The position numbers were made by a program, and so were the translations under genes. 64,000 bases of DNA, from contig CAMKJU010000009.1 of NCBI GenBank assembly GCA_946413265.1, positions 1 through 64,000 of the forward strand, in the 5' to 3' direction. The notes under the pieces were generated by a model, which saw nothing but the letters and a program-made list of their open reading frames with translations, was not told where the DNA came from and did no database searches. Source of the DNA: an uncultured Lentisphaerota bacterium. Lineage in GTDB: Bacteria > Verrucomicrobiota > Kiritimatiellia > RFP12 > UBA1067. Shown here one piece after another: positions 1 to 64,000 of the stretch. The number at the start of each line of letters is the position of its first letter. The first letter of the stretch is position 1.

Positions 1-95
1 ACATGGGGGGTGCGCGCTCCCTACATGGAGGGTTTGACTTCCCTACATGGAGGGTGCGCGCTCCCTACATGGAGGGTTTGACCTCCCTACATGGG
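1..95. repeat. Tandem CCCTACATGGAGGG array
   Basis: Near-identical units of about 22 bases, each with CCCTACATGGAGGG followed by either a TGCGCGCT or a TTTGACYT filler, run from the window edge. Each unit contains a short inverted repeat (CCCTACATGGAGGG). The fillers alternate, so the array looks like a two-unit higher-order repeat. It is continuous with the palindromic units at 111-165. The left part lies outside the window. No coding sequence in the first 343 bases is convincing. Confidence 0.75.
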
Positions 96-110
96 AAAAC
101 GGGATTTGCG

Positions 111-165
111 GCGGGCGCGGGGCGCCCGCCCTACCGTGCGGCCCGCTCGGCGAGCGGGCCCTACC
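111..165. repeat. Two palindromic units of the GGTAGGG family
   Basis: Two adjacent GC-rich hairpins, each ending in CCCTACC: GCGGGCGCGGGGCGCCCGC at 111-130 and GGCCCGCTCGGCGAGCGGGCC at 140-160. These are the reverse orientation of the GGTAGGG-headed units found inside several genes in this window (argS, GH2, macroglobulin). From 166 to 343 I see no gene and no further recognisable element. Confidence 0.8.
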
Positions 166-343
166 ATTTCGACTGCGATGGTCGCGGTCGGAGTAACAAC
201 AACCAAAAAAGGAAAAACGAAAATGACAGTGAAGTTCATTACGATGAAGGGAGTGAGCAGCATCGCCGCCACCCAGTAGTCCAGGCGGCCATGACGTATA
301 TATAGACAAAGCAGGGCCAGGGCCAGAGGGCCTCGGACTCCTT

Positions 344-1192
344 TCAGAATAGATACCCGGAAAGATGTCCGAAGACGACGCCGAACACGTAGACGGTGGC
401 GAGAATCAAGAGGTTCTCCTTCAGGCTGCGGTGCGTGCGGAAGAGAACCAGCAATCCGAGGCCGGAACCGGCGAGCGATCCGGACATTAGCGCCCCCGCG
501 CTCATGCCGCCCTGCGCGTAGAGCTGTGCGAACGTCACCGAAACGGCGCAGTTGGGGATCATCCCCGCCAGTCCCGCGAGCAGCTCGCCCAGGACGGGCT
601 TATTGAGAACAAAGCTCTTAAGCACGTCCTCCCCCGCGAAGTGAAGCGCAAGCTCCAGCGCGCCAGAGACGATCAAAATAAAGAAAAAGATTTCCGCCGT
701 GTGGATAAGCGCGGGCACGACAATGCCCTTGTGTTCCGTGCAACCACACCGGCTGTGCGCACACAGCTCCTCCACGTGCGGCGCAGGCGTTCGCGCCCCC
801 CGCGCACGCAGAAACAGGTCTACCGCGAGGCCCGCCGCCAATCCGAACACGACCTTGAGCCCCACGATCTTCACGAGGAGGTCAACGGGCATTTTCTTTG
901 AGACGAGCACGGGGATCAGCTCGTCCGAGGTGGAGAGAAACACGGCCACCAATGTTCCGACCGTAATCACGCCACCGGCGTACAACGACGCGGCGGCGGC
1001 TGAAAAGCCACATTGGGGAACGGCTCCGGACAACGAGCCGACGAGCGGCCCCCAGCGGCGGGTACGCCCGAGCGTCCGCTCAAGCGCGCCCCCCGCATGG
1101 GCCTCAATCGCCTCCAGCACCAGATAGGTGGGGAAGAGGAACGGCAGCAGAAGCAGGTTGTCAACCAGAATCTCGACCAGCAACTCGGTCAT
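344..1192 (-). CDS. Putative 10-TM heavy-metal exporter, ArsP_2-like
   Basis: A polytopic inner-membrane protein of 282 residues built as two related halves. Each half has a proline-asparagine/glutamine-cysteine motif in a small-residue context: GAVPQCGFS near 56-64 and GMIPNCAVS near 210-218. That internal symmetry is typical of the putative arsenic/manganese-type exporter family (Pfam ArsP_2). Between the halves a cytosolic loop (about 139-154) is rich in Cys and His (HVEELCAHSRCGCTEH), a plausible metal-sensing or binding site. The gene starts 13 bases after the adaptor gene upstream and is probably co-transcribed with it. Substrate is not shown by sequence; metal or metalloid efflux is inference from the family. 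Confidence 0.7.
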   Translation of the reverse strand: MTELLVEILVDNLLLLPFLFPTYLVLEAIEAHAGGALERTLGRTRRWGPLVGSLSGAVPQCGFSAAAASLYAGGVITVGTLVAVFLSTSDELIPVLVSKKMPVDLLVKIVGLKVVFGLAAGLAVDLFLRARGARTPAPHVEELCAHSRCGCTEHKGIVVPALIHTAEIFFFILIVSGALELALHFAGEDVLKSFVLNKPVLGELLAGLAGMIPNCAVSVTFAQLYAQGGMSAGALMSGSLAGSGLGLLVLFRTHRSLKENLLILATVYVFGVVFGHLSGYLF

Positions 1193-1205
1193 TTTGTCTT
1201 CTCCG

Positions 1206-2267
1206 TCACGGCGCCGGCGTCACCACGTCGCCAGAGGCGACCTTGTGCGTGCCGTCCGTCACCACGCGCTCGCCCACGGACAGCCCTTCCGCGACGAACA
1301 GCCGGTCGCCCGTCATGCGCCCGCGCACGATGTGCCGCTTCTCGGCCTTGCCGGAGGCGTCCAACACCCACACGTAAGGGCCCTGAACGTCCTGCATCAC
1401 GGCGCTCGGCGGCACAGCGGGCTTCTTCACGCCGTCCCGGTTGCTCACCTTCACGCCCACGGTTCCACCTGCGCGCAGCACACGCTCGGCGTTGGCGAAA
1501 CGCGCATACACGGGGAGCGTATCGGTCGATTCGTTGACGATGTTCTCCGTGTAGTCGATTTCGCCCTTCTCGCCAAAGGTGCTGCCGTCGGCAAGAACGA
1601 CCTCGACGACGGCCTTCTCCTTCAACGTCCCGGAGCGTCCCTGGAACATTCCGAGGAAATCGGCGCTGGAAATCGAAAAGCGCACGCGGATGGGCGTAAT
1701 CTGAGTGATGGTCACGAGCGCGCCCTTCTCGGGCGAAGCGTAGTTGCCCTTCGTGAAGCGCACCGTGCCCACCTTGCCGCTGATCGGAGTCTTCACCTCG
1801 CAGTGGGCGAGGTTGTATTCGGCTACGGCCAGTTCGGCCTCGGCGGCCTCAAGGGCGCTCGCGGCCACGTCGCGGTCTGAGCGCGCCTTGTCCACGGCGT
1901 CCTGCGACACTCCCTTCGTCTTCTCGTGTCGGGCGAAATTCGAATCGGCGTAGAGCTTCCTCGACTTGCACTCGGCAACCTTCGACTGGGCGTTCTTGAG
2001 GGCCGACTTGTACTTGATCGGATTGAGGCGGAAGAGAACATCGCCCGCCTTCACGAGCGCGCCGTCGGCACAGCAGACCTCGAGTATTTCACCGCTGACC
2101 TCGGGCGCAAGGTCGACGCGCTGCATGGCAACGACCCGGCCTGGATAGGTCTTCGCCTGGTTGTCGACCTCGCCCGCCACCTCGGCGACGGGCAAGGTCA
2201 ATGCCGCGCCGAACGCGGCTTGCACGGCGAGCAGCGCGGCCGCAGCTACCGTGGCACGTCCGCTCAT
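1206..2267 (-). CDS. Efflux RND/HlyD-type periplasmic adaptor subunit
   Basis: 353 residues with an N-terminal Sec signal (about 1-22). A beta-barrel/lipoyl half-motif follows (VDLAPEVSGEILEV near 51-64), then an alpha-helical hairpin rich in Ala, Lys and Glu, the second lipoyl half (VKTPISGKVGTVRF) and a C-terminal membrane-proximal domain. This is the order of MexA/AcrA-like membrane-fusion proteins, which bridge an inner-membrane pump to an outer-membrane channel. No RND pump or TolC-like gene is adjacent. The downstream neighbour is instead a 10-TM metal-exporter-like permease. The start overlaps the stop of the upstream gene by four bases (ATGA), so translation is coupled. The pump partner is unknown. 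Confidence 0.85.
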   Translation of the reverse strand: MSGRATVAAAALLAVQAAFGAALTLPVAEVAGEVDNQAKTYPGRVVAMQRVDLAPEVSGEILEVCCADGALVKAGDVLFRLNPIKYKSALKNAQSKVAECKSRKLYADSNFARHEKTKGVSQDAVDKARSDRDVAASALEAAEAELAVAEYNLAHCEVKTPISGKVGTVRFTKGNYASPEKGALVTITQITPIRVRFSISSADFLGMFQGRSGTLKEKAVVEVVLADGSTFGEKGEIDYTENIVNESTDTLPVYARFANAERVLRAGGTVGVKVSNRDGVKKPAVPPSAVMQDVQGPYVWVLDASGKAEKRHIVRGRMTGDRLFVAEGLSVGERVVTDGTHKVASGDVVTPAP

Positions 2268-2845
2268 CGGCTCAGCTCGCGTATGACGACGTCAGCGAAA
2301 TCGCGCACGGCCTTCGACCTGCACCCCGATACGACGACCTGAATGGCGCCAGCGTGCCTCGGGCACCCGCACCAGCGGAGCTGGTCGAGGTACGCAATGC
2401 GCACGGTGTCGTCCGTCGCGGTCATGAACGCCCGGAACAGGGCTTCCGTCCAAATCCCGCGCGCGTGCTCCCAGCCGGGACGCATCACGAACTGCGATAC
2501 GGCCGCGATCTGGCACGCCTTGAGCGGATCGGTGGCGTAAGCGGGCTTCACTTCCGCGAGCAACGCGCGGGCCGAGGCGAGATCACGGACGAAGCAGACA
2601 AGCTCCTTGTCGCTCGTCGCGGCCTCAAGAGCGGCCTTGTTCTTCGCTTGCCACTCCACGGCCATTGGATCGCCCTTCTTGGAAGCCATCGCAGGACCGT
2701 AGCCCGAGTACGGGTTCGGGTCGACGTACTTCTTCTCCGGAGCCTTAGGCGCCGCCGCAGGCTTCGCAGGCGCAGCCGCCGTCGCCGCAAAGGCGAGGAC
2801 CGCCGCCGAAATGAATGACATGAGACGATAGATACTAGATTTCAT
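2264..2845 (-). CDS. Secreted protein of unknown function
   Basis: 193 residues with a clear Sec signal (MKSSIYRLMSFISAAVLAF, then Ala-rich to about 25), then a Pro/Ala/Lys-rich linker (about 25-40) and a helical body with regular Ala/Leu spacing that could form HEAT-like helices. I do not recognise a family. It is the first gene of a three-gene run (this gene, RND-type adaptor, permease) and overlaps the adaptor by four bases, so a role in the same export process is possible but unproven. The upstream intergenic region carries a palindromic repeat at 2897-2976. Confidence 0.7.
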   Translation of the reverse strand: MKSSIYRLMSFISAAVLAFAATAAAPAKPAAAPKAPEKKYVDPNPYSGYGPAMASKKGDPMAVEWQAKNKAALEAATSDKELVCFVRDLASARALLAEVKPAYATDPLKACQIAAVSQFVMRPGWEHARGIWTEALFRAFMTATDDTVRIAYLDQLRWCGCPRHAGAIQVVVSGCRSKAVRDFADVVIRELSR

Positions 2846-2896
2846 GATTGGATTCTCCTTGATTTAAAGTTGGTAGATGGTAGATCGTGATTGGAG

Positions 2897-2976
2897 CGAG
2901 GACAGAAGACAGAAGACGAATGACAAAGGGCTGTTGTTCCAACCTTTGTCCTCTGTCCGTTGTCCTTTGTCCTTCA
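2897..2976. repeat. GGACAAAGGAC-type inverted repeat, copy 1
   Basis: A long imperfect palindrome. The left arm is built of GAGGACAGAAGACAGAAGAC-like steps, the right arm of CCTTTGTCCTCTGTCC-like steps, with a short loop near 2930-2940. A second copy lies at 4357-4436, so the Gfo/Idh/MocA gene between them is flanked on both sides by the same element. Confidence 0.8.
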
Positions 2977-3008
2977 TCACTCCCAACCTCAACTCTTTAA
3001 CTCACCAC

Positions 3009-4334
3009 TCACCCCCACATCTCCCGGTCCCACGGCGAGCGCATGGACTGGTAGAGGAAGCGGTCGGCGGCGGGGTCGTTCTTCGCACGAAGCGTGACGG
3101 GGTCGAACTCGAACCCGCGGCCGAGGCGCTCGGCGACGATGCCGAGGTTGAACATCGTGCAGGAGCGGAAACCGTTCGACTCGTTAAGCGCGAACGTCTT
3201 GCGGTTCTTGCAGCTGTCGATGAAGTCCGTCTGCTGCGGCGCGGGCTTCGGGAGCTCCTTGAGCTTGGCGAGCACCTTCTCCTCGGGCCACCAGCCGTTT
3301 GCGTCCTTGAGGCGAAGCGTCTTGCCGCCCTTCGCCTTCGGGTACACGCACAGGCCGTTCGCGCCGCGCAGGAGGGGTTCACCCTTCAGCGTCTCGTCGC
3401 CGTCAAGGCTCACTTCCGTGCCGTCGTCGTAGGTGAGGATGATGCGGTCGAAGCGGCCCACGGCCTCCGGGTGCTGCTTCGGGCCCTTGTAGTCAATCTT
3501 GACAGGGCTCGTCTCATCCTTGCAGAGAAGGTACTGCAGCGGATCGAGGTAGTGCTGCGCCATGTCGCCGAGCCCGCCCGAGTCGTAGTCCCAGTAGCCG
3601 CGGAACGACGTGCCCGCGCGATGCGCGGTGTAGGGCTTCCACGGCGCCGGGCCGAGCCACATGTCCCAGTCGAAGCCGGCGGGAATCGGCTCCGGCGCGG
3701 CGTTGACGCGTCCGGACCAGCCGAATTTCCAGCTGAAGCCCTGTCCCGCGCCGAACGTACACTTGAGCGGCCCCTTTCCGAGCAGGCCGTTCTCCACGAT
3801 CTGGCGGATCGGCTCGACGGTCGTGCCGAAGCCGTAGAACGTATCCTTGAAGCGGAACCACGTGTTGAGGCGGAACATGCGCTTCTTCGCCTTCACGACC
3901 TCCATCACGCGCTTGCCCTCGCCGACCGTGCGGGTCATGGGCTTTTCGCACCAGATGTCCTTGCCCGCGTTCGCGGCCATCACGCTCATGCAGCCGTGCC
4001 AGTGCGGCGGCGTGCAGATGTGGGCGATGTCCACGTCCTTGTCCGCCAGCAGCTCCATGAAGTTCTTGTACGCCTTGATCTTGCCCCAGCCGTTCTTCTC
4101 GGCGTGGAACAGGCCCGCCTGCACGCGCGCCTCGTAGGGGTCGCAGAGGCCGATCAGACGCGACCCCTTGAACGGCAGGTGGTTTGCGGAACGCGCAATC
4201 GCGCCGAAGCCAATCAACGCGCGCGTGAGCTGGTTAGACGGCGCCGTCGCCGCGTTGAGCACGCGCGCCGGCACGATCGTGAACGCCGAGGCGGCCGCAG
4301 CCGTCCTCAGGAAGTCTCTTCTACTTGCTTTCAT
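3009..4334 (-). CDS. Exported Gfo/Idh/MocA-family oxidoreductase
   Basis: 441 residues beginning with a twin-arginine signal (MKASRRDFLRTAAAASAF), so it is exported folded, probably with its NAD(P) cofactor. The Rossmann part follows (LIGFGAIARSANH near 39-51), with EKPMTR, the conserved EKP-type lysine motif of the family, near 134-139. The C-terminal alpha/beta domain is the substrate half. Related proteins act as dehydrogenases, or as redox-neutral glycoside-processing enzymes, on sugars and polyols; the substrate cannot be read from sequence. Start chosen at the Tat methionine, preceded by AAAAGGAAAAG. The isomerase-like gene is upstream across a repeat-bearing gap of 115 bases. Confidence 0.88.
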   Translation of the reverse strand: MKASRRDFLRTAAAASAFTIVPARVLNAATAPSNQLTRALIGFGAIARSANHLPFKGSRLIGLCDPYEARVQAGLFHAEKNGWGKIKAYKNFMELLADKDVDIAHICTPPHWHGCMSVMAANAGKDIWCEKPMTRTVGEGKRVMEVVKAKKRMFRLNTWFRFKDTFYGFGTTVEPIRQIVENGLLGKGPLKCTFGAGQGFSWKFGWSGRVNAAPEPIPAGFDWDMWLGPAPWKPYTAHRAGTSFRGYWDYDSGGLGDMAQHYLDPLQYLLCKDETSPVKIDYKGPKQHPEAVGRFDRIILTYDDGTEVSLDGDETLKGEPLLRGANGLCVYPKAKGGKTLRLKDANGWWPEEKVLAKLKELPKPAPQQTDFIDSCKNRKTFALNESNGFRSCTMFNLGIVAERLGRGFEFDPVTLRAKNDPAADRFLYQSMRSPWDREMWG

Positions 4335-4356
4335 TTGCTTTTCCTTTTACTGATGG

Positions 4357-4436
4357 CTGGAGGACAAAAGACAGATGACAGAAGACAAAGGATGGTTATT
4401 CATCCTCTGTCCTTCGTCTTTTGTCCTCTGTCCTCC
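4357..4436. repeat. GGACAAAGGAC-type inverted repeat, copy 2
   Basis: Palindrome whose left arm starts GGAGGACAAAAGACAGATGA and whose right arm ends GTCTTTTGTCCTCTGTCCTCC. It sits between two co-directional genes, so it is probably transcribed as a long hairpin between two cistrons. Same family as 2897-2976. Confidence 0.85.
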
Positions 4437-4449
4437 ATGCTTTCAAAAC

Positions 4450-5388
4450 TCAACCTTGTCCGAGCAGGCGCTTCGCCGCGAGCGCGATGTCGCCCGTGCG
4501 GTCGTTTCCGCCTTCGCGCTCGATCGCGAACGCGCCCTTGTAGCCGGCGGCCTGCAGCTCCGCGAGGAAGCGCGGTGCGTTCACCTCTCCGTCGCCCCAC
4601 GGCACTTCCGTACCCCAGGTGCCGGGCTTCTTCGTCTGCACGGCGTCCTTGAGGTGGACGTGGCGGATCCACGGCGCAAGCGTACGCACCGCCTCCACGG
4701 GGTTGCCCTTTCCGTAGAGGATCATGTTCGCAGGGTCGAAGTTCACGCCCGCGCCCGGGACGGTCGGAAGGAACTTCGCGAGGTCGGCGGCCGTCTCCTG
4801 TCCCGTCTCAAACGCCACGGGCACGCCCGCAGCGCCGCACGTGTCCACGATGAACTTCACGCGATCGGTGTACTTCTTCAGCGCGGCGGCGTTGCTCTCG
4901 TCGAGAAAGCCCGCGTGCATTGTGAGGACCGGCGCCTTCAGCTCGGCGGAGAGCTTTGCGCCCGCGACGATGATCTTCTTGTTCGCCTCCCAGACGTCGT
5001 CCGGCACGATGCCGCCCGTCTTCTTGATCGACTCGAGCGTGGAGTAGTCTTCCTGCGGGAACCCGATCATCGTGGCGGAGAGCTTCCACTCGCCGGAGGC
5101 GAGGCGCGCCTTGACGCGCTCGAGCGCCGCCTTGCCTTCGGCGGCGCCATGGCGCGAGCCGCCCTCGAGGAACGGCTGGAGCGCGAGGTGGATGCGCGTG
5201 AGGCCGAGCTTCTTCATCTCGGCGGCGACCGCGTCCAGGGGTTTCTGGAAGCTCCAACTACACACGCCGAGGTTCTCGGCTGTCACGTATGCGCCGCCTG
5301 CGCAACGGCATCGCGTGCAACAGCCCTGCAAGGCGGCCGCTGCGGCGGCAAACACGCTGGTTTGAAGAAAGTCTCTTCTGCTAATCAT
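4450..5388 (-). CDS. Exported sugar-phosphate isomerase/epimerase-like protein
   Basis: 312 residues. The N-terminus is a Tat-type signal (MISRRDFLQTS) followed by an Ala-rich core and LQGC near 20-23, so it may be a Tat-exported lipoprotein. The body is a xylose-isomerase-like TIM barrel (AP_endonuc_2 family) with typical strand ends: TMHAGFLDE near 162-170, NFDPANMILYG near 217-227 and HVHLKDAVQ near 246-254, supplying metal ligands. Such proteins often sit beside Gfo/Idh/MocA dehydrogenases, as here, and act together on oxidised sugars or inositols. SD-like GGAG lies 11 bases before the ATG. The exact reaction is unknown. Confidence 0.85.
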   Translation of the reverse strand: MISRRDFLQTSVFAAAAAALQGCCTRCRCAGGAYVTAENLGVCSWSFQKPLDAVAAEMKKLGLTRIHLALQPFLEGGSRHGAAEGKAALERVKARLASGEWKLSATMIGFPQEDYSTLESIKKTGGIVPDDVWEANKKIIVAGAKLSAELKAPVLTMHAGFLDESNAAALKKYTDRVKFIVDTCGAAGVPVAFETGQETAADLAKFLPTVPGAGVNFDPANMILYGKGNPVEAVRTLAPWIRHVHLKDAVQTKKPGTWGTEVPWGDGEVNAPRFLAELQAAGYKGAFAIEREGGNDRTGDIALAAKRLLGQG

Positions 5389-5424
5389 CTAAAGTACTCC
5401 GTTTGGGGTGGTGGAAACGTGTAC

Positions 5425-5453
5425 ATTCTCTCACAAATGCGGCTCTTCCGCAA
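5425..5453 (-). promoter_or_regulatory. Sigma70-type promoter for the isomerase-like gene
   Basis: Reading the minus strand: TTGCGG at 5453-5448, a 17-base spacer, and extended TGA-GAGAAT at 5430-5425. The predicted start is near 5418, giving a leader of about 30 bases that contains GGAG. Confidence 0.5.
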
Positions 5454-5503
5454 GCACAAAACGCAAGCGAAACATCGGCGATGAAAAAACTCGCGATTCC
5501 CCC

Positions 5504-5532
5504 TTGCGCGCGCGGGGCGTGTTTGGTACACT
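5504..5532 (+). promoter_or_regulatory. Promoter of tRNA-Glu
   Basis: TTGCGC at 5504-5509, a 17-base spacer ending in TGG, and TACACT at 5527-5532. The predicted start near 5539 lies 15 bases before the tRNA. Confidence 0.6.
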
Positions 5533-5553
5533 ATACGCCGCTTTGCAAAAAAA

Positions 5554-5628
5554 GGTCCCGTCGTCTAACGGTTAGGACACCAGGTTTTCATCCTAGTAAC
5601 AGGAGTTCGACTCTCCTCGGGACTGCCA
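5554..5628 (+). tRNA. tRNA-Glu (anticodon UUC)
   Basis: A cloverleaf can be drawn. The acceptor stem GGTCCCG (5554-5560) pairs with CGGGACT (5618-5624), one G-U pair. The D arm is GTC...GAC, the anticodon loop TTTTCAT has UUC in the middle, the T arm is built around GTTCGA, and the CCA end is encoded (5626-5628). One mismatch is seen in the anticodon stem (C28-A42 position), so the stem should be checked. A GGCCGCG hairpin follows at once. Confidence 0.93.
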
Positions 5629-5636
5629 AAGCGAAA

Positions 5637-5661
5637 GGCCGCGACAAGCGCGGCCCCTCCC
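5637..5661. repeat. GGCCGCGACAAGCGCGGCC hairpin, intergenic copy
   Basis: A perfect arm GGCCGCG with loop ACAA and a GCGCGGCC return. It lacks a following U-tract, so it is a poor intrinsic terminator by itself. The same core occurs inside two genes, at 41309-41338 and 49119-49144. Confidence 0.75.
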
Positions 5662-5685
5662 TCTAGATACAATTGTAGGAACTTC

Positions 5686-5790
5686 TTTGCTTTCGCTATT
5701 GGGAGTTTAGGAGATTAGGAGACCTGGAGAAAAACTTCAAAAAGGCTCAATGACTCCGAGACTCCAAAACTCCAAACAGCGAAAGCAATG
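5686..5790. repeat. TTGCTTTCGC-ended inverted repeat, copy 1
   Basis: Begins TTTGCTTTCGCTATTGGGAG and ends CAGCGAAAGCAA. The inner part is rich in GGAG/CTCC steps that also pair, making a hairpin of about 100 bases. Related copies lie at 25120-25285, 47180-47290 and 51609-51765; all four are intergenic. Confidence 0.8.
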
Positions 5791-5831
5791 AACGTGCGTC
5801 ACAGTCATCGAGAGGTCTTGCAATTGCCTCG

Positions 5832-7217
5832 TTACTTTTTCGACTCCTGGAGCAGCTTGCCGATCTTGAGCATGCGCTCGTTGAGGTCGCCGAACGTGAC
5901 GTCGGACGAGTAGACGTCCTTGTAGTAGTTGTACGCCTTCTCGTAGTCCTTCGCATCCTCGGCGCAGAGACCGAGCTGGTATACGACCTTCTTCTTCAGG
6001 TCGTCCATAGTTGGGATCTGGTCGCGCGCAGTCTCGAGCTGCATCACCGCCATGTCCGTCTGCCCCTTCTTGAGGAAGCACATCGCGAGGTAGTAGAGCG
6101 CCTGCAGACGGTCCTTCGGGGACTTCTGCGCGAGCTGGAGGTGCTGGATGGCGTCGTCGTAGTACTCGTAGATGTAGTACTGGTAGCCGAGCTCGAAGCG
6201 GAGGTGCAGGTCGTTCGGATAGTGGTCCACGCGCGTGGCGAGGTCGTCGAACACGAACTGGTTCTTCTCGACCTCGAGGGCCTCCGCCTCCTCCTCCTTG
6301 CCCTCCTTGCGCAGCTCCTCGATGCGGGCCTCGTAGTCTGCCGCGCGCACGGTGGAGAGCATGCGGTCGAGTTCCGGGTCGGCCGAGTTGACCTGCTGCG
6401 CCTGCTCGAGCGTCTGGATTGCCTCCGGGAAGCGCTTAGACTGCATGTAGAGACGCGCTAGGGCCCGGTAGAAGTTCATGTTGTTGGGCTCTTTCTCGAT
6501 CTGCTTCTTCTTCTCCTCGATGAGGGCCTCGGCGTCGTCGCCCGTCACGACGGCCTTGTTCGCCTGGTCGAGTTTCTTCGCCTGCTCCTTGTTTGCGAGG
6601 ATGCCCTGGAAGCCGCCCTTCTTGCCGATGGAGTCCGACCAGCCGCTGGACATGGTGGTCTGCGCCTCGGCGTTCTTGAGGAGCTGGAGGATGTGCTGGT
6701 CGCCCGGCTTGAGCTTGGCGAGCTTGTCGTACGCGTCGCGCGCCTTCGCGTAGTTCTTCGCCATCATGTAGTAGGTGGCGATGCGCTCGAGCAGGTTCGC
6801 GTCCCCCTGGTTACCGGAGTACGCGGCCTCCACGGAAATCGCGGCGGCCTCGGGCTTACCCGCCGCCTCGGCTGCCTTCACGGCGGCGTCGATGTTGTCG
6901 CCGTCAAGCGGGTTGATCGAGAGCAGCTTCTCCGCCTCGGCCATGGCCTCGGCGCCCTTGCCCTTCTTGACGAGCCCCATCACCTTCGAGCGCTGGAGCA
7001 TGCTCTTCATCTTCGCGCCGAACCCACCGCCACCTGACTGACGGAAGTGGGCAATCTGCGCGGCGCGCAGGAGACGACGCGTCTCCAACGTGTCCGGCGA
7101 GCACTCAAGAGACTGCATGAGCATCTCCACGGCCAGCTCGTACCGCCCGGCCTCCAAAGCCTGCCGCCCGCGGTTCATGAAGTTCTGCGCTTTCTGCGCG
7201 TTTGCATCGTTAGCCAT
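5832..7217 (-). CDS. Cytoplasmic tetratricopeptide-repeat protein
   Basis: 461 residues with no signal peptide. Several TPR helices are visible: AQNFMNRGRQALEAGRYELA near 10-29, ERIATYYMMAKNYAKARDAY near 155-174, RALARLYMQSKRFPEAIQTL near 249-268, and two C-terminal repeats including YYLAMCFLKKGQTDMAVMQL near 372-391. A Gly-rich, Lys-rich stretch (about 60-85) and a charged Glu/Lys coiled segment (about 310-330) separate the groups. TPR arrays are protein-binding scaffolds; no catalytic domain is seen. It has its own promoter (7254-7282) and an AAGGAGAG SD. The partner is unknown. Confidence 0.85.
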   Translation of the reverse strand: MANDANAQKAQNFMNRGRQALEAGRYELAVEMLMQSLECSPDTLETRRLLRAAQIAHFRQSGGGGFGAKMKSMLQRSKVMGLVKKGKGAEAMAEAEKLLSINPLDGDNIDAAVKAAEAAGKPEAAAISVEAAYSGNQGDANLLERIATYYMMAKNYAKARDAYDKLAKLKPGDQHILQLLKNAEAQTTMSSGWSDSIGKKGGFQGILANKEQAKKLDQANKAVVTGDDAEALIEEKKKQIEKEPNNMNFYRALARLYMQSKRFPEAIQTLEQAQQVNSADPELDRMLSTVRAADYEARIEELRKEGKEEEAEALEVEKNQFVFDDLATRVDHYPNDLHLRFELGYQYYIYEYYDDAIQHLQLAQKSPKDRLQALYYLAMCFLKKGQTDMAVMQLETARDQIPTMDDLKKKVVYQLGLCAEDAKDYEKAYNYYKDVYSSDVTFGDLNERMLKIGKLLQESKK

Positions 7218-7253
7218 AATTTACCTGTCTCTCCTTAAAGTCAAAGCGCAAAC

Positions 7254-7282
7254 AGTATACCACGCATTCCCCGTCCGTGCAA
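7254..7282 (-). promoter_or_regulatory. Consensus promoter of the TPR gene
   Basis: Minus strand: TTGCAC (7282-7277), 17-base spacer ending TGG, TATACT (7259-7254). Predicted start near 7247, giving a leader of about 30 bases with an AGGAG SD. Confidence 0.75.
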
Positions 7283-7299
7283 GGGGATTGCTGATATGA

Positions 7300-7305
7300 T
7301 ATACT
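7300..7305 (+). promoter_or_regulatory. Extended -10 placing the start on the ATG (leaderless)
   Basis: TGATATACT ends at 7305. Counting six bases puts +1 exactly at 7312, the A of the ATG of the next gene. No SD exists. The -35 position overlaps the -35 of the divergent TPR promoter and is weak on this strand. Confidence 0.55.
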
Positions 7306-7311
7306 GTGTCC

Positions 7312-8535
7312 ATGAAAAATTTTCTAATCGCAGTGTTGGTCGCGCCGTGCCTCGCAGGCGCGACGACGCTTGACCGCCAGACGTCCATGGAACAGCGCGC
7401 CGAGGCTTCCTTCGCCTACACCGTCGAAAAGGCGAAGCGACACGACCGCGCGCTCGGCGCCGCGGAACTATTCCATGCCGCCTTCTACTTCTGCGAGACC
7501 GGTCGGCACCTCGACCAGCTCGACATCCTCTTCGGCGTCGCCGCCGAAATGCAGGACCGCGATCCCTCCGTGCGCGACCGCGCCGTACGCGTCGCGTGGT
7601 CGCGCGGCATCGCGGGCGACAGCGCGCCCGCAGCGGTCGTGTGGGACGACCCGCCCGACGTGAACGCCTTCCGACTCACCGTCGCGCACCACGACTTCTG
7701 GGGACGTCCAATGGATACCACCAACCCTCCTTCTGCGGCCTTCTGGGTGCGCGTGACGGACAACGCCTCCACGCCTGAAAAGTTCGCAGCCTTCCGCGCC
7801 GCGTTCAAATCCGCAACCTGCTCCGTCCACGCCACGTCAACAAACATCGCGCTCAAGGCCTCCGGCGAAGATGGCCCGCTCACTCTGGGGGCAGACTCGC
7901 CCTTCGCCGCAGCATCATGCGTCGAGCCTGCGCCTAAGCGCGCGATCTTCGCGGTCAACGGACGCGACATCGGCGCGGAGATCGTCGGCGAGGCGCCTGG
8001 AATCGCCGAATACCGCGCCGAGCGAGCGCGCGTCATCAAGGCCCTCGCCGCCAACCGCATCCCCGTGACGACGCGGCGTGCAGCGACATGGGAGGCGGAA
8101 AGCGGCGCAATCGAGCCTTCGCTCAGGGCGGACGCCGATCCAGGCGCGTTTGGTGGGAAGTTCGTGTGGCTGCCGGGCGAAGTCGGCGGCAAACGCAGCG
8201 GACGCGGCCAGGTCTCGTGGCAGCTCGATGTCCATGCAGCGGGTACGTACCATCTGTGGGGACGCATCTGGGCGCCCACGCCGGACGATGACTCGTTTTT
8301 CGTCTCAGCCTACGCTGGCGAATACCCGCGCGCGAATTCACGCAGCGGAACGATCCTCACGCCGACTGTGTGGCCCACAGGCGTAACGAAGGGACTGTGG
8401 CAGTGGCGTAAGTTCAAGGCCGAGCTGACGCTCCCCGCCGGTCCTGTCGTTCTTACCCTCCACTCCCGCGAAGACGGAACGAAAATCGACAGCCTCTTCC
8501 TAACGTCTGATCCGTCCCAGGAACCCGAAGGTTAA
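7312..8535 (+). CDS. Secreted protein with C-terminal carbohydrate-binding-like domain
   Basis: 407 residues from the ATG; an in-frame GTG two codons upstream is less likely because the -10 box predicts transcription starting at the ATG. A Sec signal spans about 1-18 (MKNFLIAVLVAPCLAGA). The middle has no family I recognise. The C-terminal part, from about 255 to the end, has the beta-sandwich pattern of CBM-like domains in polysaccharide-degrading systems: an opening WEAESG, an aromatic-rich WQLDVHAAGTYHLWGRIWAP and a closing KIDSLFL. It is a lone plus-strand gene, convergent with the pheT transcript. A role in binding glycan at the surface or periplasm is inferred. Confidence 0.75.
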   Translation: MKNFLIAVLVAPCLAGATTLDRQTSMEQRAEASFAYTVEKAKRHDRALGAAELFHAAFYFCETGRHLDQLDILFGVAAEMQDRDPSVRDRAVRVAWSRGIAGDSAPAAVVWDDPPDVNAFRLTVAHHDFWGRPMDTTNPPSAAFWVRVTDNASTPEKFAAFRAAFKSATCSVHATSTNIALKASGEDGPLTLGADSPFAAASCVEPAPKRAIFAVNGRDIGAEIVGEAPGIAEYRAERARVIKALAANRIPVTTRRAATWEAESGAIEPSLRADADPGAFGGKFVWLPGEVGGKRSGRGQVSWQLDVHAAGTYHLWGRIWAPTPDDDSFFVSAYAGEYPRANSRSGTILTPTVWPTGVTKGLWQWRKFKAELTLPAGPVVLTLHSREDGTKIDSLFLTSDPSQEPEG

Positions 8536-8621
8536 CAAGGGCGGAGCGAACCACCCCTACGCCACTTATCGTGACATGCGACGAAGCGGGTTTAGCGCGT
8601 GATATTACGGTGCGGGCAAAT

Positions 8622-8776
8622 AAAAAGCGCCGCCTTGCCGTAGTGCAGGACCTCTGGAACCTCATGTTCCAAGTGGGTGCCCCCAGCGACGGCACGGATG
8701 CCGCCGCCTTTAGGCTCCCGTCATAAAACGAAGGTCAGAGAAATACGCTGCCGAATCCGCGTGCAAGCCAGCGCCC
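8622..8776 (-). ncRNA. Candidate 6S RNA
   Basis: Just after pheT the minus strand can form a long closing stem: GGGCGCTGGCTTGC (8776-8763) pairs with GCAAGGCGGCGC (8638-8627) with one mismatch. It is followed directly by TTTTT, an intrinsic-terminator-like end. Between the arms lies a GGGGCACCCACTTGGAAC step and then GAGGTTCCAGAGG, resembling the CCTTGAAC...GGTTCAAGG hairpin and CGGCGGC end of proteobacterial 6S RNA. Length of about 155 bases fits a short 6S RNA, which binds housekeeping RNA polymerase by mimicking an open promoter. It could instead be a structured 3' UTR of pheT. No strong promoter is visible in the pheT end. Confidence 0.5.
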
Positions 8777-8789
8777 ACGATGTGAAAGA

Positions 8790-11243
8790 TCAACTGTCTC
8801 GGATGTCGACCTGGAGCGTCGCCTTAAGCGCGTCCGTGATCTTCGCGAACGCGCGGTTCACCTCGTCGTCCGTCAGGGTGCGGTCTGCGGCCCTGAACGC
8901 GAGCGAGTAGGCGAACGAACGGCGGTCCTTGCCGATGTCCTTGGACGAGAAGATATCAAAAAGTCGGATATCCGTCAACTCCGGCGGCGCGGCCTTGCGG
9001 ATACACGCGACCACCTGCTCGTGCGTGACGCCCGCGCCCGCGACGAACGCGACGTCGCGTTTGACCATCGGGAACGCCGGCACGGCGCTGACTTTGGCGA
9101 CGGCGTCCACGCGCTTCAGGAGCGGCGCGAGGTCGAGCTCGGCCAGCGCCATCTGCGTGGTGAGGCGGAACGGGTGGCGCAGTTTCGCGGAAAGCACGCC
9201 CAGCACGCCGGCGGGGCGTCCGTTGATGCGGATCTCGAGTGCCGCACCCGGTGCGAAGGCCGGATGGTCGGCGGACTTGAACTCGATCTTGCCCACGTGC
9301 ACGCGGCGCGCAAGCGTCTCGACGGCGCCCTTCATCCAGAGGAGCGCTTCCTCCGCGCTCACGGCGCGGCGGCAGTCAAGCGCGGAACGGCCCACGGGAC
9401 CCGCGAAGCCGAGTGCAAGACGCTCGCATTCGAACGGCTTGCCGTCCTTGTCCTTGCCGAACACGCGGCCCATCTCGAAAAGTTCGGGCTGGTCCACCTG
9501 ATGCGTCGCGTTGCGTCCGAGCGACCCCATCAGCTGCGGCAGAAGCGAATCGCGCAATACGCCGTATTCGGCGGAGACGGGATCGGGCAGCGCGAGACGG
9601 AGAGCCTGCGTCTCCGGACGCGCGTCGAACGCATCGAGTTCACCCTGCGAGAGGAACGAGTAGTGCATCGCCTCGGAGAAACCGAGCGCAAGACACGTGG
9701 CGCGCACTTTCTCCTTCGCGCGGAACGGCGCGTCGGAGAGCGGGGACACGCTCGGGGCGGACGGCATCGTGTCGGGGATGTTGTCCAACCCGTAGACGCG
9801 CGCGATCTCTTCCACGAGGTCGGCTTCGAGCTGGATGTCCCAGCGCCAGGACGGCACGCCGAACGTAGCGGTCTTGGCGGCGGCGTAGAGCTTGCCCGGT
9901 GCGTCGTCGCGGCAAGTGAATCCGAGGTTCTTCAGGATCACGACCATCGCGTCGTTGCCGACCGGAATGCCGATCAGCGCACGCGCGCGGTCGAAGTTGA
10001 TTGTCACGTCGGCATTCAGCGGCTTCGTGCGGTTGTCCACGTCCACCACGCCCTTCGCGACCACGGCCTCGCCGTACTTCTGCAGGAGGTGCGCCGCACG
10101 GCGGCTCGCCCAGTCGGCGAGGTCCTTGTCGACGCCTCGGATGTAACGGTAGCTGGACTCCGTTGCAAGGCCGAGCTTGGTGGCGGTGTACTTTGTGGAA
10201 GTGGGCTCGAAGAGCGCGGATTCAAGCAGCACGTGGTCGGTGCCGGCGGCAATCTCGCTGCCTTCGCCGCCCATCACGCCCGCCACGGCGCTCGGCTTTT
10301 CGGCGTCGCAGATGAGGAGCATCGACTCGTCGAGGTCGCGGTCCTTGCCGTCGAGCGTGCGGATCTTCTCGCCGGGACGCGCATCGCGCACGACGATCGT
10401 CTTGCCCGCGAGCGTGCGGTAGTCGAACGCGTGCATCGGTTGGCCGCACTCGAGCATCACGTAGTTCGTCACGTCCACGAGGAGACCGAGCGACCGGACG
10501 CCGCACGCCTCGAGACGCTTCGCCATGAAATCGGGCGAGGGGCCGTCCTTGACGGACGTGATCACGCGCGCCGTGTAGCGCGGACAACGCACCGCGTCCT
10601 CCACGACCACCTTCACCTCGTCGTTCACGTCGGTAGCGGATTCCGTGAAGTCGATGGGCGGCATCTTGAGCGGACGCCCCAGGATCGCGGAGAACTCGCG
10701 CGCGAGGCCGATCACGCTCAGCGCGTCGGGACGGTTCCAGGTAACTTCAATGTCGAAGACCGTCTCGGGCTTTTCGCAGCCTACCACGTCGCGCACGAAC
10801 GCGCCGACGGGCGTCTCGGGCGGAAGCTCCATGATGCCCGCATGGTCGCCGCCGGGAAGCGCGAGTTCCTTCGAGCTGCAGAGCATGCCGAACGACTCCA
10901 CGCCGCGCAGCTTGCCCTTCTTGATCTTGAACCCGCCGTCCGGCACAACTGCGCCGATCTTCGCAAGAGCGGTCTTGAGTCCCGTGCGGCAGTTCGGCGC
11001 GCCGCACACGATCTGCAGAGTCTCCTTGCCGTCCGTGACCGTGGTCTTGTGGAGGTGCGTGCCTTCGATCACCTCGCAGGTGAGCACTTCGGCGACGACG
11101 AAGAAATCGGAAAGCGGTTCCGGTCCGGACGTCTCAATCGCCTCGACCTGGAGGCCGCTGCGCGTGAGGCGCTCGGCGAGGTCGGCAGGCGGGATGTCGG
11201 AGACGTCAACGTATTCATTCAGCCAACTGAGCGGCAGTTTCAT
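8790..11243 (-). CDS. pheT: Phenylalanyl-tRNA synthetase beta subunit
   Basis: 817 residues, normal length for PheT, which with PheS charges tRNA-Phe in the cytoplasm. Order seen: N-terminal MKLPLSWLNEYVDV, the tRNA-binding OB domain (about 40-150, IVCGAPNCRTGLKTALAKIG), the B3/4 editing domain (about 210-380), B5 (about 400-475), a catalytic-like core (SFLSQGELDAF near 530) and the C-terminal FDX-ACB anticodon-binding domain (FPMVKRDVAFVAGAGVTHEQ near 720-740). pheS is not in the window, which is unusual because pheST are often adjacent. The start overlaps the upstream gene by 29 bases, so it is translated from the same mRNA. A 6S-like RNA follows 13 bases after the stop. Confidence 0.97.
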   Translation of the reverse strand: MKLPLSWLNEYVDVSDIPPADLAERLTRSGLQVEAIETSGPEPLSDFFVVAEVLTCEVIEGTHLHKTTVTDGKETLQIVCGAPNCRTGLKTALAKIGAVVPDGGFKIKKGKLRGVESFGMLCSSKELALPGGDHAGIMELPPETPVGAFVRDVVGCEKPETVFDIEVTWNRPDALSVIGLAREFSAILGRPLKMPPIDFTESATDVNDEVKVVVEDAVRCPRYTARVITSVKDGPSPDFMAKRLEACGVRSLGLLVDVTNYVMLECGQPMHAFDYRTLAGKTIVVRDARPGEKIRTLDGKDRDLDESMLLICDAEKPSAVAGVMGGEGSEIAAGTDHVLLESALFEPTSTKYTATKLGLATESSYRYIRGVDKDLADWASRRAAHLLQKYGEAVVAKGVVDVDNRTKPLNADVTINFDRARALIGIPVGNDAMVVILKNLGFTCRDDAPGKLYAAAKTATFGVPSWRWDIQLEADLVEEIARVYGLDNIPDTMPSAPSVSPLSDAPFRAKEKVRATCLALGFSEAMHYSFLSQGELDAFDARPETQALRLALPDPVSAEYGVLRDSLLPQLMGSLGRNATHQVDQPELFEMGRVFGKDKDGKPFECERLALGFAGPVGRSALDCRRAVSAEEALLWMKGAVETLARRVHVGKIEFKSADHPAFAPGAALEIRINGRPAGVLGVLSAKLRHPFRLTTQMALAELDLAPLLKRVDAVAKVSAVPAFPMVKRDVAFVAGAGVTHEQVVACIRKAAPPELTDIRLFDIFSSKDIGKDRRSFAYSLAFRAADRTLTDDEVNRAFAKITDALKATLQVDIRDS

Positions 11244-12855
11244 CTTGCTTCACTTCTTCTTTAGGTTCTTCGGCAATGGGGGCGGGGGCGGCGGGCGGGT
11301 CGCCCGCCGCGTCATTTGCGGACGGGACGTCCGCCACCCCGACTGCAGGGGCGTCCGCCACGTCCTTTTGTGGGGCAGGGGCAGGTGCCGCGTCTTTTGC
11401 GGGGGTGGTGCCCTTCGGCTGGCGGTAGAGAGGATGTTCCGCGGGGGCCGTGAGCGCGCCGTTCGCGTAGGCCACCACATAACCCTTTTCAATGAGCCAT
11501 GTGAGATGTGCGCGTATCTCGGCGGTCTTCGTCTTGTCTTCGCCGGCGAGGGCTGTGAGGAGCGCCGCCTGCGTCGAGCAGGGATTCGCCTCCACGTAGT
11601 TCACTATCGCAGTCAGTTCGGCGATGGCGTGTGACGTATCGAGCTTCGTCGGCTGCGCGGCGCTCACGAATTCAGGACCGCGCGGATCGTTCGCGCGGAA
11701 GAACGCGAGCTTGCGGTGGTGGAACGCGCCACGCAGCGCGTAGAACAACGACGCCGGGAAACGCTTCTCGCGCTGGAGCGCGTCGCGGCAGGCGTAGAGC
11801 AACGGCTTCGAAGACGTCTTCAGCGCCACGTCGGCCGTCATGTCCACGCTCTTCGGCGCGGTAAGCAGACTCGGCGCGATCATGCTGCGAAACTCACGCT
11901 CGGCGACCTCGCGTTCCACGGCAGGGGCATCCGGCTCGCCCTTCTTCTTGTAGACCGTCTTCTTCGTGGCGGACGCGCGCCACTGCTCGATCACGTCGGA
12001 GTCGCGCACCATCTCGATGCGGGCACGGTACGCCTGCTCGCTCATGTCCGGGAAGTGCGTGCGCAGCATCTCGCGGATGCGCGCGTCGTAGCCGTGCAGG
12101 TTCGGCGGACCGAGCAGCTCGCCGGTCAGACCGCACTTCGCCACGCACGTGAATGCGCCCTTCGGCGGATCGCAGGTGACTTCCTCTGCGACGTAGTAGT
12201 CGGTGATGTGGGCGGTGAGGACGTGCGCGAGAAGTTCCTCCTCGGAAAACATGACCGCGCCGCACGCTTTGCATTGGTGGAAGTTGAGGTCGGCCGGCGC
12301 TTCGCCCGCCTTCGGTTTCTTCGGGCTGATGCGCAGGATGCACGCCTCGGGATGGTCGAGGAAGAAATAGGCGAGCTGCTTGAGCGGGTAGGCGAGGTGC
12401 GTGGCCTTGATCTTGTTGATGATCGTGCCAATGTCCTTCGGCGCGGGCAGGATGCGCACGTCGGCGTCGAGCGGCGCGATGAACTCGCGGCGCGGGCCGC
12501 CGAAGCGTGGACGATCCCCGTCACGGCGCTGACCGTTGAAGCGCGGGCGGTCGCCGTCCTCGCGGCGCGGCGGACGGTCGCCGTCGCGGCGCGGACCGTT
12601 GAAACGCGGACGGTCGCCCTCTTCGCGACGCGGGCCCTTGAAGCGCGGACGATCCCCGTCGTCGCGGCGCGGGCCGTTGAAGTGCGGGCGGTCGCCGTCG
12701 CGGCGCGGCGCGCGTTCTTCGCGGCCCTCAAAATGGGCGTAGCGCGACTTGTCGTCGGGCTTGCCCTTCGCCCAGTCGGGGGTGAAGTCAAAGGAACCGA
12801 GACCGCTGAGATCGACCTGGTTCTCTGGTTCCTGTTCTTTGTTTTCGTCTGCCAT
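11215..12855 (-). CDS. Arg-rich repeat protein with C2H2-type zinc finger
   Basis: 546 residues from MADENKEQ, chosen over an upstream TTG because AAAGG sits at a proper distance. Residues about 48-120 are tandem, Arg/Asp/Pro-rich repeats of roughly 13 residues (GPRRDDGDRPRF type), like RNA-binding RGG-type tails. A CX2C...HX4H finger (CKACGAVMFSEEELLAHVLTAH near 205) follows. A winged-helix-like part lies around 430-490, and an Ala/Pro-rich tail, part of which may be repeat-derived (GC-rich inverted repeats at 11290-11335), ends the protein. No named family recognised. Sharing an mRNA and a 29-base overlap with pheT suggests a translation- or RNA-related role, by inference only. Confidence 0.75.
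   Translation of the reverse strand: MADENKEQEPENQVDLSGLGSFDFTPDWAKGKPDDKSRYAHFEGREERAPRRDGDRPHFNGPRRDDGDRPRFKGPRREEGDRPRFNGPRRDGDRPPRREDGDRPRFNGQRRDGDRPRFGGPRREFIAPLDADVRILPAPKDIGTIINKIKATHLAYPLKQLAYFFLDHPEACILRISPKKPKAGEAPADLNFHQCKACGAVMFSEEELLAHVLTAHITDYYVAEEVTCDPPKGAFTCVAKCGLTGELLGPPNLHGYDARIREMLRTHFPDMSEQAYRARIEMVRDSDVIEQWRASATKKTVYKKKGEPDAPAVEREVAEREFRSMIAPSLLTAPKSVDMTADVALKTSSKPLLYACRDALQREKRFPASLFYALRGAFHHRKLAFFRANDPRGPEFVSAAQPTKLDTSHAIAELTAIVNYVEANPCSTQAALLTALAGEDKTKTAEIRAHLTWLIEKGYVVAYANGALTAPAEHPLYRQPKGTTPAKDAAPAPAPQKDVADAPAVGVADVPSANDAAGDPPAAPAPIAEEPKEEVKQDETAAQLAE
11290..11335. repeat. GC-rich inverted repeats inside the zinc-finger protein gene
   Basis: Two neighbouring palindromes, GGCGGGCGGGTCGCCCGCC and GCGGACGGGACGTCCGC, encode part of the Ala/Pro/Asp tail. 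They resemble the other intragenic palindromes of the window but lack the GGTAGGG head, so membership of that family is uncertain. Confidence 0.4.
12510..12720. repeat. Intragenic tandem repeat encoding GPRRDDGDRPRF-type units
   Basis: About five to six imperfect tandem units of 30-39 bases, all in frame, encode the Arg/Asp/Pro-rich region of the zinc-finger protein. Variation in unit length in whole codons suggests slippage under reading-frame selection. Confidence 0.8.
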
Positions 12856-12895
12856 CTTCGTGCCTTTCGGGAATCCCGTCAAGTTTCGATGTGAA

Positions 12896-12924
12896 ATTAT
12901 CCACTTTTAGCCGCCGAATGTCAA
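12896..12924 (-). promoter_or_regulatory. Promoter of the zinc-finger protein-pheT operon
   Basis: Minus strand: perfect TTGACA (12924-12919), 17-base spacer, GATAAT (12901-12896). Predicted start near 12889, 34 bases before the chosen ATG. Confidence 0.72.
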
Positions 12925-12938
12925 TCCAAAACGGACGA

Positions 12939-13880
12939 TCATTCGGAAAGAGGTATCCGCTCCACCGTGGTGCCGCGCCAGTTGCACACGTAGAGGCTGC
13001 CCTCCCACGCGCACGGTTCGCACGGACTCTTGAAGCCGCCCTTCTTCACGATCTCGACCTTGCCGCAGGGCGTCACCTTCACCGCCGCGTCGCCGAACAT
13101 GTCGGCGATGTAGAGGTTGTCGTTCTTGTCGAAGCAGAGGCCGTCCGGCGTCTTCACGCCCGCCGACGCCGGCACGAACACCTCGCTCTTCGCGACGCGT
13201 CCGTCCGCGCCAAGCGTGAGCTTCCAGACGTGTCCGTCGCCGTAATTGCCGGTGTAGATCGCGCCCTTCGAGTCAATCGCGACGCCGTTGAGCCCGCCGC
13301 GGATCTTCTTGTTGCGCGTCACATCCGAGAACACACACTGCGGATCCGCCGGCGTGTTCGCCGGGCGCACGTTGCGGTCGGTCGTCTTGAACATGTAGAG
13401 TCCGCTCGACGCCGCGCCGTCGCCGCGCTTCACGCCCGGCATGAACGCCTGCGTCACGTAAAGACGTCCGTTCAGGTACTTCACGCCATTCGCGTTGGCG
13501 AGGCCCTCGGCGACGGTCTCGAAGGAGACGGGACGGTCATTCTCGATCTTCACGCGGAGGATGCGCCCGAGGCCCGCCTTCTGGCAGTCGCACACGAACA
13601 TCTCGCCCTTCTCGCCGAAACACACGCCCATCGGCTGGGAATAGCCCGATTCCTTCAGCGCCGGCACCTCGAACCACTTGACAGGCTCCGCGCCGGGTTT
13701 CTCGATACGGTAGAACGCGCCGGGCTTGTCGTGCTTCGTGTTCGGCGCGGCGATCACGAGACGCCCCTGCGGGTCGACGGCCATGCCGTCGGGCGTCGTG
13801 CAGCCGGGCGGCATCTGGATGGTCTCGGCGCCGGCGGCGACGGCCAGCGAGAGGAGGAATGCGGTGGTTGCTTTTTTCAT
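12939..13880 (-). CDS. Secreted SMP-30/gluconolactonase-like beta-propeller
   Basis: 313 residues with a Sec signal (MKKATTAFLLSLAVAAGA). The repeating pattern of G-V/M-A-x-D-x-x-G-x-L/I (TTPDGMAVDPQGRLVIAA near 28, SQPMGVCFGEKGEMFVCD near 80, GLNGVAIDSKGAIYTGNYGD near 195, KTPDGLCFDKNDNLYIADM near 242) marks a six-bladed propeller of the SMP-30/gluconolactonase/NHL group. These hydrolyse sugar lactones or just bind ligands; the catalytic metal site is not certain here. It follows the GH13 gene by 12 bases and has an AAAGGAA SD, so the two are one operon. Confidence 0.85.
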   Translation of the reverse strand: MKKATTAFLLSLAVAAGAETIQMPPGCTTPDGMAVDPQGRLVIAAPNTKHDKPGAFYRIEKPGAEPVKWFEVPALKESGYSQPMGVCFGEKGEMFVCDCQKAGLGRILRVKIENDRPVSFETVAEGLANANGVKYLNGRLYVTQAFMPGVKRGDGAASSGLYMFKTTDRNVRPANTPADPQCVFSDVTRNKKIRGGLNGVAIDSKGAIYTGNYGDGHVWKLTLGADGRVAKSEVFVPASAGVKTPDGLCFDKNDNLYIADMFGDAAVKVTPCGKVEIVKKGGFKSPCEPCAWEGSLYVCNWRGTTVERIPLSE

Positions 13881-13892
13881 GTCTGGTTCCTT

Positions 13893-15323
13893 TCAGAGTT
13901 CAATGGCCACGAAGCCGTAGGGGGCGAGGCGGACAACGCCGTGCGCGTCAAGCGTGAAGCCCTCCGCGAGCATCGGCGCTTTCTTCGGGTCGATCTTCAC
14001 GCCGCTTTCCGGACTGAACGGCGTGAACGCCATCGGCTTCGGCGTGAGGTTCGCCGTCACGAACACGGCCTTGTCGCCGAACCGGCGCACAAACGCGATC
14101 GCGCCGTCCTTCTCGCCCGCCGTCACCCATTCCTGCGAGCCTTCGGCGAAGACCTTGTTTTCGTGGCGCAGCTTCGCGAGCGCACGGATGAGCGCGAGGC
14201 GCTTCTGTCCGGCGGGCTGGAGCGCGCGCGCCCAGTCGACGGTCTTGCGCGCGCGGCCGGGATCCTCGACGGGCGCGAAGAACGTGTTGAGCGAATTGTC
14301 GGCGATCTCGTTGCCGTTGAAGACGAGCGGCAGTCCGCGGCGCAGGAACGTGAGCACGAACGCCGCGTTGCCGGCCTCGACGGGATTGACGCGGTCGAAG
14401 CGTTTCTCCCAATCGTCGGCGGCCGTGTCGTGGTTGTCCATAAAGCAGAACATCAGCGCGTCCTTCGGAATCTTCGCCTCGTACGCGCGCACGCCCGGCA
14501 TTTTCTGGTCGAGCGTCTTGTTCTTCGCGGTCACCTGTCCGTGCAAAGATGGCGTGAGGAAGTTGCGGATCGAGAAACTCCACGGCCAGGCGTAGCAGGC
14601 GTCGAACGCCTTTTTCAGCCATTCGGGATTCGTACCTTCGTTGATCATCACGAGATCTGGCTTCACCTTCTGGCACGTGGACACCGCCTCAACCCAGAAG
14701 TCGATCGGCACGGCGTCGCCCACGTCGCAGCGGAAGCCGTCGCAGCCGAGGCTGATCCAGTGGAGCATCGAGTCGATCAGATACTTGCGCACGTCCTTCG
14801 AGGCGAAGTTGACGTACGGGAAATGCCACCGCGTCGTGCGCACCGAGCCATCCGCGTTCTTCTGGAAGGCGTCGGGGAACATGTCCTTCATCACGTTGTT
14901 CGGGCCGCAGTGAAGGTAAACGAGGTCCATGTACACCTTCATGCCGAGCGCGTGCGCCTTGTCGTTGAAGGCCTTGAAGTCGGCGTCGCCGCCGTACTCG
15001 GGGTCGATCTTGTCGTAGTTCGAGATGCGGTACGGGTTCTTGGGCGTGACGAAGCCGCTCTTCTTCTGGCGCATGCTCCAGCCCGACTTGTCCATGTCGC
15101 GGTCCATCTCCACGAACGGACACAGGTACACCACGTCGATACCCGCCGACCGCACGTGCTCCAGCATCTCCGTCGCGGCCTTGAAGGTACCGTCGCGCGT
15201 GAAGTTGCGCAACACGATCTGGTAGACAACCGCGCTCTTCAGGTACTCCGGCGTCGGACGCATCGCGCCCATCGCCAGGCTCACCGCAAGACACGCCGCC
15301 GCGCTGCACAGGATTCGCTTCAT
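13893..15323 (-). CDS. Secreted alpha-amylase family (GH13) enzyme
   Basis: 476 residues from MKRILCSAAA, chosen because TCTGGAGAAAAC precedes it and a Sec signal (about 1-20) begins there; longer frames upstream lack both. The (beta/alpha)8 signatures of GH13 are present: VVYQIVLRNFT near 31, the nucleophile Asp in GFRCDVGDA near 196-204, the acid/base Glu in MINEGTN near 225-231 and the transition-state Asp in FMDNHD near 292-297, with a C-terminal beta domain. It would cleave or transfer alpha-glucosidic bonds in the periplasm or outside; specificity is unknown. Own promoter at 15436-15464; operon with the SMP-30-like gene. Confidence 0.92.
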   Translation of the reverse strand: MKRILCSAAACLAVSLAMGAMRPTPEYLKSAVVYQIVLRNFTRDGTFKAATEMLEHVRSAGIDVVYLCPFVEMDRDMDKSGWSMRQKKSGFVTPKNPYRISNYDKIDPEYGGDADFKAFNDKAHALGMKVYMDLVYLHCGPNNVMKDMFPDAFQKNADGSVRTTRWHFPYVNFASKDVRKYLIDSMLHWISLGCDGFRCDVGDAVPIDFWVEAVSTCQKVKPDLVMINEGTNPEWLKKAFDACYAWPWSFSIRNFLTPSLHGQVTAKNKTLDQKMPGVRAYEAKIPKDALMFCFMDNHDTAADDWEKRFDRVNPVEAGNAAFVLTFLRRGLPLVFNGNEIADNSLNTFFAPVEDPGRARKTVDWARALQPAGQKRLALIRALAKLRHENKVFAEGSQEWVTAGEKDGAIAFVRRFGDKAVFVTANLTPKPMAFTPFSPESGVKIDPKKAPMLAEGFTLDAHGVVRLAPYGFVAIEL

Positions 15324-15435
15324 GTTTTCTCCAGAGTTCGCCCGAACACCTCTTCCGCGACGCCGACAGGGCAAGCCATCCAGCTTGCTGCCACCTGCGG
15401 CCAACCGTTCCACGACAGAGGGGACAAACCCCGTT

Positions 15436-15464
15436 ATTTTACCATTTCAGACGGCGTTCCGCAA
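15436..15464 (-). promoter_or_regulatory. Promoter of the GH13 operon
   Basis: Minus strand: TTGCGG (15464-15459), 17-base spacer ending TGG, TAAAAT (15441-15436). The predicted start near 15429 leaves a leader of about 105 bases before the amylase ATG, long compared with other genes here; I see no riboswitch-like fold in it. Confidence 0.6.
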
Positions 15465-15511
15465 GCCGCGATGCCGTTTTACGCTTAACAAACGACAACG
15501 GTATACCAGAT

Positions 15512-16873
15512 TTACGCCGGTTCGACGATGGGCATGTCGATGTTGCGCTTCTTCGGGTTGAAGTTGATGCCGATGAGCGTGACGGGGCGCTTGCCGCCGA
15601 TCCACTTGTCGGCGTAGCCGCGTTCGCGGATCTGCCTGATCGCCGCCTTCGCGCTCTTGCGGTACTTGAACTCGAACACGAACACGTTGGCCGGAGTCTC
15701 GATCACCGCGTCGGCGTAGCCGAAGATAGATGCCACCTCGGGCTGCGGGTTTGCACCTGTCATGGACGTGAACAGCTGGAAATACCGCTTCGCCTCTGCC
15801 TCGTCCTTGATATGCCAATCAACCGGGATGGAGGCGTACAGTCCAAAAAGAGATTCGTAGAGATAGCCCTTCCAGTCGCCCGAGGCGATCAGTCGCCTGG
15901 CCCGCTCCACAAGCGGATTGAAGGAGCCCTCCCTCATGCCCATCACCTGCGAGAGATATCCGCGCTTCAAGGCATCGCGCACCTCGAGGTTCGGCGGCGC
16001 GAGGACATAAGATTCGCTTTGGGTTATCTGTCCATCGGGTTCCCTGGGCGGCGGAATCACGTTCTTGATCGTGAGGTAACCGCCCTGGTAGAGCAGGGCC
16101 TCCATCGGCAGCGTCTCCGCGTCGCACACGTCGAGCGTCATGGCGTCCGCCGGCACGTTCTCGAGGTCGCCCGGCATCTTGCCGGCCTTCGCAATGCGGT
16201 TGATGATGAGCGTCGCCCTGCCGGTTGTCTCCCAATAGCCTTTCAGCTCTCCATCCTTGAACGCACGGCCCAGGGAGACGGGATTGCAGACGCGGTTCTC
16301 ATTCCTCGGGGAAAAACGATAGCCGTCATACCATGACAGGATCGCGGCCTTCGCGGCGGCAAAGTCCATTCCGCTTTTCTCGCCGAACGCCTCGACGTTC
16401 TCGCGGAGTGGCCCGTCAAGTTCCTTCGGTGAGTAACCGAGGAGCGTAGCGTACTCCTTGAACTTACCCGGAATCGTGCCTTTTTCGGGGACGGGGATGC
16501 CCGCCTGCTGGAACAGGTCTTCGACAAGTTCGCCCAGCTGTTCCTTGACCTCTTCGTAATTTTCGCCGGTCACGTCGCCCATCGTGAAGCTGTACACGGG
16601 CGTCGGCTGCTTCCATCCTTCCCACGGCAGTTTGTCGATGGCGAGGCCCTTGAAGAGATCGCGCCGTCCCTCGAACATCGCCTTCAACGTGGAGAGCATC
16701 AGGGACTTGCCGAACCTGCGCGGGCGCGAGATGAACAGCTGCTGGTCCGCGTCGTTGCAAATTTCATAGAGCAGGTCCGTCTTGTCGACGTACTTCCCCT
16801 TCTTGCTCGTGACCAGCGTCTCGAAGTCGCACACGCCGGTCGTGGGGACTTTTATGGTCTTCTTCTTCGGCAT
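15512..16873 (-). CDS. AAA-ATPase-like protein with C-terminal PD-(D/E)XK nuclease domain
   Basis: 453 residues, cytoplasmic. The N-terminus matches the AAA-ATPase_like family (Pfam PF09820) common in gut bacteria: FETLVTSKKGKYVDKTDLLYEI near 18-39 and a degenerate Walker-A-like ISRPRRFGKSLMLSTLKAMF near 48-67. The C-terminus has the PDDEXK_9 pattern: ADAVIETPANVFVFEFKYRKSAKAA near 402-426, with the D...ExK catalytic trio. Family function is not established; a DNA-repair, defence or transposon-related nuclease is often suggested. Its promoter (16880-16909) puts +1 on the ATG. Convergent or overlapping neighbours are absent; it stands alone. Confidence 0.85.
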   Translation of the reverse strand: MPKKKTIKVPTTGVCDFETLVTSKKGKYVDKTDLLYEICNDADQQLFISRPRRFGKSLMLSTLKAMFEGRRDLFKGLAIDKLPWEGWKQPTPVYSFTMGDVTGENYEEVKEQLGELVEDLFQQAGIPVPEKGTIPGKFKEYATLLGYSPKELDGPLRENVEAFGEKSGMDFAAAKAAILSWYDGYRFSPRNENRVCNPVSLGRAFKDGELKGYWETTGRATLIINRIAKAGKMPGDLENVPADAMTLDVCDAETLPMEALLYQGGYLTIKNVIPPPREPDGQITQSESYVLAPPNLEVRDALKRGYLSQVMGMREGSFNPLVERARRLIASGDWKGYLYESLFGLYASIPVDWHIKDEAEAKRYFQLFTSMTGANPQPEVASIFGYADAVIETPANVFVFEFKYRKSAKAAIRQIRERGYADKWIGGKRPVTLIGINFNPKKRNIDMPIVEPA

Positions 16874-16879
16874 GGCGCT

Positions 16880-16909
16880 ATTCTACCAAAAAAAAACGCC
16901 GTGAGGCAA
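16880..16909 (-). promoter_or_regulatory. Promoter with +1 on the ATG (leaderless)
   Basis: Minus strand: TTGCCT (16909-16904), an 18-base spacer containing nine T residues and ending TTGG, TAGAAT (16885-16880), six bases, then ATG at 16873. No SD is present. Confidence 0.7.
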
Positions 16910-16989
16910 ACACGCTGCCAGTTGCAGTGGTGGGGGATACACCAAGGGCGCAACCACTCACCTTCTTGCTGTCGTACGCTTGCCGTTCG

Positions 16990-17808
16990 TCACCCAAGGC
17001 CGCGGGCGCGCTTGATTTCATCCCATGCAGCATTGATGCGAGCCATCTGCTCATTTGCCCTTGCGATCATTTCCTCTGGCAGTCCCTGCGCGCGAAGGAT
17101 GTCCGGATGGTGCTTCTTGGCCTGTGCGCGGTAGGCGCGGCGGATCTCCTCGTTCGTGGCGGAGGCACTGCATCCGAGAACAGCGTAAGGATCGATGGCG
17201 CTTTGGGCTGGACGGCTGGCGCGGATTCGGCGAGACCATTGTTCCGAGAAAAGCGAAGGGCGTATGCGAAGAGGCGTGACGATCATCTCGAGGATGCGGC
17301 GCTCCTCTGCGGACACGGTACCGTCCGCGCAGGCGACGTCCCAGAGGATGTCGTACATCATCTCGCGGATTGCGACAGCGCAGGTAACCGATGCAAAAGA
17401 CTCTGCGTAGTCAAATATTGAATGGGCGTCCGTCTTCGCCGCGTGAAAGGCCCGTATGCACAGCTTGCGGTTTGCAGGGGTAAGGCCGAGCCGCACGAAA
17501 GCCTGCTCTCCCGCCTCGATCTCCGACGCGTCAACATGGCCGTCGGCTTTTGAAAGCTTCGCCAGCATCGCGCCCACCGCAGAGAGGAACACGACCTCGC
17601 GTTCCGTAGTCGACCCATTGCGCGATGCGGCACGCGACCGCATCCGTTCGCGTGCATCCTGCTCCATCCGCCGCTGTACATCGGCTTCATTCGCCTTGGA
17701 TTTGAGCAGGTCTGCGATGCCACTGCCTAGCACAGCGCCAAGAATTCCGCCTAGCGCTCCGAAACGCGAACCCAGCACATAGCCTATCGCACCACCAAAC
17801 CAGCTCAT
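16990..17808 (-). CDS. TerB-like/DnaJ co-chaperone (DjlA-like)
   Basis: 272 residues from MSWFGGAIGYVLG, selected because AAGGTGAAATAGGA precedes it; an ATG at 17844 lies in the -10 box. Residues 1-35 form a Gly-rich hydrophobic anchor like DjlA's membrane segment. A TerB-like helical domain with acidic motifs (KADGHVDASEIEAGE near 85, CADGTVSAEERRILEM near 157) follows, then a C-terminal J domain (YAVLGCSASATNEEIRRAY, with HPD near 233) that would stimulate an Hsp70 ATPase. Family order is the same as DjlA. Probably a membrane-tethered DnaK partner; client unknown. Confidence 0.88.
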   Translation of the reverse strand: MSWFGGAIGYVLGSRFGALGGILGAVLGSGIADLLKSKANEADVQRRMEQDARERMRSRAASRNGSTTEREVVFLSAVGAMLAKLSKADGHVDASEIEAGEQAFVRLGLTPANRKLCIRAFHAAKTDAHSIFDYAESFASVTCAVAIREMMYDILWDVACADGTVSAEERRILEMIVTPLRIRPSLFSEQWSRRIRASRPAQSAIDPYAVLGCSASATNEEIRRAYRAQAKKHHPDILRAQGLPEEMIARANEQMARINAAWDEIKRARGLG

Positions 17809-17842
17809 TCCTATTTCACCTTCCTTTTTTTCATCGCGGCGC

Positions 17843-17848
17843 ATTATA
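17843..17848 (-). promoter_or_regulatory. Extended -10 of the TerB-DnaJ gene
   Basis: Minus strand: TTTTTTTGGTATAATG, an extended TGG-TATAAT after a T-tract. No good -35 at 17 bases. Predicted +1 near 17836; SD and ATG follow. Confidence 0.6.
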
Positions 17849-17872
17849 CCAAAAAAACTCCGATGCGTGCGG

Positions 17873-20077
17873 CTATTCCGTCACCGTGATGCGGACGGAG
17901 GCGGAGACGCCTTCGGCCGTCGTGCAGGTGATGACGTGCCTGCCGACTGTCATCGGCACGGTCTTCGCCTGCGCGCCGTCGCTTTCGCCCTCCAAACGTC
18001 CGTCCACGAACCACCAGAGACGCGACCCCACCGGGTTGCCGATCGCCTGGCAGACGATCTGCTGGTTGAGCTCCCCTTCCACAAGACAGAACTCCGCGCC
18101 GTCCTCGGGCTTGGAGATCGCGAGCTTTTCCGCCCGCGTGATGCGCCCTGCAAACGCCGCCAGCGCCGGATTCTCCTGCGTGATCACGTTTCCCGACGCG
18201 TCCCGCCGGTGCGCGGTGCAGAGAGCCGACGGACTCTTCCCCGCGAGCGACCAGCCGTCCGCCACGTCAGGACAGTCCGGCGACGCGGGACGCCCCGTGT
18301 ACGTGCAAACACGTTGCGGAACGACCTCCGCCGGACGCGCGAACCACGGCCCGTCGTTCTGCGGATAGAGGGCGCGCGCGAGGCCCCACGCAATGGGCGC
18401 CGCCGCCTTCGCCCCCACGAGCGACTGGTCGCCGAAGCCGCCGGACTTGTGTCCGCACCACACGCCCACCACGTAATCCGGGTTCCACGCAACCGTCCAG
18501 GCGTCACGGTACGCGCTTGACGTACCGGTCTTCCACGCGAAGCGCGAGGTCTCCACGTCCGCCACATGTCCGAGCGCCGCCTGCGCGCGTTCCGCGCCGG
18601 AGAGCATGTCGGAGATGAGGTAACACGCCCCCGGCGAAAACACGCCGTCCCCGCCGCGCGCAACCGCCGCGTACGCGGAAACGAGCTCCATCAGCGTCAC
18701 CTCCACGTTCCCGATCGCCATACCGAGGCCGAACTGCTCGTCGCCGCCGGCGACGTGCTGGAAGCCAAGTGAACGCAGGCAGTCCCCGAACGACGCCACG
18801 CCCACGCGCTGGAGCATCTGGACGAACGGGATATTCAGCGAAAGGACGAGCGCGTCGCGCACGGTGACGAGTCCCCGGTACTTCGCGTCGAAGTTGGCGG
18901 GACGGTACCCCCGGAACGCCACGGGCACGTCGCAGAGGCGCTCGTCCGGCGACACCACGCCGCGCTCCAACGCGCGCGCGACGAGGAACGGCTTAAGCGT
19001 GGAACCTGCCGGACGCGGCGCGAGGGCCGTGTTGACCTGTCCGCCCGCGCTGTCGAAGTAGTCGCCGCTGCACGCGAGCGCAAGCACGTCGCCGGACGCG
19101 GCCTTCATCACGATGGCCGCCACGGAGTAGCCTCCCTTCTCGGCGGCGGCGTTCACCGCGCGTTCGTAGCGTTCCTGTATGTCGGCGTCGAGGGTCGTGG
19201 TGAAGTCGCCGCCGTTCCCCTCCGCGTCAAGCGCCTGCATCGCCCAGTCGCAGAAGTACGGGGCCTTGAACGGACGCGGCGCACGACAGAGAACCGGCTT
19301 CACCGACCGCGCCGCCTCACGTTGCTCGTCCGTGATCATCCCGAGCGTGACCATGCGCCCGAGCACGTAGTCGCGCCGCGCGATGGCGCGGTCGTAGTGT
19401 CGGTCCGGACGATACCGCGATGGCGCTTGCACCATTCCCGCGAGGAGCGCCGCCTCGCCGAGGCCGAGTTCCTTCGCGCCCTTCCCGAACCACCCCTGCG
19501 CGGCGGCCTCCACGCCCACGAAGTTTGCGCCGAACGGCGCCCGGTTGAGGTACTGCGTGACGATCCACTCCTTCGACTTGCACCGCTCCATCTTCACCGC
19601 CAGCACGGCCTCCTTCCACTTCCACCAGAGCGACTTCGGATGCGGCGCGATGAGACGCACCGCCTGCATCGTGATCGTCGAGGCGCCGGAGACGCGCCGT
19701 CCGCTGAACACGTTCTGGAACGCGGCGCGGAGGGCGCTCAAGGGGCGTACCCCGCAATGCGTCCAGAACGTGCCGTCCTCGGACGCAATCAGCGCCTTGA
19801 CAATCCAGTCCGAGCGGTCGGCCGTGTAGTACGGCCGGCAGTCCACGTCGCCCGGCCCCAGCGAGACGCGCAGGACGTTCCCGGCGGCGTCCCGCAGGAC
19901 GGTTCCGCCAGGGTAGTCCTCCGCGCCCGCGTCGGACCAATCAAGGACGAACCATGACGCGGCCAGGAATGCGGCGAGCGCGCAGAGCAGGATGGTACAT
20001 GCCCTCAACGCTCGGGCCCGGCAGAATGAAATCGCCCGCCGAAACCACGCGCACAGGATAGCGGAACTTGGCTTCAC
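17873..20077 (-). CDS. pbpC: Penicillin-binding protein 1C
   Basis: 734 residues. A single N-terminal TM helix (about 27-46) anchors a GT51 glycosyltransferase domain: catalytic Glu near 100 in ASEDGTFWTH, then GASTITMQAVR and QYLNRAPFG. The transpeptidase domain has PAGSTLKPF (SxxK), SLNIPF (SxN) and WKTGTSSAYRD (KTG), and a C-terminal BiPBP_C-like beta domain ends the protein. It polymerises and probably crosslinks peptidoglycan in the periplasm. The GTG start is supported by GGAGAAGGGAC just upstream, and lies 137 bases inside the preceding macroglobulin gene in another frame. Pairing of pbpC with an alpha-2-macroglobulin is a known bacterial arrangement. Confidence 0.95.
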   Translation of the reverse strand: MKPSSAILCAWFRRAISFCRARALRACTILLCALAAFLAASWFVLDWSDAGAEDYPGGTVLRDAAGNVLRVSLGPGDVDCRPYYTADRSDWIVKALIASEDGTFWTHCGVRPLSALRAAFQNVFSGRRVSGASTITMQAVRLIAPHPKSLWWKWKEAVLAVKMERCKSKEWIVTQYLNRAPFGANFVGVEAAAQGWFGKGAKELGLGEAALLAGMVQAPSRYRPDRHYDRAIARRDYVLGRMVTLGMITDEQREAARSVKPVLCRAPRPFKAPYFCDWAMQALDAEGNGGDFTTTLDADIQERYERAVNAAAEKGGYSVAAIVMKAASGDVLALACSGDYFDSAGGQVNTALAPRPAGSTLKPFLVARALERGVVSPDERLCDVPVAFRGYRPANFDAKYRGLVTVRDALVLSLNIPFVQMLQRVGVASFGDCLRSLGFQHVAGGDEQFGLGMAIGNVEVTLMELVSAYAAVARGGDGVFSPGACYLISDMLSGAERAQAALGHVADVETSRFAWKTGTSSAYRDAWTVAWNPDYVVGVWCGHKSGGFGDQSLVGAKAAAPIAWGLARALYPQNDGPWFARPAEVVPQRVCTYTGRPASPDCPDVADGWSLAGKSPSALCTAHRRDASGNVITQENPALAAFAGRITRAEKLAISKPEDGAEFCLVEGELNQQIVCQAIGNPVGSRLWWFVDGRLEGESDGAQAKTVPMTVGRHVITCTTAEGVSASVRITVTE

Positions 20078-23000
20078 GTCCCTTCTCCAGCTTGAACTTT
20101 TTCGAAAACACGAGCATGCGGTCGTCCCGCGCGTCGCTGCGCATCACCCAGTCCGCCTGCGGGATGGCCTTGTCGCCGGGCGGCGGCGCGAACGTCGCTG
20201 GGAGCGCGCCGTGGACCGGCTCGAACGCGCCGGCGAAGAAGTCCTCGACCACGAGGTCGTTCAGCTCGCGCGTGTCATAAGCCGTAACCGACAGTTCGAC
20301 GACGAGGAGCTGTCCGCGACGCAGCGCGCCGAGGTCCACGGCGTTCCCCTCCGCGTCGAAGAACCGGCGCTCGATGGCGATGCCGTTCGACTCGTCCCGC
20401 ACGTCGCGCGGATCGGGCAGCGTCAGCTTGCGCCAGCTCACGAACTTCTCGCCCTTCTTCGGCGGGTGGTAGCGGTAGAACGTGCCGAGCGCGAGCAGCG
20501 CGTGGGCGTTCTCCTCCGTCGTGCCCCAGCTGTACTTCGCCCGCTCGCGCCTGGAGTTGAGGAATTCCACGAGCGGCAGCACGCGCGCGTTCTCCGCGCC
20601 CAGTTCGAGAAGCGCGATGAGCGCGAACGCGGCCTCCTTCACCGACGCGGGTGCGGACGCGTTCGCCAACAGGTCGAGCGCGCGGTTCCGTTCGGACGCG
20701 CACGCGAACGCGCGCGCCAAACGAGCCCGCGAGAGGAGCGAGAGCTTGTCCCGCGCATCATACAGACTGAACATGCGGTCGCGGTCCGGCACACCCGCGA
20801 GCGCGAGCGTGTGGCAGGCGTAGGCGGCGTGGACGGTGTTGGTGGAGACCGCCCACCGGCGCAGGAAGCCGAGCACCTGGTCCTTCGCCACGGGGTTGAG
20901 CTTGACGCCGGACTTCTCAGCCTCGATGAGGAAGTGCGCGGCGTAGAGCGACACCTCGCGGTCCCACGGCGCGTAATTGCAGTCGGGCCACATCACGAAG
21001 TCGCTCTTGCGGATCATCGACTCGACGCGCTTCACGCCCGCCACGATGTAATCCGGACCCTTCGGCGTCACGGTGTTGAGGATGCCGGACGCGCCCACGA
21101 GCGGGAAGATGCGCGACGAGGTCTGCTCCAGGCAGCCGTGCGGATAGTCCGCCAGCCACCCGAGCGCGCGCTCGAGCTCGCCGATCGGCGAATCGAACGT
21201 CCGCGCCGAGAAGCGTCCGCCGACTGGCGGCTTCCACTCGCTCTCCGGCATGACGCCCGACGTCTCGACCCACGCGACGGCGGGACGCACCGGCAGGTGA
21301 ATCGTCTTGGCGTGGTCTTCGCCCATGCCCTTCACGTGGTAGCCGATATTCAGCTCGCCGGGATCTTTCGGTGCGGCCAGACGCACCACGATGTTTGTGG
21401 AGGCGTCCTTCGCGAGCGCCGCGCCGGAGACGGTGAGAACCGCCGCCCCGTTCGTGGTGATCGTGCAGGCGAACGTGGCCGCCGCGCCGCTGCGGTTGTG
21501 GATCGGCAACGTGGCCTCGAACTTGTCGCCGGGCGCGACGAAGCGCGGGGCGTCGGGCATCGTGACGAGCTTCGGCGTGACCTTGCGCTGGACGGACGCG
21601 GCACCGGCGGCGGACGCGCTGTACGCGACGGCCGTCACGCGCACCTCGCCCACGAACTCCGGCAGCTTGAACGACGTACGGGCCTTGCCGTCCACCACGG
21701 GAACGCGTCCGCTCCACAGCGCGAGCGGCTTGAACCGGCGCGTGGGCACGGGACTCACGCGGCCCAGCATCTCCGCGCCGAAGCCGCCGCCGGTCTTCAC
21801 GCCGTTCACGCGCAGCTCGTCCTCGCCCACCACCGGCAGAATCCGGTGATAGAGGTCATGAAGCGGATGCTCGGCGCAGCGCAGTTCCGAGAAATAGCCG
21901 ATGGGATCGGGCGTCTTGCCGCCGCAGAGGATGTTGATCGCCTCGTCCACGACTGTCACCACGGCGACCGTCGCGCGCGGTGCGGACACCTCCACGTTGA
22001 CTTCGCGGAAACCGATCACCTTGGCGTCCACCTCCACGGGAACCTCGTTCTCTTCAGGGCGGATTGAGACCGTGGTCTGTCCGTGTGCACGGGCGGCAAG
22101 ATGGCGCGCGTTGGCCGCCACGCTCTGCACCACGGACACATACACGTCAAGGTTCGGCGCTTCGTCCGCCTTCACGGGACGCAGCTTCACCTCGCTCGTC
22201 GCGTTCGTGAGGTTCAGCACCTCCGTATAAACCTCCTTCTCGCGCATGACCGAGACGAGCGCGTATCCCGCGAACGGCGCCTTGACGGTGAGGCTCGGTG
22301 CTTCGCCCGCGCGGTAGTGCGCCTTGTCCGGAACGACCGTCACCTCGGTCGGATTCGAGAGCGGCGCGCGCACCACGTTGTCGCCCCAGTTGCTGAGGTA
22401 GAAGTTCATGCCGAACGACGCGTCCGACGTCGGGTCCTTGATCGTGAGCACGTAGTCGCCGGAACTTTCAAGCGGCAGTTCGAGCACCGAGTTCTCGTTC
22501 GTGGAGGTGGCGACGACGATGTTGGACGCCACGAGCACGTGTACGCGGTCGCAGTCCCACGACTGCCAGCCGTCGGACTTCTTGCGATACGAGTACACCG
22601 TGTCGATACGCTCGATCTCCGCGACGAGCTTGCGCGACTCGGCGAGACGCGTGCCGTCCGGCGCCACGCACGCCACGGCGATCTTCGGACGAATCCCCTT
22701 CTCGAGCTTCATGCTGCTCTTCGCCGTCGTTCCGATGTAGAACGGATAGTAGTGCTGGATGGCGCTCTTCCGCGCGGTGGCGGGACGTCCGCCGTCCTCA
22801 AACACCACGCCCTGTGCCGTTGCGCGCACCGCAGCCTTGGGAAGGCCGTAATCGGCCCAGATCGGCGCCTCGTAGCGGAAGGAGCCGTCGGCCGCAAGAC
22901 ACTTCCGCTCCAGTTCCCGGTAGTTGGGCTTGAGGCCGCGGCTCTCGTTTCCGAAACGCCAGCCCTTCCAGTTCTTGGGGGCGAACGGTACGTCCTCGAA

Positions 23001-24968
23001 CACAACCGCGCCCTCGCAGGGAAGTCCCTGCGCCGGTCCGCCGAAGAGATGTTCGGCCTTGACGGTGAAGGCGAAGTTGGTGGGATGCGGAGCGGTTGTC
23101 GCATCGACGGCCACGCGAATCTGCGGCGGGGCGAACTCTTCGATCTTCACGTCCACGTCGCCCAGGTGCCGGCCGTTCTTGCCGGGGATCTCCGCGATGA
23201 TGGACCACCCGCCGCTCGGCTGGTCGTCCGCGACGGTGAACCCGTCGTGGGAGATTGCGCCCTCGCTGTCCGTTGTCTTCGTGACGGAGGCGTAGGTGTT
23301 GCCGTCGGGATTGACGAGGCGGAGCTGCACCGGCATCGACGGCGGTGCGCGCCGCGCGCCCGTGCGGACGATGACGTGCGCGAAGATCTTCTCGCCGTGG
23401 CGGTAGATGCCGCGATCGGTCCAGCAGAAGGCGGTCGCCTTCTTGTCGTCGAGGTACTCCTCCCGCGCGCCGTCGGCGTATGACTCGTCCACCTTCATCG
23501 AGTCGCGAAGCGCGAGGAACGTCATGTCGTCGCCGGAGGCGGAACGCACCACGACGGCGAACGGCTTGCCCTTGTCCACACGCGCGGCACGACACCAACC
23601 ATGGGCGTCCGTCACGCCCTCCATCACCTTAATGTTGGCGGTGGAATAGACCTCCACCTTCGCGCCGGCGACGGGCGTGCCCTTCAGGAGCGACGTCACC
23701 CACACGCCCAGACCGTCCGCCGCGTCCGAACGCACGCTGAGGCCGAGGTCGGAGAGGCACACGAGCCGGAAGTGGCGCGGGTTGTAGTTGTCGTCCCAAC
23801 GGTAGTCGCTTTGCGGCTTGTCGTCATTGAGGATACTCACGAGGAACACGCCGTTCGTGGCCTTGCCGTCATTCACCGCGACGGGCAGGGCAGTAAACTC
23901 CTTTTCGTTGAGTTTGTTTGGAGGCGTCATCTTCGACTCTTCGGCGTCGCCGGCGAGTTCGGCCGTCTCCTTGTCGTCAATGTCCTTGTCCCACTCGTAC
24001 CGAGAGTACACGCCTTCCTCGCGGGCGAGGAGCTGCACGACGTTGCGTGGTTCAACGCGCCGGACGCTCGCGCGGATCTTCCCGACGTTCACGGACTCGA
24101 GCTTCAGGAGACGCTTTCCGCCAGGCGGCAGGTAGCGTCCGTCATCGGCGAAACTCACGTAGGGGTCGCGGTCCTTGCGCGTGAAGGTATAGACGTAGTC
24201 CTCACGGAGAGCGCCTTCCGGGTGCGGGTTCAGTCCCTTTCCGTACGGCGGCAATCCCTTCTTCACGCGCAGCTTCACGTACGTGCGGTGGGCGAATTCG
24301 CCCTGGACGACCACAACCGGCTCCCAACACTCCTTGCGTCCGTCGTATTCGGCGTCGTATTTGAACGTCAGGCCGCCCTCCTGCAACGGCGACACGCTGA
24401 TGTAGTGGCGGATCACGTCCATGTCCGGCCGTTGCGTCAAATGAAGACGCAGCGTCGTCTCGCCGTCGTAGTCCGTCCGCGCCACGCGCAGTTCCACGGG
24501 CACGCTGTTCGTGGCGGGGGATCTTGTTGAATTGGCGGCGATTCTCGCCTCGGGCACCGGATTCGCGTTGCTTGGAATCTTGGCAACCATTCCAGGTTTC
24601 AGATCATCAGATATCTTCCAGCCGTTGAAATCCATCAATACGGAGGGGGAGATGCCAAATTTAATCGCAATGGAGACGACGTCGTCGCCTTCCTTCACCA
24701 CATACTCATAACCCGGCTTCGCGTCATTGGCGATAGGTTTTACGTCCTTGACACGGGACGGCGCCTTCGCCGCCTGCTTCTTTTTCTTCGGGACGCTTCG
24801 GGTACGGGCCTGCGCCGCTTTTTCCTTCATTTTTTGCGCAAGCTGCGCGCGTTCCTGTTCGAGGGCCCGTACCTTCTCGCGCATCAGCACGAGCGCCGAA
24901 CCTGTTCCGGCAAGCCCCACGAGGAGGGCTACTATCGTGCCGGTGACGAGTATTTTCTTTATTTTCAT
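19941..24968 (-). CDS. Bacterial alpha-2-macroglobulin with N-terminal LysM domain
   Basis: 1675 residues. An N-terminal TM helix (about 7-28), a Lys/Gln-rich coiled stretch and a LysM domain (about 85-130, YVVKEGDDVVSIAIKFGIS) should tether it to peptidoglycan. MG beta-domains and the bait-region part follow, then the thioester motif PHGCLEQTSS near residue 1278. Bacterial macroglobulins trap proteases covalently through this Cys-Gln thioester in the periplasm. The gene overlaps pbpC by 137 bases, so protease trapping and wall repair appear to be co-expressed. The LysM addition is unusual relative to the YfhM form, which is a lipoprotein. Promoter not clear; a GTGTGTAAGAT box lies near 25030. 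Confidence 0.93.
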   Translation of the reverse strand: MKIKKILVTGTIVALLVGLAGTGSALVLMREKVRALEQERAQLAQKMKEKAAQARTRSVPKKKKQAAKAPSRVKDVKPIANDAKPGYEYVVKEGDDVVSIAIKFGISPSVLMDFNGWKISDDLKPGMVAKIPSNANPVPEARIAANSTRSPATNSVPVELRVARTDYDGETTLRLHLTQRPDMDVIRHYISVSPLQEGGLTFKYDAEYDGRKECWEPVVVVQGEFAHRTYVKLRVKKGLPPYGKGLNPHPEGALREDYVYTFTRKDRDPYVSFADDGRYLPPGGKRLLKLESVNVGKIRASVRRVEPRNVVQLLAREEGVYSRYEWDKDIDDKETAELAGDAEESKMTPPNKLNEKEFTALPVAVNDGKATNGVFLVSILNDDKPQSDYRWDDNYNPRHFRLVCLSDLGLSVRSDAADGLGVWVTSLLKGTPVAGAKVEVYSTANIKVMEGVTDAHGWCRAARVDKGKPFAVVVRSASGDDMTFLALRDSMKVDESYADGAREEYLDDKKATAFCWTDRGIYRHGEKIFAHVIVRTGARRAPPSMPVQLRLVNPDGNTYASVTKTTDSEGAISHDGFTVADDQPSGGWSIIAEIPGKNGRHLGDVDVKIEEFAPPQIRVAVDATTAPHPTNFAFTVKAEHLFGGPAQGLPCEGAVVFEDVPFAPKNWKGWRFGNESRGLKPNYRELERKCLAADGSFRYEAPIWADYGLPKAAVRATAQGVVFEDGGRPATARKSAIQHYYPFYIGTTAKSSMKLEKGIRPKIAVACVAPDGTRLAESRKLVAEIERIDTVYSYRKKSDGWQSWDCDRVHVLVASNIVVATSTNENSVLELPLESSGDYVLTIKDPTSDASFGMNFYLSNWGDNVVRAPLSNPTEVTVVPDKAHYRAGEAPSLTVKAPFAGYALVSVMREKEVYTEVLNLTNATSEVKLRPVKADEAPNLDVYVSVVQSVAANARHLAARAHGQTTVSIRPEENEVPVEVDAKVIGFREVNVEVSAPRATVAVVTVVDEAINILCGGKTPDPIGYFSELRCAEHPLHDLYHRILPVVGEDELRVNGVKTGGGFGAEMLGRVSPVPTRRFKPLALWSGRVPVVDGKARTSFKLPEFVGEVRVTAVAYSASAAGAASVQRKVTPKLVTMPDAPRFVAPGDKFEATLPIHNRSGAAATFACTITTNGAAVLTVSGAALAKDASTNIVVRLAAPKDPGELNIGYHVKGMGEDHAKTIHLPVRPAVAWVETSGVMPESEWKPPVGGRFSARTFDSPIGELERALGWLADYPHGCLEQTSSRIFPLVGASGILNTVTPKGPDYIVAGVKRVESMIRKSDFVMWPDCNYAPWDREVSLYAAHFLIEAEKSGVKLNPVAKDQVLGFLRRWAVSTNTVHAAYACHTLALAGVPDRDRMFSLYDARDKLSLLSRARLARAFACASERNRALDLLANASAPASVKEAAFALIALLELGAENARVLPLVEFLNSRRERAKYSWGTTEENAHALLALGTFYRYHPPKKGEKFVSWRKLTLPDPRDVRDESNGIAIERRFFDAEGNAVDLGALRRGQLLVVELSVTAYDTRELNDLVVEDFFAGAFEPVHGALPATFAPPPGDKAIPQADWVMRSDARDDRMLVFSKKFKLEKGREAKFRYPVRVVSAGDFILPGPSVEGMYHPALRARRIPGRVMVRP

Positions 24969-25119
24969 TTACCTGTGACCTTTCTGGTTTCTACTCCCTA
25001 CTCGCACCCAAGCAGAAAATCTTACACACTTCGCCGAAAAAACTTTGACACCCCCCTTGCCCTTCTTGCGGCTTCTCTTATTTGCTTTCGATGCAAAAAA
25101 TAAATTGGGCACTAAACGA

Positions 25120-25285
25120 TAGTCTCACGCAGAGGCGCAGAGAAGCAGAGAGCGCAGAGAAGGCCCTTCTTGCTTTCGCTATTGGGAGTTTCAGAGTTTT
25201 GGAGGCTGGGAGAAGATTGGAGAATTTGTAGTATTCTCCTCAACTCCTATACTCCTAATCTCCCAGCAGCGAAAGCAAGAAAAGT
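25120..25285. repeat. Composite repeat: CGCAGAGGCGCAGAG block plus TTGCTTTCGC inverted repeat, copy 2
   Basis: Within the 361-base gap 24969-25329, which holds no gene. First a block of CGCAGAGGCGCAGAGAAGCA steps (25125-25165), then an inverted repeat bounded by TTGCTTTCGCTATTGGGAG and CAGCGAAAGCAA. The same two-part order is at 51609-51765. The block alone occurs inside the methyltransferase gene (43608-43640). Confidence 0.85.
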
Positions 25286-25329
25286 TTCGCAACTGGTTCT
25301 AAGATATAAGCGGATGGGGAATTAAGATG

Positions 25330-26400
25330 TCACATCTTCGCGACGGCGGTCACGACGATGGATGCGGCGAGGATCAGAAGGCCGGTCACGAGCAGACCGC
25401 GCGTCTTACCGCCGGTTCCCTTCCATTCGCCGAGGAACACGCCGAGCAGCGACGAGAAGAGCACGCTCGAACCCATGAGGATGGCAAAGCCCACGTATGC
25501 CATGTCGCCGCACAGCGGCTCGCCGATCTTGAGGAACGCGAACTGGCACGCCCAGATGACGCCCGCGAGGCCCGACCAGAAGATCACGCCTAGACCGGAC
25601 GGCGAAGCCGCCTTCGCGTAGTCGCCGAACGTCTTGTTCTTCGCGTTCATGTAGAAGCACCAGCAGAGGTTCACGAGGAAACCGCCCCACAGCACGACGA
25701 TCAGCACGGGCATGCCCGTCCACCAGTCGCCAGTGTTGACGGCCTTGGCCAACTCGGCGACGGTGTGCTTCACGCCGGCAGCGTCCGTCCACCAGCCGTT
25801 CTGGAGGCCGAAATTCATACACCCGGAGAAGATACCGCTGATGCAGGCCACGACGATGCCCTTCTTGAAGTTGAATTCGGCAACGGCTTTCTTCTTCTCC
25901 TCCTCAGGAAGCTCCGCCTCCTTCGACTTGCCGGCGAGGCCCACGAACACGATGCCGACGAGCGACAGCGCAACGCCGCCCAGCGTAATCAGCGCGGCTG
26001 AGTCCTTTACGAGTTCGCCCGCCTTGCCCTGCAGGATCGGCGGGATGAGCGTACCCGTGGCAGAGCAGAGTCCGCAGCCGATCGCGAGGCCGAGCCCCAC
26101 GCCGAGATAGCGGATCATCAAGCCCCACGTGAGGCCGCCCACGCCCCACAGCGCACCGTAGCCGGCGCAGCCGAGCAGGGTTGCGGTCGGCGTCTTCGCG
26201 AGCACGCCGCAGAGGTCCGGCACCGTCGCGAACGCGAGCGCCGCCGGGAAAACGACCAGGCCGACCACGGCGTAGACGAACCAGTAGCTTTCGTACGCCC
26301 AGCCCTTCACCTTGCGGAACGGAACGGCAAACACGGCTCCGGCGAAGCCGCCGAGGGCGAAGATGAGCGAGCCGAGCATGGGATTCGCGGTTGTGTTCAT
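25330..26400 (-). CDS. rhaT: L-rhamnose/proton symporter
   Basis: 356 residues with about ten hydrophobic helices in the DMT-superfamily RhaT order: GGFAGAVFAVPFRKVKGWAY near 17-36, WESYW-like YESYWFVYAVVG, ALWGVGGLTWGLMIRYLGVG near 86-105, a charged cytoplasmic loop near 168-185 (KEAELPEEEKKKAVAEF) and IFSGCMNFGLQNG near 196-208. RhaT imports L-rhamnose with protons across the inner membrane. It lies 27 bases after argS with a CAAGGAG SD, so it may be read through from the argS operon; no rhamnose catabolic genes are in the window. Confidence 0.92.
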   Translation of the reverse strand: MNTTANPMLGSLIFALGGFAGAVFAVPFRKVKGWAYESYWFVYAVVGLVVFPAALAFATVPDLCGVLAKTPTATLLGCAGYGALWGVGGLTWGLMIRYLGVGLGLAIGCGLCSATGTLIPPILQGKAGELVKDSAALITLGGVALSLVGIVFVGLAGKSKEAELPEEEKKKAVAEFNFKKGIVVACISGIFSGCMNFGLQNGWWTDAAGVKHTVAELAKAVNTGDWWTGMPVLIVVLWGGFLVNLCWCFYMNAKNKTFGDYAKAASPSGLGVIFWSGLAGVIWACQFAFLKIGEPLCGDMAYVGFAILMGSSVLFSSLLGVFLGEWKGTGGKTRGLLVTGLLILAASIVVTAVAKM

Positions 26401-26427
26401 TTTAGACTCCTTGCTTGAATTGTTGTT

Positions 26428-28215
26428 TTAGATGCGGTTGGGCGTTTCTATGCCGAGAAGATGGAGGCCCGTGGAGAGGACCTTTCCGAACAGCGCGCAG
26501 AGACGCAGACGCGCGTCGCGCACAGCAGGCTCGCTCTTGAGGATTGGCGAGCGCTGGTAGAACGAACTGTAGAGCTGCGCCGTCTGGAAGAGGTAGTCGG
26601 CGAGGACGGACGGCTTGTAGCACTCCGCCGCACGCAGTACGGTGGGCCCGAACTGCAGGAGCTGTAACCCGAGCTGTTTCTCAATCGGAGTTGAGAGCAG
26701 CATCTCACCCGGTAGGGCGGTCGCCCCGCGACCGCCGCTCGGTAGGGCCGCCTCGCCGAAGCGGCCGCCCTCCCCCTCCGCCGCCTTGTCGAGCAGCGAA
26801 CACACGCGCGCGTAGGCGTATTGGAGGTACGGGCCGGAGTTGCCCTCAAGCGCAAGCGCCTTGTCCCAGTTGAAGTCGATGTCGGTAATCGGGTCGTGCG
26901 AGAGATCGGAGTATTTGACCGCGCCGTAGCCGATCTGCTCAGCGAGAGAGATTTGAGCAGGCGTAGCCTGATCCGCTGCGGGGTTCGGGGTGTCCCCGGT
27001 CGTTGTCCGCGCCTTCACGATCTCCAGCGCCCTCCGCACGGCCTCGGCGAGGAGTTCGTCGAGCTTGATGAGGTTGCCTTCGCGCGTGGAAATCGCCTTA
27101 CCGCCGTAACTCATGAGGCCGAACGGCACATGGACGAGCTTGACGCCGGAGTACCCCATCTTCGCCGCGATCGAGAACCACTGCCTGAAATGGAGCTGCT
27201 GGCGGGCGTCGGTCACGTAGATGATGCGCTCCGGGCTGTATTCCTCGACACGCGACTTGACGCATGCGAGGTCGCTCGTCGTGTAGTTGTAGCCGCCGTC
27301 CGACTTGCGGACGATCGCGACGCCGAGCTTCTCGGCCTCGAGGTTCACGATGAGCGCGCCCTCCGACTCGACGGCGAGTCCCATCTCCTGGAGTTTTGCG
27401 ACGACGCCCGGCATCGTGTCATTGTAGTACGACTCGCCGCGGTACGTATCGAACTTAACGCCGAGCTTCGCGTACATTCGGTCGAATTCGCCGATGGAGA
27501 TGTCGATGAAACGCTTCCAGAGCGCGAGGTTGTCGGCATCGCCCTGCTGAAGCTTCACGAGTTCAGCCTTGCACGCCTCCTTCCAGGCGCCGTCCTCTTC
27601 CTTCGCCTTCGCGGCGGAGAGCACGTAGCACTTCTCGAGGTTGGCGACGGTGAGGTTGTCGCGCTCTTCCTGCGTGAGGCACTCGCGGTAGCCCTTGATG
27701 AGGATGCCGAACTGCGTGCCCCAATCGCCGAGATGGTTGTCGGCGATAACCCCGTAGCCGAGAGCGCGGTAGATGCGGTCGATCGCGTTGCCGATCACGG
27801 TGGAGCGGATGTGGCCGATGTGCATCTGCTTGGCGGCGTTCGGGGATGAGTAGTCGATGACGACGCGCTGACCCGCGCCCGTCTGCGGAATGCCCGTGTG
27901 CGCATCGGCGGCGAGCGCGGCGAGGCGCGCTGCGATCCAGTCGGTCGAAACCGTGATGTTGAGGAAGCCCGGACCGGCGAGCTCGAACTTCGCGATGAAG
28001 TCTGGCCGGTCGGCCTCAAGGCGCGCGAATACGGCCTCGGCGATCTTGCGCGGCGGCATGTGGAGCGTCTTCGCGGCAGCCAGCGCGTCGTTGCACTGGA
28101 AATCGCCGAACTTGGCGTCCGTCGCGGGAAGCGCCCGCACGTTGGAGAAATCGTTTCCGGGGAAAGCGGCTTCAAAGCCAGCCTTCAGCCAGCCCTCAAT
28201 CGAATCGCATGCCAT
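26428..28215 (-). CDS. argS: Arginyl-tRNA synthetase, with a translated palindromic repeat
   Basis: 595 residues, class Ia. The N-terminal Add-1-like domain is followed by the HIGH motif in AAKQMHIGHIRSTVIG near 108-123, the LGDWGTQFG strand, ISTREGNLIKLDELL (the KMSKS-like region, degenerate as usual in ArgRS) near 375-389, and the DALR anticodon-binding domain at the end. It charges tRNA-Arg. At about residues 484-502, in the early DALR domain, two palindromic repeat units are translated as a Gly/Arg/Ala/Leu-rich loop (GRFGEAALPSGGRGATALPG). The enzyme is essential, so the insert must be tolerated. The start codon overlaps the def stop by one base (TGATG). Confidence 0.97.
   Translation of the reverse strand: MACDSIEGWLKAGFEAAFPGNDFSNVRALPATDAKFGDFQCNDALAAAKTLHMPPRKIAEAVFARLEADRPDFIAKFELAGPGFLNITVSTDWIAARLAALAADAHTGIPQTGAGQRVVIDYSSPNAAKQMHIGHIRSTVIGNAIDRIYRALGYGVIADNHLGDWGTQFGILIKGYRECLTQEERDNLTVANLEKCYVLSAAKAKEEDGAWKEACKAELVKLQQGDADNLALWKRFIDISIGEFDRMYAKLGVKFDTYRGESYYNDTMPGVVAKLQEMGLAVESEGALIVNLEAEKLGVAIVRKSDGGYNYTTSDLACVKSRVEEYSPERIIYVTDARQQLHFRQWFSIAAKMGYSGVKLVHVPFGLMSYGGKAISTREGNLIKLDELLAEAVRRALEIVKARTTTGDTPNPAADQATPAQISLAEQIGYGAVKYSDLSHDPITDIDFNWDKALALEGNSGPYLQYAYARVCSLLDKAAEGEGGRFGEAALPSGGRGATALPGEMLLSTPIEKQLGLQLLQFGPTVLRAAECYKPSVLADYLFQTAQLYSSFYQRSPILKSEPAVRDARLRLCALFGKVLSTGLHLLGIETPNRI
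26711..26766. repeat. Two GGTAGGG palindromic units inside argS
   Basis: GGTAGGGCGGTCGCC... at 26711-26736 and GGTAGGGCCGCCTCGCC... at 26741-26766, both 26 bases and in the same orientation, separated by GCTC. Both are open in the argS frame. Confidence 0.9.
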
Positions 28216-28763
28216 CAGATGTTACCACCGTTCTTATTGGCCAGTTTTTTCAGTTTGTTCGCGAGCGCGAGCTTGTCCTCCGCGCTCATGAGGTCCACGT
28301 ACAGGACGCCGTTCAGGTGATCCGTCTCGTGCTGCACGGCCCGCGCTAGGAAACCACGCACCGTGACGATCTGCATCCGCCCGGAGACGTCCGTGTATTG
28401 GCAAGTCACCTGATCCGCGCGCACCACGTGCCCGCCCATGTTCGGGAAGCTGAGACACCCCTCCTTGCCGTCCTGCTCACCAGACTTTGAGATAATGACA
28501 GGGTTGAACATCACGAGGGGCATCTTCACGGAAGCGTTGAACGCCTTGACCTCCTCGCTCTCCTCGCAGTTGGCAGGCACGTCGATCACGCAGACGCTCT
28601 CAAGTCGTCCGACCTGCTGCGCGGCCAGGCCCACGCCCTTCGCGTGATACATCGTCTGGAGCATATCCTCGGCGAGGTGCACCAGCTCAGACGTCACGGC
28701 CGGCACGGGCACGGCCTTTTCGCGGAGAACCGCGGAACCGTATTTGACAATATCAAGCAACAT
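28215..28763 (-). CDS. def: Peptide deformylase
   Basis: 182 residues from MLLDIVKYG, preceded by a GGAG SD; the frame extends seven codons upstream without support. The three metal/catalytic motifs are intact: GVGLAAQQVG near 43-52, EGCLSFP near 95-101 (metal Cys) and QHETDHLNG near 138-146 (metal His residues and catalytic Glu). It removes the N-formyl group from new proteins. It is in the dut-def-argS operon, 17 bases after dut and overlapping argS by one base. Confidence 0.97.
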   Translation of the reverse strand: MLLDIVKYGSAVLREKAVPVPAVTSELVHLAEDMLQTMYHAKGVGLAAQQVGRLESVCVIDVPANCEESEEVKAFNASVKMPLVMFNPVIISKSGEQDGKEGCLSFPNMGGHVVRADQVTCQYTDVSGRMQIVTVRGFLARAVQHETDHLNGVLYVDLMSAEDKLALANKLKKLANKNGGNI

Positions 28764-28780
28764 AACTCCGTACCAGGGAA

Positions 28781-29209
28781 TCAAACGCCAGTGGAACCGA
28801 ACCCGCCTGCGCCGCGGTCGGTTTCATCGACAGATGTGACTTCTACGACTTCAGCCTGCGCAACAGGCGAGACGACGAGCTGGGCTATCTTCATCCCCTT
28901 CTCGACCACGAACGGTTCCGTGCCGAGATTGATGAGAATCACGCCCACTTCACCGCGATAGCCCGCGTCTATCGTACCCGGCGTGTTGAGCACAGTGACG
29001 CCGTGCTTGAGGGCGAGGCCGGAGCGCGGACGCACCTGCGCCTCCGCGTTGGGAGGCAGCATCAGCACGAGGCCCGTGTGTATGAGGGCGCGTGCACCGG
29101 GGGACAGCGTCACCTCCTCGATAGAACGAACGTCCATCCCGGCATCGCCGGGATGGGCGTAGACAGGCAACTGCGCCGCCGGATCAGTCCTTAGAACCTT
29201 CACCGTCAT
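28781..29209 (-). CDS. dut: dUTP diphosphatase
   Basis: 142 residues, normal for the trimeric dUTPase. All five motifs can be read: DAGMD, PRSGLA, the [11 protein letters not shown] uracil-binding beta-hairpin, [10 protein letters not shown] and the C-terminal [11 protein letters not shown]-loop-like arm. It hydrolyses dUTP to dUMP, limiting uracil in DNA and feeding dTMP synthesis. It overlaps the upstream PpiD-like gene by 26 bases, so it depends on that mRNA. Confidence 0.97.
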
Positions 29210-30881
29210 CGGCGTCTTCGCCCTCCGTCAGCTCTTTCATCGAAGCCCAGTCGCTGGGCTGTGCGCCCAAACGGGACAAGTTGGCCTCACTCCATGCGCG
29301 CACGGTGTTTTCGCCCTGACCGCGCGCCATCATCTCGCGCATCTGCCCAGCTGCGGCAATCGTGGCGGCGTCGCCCGGCTTGCGGTCCTCGACGTACACC
29401 ACAACGCCGTGTCCGGGCAGACCCGTGGTCACGAGTTCGGACAGCTCGCCCTTCGCGAGACGCACCGCTGCGGGAACAATAGAGTACGCATCGGGGAAGG
29501 CATTGCCGCGCATCGCTGTCTGCGCCACGAAAGTGATGGAGGTGGAGACGTTTGCATCGCCGAAGAGCTTCGGATCGAGCTTACCGTCCTTGCGCTTGGC
29601 GAGGTCGGCCTTGACGGTCTCGCGCACCTTGTCCACGGCCTTCTTGAAGTCCTGCGCCTTCAGGTCGGCCAGCGCGTCGTTGCGCACGGACACGTTGTTC
29701 GTGATTTCCGCATACGAGGGCACGCGCGCCTGCGTGCAGAGGTTCGTGGCAAGGGTGACTACGTAGACGGCGTTCGAGCCGGCGATTGCGCGGTAGCGCG
29801 CGGACGGCTCGTCGTAGTCGAGATCAGACACCGTGGCGACGAATTCACGGCAGTCAGGCAGCACGGATGCCGCATCCACCATGAAACCGGGCACGAACTT
29901 CTCGCCGGAGATGGAGAACGGACGAGACGTCTTGACCTCCAGTTTCTCGGCCTTCGCGAGCTGTGCCAGACGGTCAACTCCGTCGTCGGCCGCTCCGTCC
30001 TCCGGGCAGACGCGCGCGTAGAGCGCGTCGACGGCGGCCTCGACGGACTTCTCGAGGCGGAGTTCCTTCTCAATCTGCGCCTTGACGGTTTCAAAAGCGT
30101 TGGTGCCGTAACGGTCGCTCGTCTCGTCGAAGCGCTCGTGGAGTTCGTCATCGGTGACCTCGACCTTCTTGAGGCTCGCCGCATCGTCCGCCGGCACCTT
30201 CACGTAGCGGACGGCCGTCAGGGCCGGCAGCGCAAGCGAGTTGGTGTGGGACTCGTAATAAGCCTTGAGTGCAGCGTCGTCCAGCTTGATGGCCGCCGCG
30301 TTCTTGTGCGTGAACCTGGCAACGCGCACCGTGATCTTGTCAGTAGCGTCGCGCACGCCGCTGGAGAGCTCGAGGGGCGAGACCCAGCTGGCGGACTCCG
30401 CCACGCCGCGGACGCGCGAAAGCGAGATCTGGCGGCGGATGTACGCCTCGAAGCGCTCGGCCGTCCAGCCGATGCGGGCGCACGTTTCCTGGAAGCGCGC
30501 GTGGTTGTACCCGCCCTTCTCGTCCGAGAAACTGCGCATAATCGCCTCGCGGACCTCGTCGTCGGACGCCGTCAGCTTGAGGTCGTCGACGACCTTCAAC
30601 ATGCCGAGGCGCGTCCACACCTCCTGGTTGAGCTGGGGCGCCTTGATTGGAATCTCGCGCCCGTACTGGAAACGCATCTCGGCCAGCACGTCCGCGCGTA
30701 TCTCGTCGAACTTCGCGGAAGGCACGGTGTCGCCAGCCAGTTTTCCCGCGCCATCTGATCCGCGAGTGTCACTGCGTCCGTCGAAAATGAAGTCGAATGC
30801 GAAGAACATTGAGATTAGGACCGCGAACACGCCCCAAACCCACTTGTTGCGGATGATTCGGTTGAAATGATGGATAACCAC
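29184..30881 (-). CDS. PpiD/SurA-N-like membrane-anchored folding factor
   Basis: 565 residues starting with GTG. One TM helix ([20 protein letters not shown] near 13-32) is followed by a long periplasmic part with a SurA-N-like helical region (about 60-190, including [10 protein letters not shown] and [21 protein letters not shown]). The later part has helical and PPIase-related segments, but a parvulin catalytic core is not obvious to me. This matches PpiD-like chaperones, which help outer-membrane and periplasmic proteins fold after the Sec translocon. It sits 80 bases after the FecR-like gene and overlaps dut. Placement with lgt fits an envelope role. Confidence 0.75.
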
Positions 30882-30961
30882 TTTCTTTTTCCTGTTCTTT
30901 TTCTTGTTGTTGTAGAAACTTTTGTTCTTGTTTATGCCAAGATGCTGTTTACGGACGAAAC

Positions 30962-32098
30962 TCAGATGTCGTCGTCGTTCTTGTCGTCCTTCTTCTTCTC
31001 TTCCTGCGGCTCTTCGGACTTCTTCTCCTCTTCGGCGCCAGCGTTGTTGGCCGGTTCCTTGGTCTTCGCGGGCTTAGTTTCCACGGCCTCTACCTCCTCC
31101 GTCTCCTCGGACGCGGCCTTTGCCTTCTTCTTCTCGGCGTCCGCAGCCTCGACGGGCGTGATCACCAGCTCGCCTGAATTCACGTTGGAGCGGCCCTCCG
31201 CGAACGCGCAGCGGCTCTTGATCTCGCCAGTGGCGTCAAACGCCATCGTGGACACGATCATGTTTCCGCCCACCCTGGAGCGACGGCGGAATATCTTGAC
31301 GGCGCAGCGGGGCGACAGCGCGAACTCGTACGTCTTCTGCACGTCCTTCGACTCGCCCGTCTCGAAGTTCTTCTCTGCCACCAAGCCCTGGTCGAGCAAC
31401 ACCTTGCTGTCGCCGCTTTCGCCGCGCAGCCACGAAATGAGGTCGTCACCGTCCGTGGTGCGGATGCGAACCTGGTTTGCAGCCGCCATGCGCGGGATCT
31501 TGTAGTGGCGTCCCTCCAGCGTCAGCGTTCCGGTCACGCAGCGGACGACCACCTCGTCGCCGTTGCCGATGGGCTGGTAGTCAAACTGGCTTTCGCCGGC
31601 GAGGTTCGAGCAGGTGAAGAACGGCGCCGCCACGAAGAAGAGCCCCTCCTTGAGCGTGCGCGGCAGCGACGCCTGCACCCGGCCGGACTTGAGCACCAGC
31701 GTGCGCGTTGGCACGCCGATCTCGACCGGACGGGTCGACACCTCCGCCGCCCCCGTAAGCTTGATCGTCGCCTGCGGCCCGAACTCGAACTCGGCCATCG
31801 TGGATGCGCCCGCCTCCTGCACCGTGCGGAACGACGATCCCAAGGGATAGTAGCGCTCCTCCTCGGCAACGGTCCATTTGGACGCGCCCGGTTTCAGCAC
31901 ATGCACGGCACCTTGTATGCGCACGCACCTGACGAGAGCCGTGAACGGCTTCTCATCTTGCCGCGGCTTCGGCAATGCGTCGTCTGCCGCGGCGTCCGCA
32001 GCAGGCTCCGCGTCTTGCGCGCGCACAGGCGCGAAGACTGCGCTCGAGACAACAAACGCAGCGGTCAAAGCCGCTTGAAATGAAACTTTCCACATCAT
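30962..32098 (-). CDS. Secreted FecR-like domain protein
   Basis: 378 residues. A Sec signal (about 1-27) precedes a FecR-like beta domain: VHVLKPGASKWTVAEE near 70, GSSFRTVQEAGASTMAEFEF near 91-110, IKLTGAAEVSTRP and a second AGRVQ-type repeat near 140-150. The tail from about 315 is Glu/Lys-rich and low complexity (EEEKKSEEPQEEKKKDDK), a flexible, highly charged end. FecR-type domains sense or transmit periplasmic signals to sigma factors, but no TM helix or anti-sigma partner is nearby, so the role is unclear. It follows lgt by only two bases. Confidence 0.75.
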   Translation of the reverse strand: MMWKVSFQAALTAAFVVSSAVFAPVRAQDAEPAADAAADDALPKPRQDEKPFTALVRCVRIQGAVHVLKPGASKWTVAEEERYYPLGSSFRTVQEAGASTMAEFEFGPQATIKLTGAAEVSTRPVEIGVPTRTLVLKSGRVQASLPRTLKEGLFFVAAPFFTCSNLAGESQFDYQPIGNGDEVVVRCVTGTLTLEGRHYKIPRMAAANQVRIRTTDGDDLISWLRGESGDSKVLLDQGLVAEKNFETGESKDVQKTYEFALSPRCAVKIFRRRSRVGGNMIVSTMAFDATGEIKSRCAFAEGRSNVNSGELVITPVEAADAEKKKAKAASEETEEVEAVETKPAKTKEPANNAGAEEEKKSEEPQEEKKKDDKNDDDI

Positions 32099-32100
32099 AA

Positions 32101-32943
32101 TTAGGATCTCTCCTGTTTGGTTGGTCCGAATATTTTACAATTTTCGGCGCGGAAACGCAATAGAGAAACGAGGATAAACGCGATTCCCAGAAAAACAAGC
32201 CCGATGGAGATCGTCTGGCCGATCGACAGCGACCCGACGCGCTGGCGCATGTCGTCACGGAGAAATTCAATGCAAAAGCGTATGCAGGCGTATCCTATGA
32301 GATAGCAGCCCGTCGTGAATCCTGGCCGTTTCCTCCAGTTCCGCAGGAACACGAATAGCAGCACTGCGAAGAGACACAGCACCGCCGCCGCCTCGAAGAG
32401 CTGCGTGGGCAGGACGGGCAGCGCCGATTGCGCGGACTCCGGGATCAGCCCGCCGTCCACCTGCGCCACCCACGCCGGCGAACGACGCGGGAAAGCCACG
32501 GCGCAGGCGCAGTCCGACACCCTCCCGTAGCAGCAGCCGTAGAAGAAACACCCCACCCTGCCAAATGCGTGCGCAAGGGGAATGACCGTCACGAAGAGGT
32601 CCGCAACCTGTGCCATGCGCTCGCGGCGCACGCGGCACCAGACGAAGAACACCACAATCGCGAGGATCAGCCCGCCGTAGAACACCAGCCCGCCCTGCCA
32701 GACCTTGAACACGGACAGCGGGTTGGCGGCGAATTCGCGTCCCCAGAACTCGCGCACGTACTCAAGCCGCGCTCCGACGATGCCGCTGAACATCATCAGC
32801 ATCAGGAGGTTCGAGAGCGGCTCCGCCGCGCGTCCCGTGCGGCGGCACAGCCATGAAAGCACCTGCCACGCGGCGATGAAGCCAAGCGCCATGCAGAAGC
32901 CGTATGTCTTAATAGGCAGGCCAGCGATGAGATCGGGATGCAT
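32101..32943 (-). CDS. lgt: Prolipoprotein diacylglyceryl transferase
   Basis: 280 residues, about seven TM helices. Conserved parts are seen: GIVGARLEYVREFW near 54-67 (including the Arg-Tyr region), FKVWQGGLVFYGGLI near 79-93, and the Lgt signature HAFGRVGCFFYGCCYG near 124-139. A second signature around YACIRFCIEFLRDD comes near the end. Lgt attaches diacylglycerol from phosphatidylglycerol to the lipobox Cys of lipoproteins in the inner membrane. That suits the many predicted lipoproteins here. The stop of the upstream gene and the lgt start overlap (TGATG). Confidence 0.95.
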   Translation of the reverse strand: MHPDLIAGLPIKTYGFCMALGFIAAWQVLSWLCRRTGRAAEPLSNLLMLMMFSGIVGARLEYVREFWGREFAANPLSVFKVWQGGLVFYGGLILAIVVFFVWCRVRRERMAQVADLFVTVIPLAHAFGRVGCFFYGCCYGRVSDCACAVAFPRRSPAWVAQVDGGLIPESAQSALPVLPTQLFEAAAVLCLFAVLLFVFLRNWRKRPGFTTGCYLIGYACIRFCIEFLRDDMRQRVGSLSIGQTISIGLVFLGIAFILVSLLRFRAENCKIFGPTKQERS

Positions 32944-33356
32944 CAGAGTCCTTTCAGAATTTCAATGGCCAGGCGCGTCGGCGCCGCGTTCGTCTCCATG
33001 AGCCACCATCCACCGGCCCTCTGCGAGGAAATCAGCTTGATCGCAATCCGCTCTCGCGTGAGCCCGTTCGTGGCAAAGAGATCCCCCTGGTAGGGCCGCC
33101 TCGCCGAGGCGGCCGCCGCGTTCGTGCCGCCACCCTGGTAGGGCGGTCGCCCCGCGACCGCCGCCGTGTTCGTGCCGCCACCCTGGTAGGGCGGTCGCCC
33201 CGCGACCGCCGAAACATGCGCCGCAAGCCACCGCTCGCCCAACGCGATGGCGTGGTCCACCTCGTTCTGGACGGACGGCTCAAGCGGTCCGTCCGGCTGC
33301 GGTAGTGGCTGAATACCAAATGTTGCAGCAAACAGTATTGCCAAACCGCTCTTCAT
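32943..33356 (-). CDS. Small secreted protein carrying three tandem palindromic repeats
   Basis: 137 residues. A Sec signal (about 1-17) is followed by a short helical part (EVDHAIALGERWLAAH near 32-47), three repeat-derived segments (AVAGRPPYQGGGTNTA, then two close variants, about 50-93), and a C-terminal ISSQRAGGWWLMETNAAPTR region near 110-129. The flanking parts resemble a terpene-cyclase-type QW helix repeat, but this is a weak guess. Roughly a third of the mature protein comes from repeats. It has its own promoter (33388-33393) and is coupled to lgt by a TGATG overlap. Confidence 0.6.
   Translation of the reverse strand: MKSGLAILFAATFGIQPLPQPDGPLEPSVQNEVDHAIALGERWLAAHVSAVAGRPPYQGGGTNTAAVAGRPPYQGGGTNAAAASARRPYQGDLFATNGLTRERIAIKLISSQRAGGWWLMETNAAPTRLAIEILKGL
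33089..33210. repeat. Three 48-base tandem units of the GGTAGGG palindrome in one gene
   Basis: Palindromic cores start at 33089, 33137 and 33185, an exact 48-base period. Each unit is a 26-base GGTAGGG hairpin plus a 22-base spacer containing TTCGTGCCGCCACCCT. The last two cores are identical; the first has a different stem (GGCCGCCTCGCCGAGGCGGCC) with compensating changes on both arms. Forty-eight is divisible by three, so each unit adds 16 residues in frame. Confidence 0.9.
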
Positions 33357-33366
33357 TTTGTAAACT
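33338..33366 (+). promoter_or_regulatory. Promoter of the PP-loop gene, nearly leaderless
   Basis: TTGCCA at 33338-33343, 17-base spacer, TAAACT at 33361-33366. Predicted +1 near 33373, two bases before the ATG at 33375. No SD is visible. Confidence 0.6.
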
Positions 33367-33374
33367 CTTTCGTC

Positions 33375-34382
33375 ATGGACACCGTAGAGTATACCAAAAA
33401 ATGCCGTGGTCTGTCGTTAATTTCCGGCGGACTCGACTCGCAGCTCGCTGTCTGCGTACTGCGCGACGCCGGCGCCGACGTGGAGGCCGTCACGTTCGAG
33501 ACGCCCTTCTTCTCCTCCGCCGCCGCGCGCAAGGCCGCCGCCGCACTCGGCGTGAAGCTGCACGTGATCGACTTCACGGATTACGAGATCGCCCTCATCA
33601 AGAACCCGCCCCACGGCTTCGGCGGCGCGATGAACCCCTGCATCGACTGCCATGCCACGATGATCCGCCGCGCCGGCGAGCTGATGGCGAAGCTCGGCTA
33701 CGACTTCGTCGCCACCGGCGAGGTGCTCAACCAACGCCCGATGTCGCAGAACCGACAGTCCCTCGGCGTGGTGGAGAGGTCAAGCGGCCTTGTCGGACGG
33801 CTAGTGCGTCCGCTCTGTGCCCAGCTCCTCGACCCTACCATCCCCGAACAGGAAGGCAAACTCGACCGCTCGAAGCTCCTCGGCCTCTCCGGACGCCGAC
33901 GCGAACCGCAGTTCGAGCTCGCAAAGAAATACGGCCTCGTGGACTATCCCTCGCCCGCCGGCGGCTGCAAGCTCACCGAGAAAGGTTTCGGACGCAAGCT
34001 GAAGGACCTCCTCGACCACGAAGGACTCGACGAGCGCCGCCTCGTGGAACTGCTTCTCGTCGGACGGCGATTCCGCCTCCCCGACGGCACGGGCGTGATC
34101 CTCGGGCGCGATGCGAACGATAACCGCCTGCTCGCGGAACGGCGCACCCCCTCCGATACGCTCGTCGCACCCATCTCCGTCCCTGGCCCCACCGCCCTTC
34201 TCCCGCGTGTCGCCTCGGAAGCCGACCTCGACGCCGCCGCGCGAATCGTCTGCGCCTGGAGCCGCTTCGACAGCTTCTCCGGCGAAATAACGGTAAGGGT
34301 CGTCACAGACACTACAACCGTCGAGCGAATCGTTCCGCGCCCGTACGAGCGCGAACCTCTCACGCCTTTCCAGATTACCTAG
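33375..34382 (+). CDS. PP-loop ATPase, ThiI/MnmA-like tRNA-thiolation-type protein
   Basis: 335 residues. The N-type ATP-pyrophosphatase loop SGGLDSQLAV is near 17-26, followed by conserved Cys in NPCIDCHATM near 87-96 and a second Cys in PAGGCKLTEKGFGRK near 195-209. These are the positions used for sulfur transfer in MnmA/ThiI-like enzymes. The C-terminal half ends with DGTGVILGRDANDNRLL near 235-251, a motif like the NFACT-R/DUF814 domain. The combination is known from uncharacterised tRNA-modification-like proteins; U-thiolation is a reasonable guess, not shown. Its ATG lies at the predicted transcription start. Confidence 0.75.
   Translation: MDTVEYTKKCRGLSLISGGLDSQLAVCVLRDAGADVEAVTFETPFFSSAAARKAAAALGVKLHVIDFTDYEIALIKNPPHGFGGAMNPCIDCHATMIRRAGELMAKLGYDFVATGEVLNQRPMSQNRQSLGVVERSSGLVGRLVRPLCAQLLDPTIPEQEGKLDRSKLLGLSGRRREPQFELAKKYGLVDYPSPAGGCKLTEKGFGRKLKDLLDHEGLDERRLVELLLVGRRFRLPDGTGVILGRDANDNRLLAERRTPSDTLVAPISVPGPTALLPRVASEADLDAAARIVCAWSRFDSFSGEITVRVVTDTTTVERIVPRPYEREPLTPFQIT
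33388..33393 (-). promoter_or_regulatory. Extended -10 facing the PP-loop promoter
   Basis: Minus strand: TTTTTTGGTATACT, predicted +1 near 33381, for the small secreted protein-lgt run. It lies downstream of, and points toward, the plus-strand -10 at 33361-33366, so the two promoters overlap face to face. The -35 is weak. Confidence 0.5.
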
Positions 34383-34419
34383 CCGTTGTTCGCGGGATCT
34401 CCCACGGCAATCTATTCCG

Positions 34420-36045
34420 TCACATGCGCGTGTAGCGCGGACCGTCGCCGCCCTGCGGGAAGGTCCAGTCGATGTTGCCCTTCGGGCATTTAATCCGGCA
34501 CGTCTTGCAGTGCAGACAGTTCGAGAAGTCGATCTGTAGGTGGTCGCCCTCGCGGAGGTAGACCTCCGCCGGACAGAACCGCGTGCAGGGCGAGCCGAAC
34601 TCCTTCTCGCACGCGGCGCACGCGGCGGGATCCTTGATCTTCAGGTGGCACGGCTGGTCCTCTTCGTGGATCGTGCCGGACATGAAGACGTCCGTCAAGC
34701 GGTCCGGTTGCATCGGCGAAGCTTCCACGTCGTCCGCCGCCTCGCGCGCAAGACGCTCGCGCACAAGTGGCTCCAGCGCGGCGGCGTCGCCCTCGTCGCA
34801 GCCCGGCACGCGGAACCACGGGAACTTCCCGAACGTCATCCACGCAAGCCCGGCTGCCATCACGCCCCACGGCATGCCGTAGGAGAACGACGCGCGCACG
34901 TTCCGCACGCGCTTCATCTCCTTCCAGCCGTTCGTCGCTTGCAACCGCTTGAAATAATCTTCGCCCAGCGCATCATCACTGGAACAACGGGCATCTTGCC
35001 CGTTGAAATGAGTCAGGATCGCCTCGGCCGCGGCGCGTCCGCTCTGCATCGCGATATGCACGCCCTTGATGCGCAAGGAGTCGAGCAGCCCCGCGCCGTC
35101 GCCGACGATCAGCACGCCCGGCGCGTAGGGTTTCGGCACGGCGTAGAAGCCGCCCTCGGGAATCATCTTCGCGCCGTAGGCCACGGTCTTGCCGCCCTTG
35201 ATATGGCGCTCGACGCATGGGGCGGACTTAAAACGCCGGAACAGACGGAACGGGTCGATCTCCGCGCGCGTGTAGTCAAGCCCGTACGCGTAGCCCACCA
35301 TCACCTGCGTCTCGCTCACGTGGTAGACGAATCCGCCGCCGTAGGTGTAGAAATCGCTCGGCCAGCCGAACGTGTGCATCACCTCGCCGGCGGTCTGCGT
35401 GCCGGCCGGCACCTCGATCAGCTCCTTGATGCCGAGGGCGTAGGTCTGCGGACGCGTTCCCTGCAATCCCTTCTCGGCGATGAGACGCTCCGTGAGGATG
35501 CCGCAGCCGCCTTCGGCCAGCACCACCACCTTCGCACGCACTTCCTCGGACGGCAGGTAGTTGGATTTCTTCCGGCCGTTCTTGTCGAGTCCCTTCTCGC
35601 CCGTGCGCGCGCCTACCACGCGGCCGTTCTCCTCCACAAGCTCCGTCACGGCGAAGCCCGTGTAGATTTCCGCGCCGAGCTTCGACGCGATCTGCGCGAG
35701 GTAGGCCGTCACCTTCGTGAGCGACACGACGGGGAAGCCCTTCGAGCTCATCATCGGCGGCACCCACGGGATCTTCACGCTCCCCTCCGCCGTGAAGAGC
35801 GAGCGGAAACTCTCCTTCACAACCTTCGCCTCACACGGAAGCTTCTCGATCTCCTCGGGCGTGAGAAGCCCCTCGAAGCCGCTTGGGTCCACAATCGCAC
35901 CGGAGAGAACGTGTGAACCCACGCTGCGGCCCTTGTCGAGCACAACTACGCGCGGCTTCTTCTCGCCCGCGCCGCGCAGAAGCGCAATGGCCGTTGCGAG
36001 GCCCGCCGGCCCCGCGCCGATTATCAGAACATCTGTGCTTATCAT
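34420..36045 (-). CDS. Electron-transfer flavoprotein:quinone oxidoreductase
   Basis: 541 residues from MISTDVLIIG; a longer frame reaches upstream past the promoter and is rejected. The FAD dinucleotide motif VLIIGAGPAGLATA opens the protein. C-terminal Cys residues form a ferredoxin-like 4Fe-4S site (CLHCKTCRIKCP near 513-524, CTRFCPAEVY before it). It passes electrons from reduced ETF to membrane quinone. A 21-base palindrome (CAACGGGC...GCCCGTTG) is translated near residues 347-354 as HFNGQDARCSS, probably a repeat insert. etfBA are about 9 kb upstream on the same strand; an etf-like fragment lies between. Confidence 0.92.
   Translation of the reverse strand: MISTDVLIIGAGPAGLATAIALLRGAGEKKPRVVVLDKGRSVGSHVLSGAIVDPSGFEGLLTPEEIEKLPCEAKVVKESFRSLFTAEGSVKIPWVPPMMSSKGFPVVSLTKVTAYLAQIASKLGAEIYTGFAVTELVEENGRVVGARTGEKGLDKNGRKKSNYLPSEEVRAKVVVLAEGGCGILTERLIAEKGLQGTRPQTYALGIKELIEVPAGTQTAGEVMHTFGWPSDFYTYGGGFVYHVSETQVMVGYAYGLDYTRAEIDPFRLFRRFKSAPCVERHIKGGKTVAYGAKMIPEGGFYAVPKPYAPGVLIVGDGAGLLDSLRIKGVHIAMQSGRAAAEAILTHFNGQDARCSSDDALGEDYFKRLQATNGWKEMKRVRNVRASFSYGMPWGVMAAGLAWMTFGKFPWFRVPGCDEGDAAALEPLVRERLAREAADDVEASPMQPDRLTDVFMSGTIHEEDQPCHLKIKDPAACAACEKEFGSPCTRFCPAEVYLREGDHLQIDFSNCLHCKTCRIKCPKGNIDWTFPQGGDGPRYTRM
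34985..35005. repeat. Short palindrome inside the ETF:quinone oxidoreductase gene
   Basis: CAACGGGCATCTTGCCCGTTG, a near-perfect 21-base hairpin of a type not seen elsewhere in this window, translated in frame. It may be a further repeat family; a genome-wide count would show. Confidence 0.6.
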
Positions 36046-36076
36046 TCCTTTTGCTCTCCTTGAGAAAATCGGTGAG

Positions 36077-36082
36077 ATTATA
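36077..36082 (-). promoter_or_regulatory. Extended -10 of the ETF:quinone oxidoreductase gene
   Basis: Minus strand: TGTTATAAT, +1 near 36070, leader of about 25 bases with AAGGAGAGC. The -35 is weak. This box excludes the longer reading frame that begins at 36156. Confidence 0.6.
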
Positions 36083-36098
36083 ACATAGCTCCAGCGTT

Positions 36099-36974
36099 TC
36101 AGGCCAATGATTTTGCCTTGCGCCAGCCCGTAACGGTGAACGCGCCCGACGGCCAAATCGCGCCCTCTGCGTAGCTGCTGGACGCCGGTGCCGGACCTTC
36201 CACCATGGCACGCAGCGTGTAGTAGGGGATTCCGTTCACCTTGCTGTGACCGCCGTTGTGCTGATGACCCGTGACGACCGCGCGCACCTTCCCGCTCGCC
36301 TCCAGCACCTTTCGCACGGCCTCCGCGTTCTTCATGAGGTGGTGCTTCTCGGATGCCGGGTCAAGCCGCTGGTGGACGAACACCACGGCATGCTTCCCCG
36401 CCGAGGCAAGCTCGCGTTCCAGCCAGGCAAGCTGCTCCGGCGGAATGTTGGCGTCCGTCCATGGATTGCTCCTGGAGTAGTGCTTCATCTTGCCCGTGAA
36501 ACACCCGTCGAGGACGATGAACGAGACGCCGCCGTATGCAAACGAATACCAGCCCTTGTCCATGACCTTGCCGCCGTTCGGCGTCCGCGCGAGGAATTCC
36601 GCCGGCGTGATGCAGTCGCAGTCGTGGTTGCCGACCACGTGGTAGCGAGGACCATTGAACCGGGCAAACGCCTTTTCGACCTCCTCTAGGCGCTTGATGG
36701 TTTCGTCGTGGCCGTTGGAGTTGTCCTTGAAGTCCCCCAGCTCGATGGCGAAATCAGGCTTGCGCACGTTGAACAGATCCACGGCCTCGTCGAGCTTGCG
36801 CACCGAATCGCCGTAGTGCCGATGTCCCAGCGGCTTCAGCGCGGCGTAGTGCAGGTCCGTCACCATGCCGAAACGTACGAGGGGACGCCCCTTCGGCGCC
36901 TCCTCGCCATACAGCCGGACGCCCGTGAACAGCATCGTACCACCTGCGGCGCAAATGAATTCTCGTCTCGTCAT
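36099..36974 (-). CDS. Exported calcineurin-like metallophosphoesterase
   Basis: 291 residues. A short Tat-like signal (MTRREFICAAGGTMLFTG) leads to the metallophosphoesterase motifs in order: DLHY near 41, GDFKD near 80, GNHDCD near 117, VHQRLD near 201 and TGHQHNGGH near 236. It should bind two metals and cut phosphomono- or diesters outside the cytoplasm; substrate is not readable. It lies between the ETF:quinone oxidoreductase and the chimeric etf fragment. A second, longer phosphoesterase occurs at 49217-50683. Confidence 0.9.
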   Translation of the reverse strand: MTRREFICAAGGTMLFTGVRLYGEEAPKGRPLVRFGMVTDLHYAALKPLGHRHYGDSVRKLDEAVDLFNVRKPDFAIELGDFKDNSNGHDETIKRLEEVEKAFARFNGPRYHVVGNHDCDCITPAEFLARTPNGGKVMDKGWYSFAYGGVSFIVLDGCFTGKMKHYSRSNPWTDANIPPEQLAWLERELASAGKHAVVFVHQRLDPASEKHHLMKNAEAVRKVLEASGKVRAVVTGHQHNGGHSKVNGIPYYTLRAMVEGPAPASSSYAEGAIWPSGAFTVTGWRKAKSLA

Positions 36975-36984
36975 GTTACTTCCT

Positions 36985-37131
36985 CAACTGTACACAAGGC
37001 CTTGCCCGTCTGACCCACCTGACGCATCCCGGAACACCCGGCGTCCACGCACAGTCGTGAACAGCGGCACAATGGCCGTCGCGAGGCCTCCCGGCCCCAC
37101 ACCGATAATAAGAACATCTGTGCTGATCATA
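36985..37131 (-). pseudogene. Chimeric fragment: 5' end of ETF:quinone oxidoreductase joined to internal etfA
   Basis: The first 21 or so codons (MISTDVLIIGVGPGGLATAI) copy the start of the ETF:quinone oxidoreductase, including the SD region. After about 37070 the DNA instead matches the inside of etfA near 45300-45365; read in the shifted frame it gives [16 protein letters not shown], the conserved ETF-alpha VDAG...RQVGQTGK motif. A stop follows. An extended -10 (TGATATACT at 37170-37162) still stands in front. It is a decayed relic of two fused genes. It could still make a peptide of about 48 residues, but no folded product is likely. Confidence 0.7.
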
Positions 37132-37161
37132 CGCTCCATCTTCTCCTTCAAGGCGGCTAAT

Positions 37162-37170
37162 AGTATATCA
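37162..37170 (-). promoter_or_regulatory. Residual extended -10 before the chimeric fragment
   Basis: Minus strand TGATATACT with a weak -35 (TGCCGC). It overlaps the end of the 37174-37995 gene region and would only read the fragment and then the phosphoesterase. Confidence 0.4.
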
Positions 37171-37173
37171 CAT

Positions 37174-37995
37174 TCACGGCGCGTGCGGCAGAGGTATGTA
37201 TCCGCCCATCTTTGAATGTTCGCGTTTCTGGTTTGGGGATGGAACCGCTTGTGTTCTACGCACGTTACTTGTCTCGTCTTGGCATCCCGCACCGAAGAAA
37301 CGCCCCTCCTCTTTCGGCGACAGGCGGGCACGCTCCGTGAAGAGGCAGCGGAACGCTGATCTGTCTTCTGCGTCCTTCATCGTTGCAAGATATCTTGACA
37401 TCGGCTTCGCAAAGCAAAACGCTACTGCGTTCCTGTGTTTCTTGACGGCGCTATTCCACCGATCAATACTGTCGTATTTCCGCCGAAGTGCCAGCAGATT
37501 CGGCGTCCGAGGATAGGCGGTGTAAACTATCGGTGCCGCAATTGCGCCAGAGGCTATCAACGCCTCGTCCTTTTGCCGTGCCTCTTTGATCTCTTCAGCC
37601 CGACCGTCCACGGAGATTTCTCTTTCATCGGCCAGATAGTCCGCGAGTTTGAGGAAATATACATTGGTCTGCGCGATCTGGTCACAACCTACGGCATACC
37701 ACATGAGGTTTTCCATGGCATGGAAACGAGCGCTAGGCGCATCGTCGCAGTACTTGATTCGTAATTGTGACAGATGGTCTGCCACCATGAGCAAGACGGT
37801 GTCCCGCGTCTTTGCGTCATTGAAACTACCGTCGGTGACCGCCTTGTCAAAAAGTGGCGTTAGTGCCTGTTGGCATTCAAGCACATCTCGGCTCGCCACG
37901 GCATCCCTAAACGCCGCAAGCAACTCATTCCCGTCTGCAAGGCTGGCGATGGCAGACATTGCCGCCATCAACGCGACCCCGAAACGCAATCTCAT
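37174..37995 (-). CDS. Secreted protein of a local paralogous family
   Basis: 273 residues if MRLRFGVALMAAMSAIASLADG is the true start (Sec signal about 1-20); an ATG 13 codons upstream (38034) is also open, but the signal argues for the inner one. The body has paired helices (LLAAFRDAVASRDVLECQQAL; ARFHAMENLMWYAVGC) like those of the two lipoproteins upstream at 38080-39528. The last 25 or so codons are basic and proline-rich and may be a frame extension into the next promoter. No named family recognised. Confidence 0.6.
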   Translation of the reverse strand: MRLRFGVALMAAMSAIASLADGNELLAAFRDAVASRDVLECQQALTPLFDKAVTDGSFNDAKTRDTVLLMVADHLSQLRIKYCDDAPSARFHAMENLMWYAVGCDQIAQTNVYFLKLADYLADEREISVDGRAEEIKEARQKDEALIASGAIAAPIVYTAYPRTPNLLALRRKYDSIDRWNSAVKKHRNAVAFCFAKPMSRYLATMKDAEDRSAFRCLFTERARLSPKEEGRFFGAGCQDETSNVRRTQAVPSPNQKREHSKMGGYIPLPHAP

Positions 37996-38079
37996 GGGCT
38001 TCAACCCATTATCTTTGAATGTTCGTGACATCATTAGTCCCTCGTATGTTTACCATGTATGTACTCAAACTGCACGGCC

Positions 38080-38796
38080 TCATTTTGCCTCATCCTTTTC
38101 AATTTCCGGAGGCAAAGTTCCAAATACTTCTTTGATCATCTTCCGAACGTCACTAAGTTGTGATGGCGACATTCTGCGCTTTGCCGAAGGATACCACCCT
38201 CTTTCTATTATGCAAAAGCAATTCTGAACGCCATCTCTTAAGTCATTAAAAAGCGCGTCCTTACGAAATTTCGTGGCGGGCACCCCTTTTGCCTCTAGGC
38301 GGGCGGCTCGCATTTCCAATGCCTTTTTGTACTTGTACGATGCCTTTAAAAAGAAATCCCAAGCGCCAGGCGTCATAGAATCTAAGTAACACAGCATTGA
38401 AAATCCACATTCGATCAGTTCATAATATGCCGAAAGATTTCTATCTATAAGCCGAGATGCGTCTTCGTCGTCTAGTGCGGCATCAATGAGGAATTCGAGA
38501 TTTAATACGGCATTAGTATAACTCGATACATAACACCTACGCACCAAAGGATCATCAATCCTACAAATGTTTTCTGTAATATTGCTCATTACGATCTGCC
38601 GTGCTTCCCATTGGCGAGAACAATTTAGCAAGTTCGGCAATTGCTCTATTGCGTACTGGATTTTGTAAGCCACGGTTTCTTGTTGGCTGTCATTAGCATT
38701 CGATGTTTTTCCCTGCCGCTCACAGCCCATAAGCAGCAATACAGCACAGGTCAAAAAGGTTAAAGTAGTTCGACGGTTCTTTGCTTTGAATTTCAT
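38080..38796 (-). CDS. Lipoprotein of a local paralogous family
   Basis: 238 residues with a lipoprotein signal (LTFLTCAVLLLMGC, Cys near 25). Helix-rich body; the AYYELIECGFSMLCYLDS stretch near 123-140 corresponds to AMENLMWYAVGC in the downstream secreted protein and to AFRNYELLIDAS in the neighbour at 38866. DNA here is clearly more A/T-rich than the flanks, suggesting recent acquisition. GGGAGAATAC precedes the start. No known family; likely anchored in the outer or inner membrane leaflet facing the periplasm. Confidence 0.7.
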   Translation of the reverse strand: MKFKAKNRRTTLTFLTCAVLLLMGCERQGKTSNANDSQQETVAYKIQYAIEQLPNLLNCSRQWEARQIVMSNITENICRIDDPLVRRCYVSSYTNAVLNLEFLIDAALDDEDASRLIDRNLSAYYELIECGFSMLCYLDSMTPGAWDFFLKASYKYKKALEMRAARLEAKGVPATKFRKDALFNDLRDGVQNCFCIIERGWYPSAKRRMSPSQLSDVRKMIKEVFGTLPPEIEKDEAK

Positions 38797-38865
38797 CTTT
38801 GTATTCTCCCTAATCGGTCTTGACCTCCTCCTTCGCGCATCCGCGCAAGCTGTCGTACAGTGGCT

Positions 38866-39528
38866 TCATTTCGCCTCCTTCATTTCGTATGCGGCGTCGA
38901 GCTGGCGGCGCCAATGTTCATGGCGATCCGGGGGCAGCCCATGTGCTTTCATCCACGGGAAATAGTCGCGCTCGATGCGGTTGGTGAAAACCATGAAATA
39001 CGAATTCAGACAGCCGTGGATGTTCTTCATGGGCGTACGCGCCCTTCGGTTCGGCTCATTCTTTATGGCATCGGACCACTTCTTGACCTCTCGTCTGTGC
39101 AAGTGTACGCACTCGCAAATAATTCCCAGTACACGTTCCGTAATTTCCGGCTCTTTAGCTAATATGGTGCTCGCGTCTATCAAGAGTTCGTAGTTTCGAA
39201 ATGCATGAGATGCATCCTGACGTACATTCAGAGCAGACACAAGATGCGACATCGCATCAAGGCACTTGTTAATGAGACGGAACCTTTCATCTCGGTCGTC
39301 AAGCGCCATTATGGAATTAGCCAGATCAATGCCCCAGTGCATAGTACTCCACCCCTTCCCCTCAAGTTTCTGCGGCATGTTCGTTATCTCACACTCGATT
39401 GCAATCACGCGTTCGTCGCTTTTCGAATTCGGAGCGAAATCCTGCTGTACCTGATTCGTGCCGGTCGTTTCATCACGACATCCTGCGCATGTGACCAACG
39501 CAAGTAAGACTACGATAATCGTTTTCAT
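38866..39528 (-). CDS. Lipoprotein of a local paralogous family
   Basis: 220 residues with a lipoprotein signal (MKTIIVVLLALVTCAGC, Cys near 17) and a strong SD (AAAGGAGG). The helical body with LINKCLDAMSHLVSALN and AFRNYELLIDAS is related in layout to the next two genes. It starts 21 bases after the large surface protein, so it belongs to that run. AT-rich like its neighbour. Function unknown. Confidence 0.7.
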   Translation of the reverse strand: MKTIIVVLLALVTCAGCRDETTGTNQVQQDFAPNSKSDERVIAIECEITNMPQKLEGKGWSTMHWGIDLANSIMALDDRDERFRLINKCLDAMSHLVSALNVRQDASHAFRNYELLIDASTILAKEPEITERVLGIICECVHLHRREVKKWSDAIKNEPNRRARTPMKNIHGCLNSYFMVFTNRIERDYFPWMKAHGLPPDRHEHWRRQLDAAYEMKEAK

Positions 39529-39549
39529 ATCATACCTCCTTTAACTATC

Positions 39550-42201
39550 CTATCGCGGTCTCAGCGGTACAATTTCTCCATTGAGCCGAACGACTGAATT
39601 CGTGTTTCTCTGCACGACTTTGCCAAGTTTTTCAACCTCAAGCGTTCCGTCAGATGCCATTCTGAACCGTTGCCAGTACATGGCGAATTGCTTGACTGGT
39701 GTATCCTCTTCGCTCGAACCTGTTTCGTTCCAGCCTACGGGAATCATCCAGTTCATAGAGCCAACGATCCATCCACACGACCAGTTGTCAGTAATATCGC
39801 CGTCCGGCGTCATGCGCGGAAGTTGATCTCCCATTTCGGCATAGTCGTACATGAATCGATTGCCCACCTGGATATCGTGCCACACGCCGGCCCCAATGTT
39901 CGTAGTATGAGACCACGCGAAATCGAAGTATTCGTTAGCGAAATACCCTTGAGGATCCTTGTAGTCTGTCGGTACTTCTTGGACGGCTATTCCCATAAAT
40001 GAAACATTGGTCGGAAGAACCACCAGTTCAAGCTCCATACCAGCACCTCCTGCGACATTCGTCGGAACACCGTAGTCGAAGGCTTCGGCAGACTTGGCGA
40101 CGACAGACTGCGGTTCCACCACTTCCAATTCAAGCGAATACCTGGTACCATGGCAGACGACCGTCAAATATGGAGAAGCGCCTGCCGTCAGCGGAGCGGT
40201 GTACTCCCTCTTATCGTTTTTCATGCCAATTTGTCCACCCGTACCAGCATCCCAAGTCACTACAGCATCCGGTGGCATCCATGAGCATTTCACCGATTCC
40301 CTAACACCCAGACGATGCCTGTGCTCATAATCGCCAATTCGGTAATTCGGCGTCAACTCCAACTTCACCGCCGTAGCTGAAGCAGTTTCACTGGTGATAC
40401 CTCCGCCGTCACCTGGCATTATATAAGCCGTGACGGTAATGTCGCCTTCCGAATCGCTGTGAGTTTCCGCCTGGTATTCAATTGAGAACGACACGGCGCT
40501 CTGCGGCGGGACGAATGCCGTGTATGGGAAAGAGATCGCCTTTCCGCCAACGCGGACAAGCTTCCTGATTTTCTGCTCCGAGATGTAAAGCATACTACCA
40601 GCCTCGCCACCGTATGCGAAAACGGTAAGCGTCGTGTTCGTTGAATGCTTGGCAACTACATCATTCGGCGCGTTCGTGTAGGCGTCCTCATAAAACACGA
40701 CTGGATTGTCGAACGACACGAAAACGGACGGCCCGTTAGTAGCATATTGCCCGTTTCCTGAATTACCCGAACCGTGACGCCAACATCCGCACCAGACATG
40801 CGGAAGGTCGAACGACACATCCTCAAGCATGGCAACGCCCGAAACAGAACAGCCACCACATTCGCAACTCCAAACGTTGCAACTGAACCCGATCCATCCG
40901 CCATCCGTCATGTAGCTGCACGTCGCGGATCGCGTCGGTGCTTGCCACTGGAATTCGCATCCGGGATCGTAAGGCCCCGCGCTGACACTATATCCCATGC
41001 CATCCGGTACAACCGTAAACTCCAATGGCCATTGCACGACGTAGTTGGAAACGCAGTTGGTCGTGATCGTGGCGAAGCCATCATCGGGAAGCGAGACGGA
41101 GAAAGGCACGGTGGAGGTAATGGCATAGCTGACGCCGATCAAAAGCGGCACGTGGTTCGTCTCGCCTCCACGCGCAACCACGACGGGATTGCCGAGGCGC
41201 GAGTCGCAGTCGCCGGCAAAGTAGATCGGAGCAGGGCCGTTCGACGCAACGACATCCACGAAGTAGTATGCGTTGGAGTTCACGCCCTCTAACCACACCA
41301 ATTCCAGCGGGAGGGCCGCGCTTGTCGCGGCCACCTCCAGCACATTTGAACACAAAACATTGTACCATTCCGCGTTAGTGCCGTGCGCATCCGGCCCCGC
41401 CACAAGCGGATCGGGATCGACAGAATTCTCCAGTCCGTCATTATCCCAGTCGAACGGAAACACCGGCGCGTAGTCAACCACGCGGTCGTCGTAGCGATAG
41501 GAAAAATGACCGCCCGCGAAGAACTCCGCCTGGAAATTCGTGAGGCAGCTGACGTCGTAGTTAACAGGCGCGTTCTCCCATGCGACGACGAGCGAGTTGG
41601 ATGGCGTAGCCGCATGCCAGAACACATTGGAAACTCCGCCAGGCAGTAGATGCCAGTTGAACGCAGGCACGACCGCGAGCGGCGCGTCGAAGGGACGCGG
41701 AAAGTACGGAGTGCGCAGCGCAAGACGAATCTCTCCGTCCGAGAACACCGTTAGACCGTCCGTGAAACCATTGTGCCATGGGAAGGACCAGCCGTCTGCG
41801 GATATGCGCATAAAGTCATCGAAGCCGCCGCGCACAAGCCACGGTTCGTGAATCGTGTATGTCCCGTCCTGTGGCCGCGACGGAGCGCGGCCCTCCCGCA
41901 TCGCCGCCACGCGCCAGCCGTTGGAAATGTCTGTAGGCGTAACGGCCAGCATCGGCGATGCCGCTCTCCTCGGCGGGTCGTTCATGTGCTTGCTGAAGCT
42001 TTCGACAATCCCCATCACCACCATCGCCACAGCAAGTGCGGCGCGTACAATACCCCCGCCAAACAGTCTGCGCAGTGGCACCGCAACTGTTTTCGCCAGC
42101 CACGCAATCGCAGTTGCGGATAGCAAGATGGCAAGAAGCGTAAGCGACACGTAGCACACGATGCCGCGAAACACTTCCGCAAATGTCTGAGCGTCTTGCA
42201 T
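39550..42201 (-). CDS. Large membrane-anchored surface-type protein
   Basis: 883 residues. Two hydrophobic segments near the N-terminus (about 16-35 and 50-65) anchor it; the rest is beta-rich and extracytoplasmic. A calcium-loop-like DWDNDGLENSVDPDP near 250-264 is followed by a VPLLIGVSYAIT region. Cys-rich CSYMTDGGWIGFSCNVWSCECGG lies near 428-450, and further beta modules run to the end. No family I can name. Two palindromic repeats are translated (about 100-110, AMREGRAPSRP, and about 288-297, VAATSAALP). The gene follows the secreted 191-residue protein by three bases (TGA CGG ATG). Confidence 0.65.
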   Translation of the reverse strand: MQDAQTFAEVFRGIVCYVSLTLLAILLSATAIAWLAKTVAVPLRRLFGGGIVRAALAVAMVVMGIVESFSKHMNDPPRRAASPMLAVTPTDISNGWRVAAMREGRAPSRPQDGTYTIHEPWLVRGGFDDFMRISADGWSFPWHNGFTDGLTVFSDGEIRLALRTPYFPRPFDAPLAVVPAFNWHLLPGGVSNVFWHAATPSNSLVVAWENAPVNYDVSCLTNFQAEFFAGGHFSYRYDDRVVDYAPVFPFDWDNDGLENSVDPDPLVAGPDAHGTNAEWYNVLCSNVLEVAATSAALPLELVWLEGVNSNAYYFVDVVASNGPAPIYFAGDCDSRLGNPVVVARGGETNHVPLLIGVSYAITSTVPFSVSLPDDGFATITTNCVSNYVVQWPLEFTVVPDGMGYSVSAGPYDPGCEFQWQAPTRSATCSYMTDGGWIGFSCNVWSCECGGCSVSGVAMLEDVSFDLPHVWCGCWRHGSGNSGNGQYATNGPSVFVSFDNPVVFYEDAYTNAPNDVVAKHSTNTTLTVFAYGGEAGSMLYISEQKIRKLVRVGGKAISFPYTAFVPPQSAVSFSIEYQAETHSDSEGDITVTAYIMPGDGGGITSETASATAVKLELTPNYRIGDYEHRHRLGVRESVKCSWMPPDAVVTWDAGTGGQIGMKNDKREYTAPLTAGASPYLTVVCHGTRYSLELEVVEPQSVVAKSAEAFDYGVPTNVAGGAGMELELVVLPTNVSFMGIAVQEVPTDYKDPQGYFANEYFDFAWSHTTNIGAGVWHDIQVGNRFMYDYAEMGDQLPRMTPDGDITDNWSCGWIVGSMNWMIPVGWNETGSSEEDTPVKQFAMYWQRFRMASDGTLEVEKLGKVVQRNTNSVVRLNGEIVPLRPR
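41309..41338. repeat. GGCCGCGACAAGCGCGGCC palindrome inside the surface protein gene
   Basis: GGGAGGGCCGCGCTTGTCGC GGCC..., the same core as at 5637-5661 and 49119-49144, translated in frame as part of VAATSAALP. Confidence 0.8.
41871..41903. repeat. GGCCGCGACGGAGCGCGGCC palindrome inside the surface protein gene
   Basis: The hairpin GGCCGCG-ACGGA-GCGCGGCC plus CCTCCCGCATC tail encodes AMREGRAPSRP. It looks like a cousin of the GGCCGCGACAAG family with another loop. Confidence 0.65.
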
Positions 42202-42204
42202 CCG

Positions 42205-42780
42205 TCACCTTAGCTTCAGAAGCGTCCCATCGATTGCGGCCTTGACCTCCCCCATGCCACCATCTACGCCCGCACCGCGCACGATGACGCATGCGATATT
42301 CCAGTCCGGCTCGTAGAGCCATCCCGGCGGAACAGATGCAACTTCGGAGAATAACGGCGTGCCGTCAACAGTCGCCGAAAGACGCGACGGAACTCGCCCG
42401 CCCCTTAACCGGAGCGCCCATTTGAAATCTCTCGTGACGCCTTCCGACGGCTGCGCGGACTGCACCACCGTTTCCCCTTCCGCTCCGCGCATGAACCATG
42501 CGCCGCGATCCCATCCCGCCTCCATGCGCCGTTCGTCTGGCGAAAGACTACCGTTGCCGTCAATATCTGAACCGAAAGCCACCTCAACGTTGTTCGACGC
42601 GGCGGGCGTAAACGAAAGGGAAAACAAAAGTACGCCGGAAGCGGGCAGCGCGGACAGCGCGACGTTCGTACAAGCTCCAGCATCCACCCACTTCGGCTGA
42701 GGCAGCGGCGTCGCCTGTGCGGTAAAAACCGAAGCCAGAACGAGCAACAACCGTGCAACAATTCGCGGGAAAGACTTCAC
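42205..42780 (-). CDS. Secreted protein with EF-hand/dockerin-like calcium loop
   Basis: 191 residues from the GTG start in VKSFPRIVARLLLVLASVF (Sec signal about 1-25), preceded by AGAGGAAAC; upstream codons overlap the methyltransferase gene. The main recognisable motif is SDIDGNGSLSPDERR near 87-101, a DxDxNG calcium loop. The rest is beta-rich. The start overlaps the methyltransferase stop by four bases (GTGA), and its stop is three bases before the large surface protein. So a defence-type pair and two envelope proteins are read as one coupled unit. Function unknown. Confidence 0.65.
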   Translation of the reverse strand: MKSFPRIVARLLLVLASVFTAQATPLPQPKWVDAGACTNVALSALPASGVLLFSLSFTPAASNNVEVAFGSDIDGNGSLSPDERRMEAGWDRGAWFMRGAEGETVVQSAQPSEGVTRDFKWALRLRGGRVPSRLSATVDGTPLFSEVASVPPGWLYEPDWNIACVIVRGAGVDGGMGEVKAAIDGTLLKLR

Positions 42781-43907
42781 CGTTTCCTCTTGATGATGAT
42801 GCGGGAGTAGGGGCACTTCGGCTTGCCATCAACCGTATAGGCGATGTCCGTGCGGCCGCGAAAGTTCTTCTTCACGCCAATCTGCTTCGCCAAGTCTCCA
42901 GAACCAATCCCGATGATTTCAAACTGGTCGGGGTTGTATTTGTCGAGGAAAGTATCGGGGACCCCCATCAAGCCGTCGTAATCACACGGGATGTCGGATG
43001 TTTTGCTCACGTCAATCGCATCGAAATTGTCATACTTTGGATATTCATCCGGCGTATAGTGCTTCAACAAAACAAGCTCGTCATGCCGTTCCTTGTAGTC
43101 AAGATTGGTGAACCATCTGGGGCCACGTACCCTCACATACTTGTTTCCTTTTTCATCATATCGATAATGTTGTGAAGCGTTATATTCCTGAGGAACACGA
43201 AACTCTCTGTCACCGTTATGAATGCTTGCGCCAAGCCATATTTCGTTGCGCATAATCAATGGAAACACCTCTTTGTAGTGTAACGCCGTTTGGTTCCCAA
43301 TGATGAGGAACTTTTTCTTGTACTGTACGAGTTGCGCGACGTATTCACGGAAGAGGGAGAACGGCGGATTGGTGACGACGACATCGGCTTCCTTGAGGAG
43401 TTCGACGCATTCGGGCGAGCGGAAGTCGCCGTTGCCGTTGAGGCGGGTGAGGACGTTCTTGCGGTTCTTGATGAGGTATTCGACGTCGGCGATGTCAACC
43501 GTGCCGTCACCGTTCTCGTCGCCGACTTCGGTGATAACGATCTTGTAGGCGCGTCGTTCGTGGCGAGGTTTGGGATCGTTCGGCGCGCTCGGCGAGCGCG
43601 CCCTACCACCTCTGCGACTCTGCGTCTCTGCGTTAAACTCTTCCCCGAAGAGGTCCAGCTGCGTGTAGGCGACGGGAGAGCCATCGTAGCAGGTGGCGAT
43701 GAGCTTCTTCAGTCCGAGGTCGTTGAAGCGCGATGCGAAGTAGTAGAAGAAGTTGCTTTCGTAGGGGTCGTCGCAGTTGCAGAGCACAGTCTTTCCCTTG
43801 AAAAAGCGCGTGTAGTGCTTCAGCTCCGCCTCGATGTCGCAGAGCTGCGTGTAGAACTCGTCCTTCTTCGCGTTCTTCGCGTCACCCAATGACTTGTTTC
43901 CGGCCAT
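42777..43907 (-). CDS. EcoRI-family adenine-specific DNA methyltransferase
   Basis: 376 residues from MAGNKSLGDAKNAKKDEFYTQ, chosen because an upstream 25-codon extension runs into the preceding gene and lacks an SD. It matches the EcoRI_methylase family: KDEFYTQLCDIEAEL near 15-29, NCDDPYESNFFYYFA near 44-58, the catalytic DVVVTNPPFS near 150-159 (NPPF for N6-adenine methylation) and a C-terminal GVKKNFRGRTDIAY region. It would protect a DNA site by m6A. Residues about 82-109 (NAETQSRRGGRARSPSAPND) come from two repeat families. It follows the DUF262-HNH gene with one base between stop and start. Confidence 0.85.
   Translation of the reverse strand: MAGNKSLGDAKNAKKDEFYTQLCDIEAELKHYTRFFKGKTVLCNCDDPYESNFFYYFASRFNDLGLKKLIATCYDGSPVAYTQLDLFGEEFNAETQSRRGGRARSPSAPNDPKPRHERRAYKIVITEVGDENGDGTVDIADVEYLIKNRKNVLTRLNGNGDFRSPECVELLKEADVVVTNPPFSLFREYVAQLVQYKKKFLIIGNQTALHYKEVFPLIMRNEIWLGASIHNGDREFRVPQEYNASQHYRYDEKGNKYVRVRGPRWFTNLDYKERHDELVLLKHYTPDEYPKYDNFDAIDVSKTSDIPCDYDGLMGVPDTFLDKYNPDQFEIIGIGSGDLAKQIGVKKNFRGRTDIAYTVDGKPKCPYSRIIIKRKR
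43582..43640. repeat. Palindrome plus CGCAGAG block inside the methyltransferase gene
   Basis: A CGCGCTCGGCGAGCGCG hairpin ending CCCTACC (43582-43607), of the GGTAGGG family, lies next to a 33-base ACGCAGAGACGCAGAG block (43608-43640) of the kind seen at 25120 and 51609. The two different families have been joined at one site, in frame. Confidence 0.85.
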
Positions 43908-43908
43908 G

Positions 43909-45090
43909 TCACCACACCCCTCCCTTGGCGAGGTTGTGGGCGGCGCAGAGCATGCGGCCGTTCTCAATCTCCGTCTTGCCACCGAGATGCCACGGCTTGA
44001 CGTGGTCGGCGTGCATTTCCGAAATGTCGTAAGTCCGCTTCACGCCCTCCTTCACACATTCGGGACAACGCCCCTTCTGCCGTTCGTACATCGTCTGCTT
44101 CTGCCAGTCCTCGAACTGGCGGAGGTTCAGGTGGCTTTGCCGTCCGTCGAAGATGTATTCGTAGATGCCGCTCTTGTCCTTCACCTCGTCGTCGGCATAG
44201 AGTTCCGCCACACGGCGCTGAATGGCGTCGAGGTCGAATTCCTTCTCGTGGTACTGGTTGTAGAGAATGCCCCACTCGACCTTCTCCATGCCCTTGCGGT
44301 AGGTGGGGAAGAGACGCTTCGTCCAGGCGATGACGTCTTGGAAATACTGCCAGATAGATGCGGCGTCGGCGTCTTCCTTGTGGGCGGACATGAACGCCTC
44401 CAGCTTCTCCGTGTCGCGCAGATCGCCGATGAACCAACGGAGCGCCTTTTCAAGCCCGCCCTGCCGGTTCCACGTGTTGGCCGCCGGGAGTGTGATGTAA
44501 ATCTGTGGCTTGGTCGCTGAAAGGCGCTGGGCTGGCGAGTTGGTCCGCGAGAAGTACCGCTTGAGGTCTGTCACCCACGGGCCGGAATACTGCGCGTTGC
44601 GGATTTCCTGCCCGCTCAGACGTTCGCCCGCGATGTTGATCGTCTCGAACCAACGGAGGCGGTCGGTATCCGCGCCCTCGCAGACGTAGACGAGCAGATT
44701 ATAGTTGAGAATGCGCTCCTTCTCCTTGGGCAAAAGCTGGCTGAACGTACGAGCATGGGGGTTGCCGAATAGACCGGGAATGGAGTAGCCGCGCGCGGGA
44801 TCGTCGATGCTCACGAAAGTACAGAGCGAAATGGTACGCTGTTGTCCGTCTAGAATCTCAAAGTTGCCATCCTCGTTCTTCACCCAGTACATGATACCGA
44901 GGGGAAAGTCCTTGGAGACGGTGTCGATGACGGCGTTGCGCTTCGCGTCGTCGTAGATGTAGTTGCGCTGGTATTTCGGGCGGATGTCAAGGCGTCCGCC
45001 GTATCCGTGGATTCCTTCCTCTCGATCAGAGTTGTCCTCGTATCCAGCGACGACCTCGCGCACGGTCACTTTCAGCGGCCTTATGTCCAT
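43909..45090 (-). CDS. DUF262-HNH nuclease, GmrSD-like
   Basis: 393 residues, cytoplasmic. The N-terminal DUF262 domain has [20 protein letters not shown] near 37-56 and the [11 protein letters not shown] motif near 78-88, the DGQQR hallmark of GmrS-like nucleotide-dependent nucleases. A helical middle is followed by a C-terminal HNH endonuclease: CPEC near 347, [12 protein letters not shown] near 362-373, [10 protein letters not shown] near 380-389. This DUF262 plus HNH order is that of Type IV and some Type II-like restriction enzymes. Next to a same-strand adenine methyltransferase it forms a likely restriction-modification pair. The start is 18 bases after etfA; no promoter is seen between. 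Confidence 0.88.
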
Positions 45091-45108
45091 GCCCTGTTCC
45101 TCGCTTGT

Positions 45109-46353
45109 CTATCGCTCCAGCTGTTCAATCAACTTGGGGATGATTTCCAGGGCGTCGCCGACTATGCCGAGGTCCGCCACGCCGAAGATCGGCGCGTGGG
45201 GGTCGATGTTCACGGCGACGATCGTATCGGCGCCGCGGATGCCCTCCAGATGCTGGATGGCGCCGGAGATGCCGAAGCAGAGGTAGAGCTTCGGGGCCAC
45301 GGTCTTGCCTGTCTGGCCTACCTGGCGCGTCGCGGGACACCACCCGGCGTCCACGCACGCACGCGAGCAGGACACCTCGCCGCCGAGCAGCTCCGCGAGA
45401 CGCGCGAGCAATTTGAAGTTTTCCGCGCCCTTGAGACCGCGTCCGCCCGAGACGAGCACGTCGTATGCGGCGATGTCCACCGCATCGGGGTCGCGCACGG
45501 TCTTCACGAGCTTCGTCTGCGGCGCGATCAGCTTGAGCGCCTCCGCGAGCACAGTGCCCTTGCGTGCGGGGTCGGGCTCGCCCTTCTTGAAAACTTTCGG
45601 ACGCACGGTGGCCATCTGCGGACGGTGGTTCGGCGTCATGATGGTGGCCATGATGTTGCCGCCGAACGCAGGACGCGTCTGGTGCAGAAGCATCTGCAAC
45701 GCGCCCGTATCCTTGTTCTTCGTCTCCTCGATCTTGAGCATCGTGCAGTCGGCCGTGAGGCCGGTGCGTACCTTCACCGCCACGCGCGCGAAGAACGCGC
45801 GCCCCACGGCGGTGGCACCAGCGAGGATCACCTCCGGCTTGTGTTTCTCGACAAGCTGCGCCACGGCGTCCACGTAGACGTTCGCCTCGTAGTCCGCGAG
45901 GTTGGGATCGTCGACCTTGTAGACCACGTCCGCGCCGGCGGCGACGAGCGCCTGCTCGGCAGTCGCAGGGAGTCCGCTTCCAAGCAGCACGGCGCACACC
46001 TTCGCGCCGCCGCCGCGCTGGGTCTTCAGTTCCTGTGCCTTTGCGAGCAGCTCGAACGCCACGTCGGCCACGACGCCGCCGTGTTGTTCGGCGAACACCC
46101 AGATGTCCTTGTAGGATTCGATGTTCGCCGTGCCGTAGACCTGCTGCTTCACTTCGGAGATGGCCTTGAACGGACATGCCTTCACGCACGCGGAACACGC
46201 CTTGCACGCGCTCGCGTCCACGACGGCAATCTTGCCGACTTTGTTCGCGCCGGGCTTATCGACCATCGAGAGTGCGCCGAAGCCGCAGCCCTTCACGCAC
46301 TTGCCGCAACCTTTGCAGGCGGCAAGGTCAATCTTAATCGGGGCTTCAGCCAT
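45109..46353 (-). CDS. etfA: ETF alpha subunit with N-terminal two-cluster ferredoxin domain
   Basis: 414 residues. The first 70 or so hold two 4Fe-4S sets ([11 protein letters not shown] and [12 protein letters not shown]), then the ETF-alpha fold ends with the FAD-binding [13 protein letters not shown] near 290, [25 protein letters not shown] near 330-354 and [20 protein letters not shown] near 358-377. The ferredoxin extension is known from ETFs that bifurcate or that couple to other iron-sulfur partners. It carries electrons between dehydrogenases and the ETF:quinone oxidoreductase. The start overlaps etfB by eight bases. Confidence 0.96.
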
Positions 46354-47152
46354 GTTTCACCAGGCCTTTCTTCTCGAGGAAATCGGAAATGGCGCGCGCG
46401 CCCGCTGACGCATCGCCGCGCGCATCCACCTTTTCGCCGCCGCCTTTCGTAGGAGGCGGGAAGATCGTCACGACCTTCGTGGGCGAACCCGTGAGGCCGA
46501 TCCAGAGAGGATTCGCCTCCACCGCCTTTTCATCCAGCACCGTGACGGGCGCCTTCGCGGCGTCCATCCAGCCGGCGAGCGAGGCGAAGCGCGGCGTAGA
46601 GGCCTCCTTCACCACCGTCATCACGGCGGGCAGGGCGCCCTCGATGACGGCTGTGCCGTCGTCCATGAGGGATTCAACCGTAAACCGCCCGTTGGCCACA
46701 TCCAGCTTCTTCACGTATGTTACGAGTGGTACGTTAAGGAACTCGCTCACGCCAGGGCCGACCTGGGCGGTGTCGCCGTCGATCGCCTGCTTGCCGAAGA
46801 GGACGAGGTCGGGCGTCTTGCCGCCGCAGGCCTTCTTGATGGCCTGCGACAGCGTGTAGCTCGTCGCGAGGGTGTCCGCCCCGCCGAAGGCACGCGACGA
46901 CACGAGGAACGCGTCGTCGGCGCCACGGGCGAGCGCCTCGCGGAGAACGGCCGTCGCCTGCGGCGGCCCCATGGAGATCACCGTGACGTGCGCTCCGTAG
47001 GCGTCCTTCAGCCGCAGGGCCTCCTCGAGGGCGTATTCGTCGAACGGGTTGACGATCGACTCCACGCCCTCGCGCATCAAGGTGTTGGTCTTGGGGTTGA
47101 TCCGGACATTGGTGGTATCCGGCACCTGTTTCACGCAGACGACAATTCTCAT
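46346..47152 (-). CDS. etfB: ETF beta subunit
   Basis: 268 residues. The ETF-beta fold is clear: MRIVVCVKQVPDTTNVRI at the start, NPFDEYALEEALRLKD near 35-50 (AMP/FAD-binding loop) and LVLFGKQAIDGDTAQVGPGV near 117-136. With EtfA it makes the soluble heterodimer that shuttles electrons. Near residues 230-240, PPPTKGGGE is encoded by a CCGCC...GGCGG palindrome (46441-46461), possibly another repeat-derived piece. AGGAGAAC precedes the start. A 4-gene run including the nuclease cassette follows etfA. Confidence 0.96.
   Translation of the reverse strand: MRIVVCVKQVPDTTNVRINPKTNTLMREGVESIVNPFDEYALEEALRLKDAYGAHVTVISMGPPQATAVLREALARGADDAFLVSSRAFGGADTLATSYTLSQAIKKACGGKTPDLVLFGKQAIDGDTAQVGPGVSEFLNVPLVTYVKKLDVANGRFTVESLMDDGTAVIEGALPAVMTVVKEASTPRFASLAGWMDAAKAPVTVLDEKAVEANPLWIGLTGSPTKVVTIFPPPTKGGGEKVDARGDASAGARAISDFLEKKGLVKHG
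46441..46461. repeat. Short palindrome inside etfB
   Basis: CCGCCTTTCGTAGGAGGCGGG, a hairpin translated as part of PPPTKGGG near the C-terminus, in a region that is often variable in ETF-beta. Repeat origin is a guess from this single copy. Confidence 0.4.
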
Positions 47153-47179
47153 TTCACACCCGTTCTCCTATGAAAGCTC

Positions 47180-47290
47180 GTTGCTTTCGCTACTTGGAGA
47201 TTTGGAGTCTTGGAGTTTTTGAGGTTTTTTAAGTATTCTCTCAATCTCCCAATCTCCTAAACTCCTAAACTCCCAGCAGCGAAAGCAATA
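47180..47290. repeat. TTGCTTTCGC-ended inverted repeat, copy 3
   Basis: Begins TTGCTTTCGCTACTTGGAG and ends CAGCGAAAGCAA, with paired GGAG/CTCC steps between. It occupies most of the gap between etfB and the epimerase gene, so it could form a terminator-like hairpin for the epimerase mRNA. Confidence 0.8.
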
Positions 47291-47312
47291 AGGGTTTTGC
47301 GACTAAAACCAA

Positions 47313-48593
47313 TTACTTCCCCACGCCGAAGCGGTATTCGGTGCGCGAGCGGAACGTCTCGCCGGGACGGAGCACCGTGGACGGGAAGTCCGGGCGGTTC
47401 GGCGAGTCGGGCGCGTGCTGCGTCTCGAGCGCCACGCCGGCAAACTGGCAGAGATGCTTGCCAGCGGCCTTCGCGGGCAGCTTGTCGTCCATGTTCTGTG
47501 CGCCGTACATCTGCATGCAGGGCTCGGTGGTCCAGATCTCCATCGTGCGCCCCGAGACGGGGTCGCGCATGAGGGCGGCCTGCTTGAGCTCGCCGATCTT
47601 GCCGCGCAGCACGAAGTTGTGGTCGTACCAGTTGTCCATCGCCGCGAGCGACTTGTCGGCCTTCATCAGGTCGGCCTTCGCGCCGATCGGACGGAGCGTG
47701 GTGAAGTCGAAGCCCGTCCCCTTGACGGAGACGTTCTTCGTGGGGATCAGGCCGGGGGTCGTCTGGGTGTACTCGTCCGCGAAGATCTGGAGTTCCTGTC
47801 CGAGTACGTTGCCGCTCGACTCGCCCGCGAGGTTCCAGTAGGAGTGGTGCGTGAGGTTGAGCACCGTGGGCTTGTCGGTGGTGGCGTAGTATTCAACCGT
47901 CCAGGTGTTGTTCGGCATCACGCGGTAGGTCACGCGGCAGGTCACCTTGCCGGGGAAGCCCATCTCGCCGTCTGCGGAAACGTAGGAGAACACGATGCCC
48001 TGCACGGGGCCGCGGGACGGCATCGGCATGGCCTTCCACACCTTCTTGTCCCAGCCCTGGGGCCCGCCGTGGAGCGTGCAGTGGCGCTGCGTGGCCTCGG
48101 TCTTCTTGTCCTCGTTGATCGGCAGCGTGTATTCCTTGCCGTCGAGCGTGAACTTGCCGTCCGCGATGCGGTTGCCGTAGCGGCCGATGAGCGTGCCCAT
48201 CGAGAAGCCGAGCGTCTCGTACTCGCCGGGGGTGTTCCAGCCGAGCGTGACGTCGGCGAGGTTGCCGAACTTGTCGGGGGCGTAGCAACGCACCACGCGG
48301 CCGCCGTAGTCAGACACGTCGAGGACGAGTCCGCCGGGGCTCACGAGGCGGTAGAGCTTCACCTCCGTGCCGTCCGCGAGCTTGCCCCACGGCCGCGCCT
48401 CAACCGAACGGCCGAGCCTGGACGCGTATCTCTCCTGCATGCGACGCGCACGCGCCGCACGACGGGCCGCGAAGTCAGCCTTCTGCGCGACGGGATCCGT
48501 CTTAGGCGCAGCAGGGGCCGCCTTCGGCGCATCCTCCGCCAACACGAGACCCGCGCACGCGGCACAGGCCATGGCTATGATAAGTCTTTTCAT
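47313..48593 (-). CDS. galM: Exported aldose 1-epimerase (galactose mutarotase)
   Basis: 426 residues, about 70 more than cytosolic GalM. The surplus is a Sec signal (MKRLIIAMACAACAGLVLA) and an Ala/Arg-rich linker (about 20-65). The mutarotase core has IGRYGNRIADGKFTLDGKEY near 136-155, TLHGGPQGWDKKVW near 173-186 (catalytic His), LTHHSYWNLAGE near 245-256 and ALETQHAPDSPNRPDF near 390-405 (catalytic Glu). It interconverts alpha and beta anomers of sugars released outside, which suits the GH2 enzyme nearby. GtrA lies 27 bases upstream. Confidence 0.93.
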   Translation of the reverse strand: MKRLIIAMACAACAGLVLAEDAPKAAPAAPKTDPVAQKADFAARRAARARRMQERYASRLGRSVEARPWGKLADGTEVKLYRLVSPGGLVLDVSDYGGRVVRCYAPDKFGNLADVTLGWNTPGEYETLGFSMGTLIGRYGNRIADGKFTLDGKEYTLPINEDKKTEATQRHCTLHGGPQGWDKKVWKAMPMPSRGPVQGIVFSYVSADGEMGFPGKVTCRVTYRVMPNNTWTVEYYATTDKPTVLNLTHHSYWNLAGESSGNVLGQELQIFADEYTQTTPGLIPTKNVSVKGTGFDFTTLRPIGAKADLMKADKSLAAMDNWYDHNFVLRGKIGELKQAALMRDPVSGRTMEIWTTEPCMQMYGAQNMDDKLPAKAAGKHLCQFAGVALETQHAPDSPNRPDFPSTVLRPGETFRSRTEYRFGVGK

Positions 48594-48620
48594 TGTTGTC
48601 TCCTTTTTGTTTTGAGTTTG

Positions 48621-49175
48621 TTAGCCTTTGAAGATAAAGAACTTGCGGGCGATGAAGTTCACGAGGAACGAAACCACTACCTCGATTATGACGGCCGCCG
48701 TGGTCTGGAGTCCTACCCAGTTGATCAGCACCCAGGCGAGCCCAGTGGCAAGCACCATCGCGCCCGTCGCCGCGCCGAAGAACATCCCGAATTCCTTGTA
48801 CCATACGAACTTGCCCGGACGGAACACGAACGCGCGGTTCATCAACCAGCAGAACAAGTTAGCCACCGTGAAGCCAAGTGCGGTATCCACAGCAAAGCGA
48901 AGCCCGCGCACGAAGCGCGACAACTCCACCGCAGGCAGTCCGAACCACTTCACGGCCCAGTCGTCCGGCCCGAGGCACCGGCAAATCGTCGATGCGAGCA
49001 GATAGAACACGGCCATCTGCACGAGGGTGGACGCCACGCCGATCGCGCCGTACTTGACGAACTGCGCAAACGGCCCGCTGTCGTGCGACAGGAACCGCCG
49101 CAGCCAGGAACCACTGGCGGGGGTGGCCGCGCTTGTCGCGACCCGATCATCCGAATTGTCTTCTTGCCTGTCCAT
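48621..49175 (-). CDS. GtrA-family membrane protein
   Basis: 184 residues with four TM helices. The GtrA pattern is seen: QFVKYGAIGVASTLVQMAVF near 38-57, and VANLFCWLMNRAFVFRPGKF near 103-122. GtrA proteins are thought to flip polyprenyl-linked sugars across the inner membrane for glycan modification. The N-terminal 30 residues are charged and contain a translated GGCCGCGACAAG-type palindrome (about 11-19). Start at ATG 49175 fits a TATAAT promoter only five bases downstream of +1. The aldose epimerase follows. Confidence 0.88.
   Translation of the reverse strand: MDRQEDNSDDRVATSAATPASGSWLRRFLSHDSGPFAQFVKYGAIGVASTLVQMAVFYLLASTICRCLGPDDWAVKWFGLPAVELSRFVRGLRFAVDTALGFTVANLFCWLMNRAFVFRPGKFVWYKEFGMFFGAATGAMVLATGLAWVLINWVGLQTTAAVIIEVVVSFLVNFIARKFFIFKG
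49119..49144. repeat. GGCCGCGACAAG-type palindrome inside the GtrA gene
   Basis: GGGGGTGGCCGCGCTTGTCG..., the same core as at 5637-5661 and 41309-41338, translated as part of RVATSAATP in the N-terminal tail of the protein. Confidence 0.8.
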
Positions 49176-49186
49176 GTGAGTGTGTA

Positions 49187-49215
49187 ATTATACCAAACCT
49201 CCGTCCCTTCGGCAA
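49187..49215 (-). promoter_or_regulatory. Promoter of the gtrA-like gene, very short leader
   Basis: Minus strand: TTGCCG (49215-49210), 17-base spacer ending TTTGG, TATAAT (49192-49187), +1 near 49180; the ATG follows five bases later, too close for an SD. Confidence 0.65.
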
Positions 49216-49216
49216 A

Positions 49217-50683
49217 TCACCGCTTGACCTTTCCGAGGCCCGGCTTGCCGTGAAACACGCGCCCCGCGGTGATCGGCTCCGACGCCTTCTCGAAGCAGTT
49301 GCGGGCACGCACCTCTATCACGTAGTCCTTGTCCTGAGGCAGCTCGGCCACGTCGAACCAGAACCTCTGGCTCGCCGGCTCGCAGGACGGAATCTTGTGG
49401 TAGGCAGGCGAGTAGAACCGCTTCACAAGCGGCTCCGAACCGTCTTTCGGCACGGCGCGGATCTCGTAGTCGAACACGCGCCATCCCTCGGGCACGGTCG
49501 CCGACGGGAACTCGCACGTCATCACAATCGTCCACTTGCCCTGACGGTTTTCCGTGTTTCGCATCGAACACCGCACGGAGGCCCCCTCTGGAAACACTGG
49601 CACGGGCACGCGCTTCTCCGCCTCGGACCAGGCGTATGGCTTCGCGCCCGCAAGCGGTATGATCCACGCGGGAGCGACCTCGCGGTCCCATTCGTCCGCC
49701 TCCACGTCGATGCGTTCCACGACAATCCTATCCTCGTACACGTTCACAAAGAAGCCCTGCGTGCCTTCGAGGTCGCGACGCACTGGAATCATCGGCATCG
49801 CGTTCGTGGCCGAGCCGTCGCGCTTCGAGGTGCCGCCGTTCTCGTGTCCGGCGAGCGTGGGGTAGGAAAGCGATGGCGTGCCGATCGCCGTGAACTCGCC
49901 CTGCCAGATCTGGCGCTCGTCCACGAATGGACGATGCGTATGCCCCGTAAAGGAGACTGCGTTTGGAAATGTCTTCAGCACGGGATACACGCTGCCACCG
50001 TCCGAGCGATGTCCGCTGTCGCCGGTCGTCCCCTTGATTGGCAGGTGCTGGAAATAGAAGAATGGCTTGCCGGAGTCGCGCAGACGCCTGCCGTATGCTA
50101 CGAGGAACCCCGCCACATCAGGACGGTGCTTGCCGTCCTCGCCCGCGTACTCCGCCGACACGAAATTGTACCCCTTCACGGTGCGCAGACGCACCGGCGC
50201 GTATGCCTCGCCGAAAATCTTCTCCCACGCGGCCTTCATTCCGCCAGGTGCCCTCACGGCCGCCTCGTCCTCGGAATGACCCGAGGCGTGCATGTCCATC
50301 GTCATGTCGCCGTACCCCCAGCCGCCGAAGTCGTGGTTGCCGGTGCAGAGGAGCGGCACGGTCGCGTCGCCGTCGCCGAACACGCGCTTCCAGGCGTCGC
50401 GCACAAGCTGCAAAGAATTGAGCGTGCCCCAGTCGGCAAGGTCGCCGCACACCATCACGGCGTCCGCGCCGCGCGACTTGAAGAGACGGAGCGCCTTCTC
50501 GTAGCGAGCCTCCGTACCCGGCGTTGTCACGTGGATGTCGCTCACCACGCCGAACGTCAGCGCGGGGCCTCCAAAGATATCCGCAGTGCGGCAGCCCGCC
50601 ACAAACGACGCCGCGAGACTGGAGAGAATGAATTCGCGCCGGCTCACCCCGGACGGCAGATTTTTAGAATTTGTCGCTTTCAT
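49217..50683 (-). CDS. Exported two-domain metallophosphoesterase
   Basis: 488 residues from ATG 50683; the GTG just before it is also possible. An N-terminal lipoprotein/Tat-like signal (SRREFILSSLAASFVAGC, Cys near 31) precedes the phosphoesterase core: VVSDIHVT near 46, CGDLADWG near 79, CTGNHDFGGWG near 112, FQHLPIKGTTGD near 210 and FTGHTHRPFVDE near 244. The last 200 residues are a beta-rich extension of unknown role (RVFDYEIRAVPKDG). It would act on phosphate esters in the periplasm or at the surface. The predicted transcription start is within four bases of the ATG. Confidence 0.88.
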   Translation of the reverse strand: MKATNSKNLPSGVSRREFILSSLAASFVAGCRTADIFGGPALTFGVVSDIHVTTPGTEARYEKALRLFKSRGADAVMVCGDLADWGTLNSLQLVRDAWKRVFGDGDATVPLLCTGNHDFGGWGYGDMTMDMHASGHSEDEAAVRAPGGMKAAWEKIFGEAYAPVRLRTVKGYNFVSAEYAGEDGKHRPDVAGFLVAYGRRLRDSGKPFFYFQHLPIKGTTGDSGHRSDGGSVYPVLKTFPNAVSFTGHTHRPFVDERQIWQGEFTAIGTPSLSYPTLAGHENGGTSKRDGSATNAMPMIPVRRDLEGTQGFFVNVYEDRIVVERIDVEADEWDREVAPAWIIPLAGAKPYAWSEAEKRVPVPVFPEGASVRCSMRNTENRQGKWTIVMTCEFPSATVPEGWRVFDYEIRAVPKDGSEPLVKRFYSPAYHKIPSCEPASQRFWFDVAELPQDKDYVIEVRARNCFEKASEPITAGRVFHGKPGLGKVKR

Positions 50684-50693
50684 CACGCGGGGC

Positions 50694-50722
50694 AGTATAT
50701 CATTTCACGCCCTCCCGCGCAA
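50694..50722 (-). promoter_or_regulatory. Promoter of the two-domain phosphoesterase, leaderless type
   Basis: Minus strand: TTGCGC (50722-50717), 17-base spacer, extended TGA-TATACT (50699-50694), predicted +1 at 50687 or 50686, then GTG-ATG. No SD. Confidence 0.65.
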
Positions 50723-50772
50723 CCCCCACGCCCGTTTTTTGGGAAGAGCCAATATTGCCAATGTTCATGGCA

Positions 50773-50801
50773 TTGTCGCGCGGACGGGTTTTTGGTATAC
50801 T
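50773..50801 (+). promoter_or_regulatory. Promoter of hisF
   Basis: TTGTCG (50773-50778), 17-base spacer ending TTTTTGG, TATACT (50796-50801), +1 near 50808; the leader of 25 bases contains AAGGA. Confidence 0.7.
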
Positions 50802-50832
50802 TTCGCCCAACGGAGAAAAAGAAAGGATCTAC

Positions 50833-51594
50833 ATGGATCGCAAACTTACAATCATGCCCTGTCTCGACATGATCAACGGACGCGTCGTCAAGGGCGTCAA
50901 TTTCGTAAACATCAAGGACGCCGGCGACCCAGTTGAATGCTGCCGCGCGTACTGCGCCGCAGGCGCCGACGAGCTCGCAATGCTCGACATCACGGCCACC
51001 GTAGAGGGACGCAAGACCCTTCTGGAGGTCGTCCGCAAGGTTGCCGACGCGGTCACCGTCCCGTTCACCATGGGCGGCGGCATCTCTTCCACTTCGGCCG
51101 CCGAAGAGGTCCTCAAGGCCGGCGCGAACAAAGTTTCCACGTCGTCCGCCGTGTTCCGCCGTCCGGAGATGATCGGGGAGATGGTGCGCGCGTTCGGTCC
51201 GGAGCGAGTGACGGTGGCCATCGACGTCGCTCAGAACGCGGCAATGCCGTCAGGTTACGAGGTGTTCATCGACGGCGGACGCACCGCGACCGGAAAGGAC
51301 GCGATCGAGTGGGCAAAGCAGGTCAACGACTTCGGCGTCGCCTGCATTCTCCCTACCTCCAAGTCGACGGACGGCGTGCGCACGGGCTACGACCTCCCGC
51401 TCATCCGCAAGATCCGCGCGATCACGGACGCATCCGTCGTCGCATCTGGCGGCGCAGGCACGATGGAGCACTTTGCCGAGGCCGCCGAGGCGGGCGCCGA
51501 CGTGCTTCTCGCCGCGTCGGTCTTCCACTTCCATGTCATCGGGATTCCGGAACTGAAGAAGTTCCTAGCCGACCGCAACCTGCCCGTCCGTTAA
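50833..51594 (+). CDS. hisF: Imidazole glycerol phosphate synthase cyclase subunit
   Basis: 253 residues from MDRKLTIMPCLDMI; longer upstream frames cross the promoter. The half-barrel symmetry of HisF is visible: IMPCLDMINGRVVKGVNFVN with the catalytic Asp near 11, DELAMLDITAT near 46, VPFTMGGGIS near 77-86, VTVAIDVAQN near 126-135 with the second catalytic Asp, ACILPTSKSTDGVRTGYD near 170-187 and VVASGGAGTMEHF near 203-215. It makes IGP and AICAR with HisH. No other his gene is nearby, so it is a single-gene unit. LPTSKSTDG differs from the usual TS-M-D form. Confidence 0.93.
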   Translation: MDRKLTIMPCLDMINGRVVKGVNFVNIKDAGDPVECCRAYCAAGADELAMLDITATVEGRKTLLEVVRKVADAVTVPFTMGGGISSTSAAEEVLKAGANKVSTSSAVFRRPEMIGEMVRAFGPERVTVAIDVAQNAAMPSGYEVFIDGGRTATGKDAIEWAKQVNDFGVACILPTSKSTDGVRTGYDLPLIRKIRAITDASVVASGGAGTMEHFAEAAEAGADVLLAASVFHFHVIGIPELKKFLADRNLPVR

Positions 51595-51608
51595 AGTGTT
51601 GCTCAAAA

Positions 51609-51765
51609 ATAGTCTCGCGCAGAGGCGCAGAGAAGCAGAGAGCTCAGAGAAAGCCCTCTTATTTGCTTTTGCTATTGGGAGTTTTGGAGTTTAGGAGGCT
51701 TGAGAGAGAATTTATAATATTCTCCTTAACTCCGAGACTCCTAATCTCCCAGCAGCGAAAGCAAC
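51609..51765. repeat. Composite repeat: CGCAGAGGCGCAGAG block plus TTGCTTTCGC-type inverted repeat, copy 4
   Basis: Nearly the same two-part element as 25120-25285, with small differences (TTTGCTTTTGCTATTGGGAG at the left end, CAGCGAAAGCAA at the right). It fills the gap between hisF and the secreted 670-residue protein, which converge here. Confidence 0.85.
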
Positions 51766-51783
51766 AAAGGCGCGGGCGGCGGG

Positions 51784-53796
51784 CTAACGGGCTACGACCG
51801 GAAAGAGGTAGCCGCCTGTCCAAGCCGGTACTGGTGGTAAGGTCACGAGGACATCGGCACCGTCGCGCGTGACATCAAGCACAACGTCTTCCGCGTCAAA
51901 CATCGACCACACCGCCTTCGTCGCATCCGCAGGAACTCCGCGCAGGCGCATCCGCACGGACGGCGTGCGCCCGATCGACGTGTTCACGAACACCACGGAC
52001 GCGAGAGAACCATCCTTCCGCACGCGCGGTTGAACGAAGGAGCGCGTCGGCGTCTCCAGAAGAACCGGCGACTTGCCGTGCGACGCCCAGTCCGCCAGAC
52101 GGTGGAGCTGCCCCACCCTGTCGCCCGACGCGATCGCGAGCGCCGCCGTGAACGCATGTGTCCCAAACACCACGCGACGGCGGCCCTCCTTCGTCTCGAA
52201 CATCACCGCCGCATATCCCGGCAGGTTCAACGGCGCGTTGTTCGCGTCGCTGTAATATTCGGAAAAGGCCACGGCTCCCGGAGCGGGCTTCAAGAAGAGC
52301 GTCTGACCCGACACCGGCGTTTCGCACGCCTTGAAGCCTTTGTTCACGGGTACGGACAAGAACCGCTCGCGCAGATTCCCGTTGGCGGCTGCAAAGCCCG
52401 TAAGCCCGATTTCCGCGCCGTATCCGGCCTTGAAGAGGGTTTCCGCCGCTGCGCCGTCGATCAGCAAATCTTCGGCGAGAAGCTGCTCCACGGCCTCCTT
52501 GCCCGCTTCAACGGCATCCTTCGCTGCGGTCGTGGTGACGATGCGCGCGAGGTCCGAACGCGCACCGGGAATGAGCGGCTTGAGGGGCAGGGAACCAGTC
52601 AGAAGCTGGACTGGAGGATCGCCCGCAAACCCATAACCGCAACGCACCGCGCCTTCGTTCAGCGCCACGTAGCGCTTCATCATCGCCGCGTTGCGCGCGA
52701 GCGGCGCAAGAATCTCGTCGCCGTACCATTCCGGCGTCTCGAATCCGGCGTCCATCACGAGCGCGGAAATGGAGTTCATGCCCTGCGCAAGCGACTCCAG
52801 TGCCTCAAGGAGCACGCCCTGTCCTGTGCGGCAGGCGAAGGAGCGCGGACACGACTCGATCTCCGGACAGATTCTGTCGATGAACGGCAAGGGGCCGATC
52901 GTGTCGATCTGGAGTGCCAGCGTATACGCCTTCCCGATCTGCGCGCGCGCGTCGCTGTCGAAGTACGCGCCCGCGCCGGGACGCATCCCCACGGGCAGGC
53001 CCGTCGCCGCATGGTGCGCCTCGTAGAGAAGGCGGTGTTCGGGGAAGCAACGTCCCGGCTGTTGCTGGCACATCCGCGTTTCAGGGGACGCCGCGTGGAC
53101 CGCCTCGGCGATCACGCGCACCAGCTCGGCCTCGCCCTCAAACGCGAACGCGCGCCAGCGGGCGGCGAGCGCGGCGTCGGTCTTCATTTCCTCGACCAGC
53201 TGCTTGCGCGTGCGCTTCTTGCCTTCCTTCTCGGCGAACTTCCCCAAACAGTATTCGCAGTGGCAGCCCCAGCCAGGGCCTCCGTGGTTGACGATGCGGA
53301 TATCGTCGTCGATCCACGCAGAATAAGGACGCATCGCGGCGGCATAGAGCGTGGCCATCTCCTTCATGTACGCAAGGAATCCCGGCGCGCGGAAGCAGTT
53401 GCACCCCTTCGCTACGGCCCCGTTCGCCGACGTGAATCCCTGCCACGTCATGCCGGTGTTGTCCGCATAGTAGAGGAAAGAGTCGCCGTGCCCGATCGTC
53501 GCCTGTATCTGGAGCGACGGCAGAATGCCGATCTTGCGCAGGTCATCCGACGCCTTCGCGAGCCGTTGGGCGGCGGCACGGTGTTCCTCCATCTTCGGGA
53601 AACTGATGCCCGTCGAGAACCACACCTCGTCGACGCCGGCACGGTACTTCGCGAACTGCTCGCGCAGTCCGTTCCATACCTCTTCTCTGTCGGTGTGGGG
53701 CTTGCGCAGGCGGATCGCGGAAAACGGGATCGCGTCGCCATACGCGACCCCGACCGACGCGATTGCAAGACTTGCCAGTTTCGCGAAGTGCTGCAT
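51784..53796 (-). CDS. Secreted TIM-barrel-like protein, possible glycoside hydrolase
   Basis: 670 residues with a Sec signal (about 1-20). The first half has the periodicity of a (beta/alpha)8 barrel: VDEVWFSTGISFPKMEEHR near 55, SAWIDDDIRIVNHGGPGWGCHC near 164-185, SPETRMCQQQPG near 240 and DTIGPLPFIDRICPEIES near 300. Acidic residues at strand ends could be catalytic. A Cys-rich CHCEYCLGKF may bind a metal. The C-terminal third is beta-rich. It lies 12 bases after the GH2 beta-galactosidase, so they are one operon and probably act on one substrate. No CAZy family is identified with confidence. Confidence 0.65.
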   Translation of the reverse strand: MQHFAKLASLAIASVGVAYGDAIPFSAIRLRKPHTDREEVWNGLREQFAKYRAGVDEVWFSTGISFPKMEEHRAAAQRLAKASDDLRKIGILPSLQIQATIGHGDSFLYYADNTGMTWQGFTSANGAVAKGCNCFRAPGFLAYMKEMATLYAAAMRPYSAWIDDDIRIVNHGGPGWGCHCEYCLGKFAEKEGKKRTRKQLVEEMKTDAALAARWRAFAFEGEAELVRVIAEAVHAASPETRMCQQQPGRCFPEHRLLYEAHHAATGLPVGMRPGAGAYFDSDARAQIGKAYTLALQIDTIGPLPFIDRICPEIESCPRSFACRTGQGVLLEALESLAQGMNSISALVMDAGFETPEWYGDEILAPLARNAAMMKRYVALNEGAVRCGYGFAGDPPVQLLTGSLPLKPLIPGARSDLARIVTTTAAKDAVEAGKEAVEQLLAEDLLIDGAAAETLFKAGYGAEIGLTGFAAANGNLRERFLSVPVNKGFKACETPVSGQTLFLKPAPGAVAFSEYYSDANNAPLNLPGYAAVMFETKEGRRRVVFGTHAFTAALAIASGDRVGQLHRLADWASHGKSPVLLETPTRSFVQPRVRKDGSLASVVFVNTSIGRTPSVRMRLRGVPADATKAVWSMFDAEDVVLDVTRDGADVLVTLPPVPAWTGGYLFPVVAR

Positions 53797-53808
53797 TTTC
53801 CGGCCTCC

Positions 53809-56800
53809 TTACTTGTCCGAAATCATCGGCTGGAGTTCGGCCATGGAGGCCCACGGCTGCGACTTGTCCCACGGCGAAAGCGCGTTGAAGCGGATGTACC
53901 GTGCGGACTCCTTCTGCTTGAACGTGATCTCCGTGAGGTCGTCCGTGTTTGCAAGCTCGCCTTCCGCGACCGTGCGCCAGGTCTTCGCGTCGTCGCTCAG
54001 CTCGAGGCGGTAGCGGCGGACGCGTCCGTGGTCCATGTCCTGACGCGGAACGGCGATGACGCCTTTGAGCGCGAGCGTCTTGCCGTAGTCGCCGATGACG
54101 AAGTGCGGATAGCCGGGGTTGCGCTTCTTCCACTGCGTGTGCCAAATGGTCGAGATGTCGCCGTCGAAGGCGTTGCTCGCGCCCTCGCGCTCGCTGGCCT
54201 CGTCGGACGACGCGCCCGCCGCCTTGTAGCGCTTGAACTGCGTGAAGCTGTTCGCGGGCGCGGGCGGGAACGTGAACGGCTCGTCCGAGAGCGCGGTCGT
54301 CACGCGATACGGCACGATCGCGAAGTCGAGGCGGTAGTTCTTCGACGTGTCGATGATGTCGCGCCTCATCGGCCCCGGACCGCAGCTCGCGCCGCCGAGT
54401 CCGCGCGTCTCCGCGAAGATGCCGAACTCGACCTTGGTGATCGGCGGCAGCTCCGGCGGGTGCGAGGCCGCGATGATCTCCGTCGGCGAATATGGAATCG
54501 CGGTGAACGCAAACGGCGCGCCGAGCGTCGCGAAGCCGATTGCGCCCTTCGCGCCCGAGAGCGTCACGGCGTCGGTTTCCTCGAAGTTGTTGGCGTCCTC
54601 GGGACGCGCGTACGGCATCACGAACGTCGTGAGGTCGGTCGTCCAAAGGCCCCTGAACGCGCCGGACTTGCGGTCGCGGTAGTTCTCGAACGGACCGCGT
54701 CCGAACCACTCCACCTGCGCGAAGTCGAGCGGGAGGACGAAACGCCAGCCGATGCGCGGCAGCTCGCGGTTGAAGCCGACGGGACGGATCTCGCTGCGGC
54801 ACGACACCTTGCCGTCGCCATTGACGCGCCAGCGCAGGACGGCGCGGAAGTACGGCGCCGAAACACGCGACGGCGCGCCCTTCGCCTCGATGTGTCCGCC
54901 CGGCCGCCCGTAGTTGACCAGCGACTCCTTGGCCTCGCCCCGGCACTCCACCTCCACCGTGAACGCGAGCGCGTGCGCGTCGTCGTCGTCTCTCCAGACC
55001 TCGCCGAAGGAAATCGCCTTCTGTCGGAAGTTGCGCCAGCCGCACTGGCTCCACTGCGCCGCCGGACGGAGCTCGTTCGAGCTCGGCGCACGGTAGGCGT
55101 CCAGCACCATCGGCGCGAGCAGACGCTCCACGCCCTTGACCTTGTACGAGACGAGCGCGCCCGTGGCGCGGTCGAACGCGACCGACGCAACGCCGCCGGT
55201 CGGCACCAGGAACTCGACCCGTCCGTCCTCCTTGCGCACCATCATGTCCATCAGCTTCATCCCGAGCGCCTGCGCGCGCTTGTCGTTCGGCAGGTCGATC
55301 TGGTCGTTGGCGACGACATACCCCTTCTCGATGAAGCCCTCGCTCTCCTTCGCGATGAACTCGTACCGCACGGAAACCGAGTTGCCGGGCTTGTTCGCCT
55401 CATGCGCGGCGGCGGGGAGCTCCACGGTCTTCTCGCCGCGCGGACCGATATCGGAGACATCGATCATCCGCGAGGAAACGGCCTTGCCGTTCACGAGAAC
55501 CGTCTCTTTCACATCGAAACGATTCATGCACCTGAAGAACTGCTTGTTCTTTATGGTGACGGTCTTTATTTCGGCGGGCAGAGGGCTGCCCGCCCTACCG
55601 GCGGCCTCCTGGTAGGGCGGTCGCCCCGCGACCGCCGCGCCATCCGCCACCACCGCAACGGGCTGGTACACGTGCTTGATCTCCCAGTACGCGGGCTCGA
55701 GGGCGCGGTCGGAGAGGATGCAGCCGTTCATCACGAACTGTCCGTCCGTCGGCGCGTCGCCGAAGTCGCCGCCGTAGGCGATGATCATCCGCTCCTCCCA
55801 TTTTCCATTTTCCATTTTACACTTTACACTCTTGTAGAGGCCCTGGTCGACCCAGTCCCAGATGCAGCCGCCGATGATCACGTCGGAACTCTCGAAGGCG
55901 TCCTGGTAGTCCTTCAGGTTGCCCATCGCGTTCATCATGTTGTGCGCGTACTCGCAGAGGAAGTACGGACGCTTCGACTTCGTGTCGGCGGCGCGGCGGC
56001 GGACATGATCGACGGACGGATACATGTTGGAGTCGATGTCGGAGGCCGACCAGTCGCGCTCGTAGTGCGTGGGACGCGACCAGTCGCGAGCGTGTACCGC
56101 GTCGTCGGCCGCCTTGAAGTTCTTGCCGGGGCCCGATTCGTTGCCGTGGCTCCAGAAGAGGACGGACGGATGGTTCTTGTTGCGCTCGACCATGTTCATG
56201 TTGCGCCACACCGTCGCGAGCGTGAAGCGCGGGTCGTGGCTCGACGAGCCCTTCCCGTATCCCATGCCGTGCGTCTCCACGTTCGCCTCATCCATGAGCG
56301 CAATGCCGTTCAGGTCGCAGAGATAGTACCAGTAGTCGTCCTGCGGATAGTGCGAGTTGCGCACGAGCGTGCAGTTCGCGCGCTTCAGGAGCTTCACGTC
56401 CTCCTCCTGGCGCTCGTGCGGACAGTAGTGTCCGAACATCGGATCCGTCTCGTGGCGGTTCGCGCCGCAGAGCTTCACCTTCTTGCCGTTGAGGCAGTAG
56501 CGTCCGTTGATGATCTTGCTTTCGCGGAACCCGAAGAGCGTAGAAACGCATTCGAGCGGCGGGCGCGGGGCGCCCGCCCTACCGACGGCCTCCTGGTAGG
56601 GCGGTCGCCCCGCGACCGCCTCCAGTGAAAGCACGAGCTTGTAACAGTTCGGAGTCTCGTGGCTCCAGAGGCGGGGAGAGTGCAAAGTGTAAAATGTAAA
56701 ATGTAAAATTGAGGAAACGTCATCGTTGTTACGCTCTCGACGCTCCTCTTTCTTTTCCATCGGCACAACATTCCCATCCATGTCGTACAGAGTCGCCTTA

Positions 56801-57690
56801 ACCGCCAAGTCCGCCATTTTACACTTTACATTTTCCATGTTACATTCGCTCTCGACAGAGAGCGTCCAGTCTCCGTCGTACTTGCCCTCCTGCGCCGGCT
56901 TCGCCCGCGCGAAGAAGTCGCGGATGTAGGTCTGCGGACGCCGCACGAGCCACACCGAGCGGAAGATGCCGGAGAGGCGGAACATGTCCTGGTCCTCGAG
57001 GTACGAGCCGTCGCTGTAGCGGTACACCTCCAGTGCCACCGTGTTCTTGCCGGGCTTCACGATGTCCGTCACGTCGTACTCGGCGGCGCAGCGGCTGTCC
57101 TTCGTGAAGCCGACGTACTTCCCGTTCACCCACAGGTAGTAGAAGGAATCGACGCCGTCGAACTTGAGGAACACGCGGTCGCCCTTCCACGACGCGGGCA
57201 GCTCGAAGTCGCGACGGTACGAGCCCACGGGGTTGCGCGCGTCGTAGTTGGTGAAGTTCTTCGGCGGCTCGTCCATCACGTAGGGCGGATTCATCTTGAA
57301 CGGATAGCGGGAGTTCGTGTAGAGCGCCGTGCCCCAGCCGCCCTTGCCGTTCGCGCCGTACGCCTGCCACGAACACGGCACCTTGATCGTCTCCCAGCCG
57401 GAGACGTCATAATCCAGTTTCTCGAAGCCGACCGGACGCAGCGAGGGCTCCTTCACCCACTTGAACTTCCACGCCGTGTCGGAGTCGAGGCAGATCTGCC
57501 GATCCGTCTTCCACGGGAGGATTTCAAGCGCGGCACGTTCATTCGCGAACGGCGCGAACGCCGCGCGCGTCTTCTCGCGACCGAGGCTCATGCGCGAGAG
57601 GTCCTGCCATTCAGTGCCGTCAATGCGGCGTTCTTCCGCGAAAACGGCGCTCAACGCCGCAGCGGCCAACACGAGTGCTGAGGTTTTCAT
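53809..57690 (-). CDS. GH2 beta-galactosidase-like enzyme with five repeat inserts and a C-terminal F5/8 domain
   Basis: 1293 residues; LacZ is about 1020. A Sec signal (about 1-17) leads to the GH2 order: jelly-roll sugar-binding domain (GVDSFYYLWVNGKYVGFTKD near 185), Ig-like domain, TIM barrel with acid/base Glu in WSHGNESG near 515 and nucleophile Glu in FLCEYAHN near 578, then the Bgal_small_N domain. A discoidin/F5-8 type C-like module (from about 1160, ASNAFDGDISTIWHTQW) ends it. Five repeat clusters are translated near residues 282-292, 326-337, 357-378, 620-631 and 685-706. Transcription start is predicted on the ATG. Confidence 0.93.
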   Translation of the reverse strand: MKTSALVLAAAALSAVFAEERRIDGTEWQDLSRMSLGREKTRAAFAPFANERAALEILPWKTDRQICLDSDTAWKFKWVKEPSLRPVGFEKLDYDVSGWETIKVPCSWQAYGANGKGGWGTALYTNSRYPFKMNPPYVMDEPPKNFTNYDARNPVGSYRRDFELPASWKGDRVFLKFDGVDSFYYLWVNGKYVGFTKDSRCAAEYDVTDIVKPGKNTVALEVYRYSDGSYLEDQDMFRLSGIFRSVWLVRRPQTYIRDFFARAKPAQEGKYDGDWTLSVESECNMENVKCKMADLAVKATLYDMDGNVVPMEKKEERRERNNDDVSSILHFTFYTLHSPRLWSHETPNCYKLVLSLEAVAGRPPYQEAVGRAGAPRPPLECVSTLFGFRESKIINGRYCLNGKKVKLCGANRHETDPMFGHYCPHERQEEDVKLLKRANCTLVRNSHYPQDDYWYYLCDLNGIALMDEANVETHGMGYGKGSSSHDPRFTLATVWRNMNMVERNKNHPSVLFWSHGNESGPGKNFKAADDAVHARDWSRPTHYERDWSASDIDSNMYPSVDHVRRRAADTKSKRPYFLCEYAHNMMNAMGNLKDYQDAFESSDVIIGGCIWDWVDQGLYKSVKCKMENGKWEERMIIAYGGDFGDAPTDGQFVMNGCILSDRALEPAYWEIKHVYQPVAVVADGAAVAGRPPYQEAAGRAGSPLPAEIKTVTIKNKQFFRCMNRFDVKETVLVNGKAVSSRMIDVSDIGPRGEKTVELPAAAHEANKPGNSVSVRYEFIAKESEGFIEKGYVVANDQIDLPNDKRAQALGMKLMDMMVRKEDGRVEFLVPTGGVASVAFDRATGALVSYKVKGVERLLAPMVLDAYRAPSSNELRPAAQWSQCGWRNFRQKAISFGEVWRDDDDAHALAFTVEVECRGEAKESLVNYGRPGGHIEAKGAPSRVSAPYFRAVLRWRVNGDGKVSCRSEIRPVGFNRELPRIGWRFVLPLDFAQVEWFGRGPFENYRDRKSGAFRGLWTTDLTTFVMPYARPEDANNFEETDAVTLSGAKGAIGFATLGAPFAFTAIPYSPTEIIAASHPPELPPITKVEFGIFAETRGLGGASCGPGPMRRDIIDTSKNYRLDFAIVPYRVTTALSDEPFTFPPAPANSFTQFKRYKAAGASSDEASEREGASNAFDGDISTIWHTQWKKRNPGYPHFVIGDYGKTLALKGVIAVPRQDMDHGRVRRYRLELSDDAKTWRTVAEGELANTDDLTEITFKQKESARYIRFNALSPWDKSQPWASMAELQPMISDK
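55573..55636. repeat. Facing pair of palindromic units in GH2, copy A
   Basis: A CCCTACC-ended hairpin (55573-55599, core GGCGGGCAGAGGGCTGCCCG), then GGCGGCCTCCT, then a GGTAGGG-headed hairpin (55611-55636). The two units point in opposite directions. The same arrangement, with almost the same spacer, occurs at 56558-56620. Confidence 0.9.
55797..55832. repeat. TTTTCCATTTTACACT-type repeat in GH2, copy A
   Basis: An A/T-rich stretch of repeated CATTTT/TACACT steps in a GC-rich gene, translated as SVKCKMENGKW. It stands out by composition. Two more copies lie at 56680-56712 and 56815-56846. Confidence 0.85.
56558..56620. repeat. Facing pair of palindromic units in GH2, copy B
   Basis: CCCTACC-ended hairpin (56558-56583), GACGGCCTCCT, GGTAGGG-headed hairpin (56595-56620). 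It differs from copy A mainly in the loop and stem of the left hairpin. Confidence 0.9.
56680..56712. repeat. AAAATGTAAAATG-type repeat in GH2, copy B
   Basis: GTGCAAAGTGTAAAATGTAA and following bases, the reverse orientation of the TTTTACACT family, translated as SILHFTFYTLHS. The change of strand shows both orientations can stay open. Confidence 0.85.
56815..56846. repeat. TTTTACACTTTACATTTT-type repeat in GH2, copy C
   Basis: Same family and orientation as 55797-55832, translated as NMENVKCKM. Confidence 0.85.
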
Positions 57691-57696
57691 GCGCTA

Positions 57697-57725
57697 AGTT
57701 TATCAAAAAACCGCGCATTGTGCAA
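57697..57725 (-). promoter_or_regulatory. Promoter of the GH2 gene with +1 on the ATG
   Basis: Minus strand: TTGCAC (57725-57720), 17-base spacer containing six T and ending TTGA, TAAACT (57702-57697), TAGCGC, then ATG at 57690, which is exactly the predicted +1. No SD. Confidence 0.72.
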
Positions 57726-57783
57726 AGCCGTGCAGCGGTAATCGGTCACTCAACTGCATCTACCCAAAAACTGATACTAGAAG

Positions 57784-57860
57784 GTCCCCGTCGGGGAAGC
57801 GGCGCTCTCGCCGCTTCAAATCAGGAAGCGACATGAGTGTCGCTTCCCCGAAGGGGAACG
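57784..57860. repeat. Cluster of four hairpins, CCCCGTCGGGG and GGAAGCG types
   Basis: Within about 75 bases: TCCCCGTCGGGGA, AAGCGGCGCTCTCGCCGCTT, GGAAGCGACATGAGTGTCGCTTCC and CCCCGAAGGGG. Lies in the gap 57726-57928 upstream of the GH2 promoter and downstream of the porin gene. No gene in the gap. Confidence 0.8.
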
Positions 57861-57928
57861 CATTTTTCATGCGCTTTTGGATGGATGCAGATGAGTAACC
57901 GGTTACGTGCGGCGTTCTTGCGAGCAGA

Positions 57929-59338
57929 TCAGAAGCGGTAGCTGATGGAGACGCCGGCGGACTGGGAGAGGCCGTTGTGCGTGTCGAACTTCCAGTCGTT
58001 GCCGAGCGAATCGGTGAACCATGCGTCGTGCGACATCATGAACACGAGGCCGTAGCAGACCGTCACGTCCAGATTGCCGTAGTGCCACTGGAGACCGATC
58101 GTGCCGATGTGGCGGTCTCCGGGAGGAAGCATCGTGGAGCCGTTGTTGCGGCGGTGGCTGCACGGATCCATGTCGTACACGTATGAGCCCAGCAGCGTGA
58201 AGTTCTCGTGGAAATCCCACGCGCCGCCAAAGCCGATGCGGTAGACATCGTGCCAGTTAAGCTTCGTGGTCTTGACGCCGGAAGGAAGATGGAAGTTAAT
58301 CCTCGGCATGGAGGACCATTCCGTCCAGGTCAGCGCCGAGCCGAGGTGGACGGTATCGGTCACGTCCCAGTTGCCGCCGATTGTGACCGACTGCGGGAGA
58401 CGGATTTCCGCACTTGCATGGCCAGTGTTTTCCGCAGCGGCGGAGGAAAGCGACGTATCGACCGCCTGGTGCGCCTGCGCATTGGCCTGGGCGCTGACCT
58501 GCTGCATGGCCTGGGCATAGTAGGCATCCCAGTAGGGCGTACCGGCAAGACCCATCGCCGTAAGGCGCTCGCGCACGGCCGCGTCGGCCTGCGCCTGAGC
58601 CTGAGCCTCCGCGGCCGAGTAGTTGCGGGACTTCACGCGCGTGTGATTGTAGCCCTTCACCTTCGTGTCGATGTACGACTTGTAGAGGACGCCTGCGGAG
58701 ATCGTGTCCGTGAAACGATAGCGCGTGGAAAGTTCCCAGCCCCAATCAGTGAAGCCGTTGTCGCCCTTCAGGTGGTTGCGCATGGAGCCGTAGTAGTTGC
58801 CGTCGCTCACGGCCTGCGGGCTTGAGTACTGGTCGAACTCGAAGTACAGAAGGCGGATGCCCGCCGCCACGCTCCATTTGTCCGTAATGCGGTAGGAGAT
58901 GTTCGGGTTGAAAGTCAGTCCCTCCACGAAGGTCGAGCGCGTGTTCCAGGCCATTTCCCAGTCCTGGTTGTAGTGCGTGCCAAGACCGAACTCCGGCGCG
59001 AAGCCGAGACCGAAGGAGAAGTCGTATGGGAGCGGCACCACCACGTAGGTGTGCGGCAGCACGAAAGCGCCCGGATCCATCTTGCGGCCGTGGTGTCCGT
59101 TGATGGCCGTGTCCGCCGTGGGGTGCTCCGTCACGAAACCGGCCGTTACCACCACGTTCGTGAAGTCCGACATCGTGGCCGGGTTGTAGAACAGGGCCGA
59201 CGCATCCTGCGCCTTACCCATTACCGCGCCGCCAAGCGCCGTACCCGAGGCCGAACCCTCGTAAAGTGCGAAGCCCGCGCCGAACGCGGAAAGTCCCGTC
59301 AAAGCCACACCAGCGGCCGTAAAACACAGCTTGTTCAT
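57929..59338 (-). CDS. FadL/OmpP1/TodX-family outer-membrane protein
   Basis: 469 residues with a Sec signal (about 1-20). The FadL N-terminal hatch pattern follows (GTALGGAVMGKAQDASALFYNPATM near 32-56), then alternating beta-strands typical of a 14-strand barrel and a C-terminal aromatic-ended strand (VSISYRF). The final Phe is the outer-membrane insertion signal. FadL-type channels let hydrophobic molecules through the outer membrane. One loop (about 240-310) is Ala/Gln-rich (AAEAQAQAQADAAVRERL, QQVSAQANAQAHQ), unusual in the family. Driven by a strong TTGACA-17-TATACT promoter with an AGAAGGAC SD. Confidence 0.93.
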   Translation of the reverse strand: MNKLCFTAAGVALTGLSAFGAGFALYEGSASGTALGGAVMGKAQDASALFYNPATMSDFTNVVVTAGFVTEHPTADTAINGHHGRKMDPGAFVLPHTYVVVPLPYDFSFGLGFAPEFGLGTHYNQDWEMAWNTRSTFVEGLTFNPNISYRITDKWSVAAGIRLLYFEFDQYSSPQAVSDGNYYGSMRNHLKGDNGFTDWGWELSTRYRFTDTISAGVLYKSYIDTKVKGYNHTRVKSRNYSAAEAQAQAQADAAVRERLTAMGLAGTPYWDAYYAQAMQQVSAQANAQAHQAVDTSLSSAAAENTGHASAEIRLPQSVTIGGNWDVTDTVHLGSALTWTEWSSMPRINFHLPSGVKTTKLNWHDVYRIGFGGAWDFHENFTLLGSYVYDMDPCSHRRNNGSTMLPPGDRHIGTIGLQWHYGNLDVTVCYGLVFMMSHDAWFTDSLGNDWKFDTHNGLSQSAGVSISYRF

Positions 59339-59374
59339 TCAATTGTCCTTCTTTGGTGAAAGAAACATTGTGAC

Positions 59375-59403
59375 AGTATAGCATTTTGTGTCGCAAATGT
59401 CAA
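59375..59403 (-). promoter_or_regulatory. Near-consensus promoter of the porin gene
   Basis: Minus strand: TTGACA (59403-59398), 17-base spacer ending TGC, TATACT (59380-59375). The best promoter match in the window. Confidence 0.8.
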
Positions 59404-59429
59404 CGGCAAAACGTACAAAAGCAACGCAT

Positions 59430-59486
59430 GGTAGGGCGGTTTCGATGAAACCGCCGCAATCGGCGGCATCATCAATGCCGCCCTAC
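59430..59486. repeat. Facing pair of GGTAGGG-type hairpins, intergenic
   Basis: GGTAGGGCGGTTTCGATGAA... (59430-59455) and GGCGGCATCATCAATGCC...CCCTAC (59462-59486), head to head across CGCAAT. It lies just after the macroglobulin stop, so it could terminate or stabilise that mRNA. Confidence 0.85.
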
Positions 59487-59496
59487 TGTGTTGTTG

Positions 59497-62400
59497 TTAT
59501 TTTTTAATCGGCGACTTAGCCTCCACGCGCTCAGCAGAGGAATGGGCCGTGAATTCGGGCGCGTACATGCACTGGACCGTAGCGAGGCCGCCCACGAACG
59601 CGCCGCGCTGCTGCACGCGGAACGAGGTCTCGAGCACGAACGTGCCCTTCCCGAGGCGATCGATGTAGTAGTGCGTGGCCGTATCGCGCGTGGACTGATA
59701 GTAGCCCACGCCGTCCTGCCAGCGGTAACTCGAAAGCACGTCCACCGGCTCCGCGCACGCGGGACGCTCGTCCTGCACGTGAACGTACTCGAGGATGCGG
59801 TCGCTAGTAAGGACAATCCGCGCGACGAGTTCGTCGCCGACCTCCAGCACGCCCTCAATCGGCGCGAGACGCGTTCCCTCGGCGCCACGTACCTTACGGT
59901 AGTACTTCTTCTCTACGTGCAGTTCCTTCGGCTCGTGCGCGCGCACTTTCAGGACATCCTCGAAGTACGACCAGTGGACGCCACCCCAGGCCACGCCACC
60001 CTTCGCGTCGTTCGAGAACGTGATCTCCCCCATCTCCGGCTTGATCTCCGCCGCCGGCACCCTGTGCGTGTAGAGGCCCGTACCCGCCTCGGCGTTCACC
60101 TTCGGCACCTCCTTGCCTCCGAGCGTAACCGTCGCGAGCGTATCGCCCACAAGCAGGTCCGTACCACCCGGTAGGGCGGTCGCCCCGCGACCGCCGCCGA
60201 GGAGAATCGCGTAGATCGCGTCCGCCGTAGACGCCGTGGAACTCCAGTTCTGCGTCTGCTTCTGCTTGAGCATCCATGCGCGACAGGCATCTACGCTCTC
60301 CTCGTCGCCCGTCACCTCCATGAACGCCTCAATGATCGCGGCCTGCGTGGAAACGGGAGCAGCGAATAGGCTTGACGAGAAGAAACTCCCACGCTTCCAG
60401 TACATGCCCATTTCATCGGACACGATCGCGCGCTCCTTCAAGGAGGCGATGACGTCCTTCGCAACATCCTTCTTCCCGCTCTTCCTGTAGCGGTGCAAGA
60501 CGATGGCGGCATACGCCTGCGTCTCGAGCCCGAAGTCGAGCCACTCGTCCGCGATGTGCGAGAGGAGGAGTTTTTTCGTATCCGCGTCAGGTGCCGGCAC
60601 GCCCTTGAACGAATGCAGGTACAGCCACTGCACGTCCCAGCCGGTGGCGTGGAACTTCACCTTGAGGCGCTTTGCCTCCTTGACGCGCCGTTTGACTTCC
60701 GCGACCACCTCGCCGTCAAGCGCCTTGCACGCGGAGACGAAACAGTCTGGATACGCCGCGCCGGTGAGCCGGTTGAGGCGCGCGAAGCCGGTGAGAATGT
60801 AGAGCGTGATGCCGTCCGACGAAGGTCCTCCCGGGAACCACGGCCAGAGGCCGTCGCCGTTGCGATCCTTCATGAGCTTTTCAAGGCAGCGCGTCTGTTC
60901 GGACGCGAGGCGCTCCGTCTCGAACAGCCGTCCCACGCGGCGGCGAGAGGCCGCCTCGTCCGCAGCCTCGCGCACCCACGGCGTGGAGTCGAGGGCGATG
61001 GTCTTGAGATTCTCGTTCTGTTCAAGCGGACTCTTCAGCGTATCGCCGCCCGCCGCCTTCCACTTCTCAAAAGTCTCGCGGATGCGCGGATCGGAATTGG
61101 CGATGAACGACGCAAGCGCGTTCGCGTAGTACCGGCTGAAAGTCTGCTCGCAGCACTCGTGCGGGAACTCCATCAGGTATGGAAGCGCCAATACGGCGTA
61201 CCACGCAGGACGCGACACAGCGCGCACCGTGAGGTCCACATGGCGGATTGAATCCGACTGCGCGCTCGCGAGCAGGTTGGAGAGCGCGAACGTGCGCGTG
61301 CCCGCGCCGCGCACCTGAAGCTGCACGGCCTCGCGCACGAGAATGCTGCGTGAGAGGACGGGCAACCAGCCCTCCTCACCGTCGGCAAACGTCTCGCCCT
61401 TCGCGCGCGCCGTATATTTGAGGAAACCGCATCCGTCGGGGATCGCCAGGCGGAAGGAGAAGCTCTTTGACTCGTGAGGGGCGAGGGTGAATGGCTGGAT
61501 CGGGTTTTGAAGAACGACATTCGACGGCCGCCGGCCGACATCCGGTTCGACATTCGCCTCTCGACTATCGACAATTTCTTCGAATGCGAGTGATACCGTG
61601 CCCTTCTGCGGGGTGTCTTCCGTGTTCGTGACCTTCACGGCGAAGAGGAAGTCATCCCCCTCGCGTACGAAACGCGGCGCGTTCGGCTCGCACATGAGCG
61701 GCTTCGTGGTGACGATCGTATCATCGCGGAGAATGCCGCTGCGCAGGCCCTTGTCATGCGCGAGCGCGAAGAACTTCCAGCCCGTCAGCGCATCGGGCAC
61801 GGTGAACGTGAAGCTCACGCGGCCATCGGCGTCAGTCTCCAGCGTCGGCAGGAAGAACGCAGTCTCCTGCAGGTTCTTCCGAGCGGGGACATCCGGCTCT
61901 TTTTGGGGAGATTCTGCTGCATTCTCCTTTGCGGCAGGCGCCATGGCACACATTGCAACGCCAGCCTCCATCGGCGCGGCGCAATCGGCCGCCATCTCCA
62001 TCATGACACCCCCTAGTGCCTTCGATTTACGTTCGGAACCCATCCGAACCGCCTGCGTCGAGGCATTCCACTTTCGCCATGTCGCTTCCGCAGTACCACA
62101 CCCACCCGGGAAGTGTCCGCCCAAGTGGTACAGGCTCTCACACTGGTTCTGGAGGCTCACGGTGAGGGACGAACGCATCCTGGGCGTGAAATAGCACCAG
62201 AACGGGAACTGGGGGTTGTGCCCGACGAACGCATCGAGCGACTTGTCGTACATGAGCGCCACCATCTCCGACGGCGCGCTCACCTTGAACGTCCACTTCT
62301 CCTCCGCACCCGGCATGAGCTTGCTTGTGAAGTGCTCGCGCGTGATTTTGAGGTCCATGTTGTCCCACGGTACGCTGATGCGTGCGTCCTGTCGGTAGAG

Positions 62401-63999
62401 ACGGTTCTCGCGCAGGAACTCGGTTTCGACCTTGATGTCACCGCGGTTCGCGTCAGTGACGGGAAATTCAAGGTAGTGGACCGGCTTCGCGGGGTCGGTC
62501 GTGCGGTCGTAGAGCGTTTTGCCGTTCTGCGTGAGCGTGAGGCGACAGTAGCCCGTCGCATATCCGCTCGCCCAGTAGATGCGGATCGCATCGCCCACCT
62601 TCACGTTGTGATCCTTCACGCGGAAAAACTCCGGTGCCGCAAACGCGCAGTGCGGCGCCGACGCGTCGAACACGGCGCAGGTGTCCATCGCCTTTACGGT
62701 CTTCCCCTGCGGGTCCTTCGCCTCGAACACGAGACGGTACGCGCCCGCCGGCAATTCGAGCGTGTCCTTCCACTCGCCCTTCTCGTCCGTCTCTACGGCG
62801 CGCGACAGCACCTCCGCACCTGGTTCCCAGCGCTCCCAGTTCCACGGCTTCGGTTCTGCTTTCGCCTTGAGGCGACTCCCGTAGACGTCATTGAAACTGC
62901 CGCCCGCCGGCTTGCGTACCGGCTTGGCCGGACCCTTCAGCGCGAATACGCGCAGCGTGCCCTTCCCGCGCACGGGCTTGAAGCCGAGCGTGTGGAGTGA
63001 GACGTATGCCGGCACGGACGCACGCTTCCCCGCTCCGTCCACCATGAGCCACCGGTCGGTCACGCCCGCCGATGCGCGCCACGCGACCGTCCCGACGCTG
63101 AACTGCGTCTCGGCCGCGTGCGTCTCTCCCGCCGTATCCACCACCGTCGCCGACACCGAGAACTCGAACGTCGGCTCGCCCGAGAGGTCGGCCGTCGGGG
63201 ATGCCTTTGGCACGAACGTGACGGTGAACGCACCATCGGCGTCCGTCACCGTCTCGCCAGTGGCTAAACACCCATCGTCTTCGCGGTCGGCATCGCCCCA
63301 GAGCCAACACCACCAGTGCGAGTAGATCGTGCGCCGCCAGACCTGCCACGTCACGCGCGCGCCCTGCACGGGCAAACCGGAATACGTGCGCGCAAATCCC
63401 TTGATGGTTGCCGCCCGGCCCAACACGCCCTCTCCGCTGCCCAGCTCGAACGCGGCACTGAACTTGGGCCGCTTGTACTCCTCCACGCGCACTTCATTCT
63501 GAGAGGAAACCCAGTCGAACCCGTCGTATGCTCGCGCCTTGATCGTGTAACTCCCGGTCAGGCGCCCGCGCGGTGCCGTGAACTCTCCATGGAACGAACC
63601 CCACGGGTTCGTCCTCAGTTTCAGGGAACCTGCGGGCTTGCCGTTGGGGTCCGTGAAGTCCACCACGACCGGCGTTTCAGGCAACACGCGGAAATCTCGT
63701 TTGTGCGGGTCGGCCCAGAACGCCACGCCCTTGAAGTGGATCGTCTGGCCCGGACGGTAGATCGCGCGATCCGTGAGCACGTCGACATGCCCAAACGTTT
63801 CGTTTTCGTTGTAGTTCGATCCCGAGCTGACAGTGGAGAGCGACAACGCCGCCTGATCCCCGTTCCGCACGCGCAAGTAGCCATAGACGCGGTCCTTGAC
63901 AAGTTTGAACGAGCCGTCCGTCTCCGTCCTGAGCGTCTGCACGAGCGTGTATGTGCGTCCGTTCTTCGCTTCCCAGATTTCCACGGTTGCGCCAGCCAC
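59497..63999 (-). CDS. Alpha-2-macroglobulin family protein, 5' end outside the window
   Basis: 1500 residues visible; the start and signal are beyond 63999. MG-type beta-domains run first (YLRVRNGDQAALSLS, IYRPGQTIHFKGVAFWADP). An ANG/bait region follows, then A2M and the thioester motif FPHECCEQTFSRYY near 61145-61165 and the receptor-like end. The CCEQ form keeps the reactive Cys and Gln. It is a second macroglobulin, not linked to pbpC, and shares little with 19941-24968 beyond the fold. Two repeat families are translated in it, at 60170-60195 (GRGATALPG) and 61517-61578 (SREANVEPDVGRRPSNV). It probably traps proteases in the periplasm or outside. Confidence 0.92.
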   Translation of the reverse strand: MAGATVEIWEAKNGRTYTLVQTLRTETDGSFKLVKDRVYGYLRVRNGDQAALSLSTVSSGSNYNENETFGHVDVLTDRAIYRPGQTIHFKGVAFWADPHKRDFRVLPETPVVVDFTDPNGKPAGSLKLRTNPWGSFHGEFTAPRGRLTGSYTIKARAYDGFDWVSSQNEVRVEEYKRPKFSAAFELGSGEGVLGRAATIKGFARTYSGLPVQGARVTWQVWRRTIYSHWWCWLWGDADREDDGCLATGETVTDADGAFTVTFVPKASPTADLSGEPTFEFSVSATVVDTAGETHAAETQFSVGTVAWRASAGVTDRWLMVDGAGKRASVPAYVSLHTLGFKPVRGKGTLRVFALKGPAKPVRKPAGGSFNDVYGSRLKAKAEPKPWNWERWEPGAEVLSRAVETDEKGEWKDTLELPAGAYRLVFEAKDPQGKTVKAMDTCAVFDASAPHCAFAAPEFFRVKDHNVKVGDAIRIYWASGYATGYCRLTLTQNGKTLYDRTTDPAKPVHYLEFPVTDANRGDIKVETEFLRENRLYRQDARISVPWDNMDLKITREHFTSKLMPGAEEKWTFKVSAPSEMVALMYDKSLDAFVGHNPQFPFWCYFTPRMRSSLTVSLQNQCESLYHLGGHFPGGCGTAEATWRKWNASTQAVRMGSERKSKALGGVMMEMAADCAAPMEAGVAMCAMAPAAKENAAESPQKEPDVPARKNLQETAFFLPTLETDADGRVSFTFTVPDALTGWKFFALAHDKGLRSGILRDDTIVTTKPLMCEPNAPRFVREGDDFLFAVKVTNTEDTPQKGTVSLAFEEIVDSREANVEPDVGRRPSNVVLQNPIQPFTLAPHESKSFSFRLAIPDGCGFLKYTARAKGETFADGEEGWLPVLSRSILVREAVQLQVRGAGTRTFALSNLLASAQSDSIRHVDLTVRAVSRPAWYAVLALPYLMEFPHECCEQTFSRYYANALASFIANSDPRIRETFEKWKAAGGDTLKSPLEQNENLKTIALDSTPWVREAADEAASRRRVGRLFETERLASEQTRCLEKLMKDRNGDGLWPWFPGGPSSDGITLYILTGFARLNRLTGAAYPDCFVSACKALDGEVVAEVKRRVKEAKRLKVKFHATGWDVQWLYLHSFKGVPAPDADTKKLLLSHIADEWLDFGLETQAYAAIVLHRYRKSGKKDVAKDVIASLKERAIVSDEMGMYWKRGSFFSSSLFAAPVSTQAAIIEAFMEVTGDEESVDACRAWMLKQKQTQNWSSTASTADAIYAILLGGGRGATALPGGTDLLVGDTLATVTLGGKEVPKVNAEAGTGLYTHRVPAAEIKPEMGEITFSNDAKGGVAWGGVHWSYFEDVLKVRAHEPKELHVEKKYYRKVRGAEGTRLAPIEGVLEVGDELVARIVLTSDRILEYVHVQDERPACAEPVDVLSSYRWQDGVGYYQSTRDTATHYYIDRLGKGTFVLETSFRVQQRGAFVGGLATVQCMYAPEFTAHSSAERVEAKSPIKK
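60170..60195. repeat. GGTAGGG palindromic unit inside the second macroglobulin
   Basis: A single 26-base unit, the same sequence as units in argS, the small secreted protein and GH2, translated as GGRGATALPG. Confidence 0.9.
61517..61578. repeat. CATTCGACGGCCGCCGGCCG-type repeat inside the second macroglobulin
   Basis: Repeated ATTCGAC/TCGACTATCGAC steps (reading GTCGAATGTCG on the coding strand) encode SREANVEPDVGRRPSNVVLQ. The strongly periodic TCGA steps and odd composition set it apart from neighbouring codons. Only one copy is in the window. Confidence 0.65.
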
Positions 64000-64000
64000 C

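Follow-up and report, generated by a model that had tools for sequence, protein, structure and literature searches.

EcoRI restriction–modification (R-M) couples a methylase of the PF13651 family to R.EcoRI, a PD-(D/E)XK nuclease, in a two-gene layout carried on small plasmids, and in Type II pairs the endonuclease and the methylase differ in their recognition mechanism (PMC4081073). In the Type III enzymes EcoP1I and EcoP15I, the Res subunits are nearly identical, and the target-recognition domains (TRDs) of the Mod methylases differ (PMC8259958). Type III Res combines an SF2 helicase with a PD-(D/E)XK nuclease, and Mod is a beta-class methylase. GmrSD, BrxU and SspE share a DUF262-DUF1524 architecture, in which a DUF262 domain with a DGQQR motif is combined with a C-terminal His-Me finger nuclease. 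LlaJI is an McrBC-derived R-M system, a Type IV-like machine that has been made methylase-protected and acts on unmodified sites (PMC12707154).

The pair of genes described here, located in a window of 64,000 nucleotides (the whole stretch of DNA analysed), resembles EcoRI in its methylase family, layout and carriage on small plasmids, but its nuclease is a DUF262-HNH protein, the usual order is methylase then nuclease, and two methylase blocks that are frozen in EcoRI systems exchange freely. As in Type III systems, a near-constant nuclease accompanies methylases whose putative recognition segments differ, and a nucleotide-dependent effector would be expected; however, we found no sequence relation to Type III, with PF13651 standing in place of a beta-class Mod and DUF262-HNH in place of Res. 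The nuclease is like GmrSD, BrxU and SspE, which are among its best fold matches, in having a DGQQR-bearing DUF262 domain followed at the C terminus by a His-Me finger nuclease, whereas it differs from them in its PF01844 HNH domain, its compact size (360–390 aa) and its nearly constant association with one methylase family, a near-obligate linkage that argues against a GmrSD-like Type IV action on modified DNA with no need of a cognate methylase. LlaJI, a parallel as a Type IV-like machine under methylase protection, differs in its McrB/McrC parts, a B3 DNA-binding domain of its own and two methylases.

Both proteins are already known to annotation resources. The window nuclease and methylase give full-length matches of about 402 bits each to the PADLOC models REase_II (PDLC03418) and MTase_II (PDLC03297), respectively, which file them as Type II R-M in line with the separate, adjacent genes, and on plasmids the pair is annotated in RefSeq; although the original prediction saw in it a candidate new defence module, the pair is not of an undetected kind. 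The PADLOC assignment is a type label only, with no architecture, block exchange or tested specificity, and we found no published account of a DUF262-HNH/EcoRI-methylase pair in the open-access literature searched. What is new, judging from sequence comparison, is that the methylase contains two modular blocks that are exchanged independently while the nuclease stays constant. These swappable blocks, and the atypical gene order of the window copy, had been missed by the original prediction.

The two genes had been placed one base apart on the same strand, and their positions are confirmed (Table 1); the genome holds one copy of each. In Pfam profile searches, nuclease residues 36–168 matched GmrSD_N/DUF262 (PF03235, E 7.9e-19, 69 bits) and residues 342–389 matched HNH (PF01844, E 4.7e-8), with no match to DUF1524 (PF07510) up to E 0.001. 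The GmrSD-like architecture proposed earlier is therefore correct for DUF262 with DGQQR and for a C-terminal HNH, but the latter is a plain HNH (PF01844), where GmrSD has DUF1524. Across 28 aligned nucleases, the DGQQR motif (D81-G-Q-Q-R85), whose role in the window nuclease is assigned by homology to GmrS, BrxU and SspE (PMC10952713), is invariant, as are the HNH-domain residues D362-H363, N377, N386 and C342/C345/C382. An AlphaFold model of the nuclease (pLDDT 86) predicts a DUF262/ParB-Srx-like N-domain, a helical middle and an HNH domain. The predicted N-domain matches BrxU at Z 7.6, which at Z < 8 would be weak without the PF03235 sequence match; the DUF262 fold matches SspE (6jiv) at Z 6.6 and 3.3 Å over 122 residues, also Z < 8, and the HNH domain matches 5h0m, 4h9d and 6ghc at Z about 7 each, all these scores below 8 being counted only jointly with the sequence evidence.

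The neighbouring gene was correctly recognised as an EcoRI-family m6A methylase, matching PF13651 at 482 bits over its full length (Pfam search, cut-off 26.4). Its mechanically called open reading frame begins at GTG 43982, but alignment to relatives puts the real start at ATG 43907, which gives the one-base gap to the nuclease stop. The catalytic NPPF motif is invariant in 32/32 aligned methylases. In the AlphaFold model (pLDDT 82), residues 93–115 have pLDDT <50, and an in-frame insertion consisting of a CGCAGAG repeat and a 21-bp palindrome lies in this predicted disordered loop; the CGCAGAG repeat is dispersed over about 30 sites in the genome. A sequence search for a solved structure of this methylase gave no match, and a fold search with the model returned nothing significant (best E 0.026). 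The methylase loop also contains QLDLF (43647–43661), which resembles a beta-clamp-binding motif; we dropped this motif as evidence, as it is found in a minority of the family and DLF-containing variants occur in both partner classes, including some EcoRI-partnered methylases.

Table 1 Features of the nuclease–methylase pair and its surroundings, in window positions.
Feature	Position	Strand	Basis
DUF262-HNH nuclease, P0002, 393 aa	43909..45090	(-)	Pfam GmrSD_N + HNH
DGQQR motif, nuclease residues D81-R85, putative NTP pocket of DUF262	44836..44850	(-)	Alignment, homology
HNH nuclease domain, residues 342-389	43924..44067	(-)	PF01844, alignment, fold matches
EcoRI-family adenine-N6 DNA methyltransferase, P0001, 376 aa	42777..43907	(-)	PF13651, PADLOC, AlphaFold
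Methylase catalytic motif NPPF, residues 180-183	43359..43370	(-)	32-sequence alignment
Methylase block 1, residues ~211-270, putative target-recognition segment	43098..43277	(-)	Exchange analysis
Methylase block 2, residues ~331-368, putative target-recognition segment	42804..42917	(-)	Cassette types
In-frame dispersed-repeat insertion, methylase residues 92-119	43551..43634	(-)	Sequence, pLDDT
~9 kb insertion that separates etfA from the ETF-QO gene, with the pair and downstream genes	36046..45108	(-)	Relatives
Secreted-looking ~200-aa (203 aa) protein directly downstream of the pair	42205..42816	(-)	Multi-copy in genus
883-aa protein downstream of the 203-aa protein	39550..42201	(-)	Multi-copy in genus

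Many bacteria, one archaeon, plasmids and phages carry the pair, so that the absence of co-occurrence that would have refuted the original prediction is not borne out. Among 289 genomes of the phylum, the nuclease is present in 32 (E<=1e-20), the methylase in 38 and both in 31, an association far beyond chance. A one-genome-per-species scan found at least 80 nuclease loci (the 80 analysed being picked by similarity to the window nuclease) in Bacillota, Bacteroidota, Patescibacteria, Spirochaetota, Campylobacterota, Pseudomonadota, Acidobacteriota, Planctomycetota, a Pacearchaeota archaeon and others. The nuclease was also found in 42 plasmid records at >=80% coverage, some of 7.5–17 kb, and the pair on a few phages or viral contigs. 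The methylase lies upstream on the same strand in 114 of 120 nuclease loci, nearly always directly adjacent and most commonly with a 4-base overlap; the six exceptions are four contig edges, locus L153, where the methylase is 8 kb off, and locus L081, which is without one. No third conserved gene was found beside the pair, the largest flanking family occurring at 6 of 88 loci. The module is very widespread and strictly consists of two genes.

That a GmrSD-type protein should adjoin a modifying enzyme is, as the original prediction remarked, a real puzzle. One solution would be a Type IV nuclease that stands by chance beside the methylase and adds restriction of modified phage DNA, as its DUF262 homology might suggest. 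TgvAB and BrxU play such a complementary part within Type I and BREX loci. Embedded GmrSD genes in R-M loci have likewise been described (PMC11411939). We consider this solution highly improbable here, given that the nuclease is almost never found without an EcoRI-family methylase and has no other restriction gene regularly nearby, whereas tgvAB occurs mostly alone, that it lacks DUF1524, and that its divergence is tightly coupled to that of the methylase core.

The partners of related methylases point to a different role. Two of the three full-length methylases in the phylum without a DUF262-HNH neighbour adjoin an R.EcoRI homologue (55% identical), and plasmid methylases likewise have R.EcoRI as an alternative partner. 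Because R.EcoRI homologues stand there in related methylase loci, the DUF262-HNH protein, on this comparison of gene neighbourhoods, occupies a restriction enzyme's place. With both proteins filed as Type II by PADLOC and the nuclease replaceable by R.EcoRI, a cutter kept in check by a guard methylase is more probable than a Type IV enzyme. Of the two options originally offered, the one favoured, since R.EcoRI fills the slot, is that the nuclease cuts unmodified sites and the methylase protects against it, and sensing of the m6A state becomes the main rival. A maximum-likelihood tree groups the seven methylases partnered with R.EcoRI, the classical one included, in a single clade (SH-aLRT 100) among DUF262-partnered methylases, a result that holds with core columns alone; the root of this tree is not established, so that a derived status of the R.EcoRI branch is presumptive.

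Comparison of the methylases revealed two segments that depart from the rest of the protein. Methylases 68–93% identical to each other differ at about 80% of positions within residues 331–360, and this block 2 falls into 47 discrete cassette types among 101 methylases, with types recurring on divergent backbones. Pairwise identities of block 1 and block 2 are independent given the core (partial r 0.05). All seven R.EcoRI-partnered methylases have one type of each block, with identities of 75% in block 1, 75% in block 2 and 70% in the core, whereas DUF262-partnered methylases at equal core identity average 35% in block 1 and 14% in block 2. Because they are discrete, recurring types that are exchanged, and are frozen only in the company of R.EcoRI, the two independently exchanged blocks look like target-recognition domains. 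A search near the pairs for silent methylase cassettes, as in a shufflon, found none.

The nuclease, by contrast, follows the methylase core and not its blocks. Nuclease divergence correlates with that of the core at r=0.778, where permutations reached at most 0.216. For block 1 (r=0.110, permutation maximum 0.131) and block 2 (r=0.097, permutation maximum 0.106) there is no correlation beyond chance level, and after controlling for the core the partial coefficients are -0.05 and -0.03, respectively. Among system pairs with nucleases >=85% identical, a block had changed in 34 of 39, representing 14 independent clusters, and nucleases up to 99% identical are paired with methylases of different blocks. 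For example, the nucleases of loci L117 and L120, which come from rumen Bacteroidales, show only four differences (Y30F, N183S, N204S and D357E; 97.9% identity of the nuclease-region DNA), whereas their methylases are 98% identical over residues 120–210, 47% in block 1 and 27% in block 2. In principle, a handful of substitutions could give a nuclease a new target; no nuclease columns tracking block type were found, and the windowed excess was at most 0.05. As its divergence tracks the core rather than the blocks, and as the blocks swap under near-identical nucleases and are frozen with R.EcoRI, the nuclease probably has no sequence specificity of its own and is lent it by the methylase.

These observations weigh on a conventional Type II reading, in which the nuclease would have one fixed site, common to most or all of the family, and the blocks would be not recognition domains but, for example, surfaces diversifying against inhibitors. 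It agrees with the PADLOC models and with R.EcoRI holding the same slot, but is hard to reconcile with blocks that are discrete types on divergent backbones, frozen only with an R.EcoRI partner. Genome G313, of the same genus as the window, holds four further pairs, each with its own block-2 type, a set that constant specificity would make redundant, and the missing covariation of the nuclease with the methylase blocks argues against independent site recognition. We regard the conventional reading as distinctly unlikely.

The reading we lean towards, with slightly better than even confidence, is a two-gene R-M module with Type III-like logic assembled from non-homologous parts, in which the methylase steers the DUF262-HNH nuclease. 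The EcoRI-family methylase would recognise its target through the two exchangeable blocks and mark host DNA with m6A, while the DUF262-HNH protein would serve as a common effector without a matching sequence specificity of its own. The methylase would direct this effector either as a physical complex or by being bound at unmodified sites that the nuclease reads; the DUF262 domain, on the model of GmrS, BrxU and SspE, would probably act as a gate that depends on binding or hydrolysing nucleotides, and the HNH domain would cut unmodified DNA, possibly in defence against phages. To the wider proposal, that the EcoRI-family methylase is the specificity subunit of a DUF262-HNH effector in a Type III-like system of independent origin, and that classical EcoRI is a sister or derived branch whose self-specific nuclease froze the blocks, we assign an even chance.

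Nuclease constancy under block exchange would be equally well accounted for if the DUF262 domain read the presence or absence of m6A whatever the sequence, such that one nuclease could serve any methylase. DUF262 proteins of known function (GmrSD, BrxU and SspE) sense DNA modification, and BrxU and SspE are among the best structural matches of the nuclease model. SspE, for its part, reads phosphorothioate. A generic reader would, however, be led astray by Dam and other widespread m6A, the co-divergence of nuclease and methylase core (r=0.78) suggests a specific protein partnership, and replaceability by R.EcoRI implies an enzyme directed against unmodified DNA; we hold an m6A sensor to be unlikely, though not negligibly so. 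Methylase-guarded cutting has difficulties as well: genomes G280 and G015 have an open nuclease gene next to a methylase whose frame a stop or frameshift interrupts, and together with L081 these nucleases without an intact methylase sit badly with a nuclease that is toxic without its guard, most genomes compared being draft metagenome assemblies, in which an assembly error is possible.

Individual EcoRI-type blocks also occur with the DUF262-HNH nuclease: block 2 alone in L017, L087, L147 and L148, and an EcoRI-like block 1 alone in L098 and L106. L135, likewise DUF262-partnered, has both EcoRI-type blocks (76% and 94% identical to M.EcoRI) on a core whose nearest relatives are other DUF262-partnered methylases. 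From these blocks we predict that the L135 methylase would mark GAATTC while partnered with DUF262-HNH. When genomes that have the pair were set against genomes that lack it, neither whole-genome counts nor Markov O/E gave a signal of GAATTC avoidance, a comparison that is uninformative because the true EcoRI hosts G200 and G255 show none either. A 5-versus-5 hint of avoidance in one genus was gone once more genomes were added.

If steering by the methylase is correct, the textbook M.EcoRI family would be mainly not Type II, its usual partner being a methylase-steered nuclease, and the Type II label in annotation pipelines would be corrected. Specificity would be reprogrammable by swapping two short blocks (about 30–60 residues each), with dozens of natural block types available for decoding, and there would be a concrete route for a self-specific Type II system to arise from, or give rise to, one with shared specificity.

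The window copy is the sole one with nuclease-before-methylase order among the copies examined, and no intact relative found exceeds 52% identity to its nuclease. The window methylase shares 68% identity with that of L021, whose nuclease is just 45% identical to that of the window; block 1 is of a type near L017 (73%), and block 2 of a type common to L035, L132, L134, L120, L010 and L126. Reversed order, a distant nuclease and the repeat insertion in the methylase would all suit a decaying or non-functional relic, as would broken fragments 83–93% identical to the window nuclease in G084, a genome of the same genus, and such a relic would be compatible with every other reading. Nevertheless, both frames are open, all family-invariant residues, the catalytic motifs included, are kept, and the repeat sits in a predicted disordered loop, and we judge decay to be a lesser but appreciable possibility.

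In five related genomes, one with a 95% identical EtfA, the genes that flank the insertion, etfA and etfQO, lie side by side, and all genes of the insertion run in the same direction as the etfBA-etfQO operon. The 203-aa and 883-aa proteins had no match in a Pfam search; their genes have 1–10 and 1–12 matches per genome in the genus, many at contig ends, and adjoin the DUF262-HNH pair in several independent copies (G313 C56, C344 and C309; G084 C168; G321 C236). Together they may form a mobile or hotspot cassette specific to the genus. Elsewhere in the window, positions 15512–16873 encode an AAA-ATPase_like + PDDEXK_9 protein.

Several variant arrangements were seen at other loci. In L153 (G046), positions 2224–12037 hold a defence-like gene block between methylase and nuclease, with genes resembling by eye a nucleotidyltransferase, a membrane protein, a PLD-type nuclease and a C5 methylase, the last with an N-terminus that resembles the start of DUF262-HNH. 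Antirepressor-like, Fic-like or RelE-like genes, again by eye, sometimes lie at the methylase–nuclease junction (L114, L135, L116, L117, L120, L099 and L081); in L081 only a RhuM-like gene is left and the methylase is missing. On a Variovorax plasmid (L166, 4968–8805), one DUF262-HNH nuclease adjoins two methylases that differ in block type. An EcoRI-family methylase is also present in the Mycobacterium phages Norz, Marchy and Hami1 (L162, 2983–4059); in Norz it is solitary and possibly anti-restriction. Flavobacterium phage vB_FspS_laban6-1 (L178, 3998–6360) carries a complete methylase/DUF262-HNH pair beside its tail tape measure gene.

Follow-up and report, generated by a model that had tools for sequence, protein, structure and literature searches.

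Permissive slots in functionally constrained genes of a rumen Kiritimatiellae bacterium are probably visited repeatedly by REP dimers and tandem heptamer arrays, with selection filtering the outcome. Our evidence centers on a GH2 beta-galactosidase-like gene in the window, the whole 64 kb stretch of DNA that was analysed, which carries five repeat inserts, as we confirmed. A sequence-only reading had attributed their density to selection against frame loss and tolerance of loops, an interpretation that is partly supported and proves too narrow. Bacterial genes are normally thought to be purged of repeats; here, whole repeat families are found mostly within conserved genes and on one strand, and sister species have different occupants. 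Such cases can be counted, as a natural experiment on the peptides and loops that enzymes tolerate and on the conversion of junk repeats into protein. They also provide a list of sites that permit insertion, and a means of testing the old proposal that repeats with units that are not multiples of three can turn into protein.

Repeat inserts in the GH2 gene

The gene and its features are located in the window as follows.

53809..57690 (-), GH2 beta-galactosidase-like gene of a rumen Kiritimatiellae MAG, one open frame, 1293 aa; domains Glyco_hydro_2_N, Glyco_hydro_2, Glyco_hydro_2_C, LacZ_4, Bgal_small_N and F5/8 type C
53833..54216 (-), F5/8 type C domain, residues 1159-1286
55573..55636 (.), GTAG-tagged REP dimer, GGTAGGGC-GGTCGC-CCC-GCGACC-GCC plus inverted partner, encoding AVAGRPPYQEAAGRAGSPLPAE; slot 5, LacZ domain-4 turn
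55797..55832 (+), A/T heptamer array, copy A, read by the gene as SVKCKMENGKWE; slot 4, TIM-barrel domain
55951..55953 (-), codon of the putative nucleophile E580 (CEYAHN motif in FLCEYAHN), by homology; outside the inserts
56137..56139 (-), codon of the putative acid/base E518 (GNE motif in WSHGNESG), by homology to LacZ-type GH2; outside the inserts
56558..56620 (.), second GTAG-tagged REP dimer, encoding AVAGRPPYQEAVGRAGAPRPP; slot 3, in the hairpin turn that precedes the TIM barrel
56680..56712 (-), A/T heptamer array, copy B, read as SILHFTFYTLHS; located where the orthologues have a beta-strand
56815..56846 (+), A/T heptamer array, copy C, read as MENVKCKM; slot 1

Its GH2 domains and two putative catalytic glutamates suggest that the gene encodes a LacZ-type GH2 enzyme, and 3bga, 6sd0 and LacZ are the nearest solved relatives of the protein. 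The repeat search recovered all five repeats that had been reported, two palindrome pairs and three A/T-rich copies, each without stop codons. Reading by homology, neither E518 nor E580 is touched by an insert, and the A/T type does occur in both orientations, copy B being inverted relative to the other two, as the sequence-only reading had stated. That reading had also made the protein about 270 residues longer than LacZ, partly because of the inserts; the difference is real (1293 versus 1023 residues), but the inserts contribute only about 57 of these residues, measured against empty orthologue alleles, and the F5/8 type C domain accounts for a larger share. Its implication that this gene is a special case did not hold up, since at least three inserts are also found in other genes of the same genome, although the GH2 gene has the highest insert density seen in the sampled genes.

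The two palindrome pairs (repeat search entries D2/I1/I5) are 94% alike. Both are inverted, facing dimers with a GTAG tag beside an imperfect palindrome (GGTAGGGCGGTCGCCCCGCGACCGCC), and at least 50 scored relatives of the palindrome are dispersed in the 4.7 Mb genome, all of which is characteristic of GTAG-type REP/BIME elements. The usual intergenic majority was not seen: approximately 19 REPs lie in genes versus 13 between genes in the sampled 433 kb, which include the window. Intergenic location is usual, and not required, for GTAG REPs, and intragenic units have been listed (PMC3733652). Among the part of the RAYT matches that was examined in these incomplete MAGs, several RAYT-like genes of the genus have REP classes of their own on their flanks, and none has GGTAGGGC repeats there.

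The A/T type (entries D1/I2/I3) is, correcting its earlier description, a tandem heptamer array. Its exact 16-mer core, CATTTTACACTTTACA, occurs 31 times in the genome versus 0 for a reversed control, and within the 64 kb window the family was found nowhere outside the GH2 gene. The number of palindrome relatives and the count for the A/T core led us to reject a chance origin of the GH2 repeats.

Slot turnover among orthologues

Comparison of up to 10 orthologues revealed four slots in the GH2 gene, occupied by at least five repeat families, with many presence/absence differences. Slot 5 is empty in L101, L102, L103, L109 and L044 and holds other REPs in L099 and L107. Slot 3 is empty in L099, L108, L103, L107, L109 and L044, and contains (GGGGAAC)n in L101 and a single REP in L100. 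Slot 4 has the same A/T array in L099, L108 and L101, a different REP pair in L107, and the empty allele KNKDGK in L102, L103 and L100, while slot 1 of L099/L108 carries a ACGGGCAAGATGCCCGT-type REP pair where the window gene has copy C. Of the orthologues compared, that of the window's species alone carries copy B. Insertion by itself does not fully explain the filled alleles, in which the repeat usually stands in place of some 17-23 nt and does not simply interrupt the sequence.

In every slot, the lengths of filled and empty alleles agreed modulo 3, and dN/dS among the orthologues was 0.15-0.37, which upholds the earlier claim of selection against frame loss. None of the slot alleles compared between species had the frame-shifting lengths expected of phase variation. 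The dN/dS values also argue against assembly artefacts or a decaying gene, an explanation that the draft state of the MAG and an 82-nt frame-breaking gap in the G010 copy might invite, as do the full open frame and the presence of the slot-4 array in the separate assemblies of L099, L101 and L108; we rejected it as very improbable. Removal of the inserts from RNA or protein, in the manner of introns or inteins, is less credible still and was likewise rejected: an Rfam scan of the window detected only a tRNA and no intron, and the inserts are in-frame, stop-free, too short, and without splice or intein domains.

The earlier suggestion of loop tolerance stands for four of the five inserts: the empty alleles there are turn-like (VQDGKT, KNKDGK), and both REP dimers are modelled as lying in coil. 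Copy B departs from this pattern; its SILHFTFYTLHS stands where the orthologues have the strand FTVKSPKLWS, and the prediction gives a strand for the insert as well, so we gave up the surface-loop reading for this copy. The AlphaFold model, which covers residues 1-1150 (mean pLDDT 56, pTM 0.46; TM to beta-galactosidases over the whole chain only about 0.33), was used for local secondary structure only, and at this low confidence places both REP dimers in coil between predicted strands.

Turnover of the same kind was found in other host genes. GGGGAAC arrays occur in MetG, where the array is present in three species and 30 nt are absent in a fourth, and, in another genus, in NuoF and MutL. In an ELM1-like gene, sister species fill one slot with AAGCTCC, AACCACA or AAACTCG, and a different slot holds a REP pair. 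An M1 peptidase contains a 102-nt REP..REP insert that is missing in two relatives. Of 20 host proteins checked, Pfam recognises 18, and in many the insert falls within a domain.

Strand bias of heptamer arrays

Period 7 led the repeat spectrum with 15 segments, compared to 6 for period 8, 5 for period 9 and 0 for periods 4-6, 10, 11 and 13. Because 7=1 mod 3, one strand of a heptamer array encodes one seven-residue peptide in all frames: GGGGAAC gives GERGTGN, AACCACA gives NHKPQTT, and AAACTCG gives KLETRNS. Genes, called with a home-made codon-usage finder, read the more hydrophilic strand in 69 of the 81 in-gene period-7 arrays examined. The bias was pronounced for GGGGAAC, whose sense strand yields the hydrophilic GERGTGN in every frame and whose opposite strand reads VPRSPFP. 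Its arrays lay in genes in 10 of 12 cases in the window's own genome (9:1 sense) and 34 of 40 in a second genus (33:1 sense, p=4e-9), and were found in all three phases (16/9/16). Neither strand has stops, and stop avoidance therefore cannot account for the bias.

A bias arising when arrays are made or inserted, through transcription-coupled events or an RNA intermediate, would not require selection on the peptide. Consistent with such an origin, A/T arrays in spacers 1-16 nt 3' of a stop codon are also co-oriented with their gene, which peptide selection does not explain, and G-rich heptamers of Xanthomonas lie on the sense strand near stop codons (Rehm et al., PMC4692102). However, intergenic GGGGAAC arrays of both genomes, although few as controls (about 7), were unbiased, with 3 co-oriented and 4 opposite against 46:2 in genes (Fisher p=0.001), and the 6 in the second genus showed no co-orientation. 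The exceptional antisense-type readings, moreover, occur where a hydrophobic peptide fits, in L035 adjoining an apparent membrane segment and in GH2 copy B within a strand. We regard this explanation as unlikely.

Somewhat less likely again, in our estimation, is that the repeats persist because of what they do as nucleic acid, the A/T type as an RNA-level stop cassette or 3' element, GGGGAAC as a G-quadruplex and REPs as hairpins, with coding incidental. Three TGTAAAG units place TAA in all three frames, the arrays in L015, L016, L027 and L039 themselves supply the stop codon, and arrays of GGGGAAC could form G4 structures (compare PMC4692102). The arrays in GH2 and other genes, however, lie mid-gene, differ between sister species, and are missing or exchanged for unrelated repeats, none of which would be expected of a conserved element. 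As a point against the peptide reading, a stricter scan found the hydrophilic strand read in only 2 of 10 pure TGTAAAG-type arrays in genes, where stop codons restrict them, and because stops interfere, a simple hydrophilic-strand rule was dropped for this family.

We favor repeated visits to permissive slots followed by selection. The GH2 slots would be visited by REP dimers of the GTAG type and by tandem arrays of heptamers from many families, and we infer that their insertion is largely undirected and filtered by selection on the peptide. Survival in genes would require a kept frame, as in the alleles compared, a turn or other tolerant stretch, as homology indicates for most inserts, and, as the strand bias suggests, an acceptable peptide. 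Heptamer arrays may be pre-adapted to genes in that strand and total length would matter and phase would not, since one strand gives the same peptide in three frames. Between species, arrays gain and lose whole heptamers, and one family is seen in place of another at the same site.

Ohno is reported to have pointed out in 1987 that a repeat whose unit length is no multiple of three gives the same reading in each frame. We tentatively extend the argument, with slightly more doubt than conviction: the arrays may constitute a frame-independent supply of loop peptides that enter genes anywhere, persist only in the strand encoding a soluble heptapeptide, swap with other heptamer or REP families and in this way keep altering the loops of essential enzymes, a present-day counterpart of the origin of coding sequence from oligomeric repeats. 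A passage of PMC2759123 cites Ohno 1987 for that idea of coding origins, whereas the process envisaged here would be ongoing insertion into modern enzymes.

Comparison with known repeat systems

REPs within genes are already known; we found no account of the strand rule, the slot turnover or such arrays in Kiritimatiellae in the literature searched. GTAG REPs in genes form head-to-head dimers encoding 20-30 aa, sometimes two per gene, and are commonest in the PVC bacterium Opitutus terrae, with loops suggested as tolerant sites (Di Nocera et al. 2013, PMC3733652). The GH2 inserts share the tag, palindrome, coding dimers and two-per-gene arrangement; they differ from that account in that slot occupants were compared across orthologues and change family, heptamers share the slots, and no GGTAGGGC-class RAYT was present among the genes examined. 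Rickettsia palindromic elements (RPEs) are likewise in-frame palindromic inserts in many unrelated proteins, but they carry CGTC tags (PMC3733652), while the GH2 tag is GTAG, and RPEs are not mixed with heptamers.

Dispersed tandem 7-nt arrays of several families resemble the cyanobacterial STRRs in their heptamer period, but the predominance of GGGGAAC arrays in genes differs from the mainly intergenic placement of STRR-like repeats. TAACTGA heptamers, mostly intergenic and upstream of starts (MacGregor 2015, PMC4679880), share the period and all-frame stops in one orientation, and have a different sequence. The G-rich heptamers GGGAATC and GGGGA(C/T)T of Xanthomonas and Nostoc (Rehm et al. 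2015, PMC4692102) form dispersed arrays of nearly the same sequence as GGGGAAC, but their intragenic share is 7-11% in Xanthomonas and approximately 32% in Nostoc, compared to approximately 85% here, with one coding strand.

Repeat inserts in the GH2 gene

The GH2 gene is one uninterrupted minus-strand frame of 1293 residues, with a complete LacZ-type domain set and an F5/8 type C domain at the C-terminus, and its closest solved relatives are beta-galactosidases. The sequence-only reading had proposed five repeat inserts, drawn from two families, in this one gene, and a repeat search confirmed them.

Features of the GH2 region (window coordinates)
53809-57690, minus strand: GH2 gene
55573-55636: REP dimer
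55797-55832: A/T-rich array, copy A
56558-56620: REP dimer
56680-56712: A/T-rich array, copy B
56815-56846: A/T-rich array, copy C

The two palindrome pairs are 94% alike, and all three A/T-rich copies were recovered, one of them inverted, in agreement with the suggested use of both orientations. The catalytic glutamates, assigned by homology as E518 and E580, both lie clear of the inserts, as had been stated. The suggestion that the inserts account for part of the excess length over LacZ holds to a limited extent: they add approximately 57 residues relative to empty orthologue alleles, less than the F5/8 domain contributes, and most of the excess is not insert-derived. Copy B is predicted to sit where orthologues have a beta-strand; the GH2 structure model is poor (pLDDT 56). 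A 1532-residue open frame antisense to GH2 (52030-56628, plus strand) is in all likelihood a side effect of high-GC codon usage.

Turnover of repeats among orthologues

In an alignment with orthologues from draft rumen Kiritimatiellae MAGs (L099, L100, L101, L107 and L108 below), the inserts fall into four slots, which are filled or empty and which exchange repeat families.

Contents of the GH2 slots
Slot 1: two A/T arrays in the window's species; CGGGCAAGATGCCCG REP pair in L099 and L108
Slot 3: REP dimer in the window; (GGGGAAC)n in L101; single REP in L100; short turn, e.g. VQDGKT, in others
Slot 4: A/T array in the window, L099, L108 and L101; different REP pair in L107; KNKDGK or similar in others
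Slot 5: REP dimer in the window; another REP pair in L099; single REP in L107; empty in others

Within each slot, allele lengths are equal modulo 3 without exception, and dN/dS among the orthologues is 0.15-0.37, indicating purifying selection; both results support the proposed selection against frame loss. GH2 is constrained, and its slots turn over. In most filled alleles the 17-23 nt that make up the empty loop are missing, and such alleles therefore represent replacement rather than mere interruption. The open-licence literature searched yielded no account of slots turning over between repeat families. The orthologue L108 (genome G010) has a frame-breaking 82-nt gap across the nucleophile region (gene position 1682-1764), reflecting either a broken gene copy or an assembly error.

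REP palindromes and Y1 transposases

Each half of the GH2 REP dimers consists of GGTAGGGC followed by a palindrome, e.g. GGTCGC-CCC-GCGACC-GCC, with a GTAG tag adjoining the palindrome and the halves arranged as facing pairs; at least 50 relatives of the palindrome occur in the same genome. Di Nocera et al. (PMC3733652) described intragenic REP dimers, most often in a PVC bacterium, with two insertions in some genes, and this half of the GH2 finding is already known. REPs may be moved by RAYT-type enzymes. The genome and genus contain Y1 transposase genes that each have a particular REP class at their flanks, and the CGGGCAAGATGCCCG class of slot 1 matches repeats flanking one such gene in the same genus (L153). 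None of the Y1 transposase genes examined in the genome and genus had GGTAGGGC flanks. A short way upstream of the GH2 start (57785-57857) lies a REP pair that belongs to a different class (GGGGAAGCGGCG..CGCCGCTTC / GAAGCGACATGAGTGTCGCTTC); three sister genomes (L135-L137) have Y1 transposase genes flanked by repeats of that class. Three consecutive GGTAGGGC REPs (33089-33210) lie within a called 138-residue gene (32943-33356), and further in-gene REPs occur at 26711/26741, 43600 and 60170. At L134 (G000:C41, about 8190-8462), a Y1 transposase ORF has CTGGGAA-GCCGCCATCTTGGCGGC repeats on both sides, a RAYT-like layout.

Other host genes

Genes were called with a home-made finder, for which part of the genome served as training sample (locus L122 reads as N), and a Pfam check recognised 18 of 20 proteins. 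GH2 is the densest insert host in the sample, yet it is one instance of a general process, since an ELM1-like gene, an M1 peptidase and MetG also show inserts.

Inserts in two further host genes
L120:9297-10301, ELM1-like gene, slot a: AAGCTCC in two species, AACCACA in a third, AAACTCG in a fourth
L120:9297-10301, ELM1-like gene, slot b: heptamers in the window's species; REP pair in a sister species
L120:13063-15681, M1 peptidase: REP..REP insert, 102 nt; missing in two relatives

In three species MetG contains an array of the GGGGAAC type, and in a fourth it is 30 nt shorter at that site. Other Pfam-recognised array hosts include glutamate synthase, a PfkB-type kinase and GH127 and, in G064 (a genome from another genus in the family), a Glu/Gln-tRNA synthetase, a large class I synthetase with DUF5915, NuoF, MutL and riboflavin synthase. 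Two proteins, one of them the PfkB-type kinase, have arrays at the identical slot in both genera, through either shared descent or parallel insertion. Array length changes between species by whole heptamers (21 nt in the ELM1-like gene; 14 nt between loci L014 and L098). In G064, the heptamer-richest genome seen, one GGGGAAC array lies between MutL domains (L269:958-2742).

Heptamer arrays and the coding strand

The commonest period of short tandem arrays in the genome sample is 7 (15 segments), followed by periods 8 (6) and 9 (5), with no segments of period 4, 5, 6, 10, 11 or 13. The heptamer families are numerous, including GGGGAAC, AACCACA, AAGCTCC, AAACTCG and GTTAGTG.

GGGGAAC-family arrays lie within genes in 10 of 12 cases in the window's genome, with a 9:1 strand ratio for the GGGGAAC sense, and in 34 of 40 cases in G064, where 33 of the 34 are in that sense (p=4e-9); the intergenic arrays of that genome, few as a control at n=6, are not co-oriented. 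Because neither strand of this family contains a stop codon, frame survival cannot explain the bias. The arrays use all three start phases (16, 9 and 16). The favored strand encodes GERGTGN, which would be a soluble, flexible peptide, and the opposite strand VPRSPFP. The proposed reason for the strand rule is arithmetic: with 7 equal to 1 modulo 3, a heptamer array read on one strand gives the identical cyclic heptapeptide in any frame; insertion may be undirected, with peptide selection creating the in-gene bias. Summed over all period-7 arrays tabulated, the more hydrophilic strand is read in 69 of 81 in-gene arrays, a count that is not an independent test where a family's other strand has stops and that includes some mutual orthologues. 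The hydrophobic-strand exceptions, GH2 copy B and locus L035, where the hydrophobic reading adjoins an apparent membrane segment, are telling but few. We found no description of this coding-strand rule in the open-licence literature searched. G-rich heptamers nearly identical to GGGGAAC occur in Xanthomonas and Nostoc, but mostly between genes (PMC4692102), and TAACTGA repeats are likewise mostly intergenic (PMC4679880).

The A/T repeats of GH2 are tandem heptamers with units CATTTTA, CACTTTA and CATTTTC, and this family departs in part from GGGGAAC behavior. The 16-mer CATTTTACACTTTACA occurs 31 times in the genome, versus 0 for its reversed form; two sister species have 37 and 30 copies, and it is present in 16 of 144 relatives. 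A/T arrays are co-oriented with genes both internally and in spacers right after the stop codon. Of 17 copies that overlap genes in the window's genome, 16 are so oriented, and the bias is weaker in relatives. Peptide selection does not account for the co-orientation in spacers. In the co-oriented sense, every frame meets a TAA within 21 nt; certain arrays supply the host gene's own stop, and mid-gene copies are short arrays in the sole open frame or have TGG replacing TGT. At loci L014, L021, L022, L024, L028, L031 and L036, A/T arrays occupy short spacers, 1-16 nt past the stop, co-oriented with the preceding gene and 15-50 nt ahead of the next. Locus L130 has three intergenic arrays of the 8-nt unit TTTCAACC inside 5 kb (14575, 16797 and 19095).
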